Source: a virus. From it: 20,339 nucleotides of DNA. Shown here piece by piece: positions 1 to 20,339 of the stretch (positions are counted from its first letter, which is position 1; each line of letters opens with the position of its first letter). The stretch lies in the IMG/VR virus record IMGVR_UViG_3300017753_002155, positions 1 to 20,339 of that record; one strand, written 5' to 3'. The translations under genes were made by a program, and so were the position numbers. The notes beneath the pieces are model-generated. The model was not told the origin of the DNA. It searched no databases and saw only the letters and a list, made by a program, of their open reading frames with translations.

Positions 1-60
1 AAAAACAATTGGAATTACATAATGATTAAGTATGTACATTACAATGAAACTATGGTATAA
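1..60 (+). CDS. 3' end of an upstream gene (partial)
   Basis: Frame 1 is open from the window edge to a TAA at 58-60 and ends in the residues NETMV. The call rests mainly on analogy. The genes ending at 5334 and 9557 stop in the same way, with the codons GTG/ATG-GTA-TAA running into the TATAAT of an identical promoter. Nineteen codons are too few to suggest a function, and an open frame of this length could occur by chance. Confidence 0.4.
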   Translation, partial: KNNWNYIMIKYVHYNETMV

Positions 61-61
61 T
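33..61 (+). promoter_or_regulatory. Sigma-70-like promoter P1
   Basis: TGTACA at 33-38, a 17 bp spacer and TATAAT at 56-61, preceded by ACTATGG. It is the first of six copies of one promoter design in the window. The leader downstream (AAAATGGAAAAGGA, 67-80) recurs almost unchanged downstream of P5 and carries the ribosome binding site of the next gene. Confidence 0.8.
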
Positions 62-85
62 ATACAAAATGGAAAAGGATTGAAT

Positions 86-508
86 ATGTCTGAAAATTGG
101 GTACAAGATATTAATGATATGCACCGCAAGTTTGGAGTCCATGAATGGGTTAATGAACGCGTGCAGTTAGGTGATAAAGAAAAACTTGAAAAGTTCCTTG
201 AGTTTCGTCTTAAGTTTCTAGAAGAAGAACTTAATGAAACACGAGCCGCAGCTCTAATCGATAAGAATCCAGAAGAAATTGTTGATGGATTGATTGATCT
301 ATGTGTTGTTGCCATCGGTACGATGGATGCCTTTGGTATCGATGCACAAAAAGCTTGGGATGAAATACATAATGCAAACATGTCTAAAGAACCCGGTGTT
401 AAAGAATCCCGTCCCAACCCACTCGGCTTGCCAGATCTTATCAAGCCAGAAGGATGGAAAGGACCGAGCCACCGTGAGAACCATGGGTATCTCCGTCACG
501 CTGTTTAA
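86..508 (+). CDS. MazG-like nucleotide pyrophosphohydrolase
   Basis: A 140-residue all-alpha NTP pyrophosphohydrolase of the MazG/HisE type, expected to hydrolyse an NTP or dNTP to the monophosphate and PPi. The family metal-binding signature ExxE-(12)-ExxD is visible: E47/E48/E51 followed by E64 and D67, with D71 close by. The segment after it (WDEIHNANMSK, 91-101) is typical of phage members. ATG 86 is chosen over the in-frame ATG at 32 because it has AAGGA 7-11 bases upstream and the promoter P1 just before it, whereas ATG 32 lies inside the promoter. It is the first gene of a P1 unit. In T4, hydroxymethylcytosine DNA requires a dCTPase (gp56) of the same all-alpha superfamily, and no gp56 is seen here, so this gene is a candidate for that role (inference). 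The substrate cannot be read from the sequence. Confidence 0.8.
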   Translation: MSENWVQDINDMHRKFGVHEWVNERVQLGDKEKLEKFLEFRLKFLEEELNETRAAALIDKNPEEIVDGLIDLCVVAIGTMDAFGIDAQKAWDEIHNANMSKEPGVKESRPNPLGLPDLIKPEGWKGPSHRENHGYLRHAV

Positions 509-1412
509 AAGCGTATTCGATAATAAAACACACGAACGTATGGACTTCAAAAGTTTCCATTCGTTCGAAAGTGCTTTGTATCAATTGGCTGAACGTCCAT
601 TTGCATCGAAGAAAGATGCAGTCCTTATGTCTCCAGCAACATACCTGCCAGACACAACACGTGCTAATCGCAACGTAGTCGAATGGTCAGGTTGGTGTGC
701 TGTTGACGTTGATGATTTTGAATTTACTGGTAAACTAAAAGATGTACTTGCCGAAAGGTTTGAAAAGTATCATTACATTTGTTACAGCACAGCCAGTAGC
801 ACAAAGGATAATCCAAAGTTTAGGTTAGTCTTTCCTCTTACTGATTCTGTACCTGTTGACAGTATCAAACACTTTTGGTTTGCATTAAATAGTGAACTCG
901 GCGATCTTGCGGACAAGCAAACTAAAGATCTTAGTCGAATGTATTATGTTCCGGGTCAATATGCTAATGCCTATAACTTTATATTCAACCATATTGGTGA
1001 ATACATGGATCCTATTGCTCTTATGAAGAAGTGGCCTTATGCGGAAAAAGCAAACCTCAATAACTTCTTTGATCGATTGCCAGAAGAAATGCAAAAGCAA
1101 ATCATCGAACATCGTAAAGCAAAGCTCGATAATACAAACATAACTTGGACATCTTATCGCGATTGTCCATTCTTTCCTCGCCAACTTGAAGCTCAATATC
1201 GAGTCATAAATAAAACAGGTTGGTATCATAAAATGTATCAGATCATGGTGGCACTTGCTGGTAATGCTGTAAAGCGAAAGTATCCAATCACTGCCGCAGA
1301 AATATCTAAGTTATGTCGTGAATTTGATATGGAAACTGGCAATTGGTATGAGAACAGGCCAATGGATAAGGAGGCCGACCGTGCACTCGAATATGTCTAC
1401 AAGAACCTATGA
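483..1412 (+). CDS. Primase-polymerase (AEP)-like protein
   Basis: A 309-residue protein resembling archaeo-eukaryotic-type primase-polymerases of phages and plasmids. Visible elements are the acidic motif AVDVDD (73-78, hhhDhD type), a central STASSTKDNPKFRLVFPL stretch (102-119) that matches the S-x-S/H...RxRhhhPL strand of this family, and KDLSRMYYVPGQ (148-159), the third motif region where such enzymes have D-x-S-R-xxxhPG. The remainder (200-309) is probably a helical primase C-terminal domain. Start: the ATG at 483 overlaps the end of the preceding gene by 26 bases. The longer open frame reaching back to 294 lies wholly inside that gene and is rejected. With the UvsX and gp41 helicase genes downstream, a role in priming is likely. 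T4 gp61 primase is a DnaG/Toprim type, so this would be a different primase class. Family assignment is by motif reading only. Confidence 0.6.
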   Translation: MGISVTLFKSVFDNKTHERMDFKSFHSFESALYQLAERPFASKKDAVLMSPATYLPDTTRANRNVVEWSGWCAVDVDDFEFTGKLKDVLAERFEKYHYICYSTASSTKDNPKFRLVFPLTDSVPVDSIKHFWFALNSELGDLADKQTKDLSRMYYVPGQYANAYNFIFNHIGEYMDPIALMKKWPYAEKANLNNFFDRLPEEMQKQIIEHRKAKLDNTNITWTSYRDCPFFPRQLEAQYRVINKTGWYHKMYQIMVALAGNAVKRKYPITAAEISKLCREFDMETGNWYENRPMDKEADRALEYVYKNL

Positions 1413-1848
1413 TATTTTTAATATGGACATGAGCTTTAGCATTGATGAAATTCAAAGCAAAAGCGAATGGTCCGAAAGAGCCATGAATGAAGCAAAGCAA
1501 ATACACAGCAAAAAGTCAACAGCTCGTGGTAGAAACTTAAATGAGATCTATGAAGCTTGTCTATACGGCCACGCGGCAGAGCAATATCTAATTGAAACTG
1601 GATGGGAAGATGACACAAGAAAATATAAAGATGTCATTGATCCTCAAGGTGATCATGTTGAAATTAAAGTAACTGAACATATAGGTAACATACCATACGT
1701 ATTAGCAAGATGCCAAACGGCTAGACTTGAAACGTGGAGAAACTATCCAGACATTGTCTATATTTTTATTAATGATAGAAAATCTAAAGAATATTTTCAT
1801 GAAGGAACTTACGTATGGAATGAAAAAAAGTATGTACTTTTGCCATGA
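1393..1848 (+). CDS. PD-(D/E)xK nuclease-like protein
   Basis: 151 residues. The core resembles a restriction-endonuclease-fold nuclease: a helix with a conserved-type glutamate (GHAAEQYLIETG, E63), then DVIDPQGDHVEIKV (80-93) giving D80/D83...E90-x-K92, followed by strand and helix segments (PYVLARCQTA, PDIVYIFIND). The ATG at 1393 overlaps the upstream gene's end by 20 bases. ATG 1423 (MDMSF) is an alternative. Last gene of the P1 unit: its stop TGA lies 7 bases before the -10 box of P2, inside the promoter spacer. A role in DNA processing or host DNA degradation is possible, but the family is too divergent for a named function. Confidence 0.55.
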   Translation: MSTRTYDIFNMDMSFSIDEIQSKSEWSERAMNEAKQIHSKKSTARGRNLNEIYEACLYGHAAEQYLIETGWEDDTRKYKDVIDPQGDHVEIKVTEHIGNIPYVLARCQTARLETWRNYPDIVYIFINDRKSKEYFHEGTYVWNEKKYVLLP

Positions 1849-1861
1849 ACTATGGTATAAT
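1833..1861 (+). promoter_or_regulatory. Sigma-70-like promoter P2
   Basis: TGTACT at 1833-1838, 17 bp spacer, TATAAT at 1856-1861 within AACTATGGTATAAT. It overlaps the last codons and stop of the upstream gene. It reads into the DUF1599-to-UDG-like unit through a leader with ACAATGGAGTAAGG (1870-1883). Confidence 0.8.
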
Positions 1862-1883
1862 ATATCTAACAATGGAGTAAGGT

Positions 1884-2246
1884 ATGAAAGAATCTCTAAA
1901 ATTTCTTCAGCGCTGTGCTGAAATACAAGTCAAAAAATCTAACGATTATCAGAATCCTAATTCACGTGTAAAGCAGGCTGATTACTATCCACGTGGTTGT
2001 GCTACTCTACTCGATACAATGTATGCTAAAGTTCTTCGTATGCAGTCTGTACTCGAAGCTATGGAACATGATCCTAACTATGAACAAAACTTCGAATCAC
2101 TCGAAGATTCATGTGTTGATCTGGCCAACTATGCTTCTTTCTTTGCAGCATATATGAATCAAGGTATTGAAGGCCAAGATGGTACTCGTGATATGTTAAA
2201 CCGACCAGCAAAATTTGAGGTGACCCTTAATGAAACTGACGATTGA
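1884..2246 (+). CDS. DUF1599-type (Nmad1-like) nucleotide-metabolism protein
   Basis: 120 residues, helical. The pattern KKSNDYQNP (17-25), K49-xx-R52 and the acidic helix ESLEDSCVDLANYASFF (71-87) matches the DUF1599 family, found mainly in phages and described in comparative work as a nucleotide-modification-associated domain. The acidic helix layout recalls the all-alpha NTP pyrophosphatases, so a dNTP-related hydrolase is the natural guess, not shown here. First gene after P2. GTAAGG directly precedes the ATG, an unusually tight ribosome site. Its 3' end overlaps the next gene by 17 bases. Confidence 0.65.
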   Translation: MKESLKFLQRCAEIQVKKSNDYQNPNSRVKQADYYPRGCATLLDTMYAKVLRMQSVLEAMEHDPNYEQNFESLEDSCVDLANYASFFAAYMNQGIEGQDGTRDMLNRPAKFEVTLNETDD

Positions 2247-2556
2247 TGATATTGGTGGTGAAGTCGTAAAAGAAGACGATCGCTACGTAGTTAAAGATAA
2301 CAAACTACTCAATAATCTTGTAGTTAGCAGCACTAAACTAGAACCAACTAAAAGTACTTCAGGTCATAGCCATGCTGGCCAAGAAGAAGTTTATTATTTT
2401 GTCAAAGGTTCTGGTCGTATGGAACTGGACGATAAAAAAATTAATGTTAAAGTCGGTGATGTAGTTCTTATTGAAGATGGTGTATTCCATCGCGTACATG
2501 CGGGCCCGTTTGGTTGTTACTTTGTTTGTGTATTTGATGGACGGAGAACACATTGA
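2230..2556 (+). CDS. Single-domain cupin
   Basis: 108 residues forming one cupin barrel. Motif 1 is complete: GHSHAGQEEVYYFVKG (45-60) supplies metal ligands H46, H48 and E53. Motif 2 is GDVVLIEDGVFHRVHAG (76-92) with H87, although the usual proline is replaced. Small cupins include hexose-phosphate isomerases (type II mannose-6-phosphate or archaeal glucose-6-phosphate isomerases), sugar epimerases and dioxygenases. The next two genes are a phosphomannomutase and a nucleotidyltransferase, so a sugar-phosphate isomerase role is plausible (inference). Translation is coupled on both sides: it starts 17 bases inside the previous gene behind GAGGTGA, and its stop overlaps the TTG start of the next gene. 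Confidence 0.7.
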   Translation: MKLTIDDIGGEVVKEDDRYVVKDNKLLNNLVVSSTKLEPTKSTSGHSHAGQEEVYYFVKGSGRMELDDKKINVKVGDVVLIEDGVFHRVHAGPFGCYFVCVFDGRRTH

Positions 2557-3236
2557 AACAATACATATTCGATGTAGATGGTACGCTTACTCCTAGTCGT
2601 GGTCGAATGGACTATGAATTCAAATCATGGTTCAATACTTTTTGTCTAACTAACAATGTTTATTTAGTAACTGGTAGTGATCGCGATAAGACGTATGAAC
2701 AAATTGGCGAAACATTTAATATCGTAAAGCGCGTATATAATTGTTCTGGTAGTGAAGTATGGGAAAGAAACGAATGCATATATAGATCACCATGGAAACC
2801 AGAACAAGAGTTACTCGACACTTTGAATAAAGTTCTAAATGAAAATCATTACGCAGGTAAAACAGGAAACCATATTGAAGTTAGAACCGGCTTAGTAAAT
2901 TTTAGTATTGTTGGAAGAAATGCTACAGTTGATCAAAGAAAAATATATGTAGAATGGGACAACAACGTAAATGATAGAAAGTATATCGCCGAAGAACTAT
3001 CATGCCAATATAGTGACTATGAGTTTAAGATAGCCGGAGAAACAGGAATTGATATTACGCCTCTCGGTAGCACTAAAGCTCAGATCTTAAAAGACTTCGA
3101 TGATAACGACGAGATTTATTTCTATGGTGACAAATGCAAGCCAGGCGGTAATGACTATGAAATATATAATGCAGTCACAAATGGATATGAAGTTGATAAT
3201 TGGGAGCATACATGGAATCTACTAAAAAAATTATAG
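2553..3236 (+). CDS. Eukaryotic-type phosphomannomutase (HAD superfamily)
   Basis: 227 residues of the HAD-IIB phosphomannomutase family (PMM1/PMM2 type), interconverting mannose-6-P and mannose-1-P; some relatives also act on glucose phosphates. HAD motif I FDVDGTLTPSR (6-16) carries the nucleophile D7 and D9. NFSIVGRNAT (116-125) and GETGIDITPLGSTKAQIL (162-179) match the cap and core of PMM. The last motif YGDKCKPGGNDYEIY (191-205) is highly characteristic. Start codon is TTG in a TTGA overlap with the cupin stop, preceded by ACGGAGA; the next in-frame ATG would remove motif I, so TTG is required. Most bacteria use an unrelated phosphohexomutase, so this gene type is notable in a phage. 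Confidence 0.85.
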   Translation: MKQYIFDVDGTLTPSRGRMDYEFKSWFNTFCLTNNVYLVTGSDRDKTYEQIGETFNIVKRVYNCSGSEVWERNECIYRSPWKPEQELLDTLNKVLNENHYAGKTGNHIEVRTGLVNFSIVGRNATVDQRKIYVEWDNNVNDRKYIAEELSCQYSDYEFKIAGETGIDITPLGSTKAQILKDFDDNDEIYFYGDKCKPGGNDYEIYNAVTNGYEVDNWEHTWNLLKKL

Positions 3237-3643
3237 GCTTTACTGCATCTACATTTGATCTATTACATGCTGGTCATATAATGATGTTGAGAGAAGCAAA
3301 AGCACAATGTGATTATCTAATCTGTGCCTTACAGGTAGATCCAACACTCGATCGTGCTGAAAAGAATTCACCGGTACAAAGTATTGTAGAAAGACAAGCA
3401 CAACTTGCTGCAATAAAATATGTCGATGAAGTCATTATTTATTGTACAGAAGCCGATTTACTTGATATAATAAACATGTACCCGATTAATGTTCGTATAC
3501 TTGGAGAAGAATACAGACAGAAAGATTTTACTGGTAAAGATGAATGTCGTAATCGTGGCATTGAACTTTACTTTAACAAGCGAGATCACAGGTTTTCTAC
3601 TAGTGATTTAAGAAAGAGAGTATCAAATGCAAATGGGAGTTAA
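3212..3643 (+). CDS. TagD/RfaE-type nucleotidyltransferase
   Basis: 143 residues, the whole length of a small cytidylyltransferase-like enzyme such as glycerol-3-phosphate cytidylyltransferase or the ADP-heptose synthase domain. GFTASTFDLLHAGHIMML (9-26) holds the HxGH nucleotide-binding motif (H19, H22). RFSTSDLRKR (127-136) is the family's ISTTxLR-type motif near the C-terminus. It would couple a phosphorylated sugar or polyol to CMP, AMP or another nucleotide. ATG 3212 is chosen, with TGGGAG 6 bases upstream, over a TTG at 3200. It overlaps the phosphomannomutase end by 25 bases and the next gene by 17. Substrate and nucleotide specificity cannot be read from the sequence. Confidence 0.75.
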   Translation: MESTKKIIGFTASTFDLLHAGHIMMLREAKAQCDYLICALQVDPTLDRAEKNSPVQSIVERQAQLAAIKYVDEVIIYCTEADLLDIINMYPINVRILGEEYRQKDFTGKDECRNRGIELYFNKRDHRFSTSDLRKRVSNANGS

Positions 3644-4301
3644 GGATGTCCGAGAACATTTTATTGGAGAACTTGAAAGCAAAGCCTTCACCGTCGACAA
3701 AACTGGACAAAACACAATTGAGTTGCTTGGCGCTTCATTTATTGCAGACGAGCCAGCAATCTTCGGAGTTCCAAACGACGAATACATCACCGCTGAATTG
3801 GATTGGTACCTTTCTGGTAGTACTAATATTAATGACATTTATCGGTGGCCTCAGTATCCTCCTGATAAACAACCCCCAGCTGCTTGGCAATTTGCTGCAA
3901 ATGAGCGTGGTGAGATAAATTCTAATTACGGTCGTCTTATTTTCAGTGATATATATTATAGACAGTACGACAATGTTCTTACACAGTTGTTAGAAAATCC
4001 TGACTCTCGTAGAGCGTCAATGGTCTACCAAAGACCATCAATATGGGTAGAGTATACTGAAAATGGCAAAGGCGATTTTATCTGTACTAATGCTGTTACT
4101 TATTACATTCGCAATGGTGAATTGCAGTGTGTCGTTCAGATGCGATCAAACGATGTCGTGTTCGGATATAAGAATGACTATGCTTGGCAGCTTTATGTTC
4201 TAGAAACTCTCGCTAAAGATCTTGGTGTAGAGCCAGGGTTTATGATCTGGCAAGTACAAAACTTACATGTCTATGAAAGGCATTTCGATCTTGTTAAATA
4301 A
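3627..4301 (+). CDS. 42: dCMP hydroxymethylase (T4 gp42-like)
   Basis: 224 residues, thymidylate-synthase family, with the specific signature of T4 gp42, which converts dCMP to 5-hydroxymethyl-dCMP using methylene-THF. Long stretches agree with T4 gp42 as I recall it: VDKTGQNTIELLGASFIADEP (read in two parts, 23-32 and 33-43), GEINSNYG (95-102), NPDSRRASMVYQRPS (124-138), DFICTNAV (150-157) with catalytic C153, and MRSNDVVFGYKNDYAWQ (172-188). The aspartate D184 replaces the asparagine used by thymidylate synthases to recognise dUMP and corresponds to the residue giving T4 gp42 its preference for dCMP. ATG 3627 follows AGAGAG; ATG 3633 is an alternative. It overlaps both neighbours, consistent with a tightly coupled operon. 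Its presence implies 5-hydroxymethylcytosine in the phage DNA. Confidence 0.93.
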   Translation: MQMGVKDVREHFIGELESKAFTVDKTGQNTIELLGASFIADEPAIFGVPNDEYITAELDWYLSGSTNINDIYRWPQYPPDKQPPAAWQFAANERGEINSNYGRLIFSDIYYRQYDNVLTQLLENPDSRRASMVYQRPSIWVEYTENGKGDFICTNAVTYYIRNGELQCVVQMRSNDVVFGYKNDYAWQLYVLETLAKDLGVEPGFMIWQVQNLHVYERHFDLVK

Positions 4302-4752
4302 GTGGGACATGCGTTATCTACAGCTCGCTGAGGAAGTGGCTGGTTGGTCTAAAGATCCATCCACTAAAATTGGTGCAATTGCTGTAGGTGCTAAAGGTCA
4401 AGTCTTATCGCAAGGTTATAACGGTTTTCCGCGTGGAATTGATGACCACATAGATCTATATAAAGATCGTGAAACAAAATATAAGTATGTCGTCCATGCA
4501 GAAATGAACGTCATATATAATGCTACATATCATGGCATATGTCTTGAAGGTAGTACTTTATATGTCACAGGGTTACCCGTTTGTTCTGATTGTGCAAAGG
4601 GTATTATTCAAGTCGGCATCTCGAGAGTAGTTATGAAAGAACATTTAACACCACAAAAGTGGGTAGACTCATGGAAGACTACATCTCAGATGTTTGATCA
4701 AGTCAATATTAAATGGGAGTTTATCAATGTCAGCAACACAGGAATGGCTTAG
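4267..4752 (+). CDS. dCMP deaminase
   Basis: Zinc-dependent deoxycytidylate deaminase, dCMP to dUMP, feeding dTMP synthesis. The zinc/catalytic motifs are HAEMN (77-81, H77 ligand and E79 proton shuttle) and PVCSDC (104-109, C106 and C109). The N-terminal KWDMRYLQLAEEVAGWSKDPSTK segment (read from 12 on) and NGFPRG (52-57) are typical of dCMP deaminases. Start is uncertain: ATG 4267 or 4273 lies inside the gp42 gene, TTG 4291 would begin just before the conserved KWD, and ATG 4309 would remove it. The upstream choice is kept because homologues normally include KWD. Together with ThyX at 12713 it forms a dCMP to dUMP to dTMP route, and it shares its substrate with the neighbouring hydroxymethylase. 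Confidence 0.87.
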   Translation: MSMKGISILLNKWDMRYLQLAEEVAGWSKDPSTKIGAIAVGAKGQVLSQGYNGFPRGIDDHIDLYKDRETKYKYVVHAEMNVIYNATYHGICLEGSTLYVTGLPVCSDCAKGIIQVGISRVVMKEHLTPQKWVDSWKTTSQMFDQVNIKWEFINVSNTGMA

Positions 4753-4957
4753 AAAAAAATTTCAAGAAGAAGCCAGAACAGCCAGAACTACAGGTGATCT
4801 TTATAACGAATATAGCAATTCAAGATTGACTAAGGAAGTAGAAGATCTTAAAGAAAGGTTAAAAAAGGTAGAAACTGACATGGCATATACACAGAAGATT
4901 AGATTTGCTCAAAGTCCTGAAGAGCAAAGAATAAATGACATAAGGAATATAGATTGA
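4727..4957 (+). CDS. Small helical hypothetical protein
   Basis: 76 residues, strongly charged and predicted to be largely alpha-helical. The middle part (about 30-58: SRLTKEVEDLKERLKKVETD) has heptad-like spacing of L/V and alternating K/E, so a short coiled coil is likely. No recognised family. ATG 4727 has GGGAG 8 bases upstream and overlaps the deaminase end by 26 bases. Its stop TGA is shared with the TTG start of the next gene. The conserved coupling suggests a real gene, but no function is offered. Confidence 0.6.
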   Translation: MSATQEWLRKKFQEEARTARTTGDLYNEYSNSRLTKEVEDLKERLKKVETDMAYTQKIRFAQSPEEQRINDIRNID

Positions 4958-5334
4958 TTCTAGTTATTGGACATAGCCCTTCTTCGAAAGAATACTGTCC
5001 GAGGAAGGGCAATCCATCTATCAACCGTCTTAACAGGTGGCTCGATGCATGTGGTGTGGAGATATACAGCTTCAGCAATGCGTGTGCACACCACGCCCCA
5101 TCTCTTAAAAAGGGTAAGGTTGATGAAACATATATAAAAGAAATAACAAAGTCTTATAATAAAATACTAACATTAGGAAAAGAAGTTTCTAATTATTTCA
5201 CTAAAATGGGTATCGAGCATTACGCACTCCCACACCCATCTCCGCTTAACCGGCAGTTTAATGATAAAGCGTATGAACCAAAAGTCATAAATAACTTAAA
5301 TAACTATTTACAAATAGACTCAACTGTGGTATAA
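4954..5334 (+). CDS. Uracil-DNA-glycosylase-fold protein
   Basis: 126 residues resembling the uracil-DNA glycosylase superfamily. The N-terminal loop after the first strand reads VIGHSPSSKEY (4-14), in the place of the catalytic water-binding motif. NRWLDACGV (27-35) and FSNACAH (40-46) fit the following helix and strand, LTLGKEVSNYF (72-82) the fourth strand and helix, and LPHPSPLNRQF (92-102) is the HPSPLN minor-groove loop of UDGs. It starts with TTG in a TTGA overlap with the previous stop. Its own stop TAA lies inside the -10 box of P3. Whether it excises a base is unknown; the absence of an obvious catalytic acid in the first motif leaves a binding or base-transfer role open. Confidence 0.55.
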   Translation: MILVIGHSPSSKEYCPRKGNPSINRLNRWLDACGVEIYSFSNACAHHAPSLKKGKVDETYIKEITKSYNKILTLGKEVSNYFTKMGIEHYALPHPSPLNRQFNDKAYEPKVINNLNNYLQIDSTVV

Positions 5335-5335
5335 T
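5307..5335 (+). promoter_or_regulatory. Sigma-70-like promoter P3
   Basis: TTTACA at 5307-5312, 17 bp, TATAAT at 5330-5335 within AACTGTGGTATAAT. The TAA stop of the upstream gene (5332-5334) is part of the -10 box. It is followed by a leader ACAATTGAGTAAGGAG (5342-5357) very similar to that of P2. Confidence 0.8.
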
Positions 5336-5363
5336 ATACCTACAATTGAGTAAGGAGCTAAAT

Positions 5364-6602
5364 ATGAAGACTATAATCTTACTCGGTCGTGGTACCGAGG
5401 GTTGCGGTGTTACACAGTGTGCTATTCAAATGCAAAAAGTTCTCAACGCAACAATACTTTCCGCAAATGACAAGAAGTGGGGTAGAGCTAAAGGCCTCGA
5501 AATAGAACAGACAGAAATGAATGTTGGCCAACACTGGGAAGAAATGGCAACAATCATTAACCAATACGATCTTTGCATTGTGTATTCTGTTCCGTCAAAA
5601 TCTCATCCACAGGATTGTCAAGATAATTTCTTAAAACTTCTCGATAATATTAAAATACGTAAAGCGTTTATAAACGTAGATCATAAGGCTGCGTCCATTG
5701 CACGTAATGCTAACCTACCCGAGGTCTGTAAAAAGATGGATGTGATTATGACTCATAGTCTTGAGAATGACTTCTCTCGATTTATGAAGAAAAATAAGAT
5801 CATGGTGACACTCAAGAAAATGTCACTTGGTTTTGACTATGACGGACACAGAGAAAAATACTGGAAGCCAATTGAAGAACAACAGCATGAAATGGTACGT
5901 TGGATTGGCCGCACAGCAATGTGGAAAGGTCCGGCTCTTATGATTGATTGCCATCAGGATGCGCTAATGGATGCTGGCTTTATCACAATACTCGAAGGAT
6001 TAGAAGCATCAATACAATATCCACTCGTATTATATCGTGACAATAAAGAAGATAATCCAAAGGATCGTCGTAAGGTAGTAAATTATTTCAGGCCTGAGAA
6101 GCAGCACGGCGAAACAGGAAAGTTTAAGGATGAAATGCATGGTACCGAACAAGTAAACGAAGGTGCCTATCTCTATCCACAGTATATCAACCATGATTGT
6201 ATGCAGCGCATGGCGTTGTCTGCATTTGGTTCTGATTTGTATCACCTTAAAGCAGAAACCTATGGAAACAATATTGAGAATTGCCATGCAGAAATAATTG
6301 CATGTGGTTCTATTCCAATATTTCATAAACACTTCTGTGATAATGTCATACATAAACTACAGGATAAACCGGTGAGCCTATGTAAAGACACTGGTACAAT
6401 TGGTCTCGACTATACTAACTTTACAGAATGTCGAGATACTATGATCAAACTAAAAAATGATCCATCTATGAGAGATGATTGGCGTGAAATGGCATTTGAA
6501 TTTTGGAAGCAACATTCAGACGGTAAAGAAGTTGTTAACGAAATTGTAGAACTTGCCACAAGCGACGAACACCAACCACAAGGACTAGAGGAATTTTTCT
6601 AA
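5364..6602 (+). CDS. agt: DNA alpha-glucosyltransferase-like glycosyltransferase
   Basis: 412 residues, close to the 400 of T4 AGT, the enzyme that glucosylates 5-hydroxymethylcytosine in DNA from UDP-glucose. Agreement is visible along the chain: GRGTEGCGVT (8-17, T4 has ARGLEGCGVT), SVPSKSHPQDC (75-85), LLDNIK (92-97), VDHKAASIARN (105-115), RWIGRTAMWKG (179-189), ILEGLE (209-214) and AEIIACGSIPIF (309-320), the donor-binding E-x-xACGxIPxF segment. TAAGGAG at 5351 decides ATG 5364 over an upstream in-frame TTG. First gene of the P3 unit, followed directly by two UDP-uronate pathway genes. Acceptor DNA-hmC is well supported by the gp42 homologue nearby; the sugar donor may not be UDP-glucose (inference from neighbours). 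Confidence 0.88.
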   Translation: MKTIILLGRGTEGCGVTQCAIQMQKVLNATILSANDKKWGRAKGLEIEQTEMNVGQHWEEMATIINQYDLCIVYSVPSKSHPQDCQDNFLKLLDNIKIRKAFINVDHKAASIARNANLPEVCKKMDVIMTHSLENDFSRFMKKNKIMVTLKKMSLGFDYDGHREKYWKPIEEQQHEMVRWIGRTAMWKGPALMIDCHQDALMDAGFITILEGLEASIQYPLVLYRDNKEDNPKDRRKVVNYFRPEKQHGETGKFKDEMHGTEQVNEGAYLYPQYINHDCMQRMALSAFGSDLYHLKAETYGNNIENCHAEIIACGSIPIFHKHFCDNVIHKLQDKPVSLCKDTGTIGLDYTNFTECRDTMIKLKNDPSMRDDWREMAFEFWKQHSDGKEVVNEIVELATSDEHQPQGLEEFF

Positions 6603-6603
6603 A

Positions 6604-7554
6604 ATGAAACAGATCTTTATAACCGGCATTGCCGGAATGATTGGCATGCATTGTGCCTTAAAATTTCACGAACTAGGATGGAAGGTATGTGGCATTGATA
6701 ACTTCAATGATTACTACGATACTAAACTAAAATTAGACCGCGAAGAAAAACTCAATCAAAAAGGTATTGAAGTTATCACCGGTGATATTCAGCATCCTGA
6801 TTGTTATAGTGAAGCATTACAATCGTCAGATGCAGTATTACATTTAGCGGCATATGCTAATCCACGGCACTCATACGAGGAGCCACAACATTACATTGAT
6901 ACGAATATTACTGGTACACAACGTATACTTGAACAAGCTGAAATAAACGATACACCGGTTGTATACGCATCGAGTTCATGTGTCATGCATGGCCAACCAC
7001 TTCCATGGAATGAACATGACTTATCGCACCACCAGAATAATGCGTATGGCTGGTCAAAGCGAGCAAATGAATGCCAGTTCATGTATTCAAGACTCAGCAA
7101 AACTGCTGGTCTTCGTTTCTTTACTGTGTATGGTCCGTGGGGTCGACCCGATATGGCACTATTCCTATTTGCTGATGCTATTGTAAAAGGTACACCACTT
7201 ACATTGTTTAACTATGGAGACATGAAACGTGACTTTACTTATGTCGAAGATATTGTACAAGGTGTAGTTCTCGTAACTGATGATCTTATTGCAAAAGAAG
7301 ATGATAAATCACATGAGATTTACAATATTGGTTATGGCAATAAAGTAAACCTAATGGACTTTGTTAATCACATTGAAACTAACTTTGGTCGCAAAGGTGT
7401 ATATGACATGCAACCAGCTCATCCAGCTGATGTACCAGAAACTTGGTCAGATACATCAAAGATAAGAAAGCTTGGTTATGATCCAAAGACACCAATTGGT
7501 AGAGGTGTTTATGAATTCGTAGCTTGGTACAAGGATTACTATAATGTCAATTAA
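6604..7554 (+). CDS. UDP-glucuronate 4-epimerase-like SDR
   Basis: 316 residues, extended short-chain dehydrogenase/reductase, expected to interconvert UDP-glucuronate and UDP-galacturonate with bound NAD. The Rossmann motif is GIAGMIG (8-14). DNFNDYYDTKLK (32-43) and GLRFFTVYGPWGRPDMALF (169-187) are diagnostic of the CapI/GAE group of UDP-glucuronate 4-epimerases rather than of GalE. The active site has S123-S125 and Y148xxxK152. MKRDFTYVEDIVQGVV and the C-terminal DVPETWSDTSKI...GYDPKTPI...WYKDYY also fit the group. It begins one base after the glycosyltransferase stop, behind AGGAA. UDP-glucuronate decarboxylases are related, so UDP-xylose or another product is not excluded. Confidence 0.85.
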   Translation: MKQIFITGIAGMIGMHCALKFHELGWKVCGIDNFNDYYDTKLKLDREEKLNQKGIEVITGDIQHPDCYSEALQSSDAVLHLAAYANPRHSYEEPQHYIDTNITGTQRILEQAEINDTPVVYASSSCVMHGQPLPWNEHDLSHHQNNAYGWSKRANECQFMYSRLSKTAGLRFFTVYGPWGRPDMALFLFADAIVKGTPLTLFNYGDMKRDFTYVEDIVQGVVLVTDDLIAKEDDKSHEIYNIGYGNKVNLMDFVNHIETNFGRKGVYDMQPAHPADVPETWSDTSKIRKLGYDPKTPIGRGVYEFVAWYKDYYNVN

Positions 7555-8365
7555 CATTGCAATTGTAGGACATGGATATGTAGGGAAAGCCGTTGACCAC
7601 GGCTTCTCCACGAGTCAAGTAACAAAGCATATCGTAGATCCAATTTATGGAACTACGATTGACGATATTCTATGTGATAAATTGGATGCAGCTTTTGTCG
7701 CAGTACCAACTCCATTCGGAGCTGATGGTGAGATAGATGCATCAATTGTAGAAGAAGTTGTAAGAGAACTAGGACGTTTCAATTGTCCTATCGTTATTAA
7801 GTCTACAACTACACCTGATGTAGTCGATAAACTTTACTTAGAAAACGATAATGTTGTTTTTAATCCTGAGTTCTTAACAGAAAAGAATGCTTTGCATGAT
7901 TTTATCAATCCGCCTATGCATGTCTTTGGTGGTAAGAGAGCGAATACTAAAGCATTGCTTGAACTATACGAAAATTATTCTCAGTGTACACCTTGTCCAT
8001 CATACCATATGACTGCCAAGGAAGCAGCTTTCGTGAAGTATGGAATCAATTCTTTCCTTGCTACTAAAGTTCTATGGTTTAATCAATTCAAAGATATAGT
8101 TGATGATTATAATAGTAAGTACAATGTGATTGTGAATGCTATTGGTTCAGATCCACGCATTGGTCATAGTCATACTCAAGTACCGGGACCAGATGGCCGT
8201 AAAGGTTTTGGTGGAGCATGTTTTCCTAAAGACACCAATGCTTTTTCTACATTTGCGAAGGGTGAGTTTACTGCCTTAGACGAAGTGATTCGAGCTAATA
8301 ATACATATAGACAAGAATATGAACTTGATGAACGTGAAAAAGAACAGAAAGTAAACTATGACTAA
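7544..8365 (+). CDS. ugd: Short UDP-glucose/GDP-mannose dehydrogenase-like protein
   Basis: 273 residues of the UDP-glucose 6-dehydrogenase family, which oxidises UDP-glucose to UDP-glucuronate with two NAD+. NAD-binding motif GHGYVG (9-14), VAVPTP (52-57), KSTTTPD (86-92), the catalytic-glutamate strand FNPEFLTE (106-113), the substrate-site helix KYGINSFLATK (165-175) and the catalytic cysteine loop GFGGACFPKD (221-230, C226) are all present. Typical members are about 390-450 residues; this one stops soon after the cysteine domain and central helix and lacks the C-terminal UDP-binding Rossmann domain. The stop is clean, with the next gene overlapping by 8 bases, so it looks like a naturally short form. 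It supplies the substrate for the preceding epimerase. Confidence 0.83.
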   Translation: MSINIAIVGHGYVGKAVDHGFSTSQVTKHIVDPIYGTTIDDILCDKLDAAFVAVPTPFGADGEIDASIVEEVVRELGRFNCPIVIKSTTTPDVVDKLYLENDNVVFNPEFLTEKNALHDFINPPMHVFGGKRANTKALLELYENYSQCTPCPSYHMTAKEAAFVKYGINSFLATKVLWFNQFKDIVDDYNSKYNVIVNAIGSDPRIGHSHTQVPGPDGRKGFGGACFPKDTNAFSTFAKGEFTALDEVIRANNTYRQEYELDEREKEQKVNYD

Positions 8366-9557
8366 TTATGCGAGTATAGTACCACTCATAGGTGGTGAAA
8401 CAATTGCTATGCAGAATGTATTTGGTTCTCGGCCTGAGTACATTTTGTCTTATGAAGGATTCGAGGCTAATGATAAGCACTTGGTTGAATACTATAAAAA
8501 TGAAGTTCCTTACCATCTCATTAAAGATGATCAGCTTCCTGATGTTAAGTCTGTTGATGTCATTAACACTGTTTGTCCTTGTGCTGGCTTGTCTAGTCTT
8601 AATGTACATAGCTCTTCCGATGCTGCTGCTAATGATTGGATGCGTACTAGCGCAAAGTATGTACTCGGTACTCTCAAACCAAAAGTGTTTTGGGGAGAAA
8701 ACGCACCAAGACTTGCTAGTAAAATGGGAGAACCTGTTGTCGAAGATCTACGAGAAATTGCAAGAGAAAACGGATATACTTTTTCACTATATAAAACAAA
8801 AAGTATACTCCACGGGCTTTCTCAAGTAAGAGAACGTGCATTTTATTTTTTCTGGAAAGGTGAAAAAGTACCCGTTTTCGAATATATAAAACGGAAACAC
8901 GAAACGATCGAAAGCACAATACGTCTTGTAAAAAACAATGCTGACGATCCGATGAGTGTTCTTACTAACACTAATATACCATCAAATGATCCTTACTATA
9001 AGTATGTCCTAGAAGAAATAGAAGGAGGCATAAGCCACTCTCAATTTCAGGACAAAATTAAAAAGAGTTGTGACGTTAAGCATTACATCGAGGATAGTGG
9101 CGTAAAGTATAATAAGGTAGCAGACTGGATGGACAGGAATGGATATGAAAAGCAATCCACTCGTTGTCGTACAATGTATGAAAAATTAAAGTCAGGCGGA
9201 AACATAATGCGTAGAGGTGTTAATATTCCGAAAGGATATATTGGTGCTTTTGTAGGTTCATATCCTACTTCATTGACTCATCCAGATGAAGATCGTTTCT
9301 TAACAATCAGAGAATGTCTGTCAATCATGAAACTACCAGAGGATTTTATTCTCCAAGGTGGAAACAAAAACATAAATCATATATGCCAAAATGTTCCGGT
9401 GACTACAGCACAGGACATGGCCGAGCACGTCTTAAAATTCTGTGACGGCAGACTTGATAACCGGTTGGTTGATACAGATTTTCTAGTACAAGATAACAAG
9501 ACACGTAGTATAGACTACAAAAAAAGTAGTGTACAATTAGATGAATTTATGGTATAA
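8358..9557 (+). CDS. DNA C5-cytosine methyltransferase-like protein
   Basis: 399 residues with the ordered motifs of cytosine-C5 methyltransferases. Motif IV is TVCPCAGLSSLN (71-82) with the PC catalytic cysteine C75. Motif VI is GENAPR (113-118), ENV-like with the usual form altered. Motif VIII is SQVRERAFYFF (155-165, QxRxR), motif IX is RECLSIMKLPEDF (318-330), and a motif X-like QNVPVTTAQDMAEHV follows. Motif I (VPLIGGETIAMQNVF, 8-22) is degenerate compared with FxGxGG. The region 170-310 would be the target-recognition domain. It is the last gene of the P3 unit, and its TAA lies inside the -10 of P4. In a phage with hydroxymethylated cytosines a C5 enzyme might act before substitution, on host DNA, or have a changed reaction. 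Confidence 0.8.
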   Translation: MTNYASIVPLIGGETIAMQNVFGSRPEYILSYEGFEANDKHLVEYYKNEVPYHLIKDDQLPDVKSVDVINTVCPCAGLSSLNVHSSSDAAANDWMRTSAKYVLGTLKPKVFWGENAPRLASKMGEPVVEDLREIARENGYTFSLYKTKSILHGLSQVRERAFYFFWKGEKVPVFEYIKRKHETIESTIRLVKNNADDPMSVLTNTNIPSNDPYYKYVLEEIEGGISHSQFQDKIKKSCDVKHYIEDSGVKYNKVADWMDRNGYEKQSTRCRTMYEKLKSGGNIMRRGVNIPKGYIGAFVGSYPTSLTHPDEDRFLTIRECLSIMKLPEDFILQGGNKNINHICQNVPVTTAQDMAEHVLKFCDGRLDNRLVDTDFLVQDNKTRSIDYKKSSVQLDEFMV

Positions 9558-9558
9558 T
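9530..9558 (+). promoter_or_regulatory. Sigma-70-like promoter P4
   Basis: TGTACA at 9530-9535, 17 bp, TATAAT at 9553-9558 preceded by TTTATGG. The upstream stop TAA (9555-9557) forms part of the -10 box. It drives the uvsX-helicase unit through a short leader with AAAGGAGA. Confidence 0.8.
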
Positions 9559-9586
9559 AGTATCATATTGTCAAAGGAGATATATT

Positions 9587-10633
9587 TTGAGTATTATGGA
9601 TAAATTGAAGAAGAATAGCAAAGTCAAAGAAACTTCTATTCTTTCTGAATCTAAATTTTTTAATCAAAAAGATTTTGTAACAACACACGTTCCAATGATG
9701 AATGTTGCATTGTCTGGTGATATTGATGGTGGATTAATCCCGGGTCTTACTGTACTCGCTGGTCCATCCAAACATTTTAAGACTTCGTTTGGTCTTATCA
9801 TGGCAAGTGCATATCTTAAGAAATATCCAGACTCAGTATTGCTATTCTATGATTCAGAGTTTGGTTCGCCACAGGCTTACTTCGAACAATTTGATATTGA
9901 TACAAGTCGTGTATTACATACACCTATTACCAATGTCGAAGAATTGAAGTTTGATTTGATTGGCCAACTAGAAGGATTGGATCGTAATGACAAGGTTGTT
10001 GTTATGATTGATTCGGTTGGTAACCTAGCATCAAAGAAAGAAATGGAAGATGCCATTAACGAGAAGTCAGTGGCTGATATGTCTCGTGCAAAAGCACTCA
10101 AAGGTTTGTTCCGTATGTCAACACCATACTTGAACATGAAAGATATACCTTTGATTGCAGTTAATCATACGTACATGGAGATTGGTCTATTCCCGAAAGC
10201 CGTAGTCTCTGGTGGTACAGGAATCTATTATTCTGCTGACAATATCTGGATATTAGGTCGTCAGCAGGACAAAGTCGGTACGGAAATTAAAGGCTACCAC
10301 TTTGTTATTAATGTGGAGAAGTCAAGGTATGTCAAAGAAAAGTCTAAAATACCTATTAGCGTGTCTTGGGATGGCGGGGTTCAGTCTCATAGCGGCTTAC
10401 TCGACGTCGCTCTTACTGGCAATTACGTTGCTAAGCCTAGTAACGGTTGGTACTGTCGTGTTGATCGAGATACTGGAGAACTCATGGACCCCAAGGTCAG
10501 AGAAAAAGACACACTGGATCCCGGATTCTGGCAACCAATCTTCGCCGAAACCGATTTCAAGAGTTACGTTAAATCCAAATTCAGCATCGGTGGACCAACT
10601 GCTGGAGAGGAAGAACCACAAGATGCAGCATAA
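9587..10633 (+). CDS. uvsX: UvsX RecA-like recombinase
   Basis: 348 residues, phage T4/cyanophage-type UvsX, the strand-exchange ATPase that drives recombination-dependent replication with UvsY and Dda/gp41. Walker A is GPSKHFKT (59-66), Walker B VVMIDSVGNLA (138-148). The N-terminal MDKLKKNSKVKETSILS and the VNHTYMEIG (about 195-203) and GGTGIYYSADNIWILGRQQ segments are typical of marine T4-like UvsX. The start is TTG 9587, because AAAGGAGA lies at normal distance from it, whereas the ATG at 9596 would be too far. First gene after P4; its last 11 bases overlap the next gene. Confidence 0.93.
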   Translation: MSIMDKLKKNSKVKETSILSESKFFNQKDFVTTHVPMMNVALSGDIDGGLIPGLTVLAGPSKHFKTSFGLIMASAYLKKYPDSVLLFYDSEFGSPQAYFEQFDIDTSRVLHTPITNVEELKFDLIGQLEGLDRNDKVVVMIDSVGNLASKKEMEDAINEKSVADMSRAKALKGLFRMSTPYLNMKDIPLIAVNHTYMEIGLFPKAVVSGGTGIYYSADNIWILGRQQDKVGTEIKGYHFVINVEKSRYVKEKSKIPISVSWDGGVQSHSGLLDVALTGNYVAKPSNGWYCRVDRDTGELMDPKVREKDTLDPGFWQPIFAETDFKSYVKSKFSIGGPTAGEEEPQDAA

Positions 10634-10922
10634 GGAAAATGTAACTTATCAATTAGTTCCCGGTAGTGATGGTGACCAACATTGGTTAGTACGTTTTATG
10701 GAAGGACCATATACTGAAACAGTTATTCAGTATGGTGCTATATCGATTAATGAAACCGGTGCCGGTGTTATGAACTTCAACTTCTTTGTTGAGTCATCAC
10801 CGGATTCTGAACTTACTTCTGAAGATGTTGGTTTACAAGAATGGGCTGGTGATGTTTTACAAGAAATTCTTCGTCAAGGTGTCGAAGAAGGTAGTGTAGA
10901 TTTAAGTGATAAAGAGGAATAA
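10623..10922 (+). CDS. Small acidic hypothetical protein between uvsX and helicase
   Basis: 99 residues, acidic, with a probable beta-rich N-terminal half (NVTYQLVPGSDGDQHWLVRF, 6-25; then EGPYTETVIQYGAI) and an acidic C-terminal helix (WAGDVLQEILRQGVEE). No recognised domain. ATG 10623 overlaps the uvsX stop by 11 bases; the longer open frame back to 10302 lies in uvsX and is rejected. The stop TAA shares its last base with the helicase ATG (TAATG). A small gene at this position between uvsX and gp41 is, from general knowledge, common in marine T4-like phages, which supports a role alongside replication. Confidence 0.7.
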   Translation: MQHKENVTYQLVPGSDGDQHWLVRFMEGPYTETVIQYGAISINETGAGVMNFNFFVESSPDSELTSEDVGLQEWAGDVLQEILRQGVEEGSVDLSDKEE

Positions 10923-12310
10923 TGCAAGCAAATCTTGAACAGACGATATTAAGAAACCTGCTAACCGATGAAAAGTATATGCGCAAAGTATTACCTTTTA
11001 TCAAGCCAGATTATTTCCAAGGTGTCTATCGTATATTATTTAAGGAAGCCGGTAAGTTTGTTGGAAAATATAATAAACTTCCTAGTGCCGAAACATTTAA
11101 GATTGAGTTGGATCAATCTGAAATGCTCGGTGGAGAACAATATAGTGTTGCCGTAGATATACTGCCACAATTGTTTTCAAAAGAAAAGATTGACGATACA
11201 TGGCTGATTGATACTACAGAAAAGTGGTGCCAAGATCGTGCGATCTATAATGCTGTTATGGAATCAATCTCTATCATCGATGGTAAACATGAATCATTAA
11301 CTAAAGGTGCTTTACCCGATTTATTATCAAAAGCACTTGGTGTGGCATTCGATACAAACGTAGGTCACGATTATATCGAGAATGCAGATGATCGTTTCGA
11401 GTTCTACCATAAAGAAGAAAATCGTATTCCATTCGATCTCGAATATTTCAACAAGATTACTAAAGGTGGTGTTCCAAACAAGAGTTTGAATATTTGCCTT
11501 GCGGGTACTGGTGTAGGTAAGTCATTATATATGTGTCACCTTGCCTCGGCTAACCTTGCTGCTGGTTCTAATGTTTTGTATATCACAATGGAAATGGCAG
11601 AAGAAAGAATTGCAGAACGTATTGATGCTAACTTATTGAATGTACCTATTGACCAACTCGAAAATTTGTCGAAGGATATGTTCTCAACTAAAGTTGCCGA
11701 TCTACAACGTAAGACAAATGGTAAGCTTATTGTAAAGGAATATCCTACTGGCTCTGCACATTCCGGCCACTTCCGTGGTTTACTCAATGAATTGAAACTA
11801 AAAAAGCAGTTTGTTCCTGACATAATATATATTGATTACTTAAACATTTGCGCATCATCTCGTATGAAAGCAATGGGAGGATCAATTAATTCCTACACGT
11901 ATATTAAAGCAATTGCAGAGGAACTTAGAGGATTGGCAGTTGAATTCAACCTACCAATATTCTCAGCGACGCAAACGACTAGGTCAGGTTTTAGCAATTC
12001 GGATGTTGGTCTGGAAGATACATCTGAGTCTTTCGGTTTACCAGCTACGGCGGATCTTATGTTCGCCCTTATCTCTACCGAAGAGCTTGAAAACCTGGGT
12101 CAGCTCATGGTTAAACAATTAAAAAACAGATACAACGATCCCACACAATATAAACGGTTTGTTCTTGGGGTTGATAGAGCTAAGATGAGACTCTATGATG
12201 TTGATGAATCGGAACAAACGCTAACACCAGATCAAGATACTCCAGTGTTCGATAGGTCTATCAGTGGAGAAAAAATCAGATCTGAAAAGTTCGAGGATTT
12301 CAAGTTATGA
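10922..12310 (+). CDS. 41: Replicative DNA helicase (gp41/DnaB family)
   Basis: 462 residues, hexameric 5'-3' replicative helicase of the T4 gp41/DnaB type. The N-terminal helical domain (about 1-150) would contact the primase. The RecA-like motor has Walker A LAGTGVGKS (193-201), the ITMEMAEERIAERI segment (221-234, motif 1a region with the catalytic glutamate), Walker B DIIYIDYLN (300-308, D305), and the SATQTTRSG (about 348-356) motif 3. The C-terminal arginine-finger region FVLGVDRAKMRLY is present. It is coupled to its neighbours by TAATG upstream and ATGA downstream. Since the candidate primase at 483 is not DnaG-like, their interaction may differ from that of T4. Confidence 0.93.
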   Translation: MQANLEQTILRNLLTDEKYMRKVLPFIKPDYFQGVYRILFKEAGKFVGKYNKLPSAETFKIELDQSEMLGGEQYSVAVDILPQLFSKEKIDDTWLIDTTEKWCQDRAIYNAVMESISIIDGKHESLTKGALPDLLSKALGVAFDTNVGHDYIENADDRFEFYHKEENRIPFDLEYFNKITKGGVPNKSLNICLAGTGVGKSLYMCHLASANLAAGSNVLYITMEMAEERIAERIDANLLNVPIDQLENLSKDMFSTKVADLQRKTNGKLIVKEYPTGSAHSGHFRGLLNELKLKKQFVPDIIYIDYLNICASSRMKAMGGSINSYTYIKAIAEELRGLAVEFNLPIFSATQTTRSGFSNSDVGLEDTSESFGLPATADLMFALISTEELENLGQLMVKQLKNRYNDPTQYKRFVLGVDRAKMRLYDVDESEQTLTPDQDTPVFDRSISGEKIRSEKFEDFKL

Positions 12311-12516
12311 TTTATAAAGGACCGGAATTAAGTACCTATTGGGGAAGTGATGAGTATGCTGATAGACGTGCAGAAGTACTGCATGATGAAGAAGCTGGTT
12401 TCTACGTTGAAATGTATTATAAAGATGAGCTCATAGAAACAAGACCACTATATGAACATAGTGAAAGATATGCTGAAGACTGTGCAGAAAATTACGTAAT
12501 GGGAATACCAAAGTAA
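12307..12516 (+). CDS. Small acidic hypothetical protein
   Basis: 69 residues, rich in D/E and Y, for example GFYVEMYYKDELIETRPLYEHSERYAEDCAENYVMG (read in parts, 31-66). It looks like two or three strands followed by a helix. No family recognised. ATGA overlap with the helicase stop and TAATG overlap with the next gene support it as a translated gene of the same operon. Confidence 0.65.
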   Translation: MIYKGPELSTYWGSDEYADRRAEVLHDEEAGFYVEMYYKDELIETRPLYEHSERYAEDCAENYVMGIPK

Positions 12517-12713
12517 TGCAAGTATTGTGGCACTTAATGTTAACTGTTTGTATGGATGGAACCTGTGCTAAGCAGGAAGTACAAAGATTTGATCCACCAA
12601 ATGCTAAAGTAAAATGTGAAGTAATGTTGCCAATATATAAAGAAGTTCCTCTAGATAGTGAAGGTGGAACAGTTGAGTATATTTGCAAGCCATTAGGAAG
12701 TGTAGGTACATAA
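12516..12713 (+). CDS. Small hypothetical protein with hydrophobic N-terminus
   Basis: 65 residues. The N-terminus MQVLWHLMLTVCMDGTCA is hydrophobic with paired cysteines C12 and C17. Two more cysteines follow, at C34 and C56. The layout recalls small phage and enterobacterial proteins with a hydrophobic strand followed by C-x4-C, but no family is assigned. It is coupled by TAATG on both sides, between the small gene above and thyX. Confidence 0.55.
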   Translation: MQVLWHLMLTVCMDGTCAKQEVQRFDPPNAKVKCEVMLPIYKEVPLDSEGGTVEYICKPLGSVGT

Positions 12714-13372
12714 TGCAAACAAGACTAATCAGTTATAGTAAACCACCGGAGGAACTCTATGTCGGTAACGATCTCCAAGAACTTATTGCGTACGCAGCCC
12801 GTGTCTCGAATCCCTCGAACCAAGATAACACCGAAACCTCGGAAAAATTATTACGATATCTCATTAGAGAAAAACACTGGTCGCCATTTGAAATGGTTAG
12901 CGCTTGCCTAGAAGTTACAACTACACGTGATATTGCAAGACAATTACTAAGACACAGGTCATTCTCGTTTCAAGAGTTTAGTCAAAGGTATGCTGATCCT
13001 ACACAAGATCTTAAGTTTCAATTTAAGAATGCACGCTTACAAGACACAAAGAATAGACAGAATAGTTTAGATGTAAACGATCCTGACTTAAAATTAGAAT
13101 GGTTGCAACAACAGGCGGAGGTAGTAAATGCTGCAAAAAAATCTTACAATTGGGCAATTGAAAATAATATTGCGAAAGAACAAGCTCGTGCAGTTTTGCC
13201 GGAAGGTATTATGGAATCCCGCTTGTACGTCAACGGGACCATTAGGTCCTGGATCCATTATATCGGATTACGTTCAGGTCATGGCACACAAAAAGAACAC
13301 ATAGAATTAGCCAGATCTTGTGCTGAATCTTTAGAACCAGTATTTCCTATGATAAAAGAATTTTGTAACTAA
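12713..13372 (+). CDS. thyX: FAD-dependent thymidylate synthase ThyX
   Basis: 219 residues, flavin-dependent thymidylate synthase (dUMP to dTMP using methylene-THF, NADPH and FAD). The signature RHRSFSFQEFSQRY (80-93) matches RHR-x7-S. The C-terminal EQARAVLPEGIMESRLYVNG and RSWIHYIGLRSGHGTQKEH segments carry the substrate-binding arginines typical of ThyX. ATG 12713 overlaps the previous stop (TAATG); a longer frame from 12683 is inside that gene. It complements the dCMP deaminase at 4267. The phage thus uses the unrelated ThyX for dTMP while its thymidylate-synthase-fold gene is the hydroxymethylase. Confidence 0.93.
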   Translation: MQTRLISYSKPPEELYVGNDLQELIAYAARVSNPSNQDNTETSEKLLRYLIREKHWSPFEMVSACLEVTTTRDIARQLLRHRSFSFQEFSQRYADPTQDLKFQFKNARLQDTKNRQNSLDVNDPDLKLEWLQQQAEVVNAAKKSYNWAIENNIAKEQARAVLPEGIMESRLYVNGTIRSWIHYIGLRSGHGTQKEHIELARSCAESLEPVFPMIKEFCN

Positions 13373-13394
13373 CCGAAACAGAAGGGAGAAACAT

Positions 13395-14453
13395 ATGTTT
13401 CGAAAATTACTAGTAGCGGGTGCAATGTTGCTTTCCGCTTTAACTATGGCTCATGCAGAACCAGTTAAAGTTGGATTCGTATACGTAGGCCCAGTTGGTG
13501 ACCATGGATGGACATACCGTCATGACATTGGTCGTCAACAAGTAGAAGAAGCTTTTGGCGATAAAGTTAAAACAACTTACGTTGAAAGTGTTAAGTATGG
13601 TCCAGATGCTGAGCGTACAATTCGTATGTTAGCACAAACCAATGATATTGTATTTGCCACATCATTTGGTTATATGGAGCCAATGTTAAAAGTTGCCAAG
13701 GAGTTTCCTAACGTATACTTTGAACACGCTACGGGATATAAGCAAGCAGATAACATGAGTTCTTATGGATTGCGTCTATACCAAGCACGCCATGTGCAGG
13801 GTATTATTGCGGGTATGATGACTAAGACTAATAAGATTTGTTATGTTGCTGCATATCCTATCCCTGAAGTTATTCGTGAGATTAACACATATTATATGGG
13901 TGCCAAGAAGATGAATCCGGATGTCGACATCGATATCGTATGGGCAAACACTTGGTATAATCCTAGTAAAGAAGCAGATGCTGCTAACGTTATGATGGCA
14001 GAAGGTTGTGATATGGTAGCACAGCACACTGATTCTCCTGCACCATTACAGGCTGCGCAACAACAAGGTAAGTTAGGTTTTGGTCAGGCAAGCGATCAAT
14101 ACAAATTTGCACCTAAGGCACAGCTCACAGCGACCATTGATAATTGGGGACCTTATTACATTAAGAAGGTTGGCCAAGTTATTGCTGGTAACTGGCAAAA
14201 AGAAAACTACTTTGGACATATGAAAGACGGGGCTGTGCAAATGGCGCCATTCACAAATATGCCTGAAGATGTAAGGATTAAAGCACAAGAGATTAAAGAT
14301 ATGATCTCTCATGGTCATTACTTTGCATTTACAGGACCAATTAGAGACAACACTGGTAAGCTTCAATTGAAAGACGGTGAAGTCGCAGATGATATGCATC
14401 TTAATAGTATGATGTACTATGTAGAAGGCATTGACGCTACGGTACCGAAGTAA
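13395..14453 (+). CDS. BMP-family periplasmic substrate-binding protein
   Basis: 352 residues, BMP/PnrA/Med family (type I periplasmic binding fold), the substrate-binding part of ABC importers for purine or other nucleosides. Residues 1-21 form a signal peptide (MFRKLLVAGAMLLSALTMAHA, read as K/R start, hydrophobic core, AHA cleavage site) with no lipobox cysteine, so the product should be free in the periplasm. VGFVYVGPVGDHGWTYRHD (from 27), the central GIIAGMMTKTNKICYVAAYP (about 135-154) and WYNPSKEADAANVMMAEGCD with VAQHTDSPAPLQAAQ are characteristic. AGGGAGA precedes ATG 13395. No transport permease or ATPase gene is in the window, so it would have to work with the host's importer. It is probably host-derived (inference) and sits with a 2OG oxygenase in the uvsX-thyX unit. 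Confidence 0.88.
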   Translation: MFRKLLVAGAMLLSALTMAHAEPVKVGFVYVGPVGDHGWTYRHDIGRQQVEEAFGDKVKTTYVESVKYGPDAERTIRMLAQTNDIVFATSFGYMEPMLKVAKEFPNVYFEHATGYKQADNMSSYGLRLYQARHVQGIIAGMMTKTNKICYVAAYPIPEVIREINTYYMGAKKMNPDVDIDIVWANTWYNPSKEADAANVMMAEGCDMVAQHTDSPAPLQAAQQQGKLGFGQASDQYKFAPKAQLTATIDNWGPYYIKKVGQVIAGNWQKENYFGHMKDGAVQMAPFTNMPEDVRIKAQEIKDMISHGHYFAFTGPIRDNTGKLQLKDGEVADDMHLNSMMYYVEGIDATVPK

Positions 14454-15313
14454 TGATTCCAGTAATTGATTTCACTAGTGAATCAGTATTGGACCAGATA
14501 CGCGAGGCCTACACTACCGTAGGCTTCGCAGTATTTACTAATACACTCACATCTAATGACCAGCGTATAATGTATCGTTGGTTTGAGGACATGAAAGGTT
14601 TCTTTGAATTAGACATAGAAACTAAAAAGCAATATTCATATCAAGCTGAAAATAATTTAGGATATAGCATAATGGGTGCAGAGAATGTAGATCCGACTGC
14701 TCCTAAGGATATGAAAGAAAGTTTTAATTACAATAATACTCGAATGCCAGAAGAACTCTGGCCGCGAGAAGTAGAAGGTTTCAAAGAGAATGGTTTAGAA
14801 ACTATTCGAATTGCAGATGATTTAACACTGAGAATTTTAGAAAAGTTTGATACTATTCTTGATACGGGTACTACACTCGTGGATGCACACCAAGATCCTT
14901 ATAATACTACACGTGTTATACACTATCCCGCGTACACGGGCCCGCTCGAAGATAAACAAATGAGAATTGGAGAGCACAGCGATTACGGTACTATTACGCT
15001 TCTGTGGCAGATTAACGATGTTCCGGGACTCGAAGTACAAGATCTCGAAGGATCATGGCACGCGGTACCGTATGCAAATGATGGAGTAGTAGTTAACATT
15101 GGTGACTTACTACAACGTTGGACTAATGATTACTTTGTGAGTACAAAGCATAGAGTTGTAAATACTCATATAGATCAGACACGATATAGTATGCCACACT
15201 TTGTAGATCCTACACCGGGTACTATGATCGTAAATCTTAGAGATGAACCGAGTAAATATGATCCGATTGAAAGTAAAGAGTACTTAATGTGGAGATTAGC
15301 ACAGAGTTATTAA
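14453..15313 (+). CDS. 2-oxoglutarate/Fe(II) oxygenase, isopenicillin-N-synthase-like
   Basis: 286 residues, non-heme iron 2OG dioxygenase of the isopenicillin N synthase-like group. An N-terminal DIOX_N-type region (IPVIDF at 2-7, GFAVFTN at 24-30) precedes the jelly-roll core. The iron ligands are H175 and D177 (GEHSDYGTITLL) and H233 (STKHRVVN). The 2OG-binding RxS is R244-Y-S246 (RYSMPHF), and the typical VNIGDLLQRWTND (214-226) is present. TAATG coupling to the BMP gene suggests the two act together. Relatives hydroxylate small molecules, including free nucleobases in some organisms. A nucleoside or base substrate would fit the neighbour, but this is inference. It is the last gene of the unit; a weak hairpin and promoter P5 follow. 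Confidence 0.87.
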   Translation: MIPVIDFTSESVLDQIREAYTTVGFAVFTNTLTSNDQRIMYRWFEDMKGFFELDIETKKQYSYQAENNLGYSIMGAENVDPTAPKDMKESFNYNNTRMPEELWPREVEGFKENGLETIRIADDLTLRILEKFDTILDTGTTLVDAHQDPYNTTRVIHYPAYTGPLEDKQMRIGEHSDYGTITLLWQINDVPGLEVQDLEGSWHAVPYANDGVVVNIGDLLQRWTNDYFVSTKHRVVNTHIDQTRYSMPHFVDPTPGTMIVNLRDEPSKYDPIESKEYLMWRLAQSY

Positions 15314-15314
15314 T

Positions 15315-15345
15315 TGCATTTTTTTTCAAATAAAATGCATTTTAT
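15315..15345 (+). terminator. Weak AT-rich hairpin, possible terminator
   Basis: TGCATTTT (15315-15322) and AAAATGCA (15332-15339) form a perfect 8 bp inverted repeat with a 9-base loop, followed by TTTTA. It lies directly after the oxygenase stop and before P5. The low GC content makes it a weak terminator at best; it could also be chance in AT-rich DNA. Confidence 0.35.
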
Positions 15346-15347
15346 GG

Positions 15348-15376
15348 TGTACAAACGGAAAAAACTATGGTATAAT
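15348..15376 (+). promoter_or_regulatory. Sigma-70-like promoter P5
   Basis: TGTACA at 15348-15353, 17 bp, TATAAT at 15371-15376 within AACTATGGTATAAT. Unlike P1-P4 it lies in true intergenic DNA. The leader AAAATGGAAAAGGA (15386-15399) repeats that of P1. Confidence 0.8.
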
Positions 15377-15411
15377 AGATCTATAAAATGGAAAAGGAAG
15401 AGGAGTCCTTA

Positions 15412-15639
15412 ATGTCTAAGCCAATTTCAAATGCAGCCTACAAGAAGTTGATTCTATCATTGTCTATAGAAAGACAAATCGAAAGTGTAGAGCGTATGCT
15501 TCGTGTAATTCCACATTGGTTGATGGAAGAAGCAGCACGTCCAATCCAAAACGAGAAAGTTATTAAGCATCTCGAGTCTCGCTTAAGACAAGCTCGATTA
15601 ATGATGTCTTCAATCATAGCAAATGGAAGGGTTGTATAA
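15412..15639 (+). CDS. Small helical hypothetical protein
   Basis: 75 residues, mostly helical and basic (KKLILSLSIERQIESVERML, read from 11; then KVIKHLESRLRQARLMMSSI). No family recognised. ATG 15412 is preceded by GAGGAG; an in-frame ATG at 15388 lies in the P5 leader and is less likely. First gene of the P5 unit, TAATG-coupled to the nuclease-like gene that follows, so it may be a partner of that protein (inference). Confidence 0.65.
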   Translation: MSKPISNAAYKKLILSLSIERQIESVERMLRVIPHWLMEEAARPIQNEKVIKHLESRLRQARLMMSSIIANGRVV

Positions 15640-16202
15640 TGTTATTCTTAGACAAGTACGAATTACAAGCACCAAAGAAACGAGGTGCTCGATCTGAAGA
15701 GCAATCTTTAGAAATGTTTCAGTATTTAGCTGAAAAAACATATCAAATAAACATGTCACAAAAATCAGCAAATGTTGAAACCATGAAACAAATGGCTGGC
15801 ACGGTTGGCGAGAATATGATCGCAGATCTTACAAGAGGACAAGTTGTCTTAAGAGAATTTGATGTACTTGTATTAGAAAATCAGCGTTTAACTAACGGAA
15901 TTGATCTTCGTATTGGAGACCGAATAGAAGTAAAGAGCGCTGTAATTCAATCTGATGGTTCTTGCATTGCATATAGTTTGTCTGGTAAAGAAAAACATTG
16001 TGATTTTGTAGCTTTAGTTGATATGACTAGACAACAAGACGAGATTAGAATATCGATTATTCCAACAGATGTTTTCTTTACTTATGGTGCTTTCAATGGA
16101 AACAAAGAAAGATTCGGCTGGAGTGGAAGTTTTAACAAAAATGATCGTATTAGAGTAAAAAACACAGAAATGTTTTTAGAATATGAGGTGTGGGGTCAAT
16201 GA
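15639..16202 (+). CDS. PD-(D/E)xK nuclease-like protein
   Basis: 187 residues. A helical region (1-65) including a glutamate in GTVGENMIADL (E58) is followed by the core GIDLRIGDRIEVKSA (87-101), giving D89...E97-x-K99. Then comes a strand-turn-strand (SCIAYSLSGKEKHCDFVALV) ending in the CDFVALV strand frequently seen in restriction-like folds, where a K/H pair (K119-H120) precedes C121-D122. The C-terminus, with FGWSGSFNKNDRIRV, is uncharacterised. A DNA-cleaving role is likely but the substrate is unknown. Coupled by TAATG upstream and ATGA downstream. It is unrelated in detail to the nuclease-like protein at 1393. Confidence 0.6.
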   Translation: MLFLDKYELQAPKKRGARSEEQSLEMFQYLAEKTYQINMSQKSANVETMKQMAGTVGENMIADLTRGQVVLREFDVLVLENQRLTNGIDLRIGDRIEVKSAVIQSDGSCIAYSLSGKEKHCDFVALVDMTRQQDEIRISIIPTDVFFTYGAFNGNKERFGWSGSFNKNDRIRVKNTEMFLEYEVWGQ

Positions 16203-16762
16203 AAAAGTTAACCAAATGGTATTTGATTGCATGTGCTTTGTCATTCGCCGGTGGATTATACACAGGAAAATCAGCTTTTGCTTCAGTTGCAAACGCACAT
16301 CCTTTCCACTCGCCAGATGCAGAAATGAAATGCATTGCAGATAATGTATATTGGGAAGCTCGTAATCAATCAACGAAAGGAATGATCGGTGTCGCTCTTG
16401 TCACTCGCAATCGTGTTAATGATAGTCGTTTTCCTCACTCATATTGTGAGGTTGTTATGGAAGGACCTACACGACCTTCGTGGAAAAACGTTAACGTTTA
16501 TATCCCTGTGCGTCACCGGTGTCAATTTAGCTGGTATTGTGATGGGAAGTCTGATAATATTCCTATTTTTGATCTCGACGTCTATGGCTTTGCTCGTACC
16601 ATCGCTTTTAAGATCTATCACGGAGAACTCACAGATTTTACCGGCGGTGCTACTCATTATCACGCCGACTACGTAAGACCAGCATGGGCTAAATCTAAGA
16701 CAAAAACTATTACTATTGATGAACATATTTTTTATAAGTGGGAAAGACCGAATGCAAATTGA
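16199..16762 (+). CDS. Exported SleB-type cell-wall hydrolase
   Basis: 187 residues, Hydrolase_2/SleB family (lytic transglycosylase or glucosaminidase acting on peptidoglycan). Residues 1-33 (MKKLTKWYLI then ACALSFAGGLYTGKSAFA) make a signal peptide or signal anchor with cleavage near AFA or ANA. The catalytic region IADNVYWEARNQSTKGMIGV (46-65) holds the probable catalytic glutamate E53. RNRVNDSRFP, a C-x-FSWYCDG segment and GGATHYHADYVRPAW are typical of the family. ATG 16199 overlaps the previous TGA (ATGA). This is the best endolysin candidate in the window, and the secretory N-terminus suggests holin-independent export. T4 itself uses an unrelated lysozyme. Confidence 0.85.
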   Translation: MKKLTKWYLIACALSFAGGLYTGKSAFASVANAHPFHSPDAEMKCIADNVYWEARNQSTKGMIGVALVTRNRVNDSRFPHSYCEVVMEGPTRPSWKNVNVYIPVRHRCQFSWYCDGKSDNIPIFDLDVYGFARTIAFKIYHGELTDFTGGATHYHADYVRPAWAKSKTKTITIDEHIFYKWERPNAN

Positions 16763-17030
16763 TTATAAGTTTAATGAAGGTGATCTGATTGACGAGTTTC
16801 AATCATATATTGATTCTACATATAACTCACACTATTCAAAAGATAAGTTCCAAGCCACCGAGTTTATCATTGACGGTGGCCATGGAACAGGTTTTTGTAT
16901 GGGTAATGTTATGAAGTATGCACAGCGTTATGGCAAAAAAGGTTCTAAGTCAGACGCTCGGAAGGATTTGCTGAAAGTTCTTCATTACGCATTGATTCAG
17001 CTATACGTTCACGATCAAGATTGTGAATAG
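16752..17030 (+). CDS. DUF3310 protein
   Basis: 92 residues. The core NVMKYAQRYGKKGSKSDARKDLLKVLHYALIQL (read in parts, 52-84) is the DUF3310 signature, a short helical domain widespread in phages, often near nucleotide metabolism genes and of unknown activity. ATG 16752 lies 11 bases inside the hydrolase gene, so the longer frame from 16716 is rejected. Its 3' end overlaps the tail of a - strand gene by 86 bases, a convergent overlap. Confidence 0.75.
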   Translation: MQIDYKFNEGDLIDEFQSYIDSTYNSHYSKDKFQATEFIIDGGHGTGFCMGNVMKYAQRYGKKGSKSDARKDLLKVLHYALIQLYVHDQDCE

Positions 17031-17172
17031 CCCAGAAGATTCTTTCCTTTATATCTGAACATCTTTTTTCTAGATCTGTTCGTGGTATGTGAACATACAC
17101 ACTATTTTCGTATGTCCACCCGACAAACAAAGAAAAAAGAAACAATAGAATGAAAGTAAAGACAAATATCAT
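16945..17172 (-). CDS. Small membrane protein
   Basis: 75 residues. Residues 1-18 (MIFVFTFILLFLFSLFVG) form a single N-terminal membrane helix or uncleaved signal, followed by a charged helical domain (DLEKRCSDIKERIFWAIHNL, read from 33). It begins in an ATGA overlap with the stop of the - strand gene upstream, which is the main evidence that it is translated. Its last 29 codons or so overlap the DUF3310 gene on the other strand, unusual but compatible with convergent compact phage genes. Function unknown; a lysis or envelope role cannot be told apart from a structural one. Confidence 0.6.
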   Translation of the reverse strand: MIFVFTFILLFLFSLFVGWTYENSVYVHIPRTDLEKRCSDIKERIFWAIHNLDRERIAESMRNEELSANPSERLT

Positions 17173-17651
17173 GCTGCTATGTACAGCACATAAATCATAG
17201 CACCACCTCCAAGTAAGATAGCAAGTACTATTATCATCATCATTTTCATTTGCTCCCAGAACTCAGCCTGTTCTTTGAGTTTTTGCTTTTTAATGCGAGC
17301 CACTTCTTCTTTATGTTCTTGTATACGTTTTGCTCTTTCAGCTAAGATACTTTTCCAAGTACCCGGGCCAAAACGCATGTCAACCATTTGTGCTACTTCT
17401 TGCAATTTCTCTTGAGCAAGTTTAGCATCAATCATTTCTTGTGCTACTGACTCTACACCGAACTGATCAGCTAGGCCAGGAGCTTTTTGAGCTTTTTTAT
17501 TTCTATTCTGATTTGTTTCATCAACACCGCGAAAGAGTCCATCAATAGAGCCAGCAATTGCACTTATATCATTACAAGTATCAATCTGCGATTTGATAAA
17601 ATCTACGCTTTGTTTAACCAAAGCTATTCCCGCTAAGGTTTCTGCAATCAT
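17169..17651 (-). CDS. Tail-anchored coiled-coil membrane protein
   Basis: 160 residues. The N-terminal third is helical (ETLAGIALVKQSVDFIKSQI), the centre (about 85-135) is a long K/E/Q-rich segment with coiled-coil character (ERAKRIQEHKEEVARIKKQK), and residues 137-157 (MMMIIVLAILLGGGAMIYVL) are a single C-terminal membrane helix, so it is probably tail-anchored. The ATG is preceded on its strand by AAGGA. A TATAAATA box lies about 75 bases upstream. The opposite strand and late-type box suggest late expression, possibly virion or lysis related. No family recognised with confidence. Confidence 0.75.
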   Translation of the reverse strand: MIAETLAGIALVKQSVDFIKSQIDTCNDISAIAGSIDGLFRGVDETNQNRNKKAQKAPGLADQFGVESVAQEMIDAKLAQEKLQEVAQMVDMRFGPGTWKSILAERAKRIQEHKEEVARIKKQKLKEQAEFWEQMKMMMIIVLAILLGGGAMIYVLYIAA

Positions 17652-17725
17652 TTTGATTTATCCTTTTTAAGTGTTATGGATAAATATGATTCACCTTTCG
17701 CATATTATGTCTCGCCCCTTGTAAC

Positions 17726-17733
17726 TATTTATA
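17726..17733 (-). promoter_or_regulatory. T4-late-type promoter box (TATAAATA), leftward
   Basis: Read on the - strand, 17733 to 17726 is an exact TATAAATA, the late promoter core recognised by the T4 gp55 sigma factor. It stands in the divergent gap 17652-17798, upstream of the two - strand genes. An 8-base AT-rich match can be chance, but its position is right. Confidence 0.5.
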
Positions 17734-17766
17734 AAAAATAGCCCAAAATTCAGCGTAACTTGTATA

Positions 17767-17772
17767 TATAAT
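17767..17772 (+). promoter_or_regulatory. Possible -10 box for the aaRS-like gene
   Basis: TATAAT at 17767-17772 in the divergent gap, 27 bases before the next ATG. No convincing -35 is seen at 17 bp, and it lacks the ACTATGG extension of the P1-P6 family. A GATAAATA variant of the late box also occurs at 17679-17686. The rightward promoter of this unit is therefore unsettled. Confidence 0.35.
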
Positions 17773-17798
17773 AAGATTTATGTGCAAAGGAAAAATTA

Positions 17799-18638
17799 AT
17801 GACACAACTTATAGACCCCAAGAAATTTACAGATACCGTTGGCCTATTAAGGTCTTTTTTTATAGGTAAAGGATTCCTCGAAGTCCATACTCAAAACAGA
17901 CTCAGCATACTTGCTGCATGTGAGGATCCGTTCAATGTGGCTACTTACAACTATGCGGGCCAAGTCTGGCCTCTACCACAAACCGGCCAGATGTGGTTGG
18001 AACATGAATTGTTAAGTAGCCCCGATACTCCGGGGTTTTTTTGTGTTTCCACTTCGTACAGGCAAGAACCAAATGCAATACCGGGTAGACATGATATTAT
18101 CTTTCCGATGTTTGAATTTGAAATGCCCGGTGACATAAACGATCTTAAAGATATGGAATATGAACTATGCGAATACTTAGGTTTTGGTGGCTTTGGTGAA
18201 ATAGTTGCAAGACCATACTCAGAGTGGCAAAAACATTATGGCCTTAGTGAAGATACAGAGATGGAAGCAGAACATGAATTAAAGATGTACGAAGAGTTTG
18301 GTGTCACAATGATAACAGACTTTCCTGAAATGACAAGTCCATTTTGGAATATGTCACGCAATGGGGATGGTACAAGTAGAAAGATCGATGTTATCCTTGG
18401 TGGTATGGAAACAATAGGTAGTGCAGAACGTAGCACTGACGTTGATCAAATGAGAGATACCTTCCATACGATTACAGATGGTGCATACAGTAACTTACTG
18501 TTTGATCTTTTCGGTAAAGATCGAGTAGAAGCAGAACTAGAAGAGTTCTTAAAGTTTGACTTCTTTCCACGTGTAGGTGGAGGAATCGGCATGACAAGAA
18601 TGATTGCTGCTCTCGAAAAATACGACGGTCCATACTAA
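17799..18638 (+). CDS. AsnRS/AspRS-related class II synthetase core (AsnA-like)
   Basis: 279 residues corresponding only to the catalytic domain of class II aminoacyl-tRNA synthetases of the Asp/Asn/Lys group. Motif 2 is FCVSTSYRQEPNAIPGRHD (81-99, R88xE90) continuing to FEFE (105-108). Motif 3 is GGGIGMTRM (260-268, R267). There is no N-terminal OB-fold anticodon-binding domain; the chain begins almost at the motif 1 helix. Free-standing cores of this kind include an archaeal AspRS/AsnRS-related protein known to make asparagine from aspartate, and paralogues that aminoacylate. AAAGGAAA precedes ATG 17799. The gene ends 6 bases before a tRNA gene with a GUU (Asn) anticodon. Both asparagine synthesis and tRNA charging are open. 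Confidence 0.8.
   Translation: MTQLIDPKKFTDTVGLLRSFFIGKGFLEVHTQNRLSILAACEDPFNVATYNYAGQVWPLPQTGQMWLEHELLSSPDTPGFFCVSTSYRQEPNAIPGRHDIIFPMFEFEMPGDINDLKDMEYELCEYLGFGGFGEIVARPYSEWQKHYGLSEDTEMEAEHELKMYEEFGVTMITDFPEMTSPFWNMSRNGDGTSRKIDVILGGMETIGSAERSTDVDQMRDTFHTITDGAYSNLLFDLFGKDRVEAELEEFLKFDFFPRVGGGIGMTRMIAALEKYDGPY
18018..18042 (+). terminator. Intrinsic-terminator-like hairpin inside the aaRS-like gene
   Basis: CCCCG (18020-18024), a 6-base loop, CGGGG (18031-18035), then seven T (18036-18042). The stem extends by a G-U and an A-T pair. It encodes SSPDTPGFF of the reading frame, so it may be a codon accident. Its form is the best rho-independent terminator in the window, lying about 220 bases into the gene. 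Confidence 0.4.
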
Positions 18639-18644
18639 ACTTAT

Positions 18645-18729
18645 TGCTGGGTGGTGAAATCGGTAAACACGCATGACTGTTTCTCATGTGCGGAAACGCT
18701 TGCAGGTTCGAGTCCTGCCCCAGCAGCCA
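18645..18729 (+). tRNA. Atypical tRNA, anticodon GUU (Asn) on a class II (Leu-like) body
   Basis: 85 bases folding into a full cloverleaf with encoded CCA. Acceptor TGCTGGG/CCCAGCA, 7 pairs; discriminator G. D-arm GTG/CAC with loop AAATCGGTAAA, almost the same as tRNA-Leu. Anticodon arm CATGA/TCATG with loop CTGTTTC, placing GUU at 34-36. Long variable arm of 13 bases with stem GCG/CGC. T-arm GCAGG/CCTGC with loop TTCGAGT. Long variable arms belong to Leu, Ser and Tyr tRNAs, whereas U1-A72, G73 and GUU are features of tRNA-Asn. U37 is abnormal, since a purine is nearly universal there. It follows the aaRS-like gene by 6 bases and is probably co-transcribed. A recently degenerated tRNA is the main alternative. 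Confidence 0.8.
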
Positions 18730-18745
18730 ACTTGAATATTAGCTG

Positions 18746-18774
18746 TTTACTTTTATGAATAACTGTGGTATAAT
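18746..18774 (+). promoter_or_regulatory. Sigma-70-like promoter P6
   Basis: TTTACT at 18746-18751, 17 bp, TATAAT at 18769-18774 within AACTGTGGTATAAT. It starts 17 bases after the tRNA and reads into the tmRNA and the Rieske-like gene. Confidence 0.8.
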
Positions 18775-18780
18775 AATAGT

Positions 18781-18788
18781 TATAAATA
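18781..18788 (+). promoter_or_regulatory. T4-late-type promoter box (TATAAATA)
   Basis: Exact TATAAATA, 6 bases after the -10 of P6. Late transcription from it would start near 18793-18795, right at the presumed 5' end of the tmRNA acceptor piece. Chance occurrence is possible in AT-rich sequence. Confidence 0.45.
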
Positions 18789-18846
18789 CTATAGAAGATG
18801 TTTGACGGTAGACTGGACCCGGGGGCGGTACCCGGCGCCTCCACCA

Positions 18847-18874
18847 ATATTCACCGATAACGGTGCATGCTTAT
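18847..18874 (+). other. tmRNA intervening segment (removed on processing)
   Basis: The 28 bases between the encoded CCA and the 5' G of the coding piece contain a perfect hairpin CACCG-ATAA-CGGTG (18852-18865). In permuted tmRNAs this joining segment is cut out of the precursor, leaving two RNAs; the hairpin may help present the ends to RNase P and 3' processing nucleases (inference). Confidence 0.7.
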
Positions 18875-18922
18875 GGGGGCGAAATAGGATCGACAGATGC
18901 AGGAGTCTTCAAAAAAGTAAAT

Positions 18923-18967
18923 GCAAACGATAATTTTGCACCTACAGGTTACGCCCTAGCGGCATAA
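18923..18967 (+). other. tmRNA proteolysis-tag reading frame
   Basis: Starts at the resume codon GCA and reads ANDNFAPTGYALAA then TAA. The N-terminal ANDN block is usual for proteobacterial tags. The C-terminal ALAA is the ClpXP/ClpAP-recognised degron. The two Asn codons, AAC and AAT, are those a GUU anticodon would read. Confidence 0.9.
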
Positions 18968-19028
18968 TGCTGATGAGCCCGAAGGAGCTTGGAAACAGAA
19001 TCCTTCAACTTATTCATAAGGAGAAAAC

Positions 19029-20117
19029 ATGCCACCACGTAATCATAGTAATTGGACTAAGACACCGAAGGTAGAATATATTAGTAGTGAGTGCTACAAT
19101 AATTATGAGATATTCAAACAAGAACAAGAAGATATATTTGCTAAAGTTTGGATTCCTATGTGTCATATAAGTGAGATGTATGACTTAGGTTCTTTCAGAA
19201 CAACTCAAATTGCAGGTGTCAATGTTTTAGCAGTTAATTCTAATTTTGGTGTAAAGGCATATAAAGATCATAATATTAGAACTCCCAGTGGAGTAATGAG
19301 TAGTTTACCTGATGAAGGAACAGAGCTACATTGTGAAGTAAAACATGGTGGAATGGTTTGGGTAACACTCGATCCTAATCCATCACAGAGTGTAGAAAGC
19401 TGGACAGCCGGCGCTTTCGATTGTATTGCAGATGCAATCGATACAGAAGAGATGGAAGTATTTCACTATCATAAAGCAGTTATAGATACAAACTATAAAC
19501 TGTGGCATGATACAAATAGTGAGTTCTACCACGACTTTATGCATTACTTTAATAGAGTATCAGGATTTAATGATGAATACTTTGCTAGAAAGAATATTCC
19601 TTTTGATAATGGTCACGTCAATGTCAGCAGTTTTACTGTTAACTATGAAGAATACGATGGGTTTGAGGATCGAGGTGAACTCTCATTCCCCAACTTACCA
19701 CCGAACCAGTGGTACATGGTTGACCTCTTCCCAGGATTTAACTTCAACCTACGTGGCAGCGCATATCGTTCTGACGCGGTAACACCGTTAGGACCAAACA
19801 AAGTATTGATCGAGTTCCGTGGTTATGGACTCAGGAAAGATACACCAGAAGAAAGACAGACTAGAATAAAGCATCATAATTCTATTTGGGGACCATTCGG
19901 TCGCAATCTCCATGAAGATTTAATCGGTGTTGCAGGTCAAGGTACGACCATGAGAGAAGGTACCGAAGCAAGAAACATTCTACACGGCCGTCATGAAAAT
20001 TCTACAATTCATGATGAAGTAGGTATGAGACATTATTATGAGGCATGGGGAAATATGTTAGGGGTAAACCCAATGAACCCTCTCACAACACAGGAGCTAA
20101 GTAGAAAAGCTGCATAA
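19029..20117 (+). CDS. Rieske-type oxygenase-like protein with altered cluster site
   Basis: 362 residues aligning in outline with the large subunit of Rieske non-heme iron oxygenases. The N-terminal part FAKVWIPMCHISEMYDLGSF (37-56), VNVLAVNSNFGVKAY and the HGGMVWVTLDPNP strand (106-118) follow the Rieske domain. The C-x-H...C-x2-H cluster motif is altered: the first pair reads K79-D-H81, and the second is C102-x3-H106. The catalytic domain keeps a likely mononuclear iron site, NYKLWHDTNSEFYHDFMH (155-172), with H168 and H172. AAGGAG just after the tmRNA serves ATG 19029, so it is probably transcribed from P6 with the tmRNA. It could have lost electron-transfer ability, bind a different metal centre, or have a non-oxygenase role. 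Substrate unknown. Confidence 0.75.
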   Translation: MPPRNHSNWTKTPKVEYISSECYNNYEIFKQEQEDIFAKVWIPMCHISEMYDLGSFRTTQIAGVNVLAVNSNFGVKAYKDHNIRTPSGVMSSLPDEGTELHCEVKHGGMVWVTLDPNPSQSVESWTAGAFDCIADAIDTEEMEVFHYHKAVIDTNYKLWHDTNSEFYHDFMHYFNRVSGFNDEYFARKNIPFDNGHVNVSSFTVNYEEYDGFEDRGELSFPNLPPNQWYMVDLFPGFNFNLRGSAYRSDAVTPLGPNKVLIEFRGYGLRKDTPEERQTRIKHHNSIWGPFGRNLHEDLIGVAGQGTTMREGTEARNILHGRHENSTIHDEVGMRHYYEAWGNMLGVNPMNPLTTQELSRKAA

Positions 20118-20133
20118 ATTATCGGAGATAATT

Positions 20134-20339
20134 ATGAAAGATTATGGTAAACGTGATGCGTTCGACAAGATAGACAAGTTCGGAGCACAATTGCTTGTCG
20201 CATTCGCATTTACAATCGCTTTGTTAGTAGGACTTAACGTAGCATTTGCGGGGCCAAATGATTATAGTCCGCCACAAGAACAACCAACATGGGCAGAAAA
20301 ACCAGTACAGTGTGCATCGCCTAATGCAGTGATGAAGCG
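20134..20339 (+). CDS. Exported or membrane-anchored small protein (partial, cut by window end)
   Basis: The open frame runs off the window after 68 codons. Residues 1-39 (MKDYGKRDAFDKIDKFGAQ, then a hydrophobic core LLVAFAFTIALLVGLNVAFA) form a signal peptide with an AFA-G cleavage site, followed by a proline-rich stretch (PNDYSPPQEQP) and a cysteine. CGGAGA precedes ATG 20134, 16 bases after the Rieske-like stop. It should be periplasmic or envelope-bound. No family recognised from the visible part. Confidence 0.7.
   Translation, partial: MKDYGKRDAFDKIDKFGAQLLVAFAFTIALLVGLNVAFAGPNDYSPPQEQPTWAEKPVQCASPNAVMK

Follow-up and report, generated by a model that had tools for sequence, protein, structure and literature searches.

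A candidate locus for uronic-sugar decoration of hydroxymethylcytosine in a probable marine T4-like phage

A viral stretch of 20,339 nucleotides (IMG/VR record IMGVR_UViG_3300017753_002155; here, the window) carries, in one tight array on the + strand at positions 3627-8365, genes for a dCMP hydroxymethylase (HMase), a dCMP deaminase, a DNA glycosyltransferase of the T4 alpha-glucosyltransferase (AGT) family, an SDR protein of the UDP-glucuronate 4-epimerase (UGAE) type and a short UDP-glucose dehydrogenase (UGD). The source is most likely a marine T4-like phage, and the array most likely a DNA hypermodification locus. We consider it somewhat probable that the whole forms a single pathway, in which the AGT transfers a uronic sugar made by UGD and the SDR to hydroxymethylcytosine (hmC), giving galacturonosyl-hmC.

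The sequence shows directly which families the enzymes belong to, their active-site residues, how the genes are coupled and a C-terminal motif; from these we infer activities, clamp binding, sugar identity, linkage and a role against defences. The HMase would convert dCMP to hmdCMP and the dCMP deaminase would help to set the nucleotide pools; replication would then bring hmC into the DNA. The phage UGD would oxidise host UDP-glucose to UDP-GlcA, the SDR would epimerise UDP-GlcA to UDP-GalA, and the AGT, whose C-terminal peptide would hold it on the sliding clamp, would attach the UDP-borne uronic sugar to hmC in new DNA. The product would be galacturonosyl-hmC or, less likely, glucuronosyl-hmC; T4 AGT is a retaining enzyme, so an alpha linkage is expected. 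Such DNA would bear extra charge and may resist restriction and DNA-glycosylase defences.

Layout of the locus and the predicted modified base

A preliminary description had assigned a gp42-type HMase, an AGT homologue, a UGAE-like SDR and a UGD-like protein to positions 3627-8365; profile and PDB matches confirmed all four, and every gene that it named was found where it had been placed, on the + strand. The HMase gene (3627-4301; 224 aa) overlaps by 35 nt the gene for the dCMP deaminase (4267-4752; PF00383, 2.7e-19; phrog_174, 2.3e-42), with a predicted role in nucleotide pool control. A small UDG-superfamily-like protein (4954-5334; PF03167, 1.1e-4, just under the cut-off; GHSP and HPSP motifs), kept in many relatives and often within the cassette, is encoded 11 nt before the AGT gene (5346-6602). 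The SDR gene (6604-7554) follows after 1 nt and overlaps the UGD gene (7544-8365) by 11 nt; the latter overlaps by 8 nt a gene for a divergent C5-cytosine-methyltransferase-like (C5-MTase-like) protein (8358-9557; PF00145, 1.2e-18), all on the + strand. The preliminary description had mentioned neither the deaminase within the unit nor the overlapping C5-MTase-like gene, nor that UGD is truncated. Immediately upstream of the cassette are genes of sugar-nucleotide-like type, for a PMM-like HAD protein, an RfaE-like NTase and a cupin. A BMP-family gene with a 76% SAR116-like match gives a slight hint at the host.

Transcription of the cassette as one unit from a promoter before the AGT gene (P3), as previously proposed, is plausible. 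A candidate promoter for the AGT, SDR, UGD and C5-MTase-like genes (5307-5335, + strand; TTTACA-N17-TATAAT with extended -10, 11/12) lies just before the AGT gene, although such hits overall barely exceed chance (45, against 37.8 +/- 6.2). The next extended -10 site is at 9530, ahead of UvsX. In relatives, the same type of site occurs upstream of AGT in 16/54 cases and of UvsX in 43/102, but never upstream of UGD (0/85) or the C5-MTase-like gene (0/123).

The assignment of the HMase to the gp42 type, with C153 and D184, holds: it matches the T4 gp42 structure in the PDB (E=1.6e-67), and these residues correspond to T4 C148 and D179, while E57 corresponds to the hydration Glu, T4 E60. The three residues (catalytic Cys, cytosine-specific Asp and hydration Glu) are invariant in 48/48 relatives, whereas the 5-hydroxycytosine enzymes of RB69 type lack the Glu and have Phe at the T4 E60 position. 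The protein is 54% identical to gp42, as against 26% to 5-hydroxycytosine synthases, and 47 of 67 discriminating columns are of the HMase type, compared with 2 of the Mosigvirus/Dhakavirus type. Together, the residue, column and identity comparisons led us to reject 5-hydroxycytosine as the base instead of hmC. We conclude that the predicted synthesis of hmC by this phage is strongly supported. No T4-type dNMP kinase (PF21448) that might act on hmdCMP was found in the records of six relatives.

The transferase and its proposed sugar supply

The proposed homology to T4 alpha-glucosyltransferase was borne out. The protein, of GT-B type, matches profile PF11440 over nearly its full length (3e-36; 125.7 bits against a curated cut-off of 25) and PDB 1y6f across residues 7-399 (1e-45), with about 28% identity to T4 AGT; a DNA-directed, AGT-type transferase is thus a strongly supported prediction. 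Its C-terminal peptide, GLEEFF, resembles the polymerase C-terminus of these phages (TLEDFF), suggesting that the AGT probably acts on DNA at the replication fork. A clamp-type C-terminal motif is present in 56/59 AGT relatives, compared with 0/323 across SDR, UGD, HMase and dCMP deaminase proteins, and also in 77/107 C5-MTase-like proteins (LDEFMV here). The AGT peptide is likely to be a clamp-binding motif; T4 AGT binds the clamp gp45 (PMC13216743).

No AGT residue could be tied to a carboxylate, and no residue of the pocket settles the donor. K106 tracks linkage to the SDR, occurring in 76/76 linked and 0/19 unlinked AGTs; it appears at the end of a strand far from the active site and seems misplaced for contact with the sugar. 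The first position of an EX7E-like motif was rejected as a donor signature: Asn occupies it in the clade of this phage, in SDR-linked clade b and likewise in the unlinked sisters, and it therefore does not discriminate.

The best PDB match of the SDR was 5u4q, followed by the UDP-GlcA 4-epimerases 6zl6 and MoeE5 (6kv9), with bit scores of 119 for UGAE structures against 60 for UDP-xylose synthase (UXS) and about 67 for E. coli GalE. The UGAE determinants of the B. cereus enzyme, Thr126, Ser127, Thr178 and Arg185 (PMC7984243, PMC12338863), correspond to S/T124, S125, T174 and R181, found in 71/71 SDRs together with the Tyr-Lys pair (Y148, K152). At the position of the carboxylate-binding Ser128, all 71 have Cys (Cys126 here), which is neither the epimerase Ser nor the decarboxylase Glu that is catalytic in UXS and ArnA. 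On this Cys for Glu and on the UXS scores we rejected a UDP-xylose synthase role for the SDR.

UGD comprises only the NAD-binding and central domains (PF03721 and PF00984). The C-terminal UDP-binding domain, PF03720, is absent here and in all relatives (mostly 264-305 aa, one of 245), and the protein is thus better described as a UGD-type catalytic core than as a canonical full-length UGD; the missing domain counts against the proposed pathway. Seven residues, C226, K165, N169, D230, E109, E113 and T88, are invariant in 69/69 proteins; we take these to be the catalytic Cys/Lys/Asn/Asp/Glu/Thr set of the family. The fold of an AlphaFold model (pLDDT 80) matches the solved UGDs 1dli (E=3e-14) and 3plr.

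Gene coupling in relatives and rival explanations

The SDR gene directly follows AGT in 81/82 related loci, in 77 of these at 0-24 nt. UGD accompanies them in 68/73, HMase lies upstream in 29/31, and the C5-MTase-like gene, a companion of the hmC locus, lies downstream in 57/59. In sister phages, the position ahead of this SDR, which mostly comes with UGD, is taken by one of three different glycosyltransferases: clade-a AGT (SDR in 52/52, UGD in 47/52), clade-b AGT (SDR and UGD both present in seven cases and both absent in 13) or a GT-B transferase unrelated to these (SDR in 9/12, UGD in 7/12). On the AGT tree, linkage to the SDR switched three times or more. A contig of 52 kb (L080) counts against the proposed pathway: it encodes HMase and an AGT resembling clade a (52%), but neither UGD nor SDR. 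That the phage would supply UDP-GlcA or UDP-GalA for its AGT is well supported by the linkage of the genes, the conserved active sites and the swapping of cassettes. Of the earlier proposal of a uronic sugar on hmC, hmC synthesis, the AGT and this supply are upheld, whereas the sugar is only presumed to be uronic: no pocket residue decides the donor, and some relatives have SDR and UGD without a hydroxymethylase.

Those relatives (C48C1, L110-L112) carry the pair in the replication region with neither HMase nor AGT, indicating that SDR and UGD can serve another purpose. They are consistent with the AGT using host UDP-glucose to make ordinary glucosyl-hmC while UGD and SDR make a sugar for a glycan of the host surface or of the virion, as in an O-antigen change. 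AGT family members of known activity, as in T4, use UDP-glucose, and pelagimyophage UGD and rfaE-like genes have been interpreted as LPS genes (PMC7029224). We nevertheless think this unlikely, given the nearly invariant adjacency of AGT and SDR, the persistence of the pair with three different DNA-locus transferases, and the absence of both UGD and SDR from 8/9 searched contigs in which clade-b AGT occurs alone or with TAGT.

A sugar processed further, or a different one (amidated, methylated, a disaccharide or galactose), is improbable. The C5-MTase-like, UDG-like or upstream PMM, NTase and cupin gene products could take part, and both the near-constant presence of the C5-MTase-like gene, with its clamp-type C-terminus, and the position of the upstream genes fit such a role; however, the NTase is found also in phages without HMase, and the cassette has no known acyl- or amidotransferase. 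Also improbable is that hmC carries xylose or arabinose, pentoses that a host enzyme, or the SDR itself, would form by decarboxylation in a step after UDP-GlcA: the decarboxylase Glu is replaced throughout, Arg185, which holds the UDP-GalA carboxylate, is kept in 71/71 SDRs, UXS scores fall far below UGAE scores, and the cassette has no UXS-like second SDR. In favour of a pentose are the known arabinosylated phage cytosines (PMC13390438, PMC6024577) and UGAE variants that mutation can make into weak UDP-xylose synthases (PMC12338863).

Relation to known systems and significance

As in the T4 glucosyl-hmC pathway, the locus has an HMase with the same catalytic residues, an AGT (PF11440), a replication-region position and a transferase predicted from its C-terminal motif to be clamp-linked. 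Unlike T4, the phage encodes a UGD and a UGAE-type SDR of its own, immediately after AGT, as well as a C5-MTase-like companion, and no beta-GT was seen in it. It resembles RB69/Mosigvirus in that phage sugar-nucleotide genes would feed a DNA glycosyltransferase, in a cluster between polymerase and UvsX. RB69 had been cited as a precedent for arabinosyl-hmC, but its arabinose is on 5-hydroxycytosine, not hmC (PMC13390438); RB69-type loci have a 5-hydroxycytosine synthase and other sugar genes, without UGD or UGAE. Active-site determinants resemble those of bacterial UGD and UGAE (BcUGAepi, MoeE5, CapI type), and capsule operons share the two-step logic from UDP-Glc through UDP-GlcA to UDP-GalA. 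The phage enzymes differ in the Cys at Ser128, the missing UGD C-terminal domain and their setting in a DNA-replication operon, coupled to a DNA glycosyltransferase.

Bacillus phage SP-15 likewise has a UGD in a DNA hypermodification cluster, and its DNA carries phosphoglucuronolactone on a modified uracil (PMC5977210), so phage DNA with an acidic sugar has a partial precedent, contrary to the earlier suggestion. SP-15 differs in using dihydroxypentyluracil with a phosphodiester-linked sugar plus glucose, and no AGT or dCMP hydroxymethylase route. No report of a uronic acid glycosidically linked to hmC turned up in the literature searched.

Tentatively, and short of calling it probable, we propose that marine T4-like phages carry alpha-galacturonosyl-hmC DNA and that the dCMP deaminase and C5-MTase-like genes flank an exchangeable slot for DNA decoration, of which the present locus would be one variant. 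Sister phages would fill this slot with other chemistries: AGT on its own, TAGT, a GT-B transferase together with UDP-galactopyranose mutase, or inositol-phosphate-synthase-like with 5-hmdU-DNA-kinase-like genes. That cassettes are exchanged while the slot stays in place suggests that DNA decoration changes fast, probably driven by host defences that read specific modified bases, for example type IV restriction or DNA glycosylases of the Brig1 kind. If galacturonosyl-hmC is indeed the product, it would represent a novel type of sugar-coated DNA, extending sugar modification from a neutral to an acidic sugar that is made by a phage-encoded two-enzyme UDP-sugar pathway and coupled to a probably replisome-tethered transferase. 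It would also offer a testable alternative to the lipopolysaccharide reading of UDP-glucose dehydrogenase genes in marine phages.

Gene order and the predicted modified base

The window is a 20.3-kb piece of a marine T4-like phage genome, with a UvsX 75% identical to that of phage C48C1 (Kyanoviridae). A single array, almost without gaps, spans positions 3627–9557 and encodes a T4 gp42-type dCMP hydroxymethylase (HMase; 3627–4301), a dCMP deaminase (4267–4752), a T4 AGT-family DNA glycosyltransferase (AGT; 5346–6602), a UDP-glucuronate 4-epimerase-type protein (SDR; 6604–7554), a short UDP-glucose 6-dehydrogenase (UGD; 7544–8365) and a C5-cytosine-methyltransferase-like protein (C5MT; 8358–9557). 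Each matches its profile well over threshold, and the ORFs lie where the preliminary description placed them. That description had also proposed a single unit from P3. By consensus matching alone, extended -10 promoter-like sites occur at 5307, 5′ of AGT, and 9530, 5′ of UvsX, with no further site of that type between them; hence, AGT-SDR-UGD-C5MT may be one transcription unit. The motif (TGTAC or TTTAC ... TGGTATAAT) recurs at 33, 1833, 5307, 9530, 15348 and 18746.

Between the dCMP deaminase and AGT genes lies one for a 126-aa UDG-superfamily-like protein (4954–5334), which many relatives retain; its substrates may be modified or deaminated bases. C5MT, here and in relatives, is a divergent, constant partner of the 5-hydroxymethylcytosine (hmC) locus; it keeps motifs IV, VI, VIII and X, has PLIGGE as motif I and ends in a clamp-type C-terminus. 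The metabolic genes of the window encode a BMP/PnrA-type substrate-binding protein (13395–14453), a 2OG-Fe(II) oxygenase (14453–15313) and a Rieske-type oxygenase alpha subunit (19029–20117); the first, 76% identical to SAR116 bacterial proteins, hints at a SAR116 host.

In RB69-type phages, an HMase homologue produces 5-hydroxycytosine (PMC13390438), whereas the window encodes a gp42-type enzyme. T4 Glu60, Cys148 and Asp179 correspond to E57, C153 and D184, all kept in 48/48 relatives, confirming the gp42-type assignment originally made from C153 and D184; in the enzymes of Mosigvirus and Dhakavirus, Phe takes the place of Glu60. The conserved Glu60, the identity to a Tequatrovirus gp42 (54%, versus 26% to the Mosigvirus enzyme) and the discriminating columns (47/67 gp42-like, 2/67 Mosigvirus/Dhakavirus-type) point to hmC, not 5-hydroxycytosine, as the window's base. 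Since there is a separate ThyX (12683–13372), the gp42-type enzyme is not required for dTMP.

Sugar-nucleotide enzymes and transferase

The closest solved structures to SDR are 5u4q (deposited as a dTDP-glucose dehydratase), which shares its FFTVYGPWGRPDMALF signature, the B. cereus UDP-GlcA 4-epimerase 6zl6, and MoeE5; UXS and GalE structures score far lower. UDP-GlcA 4-epimerases are determined by Thr126, Ser127, Ser128, Thr178 and Arg185, with Ser128 replaced by Glu in decarboxylases (PMC7984243, PMC12338863). In 71/71 phage SDRs these positions read S/T, S, Cys, T and R, so the enzyme probably takes a uronic substrate and epimerises it at C4, and is unlikely to decarboxylate it. UGD is a predicted dehydrogenase core: all catalytic residues are kept (69/69), the C-terminal domain is absent, and an AlphaFold model (pLDDT 80) fits UGDs of known structure. 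Campylobacter phage CP21 also encodes a short UGD (256 aa; 6992–7762) in the vicinity of radical SAM genes, QueE-like ones included, which suggests that short phage UGDs may recur close to DNA-modification genes.

In T4, AGT is a binding partner of the clamp, gp45 (PMC13216743). The last six residues of the window AGT are GLEEFF, and a C-terminus of this type ([TS]L[ED]xFF) occurs in 56/59 AGTs of its clade, 77/107 C5-MTase-like proteins and 0/323 SDR, UGD, HMase and dCMP deaminase sequences, counts taken over related sequences, such that the Fisher value overstates independence. It is also found on ~810–876-aa ORFs, the DNA polymerase counterparts in these phages (annotated as such in C48C1). 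This distribution fits clamp tethering of DNA-acting rather than metabolite enzymes, and a window AGT that would work on DNA, with putative clamp binding. When AGT donor-pocket changes were compared with SDR linkage, none could be tied to it. SDR-linked AGTs, which fall into two separate clades, all have Lys at residue 106 (5661–5663; 76/76), and the unlinked ones have a hydrophobic residue there (19/19); judging from other GT-B enzymes, residue 106 is presumably far from the sugar.

Gene linkage in the exchangeable slot

Among loci with enough sequence, SDR directly follows AGT in 81/82 (77 at ≤24 nt), and related AGT loci include UGD in 68/73, HMase in 29/31 and C5MT in 57/59. In non-redundant loci, the window's AGT clade (a) is accompanied by SDR in 52/52 and UGD in 47/52, while clade b has both in 7 and neither in 13; SDR linkage switched at least three times on the AGT tree. 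Contigs with a clade-b AGT alone or with TAGT lack UGD and SDR in 8/9, most of these contigs being incomplete. GTc, an unrelated transferase, is found with SDR in 9/12 non-redundant loci, UGD in 7/12 and UDP-galactopyranose mutase in 3/12. It has no Pfam match; its model (pLDDT 74.5) resembles GT-B glycosyltransferases, with T4 beta-glucosyltransferase having the top TM-score among the matches listed (0.51). SDR and UGD come and go with the transferases of the hmC slot, the position between dCMP deaminase and C5MT; this pattern gives the strongest evidence that these donor genes serve the transferase.

Other genes also fill the slot. L172 (6236–10004) has a myo-inositol-1-phosphate-synthase-like protein (PF01658), a 5-hmdU-DNA-kinase-like protein (PF18723) and a ~330-aa protein with a clamp-type C-terminus; this filling, also in L155, L156, L158, L173 and L177–L179, makes an inositol- or phosphate-linked hmC modification possible. 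A furanose sugar on hmC is possible for L114 (7241–10109), L122–L127 and L199, which carry a GT-B transferase and UDP-galactopyranose mutase (PF03275), most with a short SDR too. In L185 (9178–9999) and L160 (1714–2526), one 270–273-aa protein with a clamp-type C-terminus occupies the slot; that of L185, behind dCMP hydroxymethylase, matches TET-associated glycosyltransferase (PF20691).

Candidate sugars on hmC: uronic acid or glucose

We favour, with moderate confidence, a uronic sugar on hmC, GalA more likely than GlcA, as the leading explanation. The main rival is glucose on hmC, with UGD and SDR employed elsewhere. Several facts sit poorly with the uronic reading: C48C1 and L110–L112 have SDR and UGD in the corresponding region without HMase, AGT or C5MT, L080 has AGT (52%) and HMase without UGD or SDR, no pocket residue is tied to SDR linkage, and a pelagimyophage study assigned UGD and rfaE to LPS (PMC7029224).

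The preliminary description called negatively charged DNA adducts not known to have been described, a novelty claim that must be narrowed because phage SP-15 carries phosphoglucuronolactone on a modified uracil (PMC5977210). The uronic sugar proposed here would instead be glycosidically bound to hmC, for which we found no report in the literature searched, mostly exclusive of subscription papers and bioRxiv. We conclude that the locus belongs among the known hmC-glycosylation systems; the variant is what would be new.

Follow-up and report, generated by a model that had tools for sequence, protein, structure and literature searches.

A conserved pairing of an AsnRS-like class II core with a tRNA-Asn-like gene in marine phages and its possible connection with pyrimidine synthesis

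A viral contig of 20,339 nucleotides (IMG/VR record IMGVR_UViG_3300017753_002155; hereafter, the window) carries a free-standing catalytic core resembling asparaginyl-tRNA synthetase (AsnRS) and, immediately downstream, a tRNA that combines asparagine identity elements with a leucine-like body. The pair is conserved in related phages, and cellular homologues of the core often occur near late pyrimidine genes, in genomes in which the early genes of the pathway are mostly missing. We tentatively propose, with somewhat less than even confidence, that the core is an undescribed enzyme of the class II synthetase fold that replaces the first steps of pyrimidine synthesis, and that its phage form uses a dedicated Asn-donor tRNA. 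The upper part of pyrimidine synthesis is generally presented as universal. In open-licence PMC papers, we recognised no description of the core-tRNA pair or of such a pyrimidine route.

The core and its principal residues were located in the window as follows:
17799..18638, + strand: AsnRS-like class II catalytic core, 279 aa (PF00152, PHROG 29758; annotated 'tRNA ligase', T4-GC 194, in cyanophages)
17997..18002, + strand: L67-E68 of the amino-acid pocket, the AsnRS-type Leu-Glu where AspRS has Lys-Gln (alignments; 108/108 phage and cellular members)
18060..18062, + strand: R88, which we take to be the motif 2 arginine (invariant, 108/108)
18429..18431, + strand: R211 in the G-S-A-E-R segment, at the position of the conserved GGSxR arginine of AsnRS/AspRS (alignment; 108/108)
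18597..18599, + strand: R267, presumably the motif 3 arginine (invariant, 108/108)

The sole Pfam match of the 279-aa ORF was PF00152 (class II core D/K/N; E 1.6e-16, 60.7 bits versus a cut-off of 25), and its match in PHROG was PHROG 29758, a family of 'unknown function' (E 1.9e-131). No anticodon-binding domain (N-terminal OB) was found by the Pfam search, and the core fills the structure model. The AsnRS equivalog TIGR00457 was not reached (25 bits versus a cut-off of 342.6), nor was the NCBIfam model of archaeal-type asparagine synthetase A (AS-A), NF005055 (17.8 bits versus a cut-off of 389). An AlphaFold2 model of the core, built with 75 sequences, had a pLDDT of 88.4 and a pTM of 0.87. 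Counting structure matches less than 1 Z apart as tied, its nearest neighbours in the PDB were AsnRS (8h53, Z 26.7, rmsd 2.6 over 250 residues; 1x54, Z 25.8), followed by AspRS, archaeal AS-A (Z 23.8, target length 290), LysRS, and GenX. The lysine of the AspRS pocket and the Leu-Glu of the AsnRS pocket are expected to play a role in the choice of amino acid. Since residues 67-68 are of the AsnRS type and not the Lys-Gln of AspRS, the pocket, together with AsnRS as the nearest predicted fold, points to asparagine as the likely substrate.

The core thus shares with AsnRS (class IIb) the catalytic fold, the L-E pocket signature, and the motif residues, but differs in having no anticodon-binding domain, in scoring far under the TIGR00457 cut-off, and in its pyrimidine gene context. 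It also resembles archaeal AS-A (AS-AR) and EpmA/GenX in being free-standing and of similar length (Z 23.8 and 22.7, respectively), but falls under the cut-offs of both families, which, in passages of PMC9437257, act without a dedicated tRNA and are sited elsewhere in metabolism. Truncated cores of this group make asparagine, according to the same passages, and together with the structural match to AS-A this would fit an AS-A/AS-AR-like core that makes free asparagine while the host charges the tRNA. We consider this quite improbable: the AS-A model score is far below its cut-off, the pocket is of the AsnRS and not the AspRS type, and the DHODH and OMPdecase neighbours and the loss of CarB and PyrB described below would be left unexplained. 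The initial annotation had offered free asparagine with a host-charged tRNA as its alternative; this came nearer to our findings, except that asparagine would be consumed rather than made.

The tRNA begins 6 nt behind the stop codon of the core, with the following features:
18645..18729, + strand: tRNA with GUU anticodon, long variable arm, Leu-like body, and encoded CCA (ARAGORN, Rfam)
18645..18651, + strand: acceptor stem, 5' strand, with U1 pairing A72 (pair 1-72 is U-A in 49/49)
18677..18683, + strand: anticodon loop CUGUUUC, with G34U35U36 at 18679-18681 and U37 at 18682
18689..18701, + strand: variable arm, 13 nt (11-37 nt in relatives)
18719..18726, + strand: acceptor stem, 3' strand, and discriminator G73 (18726)

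ARAGORN called this gene tRNA-Asn(GUU), and it scored 53.3 bits with the Rfam tRNA model. Pfam, PHROG, ARAGORN, and Rfam therefore bear out the initial annotation in its description of a free-standing AsnRS-like core followed after 6 nt by a tRNA with GUU, U1-A72, and G73. Its description of asparagine identity elements on a Leu-like body with a long variable arm also held across the family: U1-A72, G73, and G34-U35-U36 were each fixed in 102 of the 102 distinct family tRNAs. Judged by sequence, the family body is Leu-like; ordinary cellular tRNA-Leu genes scored 69-73 bits against the family covariance model, and in the same search six of seven family members scored 82-94 bits and the seventh (L246) 70. 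The window tRNA departs from tRNA-Leu in having G73 instead of A73 and GUU instead of a leucine anticodon. In part of PMC9976931, G73 in tRNA-Ser is listed as a block to LeuRS, the asparagine identity of a tRNA is ascribed to the anticodon and G73, and U1-A72 is given as the signal for Asp-tRNA-Asn amidotransferase. All three of these asparagine features are present in the window and in the 102 family tRNAs, a related tRNA at L246 being an exception outside this set, while the short variable loop of class I (the arm has 11-37 nt) and a purine at position 37 are lacking (purine in 14/102; U37 in the window).

The U at position 37 of the window tRNA, a detail absent from the initial annotation, is typical of the family, in which this position is U in 83, A in 14, and C in 5 of the 102 distinct tRNAs. 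Position 33 is U in 90/102 and C or G in 12/102, and position 38 is also variable. Among 49 distinct aligned family tRNAs, compensatory changes were found at 20 of 23 base pairs. CCA is encoded in 49/102. By comparison, the 71 distinct other tRNAs from the same loci all had U33 and a purine at position 37 (71/71).

To describe the distribution of the pair, we collected relatives of the core from IMG/VR (at least 598, of which 80 were kept) and a further 80 loci with the P-SSM2 protein as query. A clover-leaf tRNA was found within 260 nt downstream of the core stop codon in 158 of 169 loci, in 152 of them at a distance of 4-12 nt, and this conserved arrangement excludes chance pairing. The 11 loci left out of the count comprise six that run off the contig, one (L086) whose tRNA fits a looser parse and has the same identity elements as the family, and four that are truly without a tRNA. 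These four, in which no tRNA adjoins the core, belong to huge phages (L005, L006, L167, L168); L181 and L182 also have no tRNA beside the core. Named phages with the core are P-SSM2, P-SSM5, and P-SSM7, where it is annotated 'tRNA ligase', and huge uncultured phages; in each of the three cyanophages, the tRNA lies 6-9 nt behind the core. In the part of Sullivan et al. 2010 (PMC3037559) that lists T4-GC 194 'tRNA ligase' in P-SSM2 and P-SSM7, neither a function nor a partner is given. Conservation of the pair in related phages, which the initial annotation had named as a check, was thus observed, the three cyanophages included. As evidence against a pair, the same annotation had named related phages with the synthetase-like gene and without this tRNA; such cases were not found in the main phage clade, but they do occur in huge phages, as well as in cells.

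Because of their long variable arm, many family tRNAs were missed or misnamed by ARAGORN. In the huge phages W01 and W02, we found ordinary tRNA-Leu and class I tRNA-Asn, and the chimeric tRNA was not found. Among huge phages, ARAGORN called tRNA-Pyl(CTA) in LR756501 (two copies) and LR756508 (L333, L338); the three class I tRNA-Asn(GUU) genes of LR756501 differ from one another, G1 being present in two (L330). At L180, positions 4866-4885 directly after the core stop codon hold only a self-closed acceptor stem with G73-CCA, the tRNA body being absent, and this may be a relic, a microhelix, or an assembly artefact. At L246, the related tRNA (5077-5170) lies 210 nt behind the core, with 1-72 and 2-71 mispaired and without G73. 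The tRNA-Asn of P-SSM2 (L003, NC_006883.2) is placed by GenBank at 164094-164179, and its sequence was found at 162083-162168. Phage contigs with the pair (L177, L178, L179) were binned in bacterial MAGs, so taxon labels there are unsafe.

The pattern of conservation in the anticodon loop bears on the role of the tRNA. GUU is fixed while positions 33, 37, and 38 vary, so the triplet appears to be read by something indifferent to its neighbours, and this reader is probably not the ribosome. The core, being without an anticodon-binding domain, cannot itself demand an invariant GUU. Since the asparagine identity elements are fixed, we infer that the host Asn-charging system is the simplest reader. 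Mutation bias could explain the decoding-poor loop, but it is disfavoured because the 71 other tRNAs of the same loci keep U33 and the purine at position 37.

According to the initial annotation, the two genes could form an orthogonal pair, in which the core would act as synthetase for the tRNA, with Asn (or Asp) as the amino acid, and the charged tRNA would be used at Asn codons in the infected cell. The tight pairing in 158/169 loci, the intact class II residues (108/108) on an AsnRS fold, and the CCA encoded in 49 of the tRNAs are all consistent with this. Without an anticodon domain in the core, however, the invariance of GUU would be left to decoding, which should also keep U33 (90/102 versus 71/71) and the purine at position 37 (14/102 versus 71/71). 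Moreover, homologues of the core occur without the tRNA in cells, with an ordinary tRNA-Asn and in a pyrimidine context. Our data therefore speak against this claim, and we regard such a pair as improbable. A decoy or defence tRNA, whose GUU loop would either lure an anticodon nuclease or withstand it and which the core would maintain, could account for a fixed GUU among varying neighbours; it is very improbable, as the fixed U1-A72 and G73 would need a separate reason and the cellular pyrimidine context would remain unexplained.

A scan of 84,980 species genomes yielded 125 relatives of the core, of which 80 were kept; removal of eight phage-like loci (L177-L182, L192, L246) left 72 cellular loci. 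These cores are free-standing and occur in Patescibacteria, Bacteroidota, Midichloriaceae, Pasteurella atlantica, Dependentiae, Myxococcota, and others. Their distribution appears rare and sporadic, since the core was found in only 1 of 196 genomes in the order of one core-bearing genome (G043). L67, E68, R88, R211, and R267 are identical in all of the 108 phage and cellular rows, and from these pocket and motif residues we propose that phage and cellular cores may share the same function. In the tree, 30 of 32 tRNA-bearing rows fell in one clade (support 100/96), with L192 and L246 apart. No family tRNA was seen beside the core in the 72 cellular loci, on part of which the covariance model was run. 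Across 25 genomes, the family model R1 gave matches in five at E ≤ 1e-14. A dedicated tRNA in cells was rejected for the two R1 matches inspected as alignments, which were tRNA-Leu-like with a CAA anticodon. Among the tRNAs of P. atlantica and the Bandiella draft, the sole tRNA-Asn seen was an ordinary one, in P. atlantica.

Of the 72 cellular loci, 24 have a late pyrimidine gene no more than about 4 kb from the core, as grouped by blastp clustering rather than by a profile check of each member. At L216, the Pfam-checked order is core-OMPdecase-PRTase-DHODH-Prs; at L232 (P. atlantica), it is DHODH, core, OMPdecase, and PRTase, also Pfam-checked, with the PRTase just under the cut-off. Clustered late pyrimidine genes were found in only 8 of 168 phage loci, on the basis of sequence clusters. 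The order DHODH-core-tRNA-short PRTase was observed at the phage loci L053 and L065, and DHODH-core-tRNA at L178; L192 has the core and tRNA followed further on by a DHODH-like protein, which is below the Pfam cut-off. A candidate OPRT is also present at L008, L009, L039, L059, and L086, and Prs at L017, L018, and L046. The short phage PRTase had no Pfam match and no match among 50,697 phage records; its putative assignment as OPRT is based on its 33-44% identity to cellular PRTase. Neither DHODH nor OPRT was found beside the pair in the window, P-SSM2, or P-SSM7.

Absence of the early genes was assessed in 42 genomes, chosen by us from the 72 cellular loci, and in 14 control genomes. CarB (carbamoyl-phosphate synthase large subunit) was over the cut-off in 3/42 core genomes versus 14/14 controls, PyrB (aspartate carbamoyltransferase) in 1/42 (a fragment at a contig end) versus 14/14, and PyrC (dihydroorotase) in 1/42 versus 11/14; for PyrC, any match was obtained in 16/42 core genomes and none in 26/42. 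PyrE was over the cut-off in 18/42 and gave some match in 37/42, many of the weak ones possibly being other phosphoribosyltransferases; the late pathway thus seems to be kept in many core genomes. Among relatives in two orders, PyrB was over the cut-off in 145/196 and 50/60 genomes, and it was absent from the core-bearing members G043 and G022. The relation between presence of the core and loss of CarB and PyrB is an association and not proof, and as many core genomes are MAGs or belong to parasites or reduced organisms, genes may be missing for other reasons. The best cases of absence are Aureispira, with a genome of 7.4 Mb, and P. atlantica, whose genome is complete.

The proposed pyrimidine enzyme would stand in for carbamoyl-phosphate synthase, aspartate carbamoyltransferase, and probably dihydroorotase. 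Its reaction would most likely be asparagine + CO2/bicarbonate + ATP to dihydroorotate, for use by PyrD, PyrE, and PyrF. Asparagine would supply both nitrogens of dihydroorotate, and one carbon from CO2 with ATP would close the ring: the core, predicted to bind Asn and ATP, would adenylate a carbamate, on which the amide would then close. Such a ring closure would need no carbamoyl phosphate and fits the losses of CarB and PyrB. The core would thereby deliver to PyrD what CarAB, PyrB, and PyrC make, without being related to them in sequence. We know of no precedent for the adenylation of a carbamate by a class II synthetase fold.

In phages, the tRNA would be loaded with asparagine by the host AsnRS, or by a non-discriminating AspRS with GatCAB, via GUU, G73, and U1-A72. 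Its loop and body would keep it out of ordinary decoding, with ribosomes using it poorly, and the phage core would take asparagine from the charged tRNA. In cells, ordinary Asn-tRNA or free asparagine would serve instead. Since the cellular cores have no dedicated tRNA, P. atlantica having an ordinary tRNA-Asn only, the tRNA may not belong to the reaction. The core could then be a pyrimidine enzyme acting on the free amino acid, with the phage tRNA as a side element that replaces drained Asn-tRNA or adjusts how strongly the gene before it is expressed. The four huge-phage loci without a tRNA beside the core agree with this, but U1-A72, G73, and GUU, fixed in 102/102, argue for charging, and a tRNA that decodes poorly would not replenish the pool for translation; we consider this unlikely. 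A stricter form of the preferred reading, de novo pyrimidine synthesis from asparaginyl-tRNA, would have the core close the ring on tRNA-held asparagine, in place of CarAB, PyrB, and dihydroorotase, with ordinary tRNA-Asn in cells and a non-decoding tRNA in phages. This form we hold to be rather unlikely.

Two known systems offer parallels. In the glutamyl-tRNA reductase route to tetrapyrroles, an aminoacyl-tRNA is a metabolic substrate; the core would be analogous if the tRNA hypothesis is right, but with another amino acid, fold, and product. Pyrrolysyl-tRNA synthetase is a class II enzyme without a canonical anticodon domain that adjoins its own odd tRNA, and tRNA-Pyl decodes; the phage pair may be likened to it in layout, but differs in its sense anticodon and decoding-poor loop. 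If the proposed function is true, it would account for UMP production in the many Bacteroidota, Patescibacteria, and intracellular bacteria that lack CarAB and PyrB, as well as for the presence of the core in marine phages; and if many marine phages keep a tRNA for metabolism and not for decoding, the principle behind tetrapyrrole synthesis would have another example.

The rest of the window includes a DnaB-like helicase and a RecA/UvsX-like gene, whose nearest relative is in Phage C48C1, which is classified under Kyanoviridae. The window also encodes two thymidylate synthases that are unrelated to each other (PF00303 and ThyX, PF02511), together with a dCMP deaminase, at 3627-4301, 4267-4752, and 12683-13372. 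A gene for a Bmp/PnrA-like nucleoside-binding lipoprotein (PF02608) lies at 13395-14453; such a gene is uncommon in phages and may be connected with the supply of nucleosides. Directly after the tRNA, at 18742-19010, we observed a phage-borne two-piece (permuted) tmRNA of the alphaproteobacterial type (Rfam alpha_tmRNA, 106.3 bits). It is followed at 19029-20117 by a gene resembling the alpha subunit of ring-hydroxylating oxygenases (PF00848), and 17 phage loci have a relative of it in the vicinity of the core.

Follow-up and report, generated by a model that had tools for sequence, protein, structure and literature searches.

A predicted two-piece tmRNA gene of a T4-like marine phage: absence of PK1, a conserved late promoter octamer and small ORFs in the spacers of relatives

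Does a T4-like marine phage encode its own ribosome-rescue RNA, and at which stage of infection would this RNA act? The question is raised by a locus in the virus record IMGVR_UViG_3300017753_002155, the DNA of which was analysed from position 1 to 20,339 (hereafter the window). An initial annotation had recognized a phage-encoded split tmRNA at 18790-19019, with permuted gene order and in a lytic-phage context. The coordinates proved right to within about 10 nt and the context is borne out by T4-like genes, including UvsX, a gp41-type helicase and an endolysin. We consider it probable (about 0.8) that the two-piece tmRNA encoded at this locus is functional and serves a T4-like marine phage for late-phase trans-translation, with the AlaRS, RNase P and SmpB of the host; its expression, processing, charging and tagging activity are what we infer here. 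The missing first pseudoknot (PK1), the late promoter octamer at 18781-18788 and the viral relatives go beyond the initial annotation.

Identity and structure of the tmRNA gene

Two Rfam covariance models searched with Infernal match the + strand of the window. The alpha_tmRNA model (RF01849) covers 18742-19010 with 106.3 bits (E 1.6e-28, whole window; curated cut-off 50 bits) and tmRNA_permuted (RF04321) covers 18794-18967 with 90.5 bits (E 1.3e-16, whole window; curated cut-off 47 bits). Thus, the split and permuted gene described initially is recovered by the alphaproteobacterial model. Judged from its sequence, the segment 18794-19010 (+) is an alphaproteobacterial-type permuted (two-piece) tmRNA gene, with the following features.

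18746-18774, + strand: sigma-70-like promoter, TTTACT-17-TATAAT with TG before the -10 box (consensus scan, 10/12)
18781-18788, + strand: T4-type late promoter octamer TATAAATA, expected start at about 18794; position conserved in relatives
18794-18846, + strand: acceptor piece, with the 5′ strand of P2 at 18794-18799 (covariance model, relatives and inspection by eye)
18819-18835, + strand: T arm of the acceptor piece
18836-18842, + strand: 3′ strand of the acceptor stem, followed by A73 (18843) and an encoded CCA (18844-18846)
18847-18874, + strand: spacer of 28 nt with a CACCG-AUAA-CGGUG hairpin, without ORF
18875-19010, + strand: coding piece, its approximate 3′ end taken from the Rfam match
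18875-18881, + strand: 5′ strand of the acceptor stem, in the coding piece
18905-18910, + strand: 3′ strand of P2, then a 12-nt linker (18911-18922) without PK1
18923-18964, + strand: tag reading frame, from the resume codon GCA at 18923, reading ANDNFAPTGYALAA; stop codon TAA at 18965-18967
18974-19006, + strand: PK2, a helix with a crossing stem, conserved in relatives
18981-18986/19001-19006, + strand: PK2 stem, GAAGGA/TCCTTC
18974-18978/18987-18991, + strand: PK2 crossing stem, TGAGC/GCTTG

The acceptor piece is encoded upstream of the coding piece and the acceptor stem joins both. Its 7 base pairs (18836-18842 with 18875-18881) can be read by eye in the complementarity of CGCCTCC to the GGGGGCG that starts the coding piece at 18875. 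They include G3-U70, the alanine identity pair, which is accompanied by A73-CCA. Pairing across the spacer and a complete tag had both been claimed at the outset; the former is sustained by compensatory changes among viral relatives (183 distinct sequences) and the latter by the frame and stop codon listed above. Single-sequence folding of the acceptor piece gave a result no better than shuffles (z 0.5), so that the structural claim rests on the covariance model and on covariation, not on folding energy.

Viral relatives were collected by an exact acceptor-end pattern search (109 viral stretches) and by a coding-piece pattern search (at least 120 viral stretches). From all viral loci, 252 permuted tmRNAs were parsed, and 183 of them are distinct; these loci are related, so that the counts below are not independent events. 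Acceptor-stem pairing played no part in the selection, while four of the five T-stem pairs were required. Within the 183 sequences, the bases of acceptor pairs 5 and 6 change together (G-C/C-G/T-A and C-G/T-A) with few mismatches. Compensatory changes are found at T-stem pairs 1-4 of this preselected set, pair 1 being C-G in 100 sequences, G-C in 50, T-A in 23 and A-T in 10, without any mismatch. G3-U70 is present in 182/183 and A73 in all 183. Downstream of the tag, the PK2 helix occurs in 166 loci, with 60 distinct helix sequences, and its crossing stem in 165. As it appears in these alignments, the covariation of the stems is far beyond chance.

The gene is patchily distributed. Directly after it in the window lies a Rieske/ring-hydroxylating oxygenase-like gene (19029-20117, +; PF00848), relatives of which occur in at least about 600 viral contigs; a tmRNA is found just upstream in 13 of 72 relatives sharing this gene. 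Within the 137.6 kb searched of C48C1, the closest annotated phage found (excluding bases 1-18529), no tmRNA was detected.

Other neighbours deserve mention. Positions 17799-18638 encode the 279-aa core of an AsnRS-like class II synthetase (PF00152; phrog_29758), which lacks an anticodon-binding domain and is followed at 18645-18729 by a tRNA with the Asn anticodon GUU. This tRNA has U1-A72 and G73, together with a D arm of Leu-like type and a variable region that is long (11-37 nt). This order, with 4-10 nt between synthetase and tRNA genes, was parsed in 76/80 viral loci and also occurs in cyanophages P-SSM7 and P-SSM2. The two are a candidate phage-owned synthetase/tRNA-Asn pair; the rival view is that the protein plays an asparagine-synthetase-A-like role. 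For the AsnRS-like protein, the modelled structure has low confidence (pLDDT 58.6), and the structure matches are no more than indicative. Further upstream, a BMP/PnrA-family ABC transporter substrate-binding protein is encoded at 13395-14453 (+; PF02608, E 4e-49; no PHROG match), here in a phage, and a 160-aa ORF with a C-terminal hydrophobic stretch and no Pfam or PHROG match lies on the opposite strand (17169-17651, -).

Loss of PK1, tag peptides and spacer ORFs

In the window, only 12 nt separate P2 from the resume codon GCA; PK1 is absent from this interval and its columns are deleted for the window in the covariance-model alignment. The window copy shares this absence with 69 others. The resume codon lies 46-50 nt into the coding piece at 54 distinct loci or 57-59 nt into it at 16 loci, and in both groups the linker that joins P2 to this codon has a median length of 11 nt. 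With a linker of about 11-12 nt, a pseudoknot does not fit before the resume codon. In the longer class (63 analysed loci), the resume codon is found at least 79 nt into the coding piece; loci having it at 60-69 nt were placed in neither class. Two-piece tmRNAs typically, though not universally, carry both PK1 and PK2 (PMC3985003).

The two classes differ in detection. ARAGORN missed the window tmRNA, its output there being a tRNA alone, and recognized none of 22 tested loci of the PK1-less class versus 17/21 of the longer class. A published survey of phage tmRNAs relied on ARAGORN (PMC9004378) and, because of this tool, probably missed the PK1-less class, which suggests that ARAGORN-based surveys undercount phage tmRNAs. 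Loss of PK1 could weaken frame setting or folding. If functional, these RNAs would form a natural tmRNA class without a pseudoknot before the resume codon and would bear on how the reading frame is set.

The tag itself had been proposed to be phage-specific, and this view holds for the collections searched. In any codon spelling, ANDNFAPTGYALAA occurs in 22 viral contigs, and an exact scan of 84,980 cellular species genomes gave 0 matches. The relaxed form ANDNFAPxx[FYSC]ALAA was met in one contig among cellular genomes, inside a MAG; from the names given to its ORF translations (clamp-loader-like, sliding-clamp-like and other T4-like genes), this would be a phage contig. Nevertheless, the two ends of the tag, ANDNFA and ALAA, are ordinary alphaproteobacterial and protease-recognition ends, ALAA being an established protease signal (PMC3985003). 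Because both ends are ordinary, ANDNFAPTGYALAA represents a variant within a known kind of tag, not a new one. Among 72 distinct viral tags, ANDN is kept in 67 and LAA in 56, with a variable middle. ANDNFAPTGYALAA is present on at least 10 RNA scaffolds belonging to both structural classes; most of its loci were found via the tag, so that this is evidence for sharing between scaffolds and not for a rate of change. Unusually long tags of 29-31 residues occur at loci L239, L034 and relatives (e.g. ANDNVAQPKFMKKRNTFARKVGFTKGMALAA, ANDNALSNVTFVDFSAPVTAVNEDFALAA).

The 28-nt spacer of the window contains no ORF. Among relatives, 35 of 108 distinct spacers of at least 60 nt carry a Shine-Dalgarno-like motif with an ORF of at least 17 codons; mononucleotide shuffles of the 108 spacers gave an expectation of 9.3 such ORFs and a maximum of 14. 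Spacer ORFs with ribosome-binding sites are seen at L023, L026, L236, L248, L388, L143, L293, L307, L276, L300, L352 and L400 (Melnitz). One family, MDEVLLWQFRQ...MMGAK, recurs with four tags, and its differences are concentrated at the third position of codons (48, 28, 116). Another, MEIIWHILLTVC..., recurs with two tags and has a free-standing homologue in the window (12516-12713, +; 53% identity, E 5e-18), the small protein MQVLWHLMLTVC..., related to the spacer-borne protein of L143, L293 and L307. A further homologue, recognized by eye, is MelnitzEXVC044M_85, whose gene directly precedes the tmRNA in Melnitz. For a third family (L276/L300), free-standing homologues are numerous. Some spacer ORFs run into the tmRNA coding piece and stop there at the TAG of GGGGCGAAATAG; for some short "families" ending in ...SLMGAK, similarity is limited to the end of the spacer and to tmRNA sequence, and these may not be genes. 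The closeness of loci with different spacers is illustrated by L023: its coding piece is 100% identical to that of the window and its acceptor piece 87%, for spacers of 109 and 28 nt.

We lean, by a small measure, towards the idea that in T4-like marine phages the spacer is a cargo site for small proteins, several families of which end in GGG GCG AAA TAG. One late transcript would then be both mRNA and tmRNA precursor, with translation and maturation competing; the window would represent an empty site, within a PK1-less class overlooked as invisible to ARAGORN. The open-licence literature yielded no publication on tmRNA spacer ORFs. The spacer of permuted tmRNA genes would hold an unnoticed coding capacity.

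Timing of expression and proposed function

The octamer TATAAATA is located 13 nt before 18794, where the acceptor piece begins; a T4-type late promoter would have it about 13 nt before the start. Taken alone, its presence in the window is no more than chance would give. Its position in relatives is more telling. The exact octamer is found within 60 nt upstream of the acceptor-piece GGAC in 121/171 loci, versus 1.0% of control windows taken at random from the same loci, and an octamer variant occupies the same place in 148/171, versus 2.2% of controls. The distance from octamer to GGAC varies little inside any one structural class (33-36, 41-50 and 39-48 nt). Phage C48C1, which encodes a gp55-like late sigma factor, has the octamer within 80 nt upstream of 7/30 structural-region genes and of 0/60 early-region genes. 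Late promoters of T4 belong to the TATAAAT type (PMC9004378, PMC3037559); in pelagimyophages, an earlier method reportedly revealed no late promoters (PMC7029224). Taken together, the promoter sequences suggest that the tmRNA is expressed late, contrary to the early expression proposed for the Melnitz tmRNA (PMC9004378). The initial annotation had suggested that the RNA could keep ribosomes recycling while host mRNA is degraded; the promoter architecture leads away from a role in early host-mRNA decay. For phage ribosome rescue, the resulting claim on timing is simple: late, not early.

The following scheme may be envisaged. During late infection, a transcript would begin at about 18794 under the control of the phage sigma factor; the acceptor piece begins at this same position, so that no trimming would be needed there. 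Host RNase P would cleave before 18875 and the RNA would be trimmed behind CCA (18846). Both pieces would remain paired and host AlaRS would charge the RNA with alanine. The tmRNA would then bind host SmpB and enter ribosomes stalled on broken mRNAs, where A+ANDNFAPTGYALAA would be added to the nascent protein and the ribosome released, ALAA sending the tagged product to ClpXP-type proteases. A host SmpB would be needed because a search that was positive for 10/14 control genomes detected none among 20 large viral contigs of the group (most bearing a tmRNA, none certified complete). The gain for the phage would be the recycling of ribosomes at peak translation demand, during virion protein synthesis.

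Other readings have to be weighed against this late rescue. In the proposal made for Melnitz (PMC9004378), the tmRNA would be expressed early, here from the sigma-70-like promoter, and would tag host proteins for degradation to amino acids. The TTTACT-17-TATAAT element at 18746-18774 may indeed leave room for early expression, and a -10-like box occurs upstream in 66/149 octamer-bearing loci; the consensus scan that detected the element was overall at chance level (3 found vs 2.6 expected), so that the element alone carries little weight. Early expression is unlikely in our opinion, since occurrence and spacing are far more regular for the late octamer, since TATAAATA precedes GGAC by a few tens of bases in Melnitz itself, and since ribosome rescue tags anything on a stalled ribosome, with no selectivity for host proteins. 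Still less credit is given to a decoy or poisoned tmRNA that would block the host tmRNA factors. Such an RNA has a precedent in the tag-less tmRNA of phage DS6A (PMC11915505) and would agree with the absence of PK1. However, DS6A has no tag frame, whereas the window keeps a full tag, a stop codon, PK2 and a protease-type end, and tag features are conserved over 72 distinct tags.

There remains the view that the locus is a functionless remnant of a captured host gene, or host DNA in the contig. tmRNA genes are common integration sites of prophages (PMC11915505) and the presence of the gene is patchy. Yet the flanking genes are those of a T4-like phage, more than 180 distinct viral relatives display paired-base covariation and T4-type promoters, close relatives retain conserved pairs with an intact tag frame, and the sole relaxed-tag match in cellular genomes is the T4-like phage contig in the MAG. 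We therefore regard this explanation as highly improbable.

Comparison with known systems

tmRNAs of this kind are already known. Two-piece tmRNAs have been published for Methylophilales phage Melnitz and related marine myophages (PMC9004378), and one database contains 79 bacteriophage tmRNAs (PMC11915505). What is new is that PK1 is lost, that a late promoter octamer is conserved and that spacers of relatives carry ORFs.

Like the window, Melnitz is a T4-like marine phage having a permuted alphaproteobacterial-type tmRNA with TATAAATA upstream and its own tag, read as ANDNYVPVDYALAA. Unlike the window, Melnitz has a coding piece that is longer before the resume codon, with sequence able to form PK1, and a much longer spacer with a small ORF. 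A glutamine riboswitch was also reported in Melnitz (PMC9004378); none was detected in the window even at E 5. With the cellular two-piece tmRNA of alphaproteobacteria (RF01849; Caulobacter), the window tmRNA shares the order of the pieces, the T-loop type GGCGGTA, G3-U70, A73-CCA, an ANDN...AA tag and PK2. It differs in lacking the PK1 positions of the model, in its phage-type late promoter octamer and in a tag not found in the searched cellular genomes. Finally, plastids offer another case of natural pseudoknot loss: some of their tmRNAs retain few pseudoknots or none, with the tRNA-like domain kept (PMC3985003). Those genes are under reductive evolution, whereas the gene of the window is viral and permuted, and it has kept PK2.
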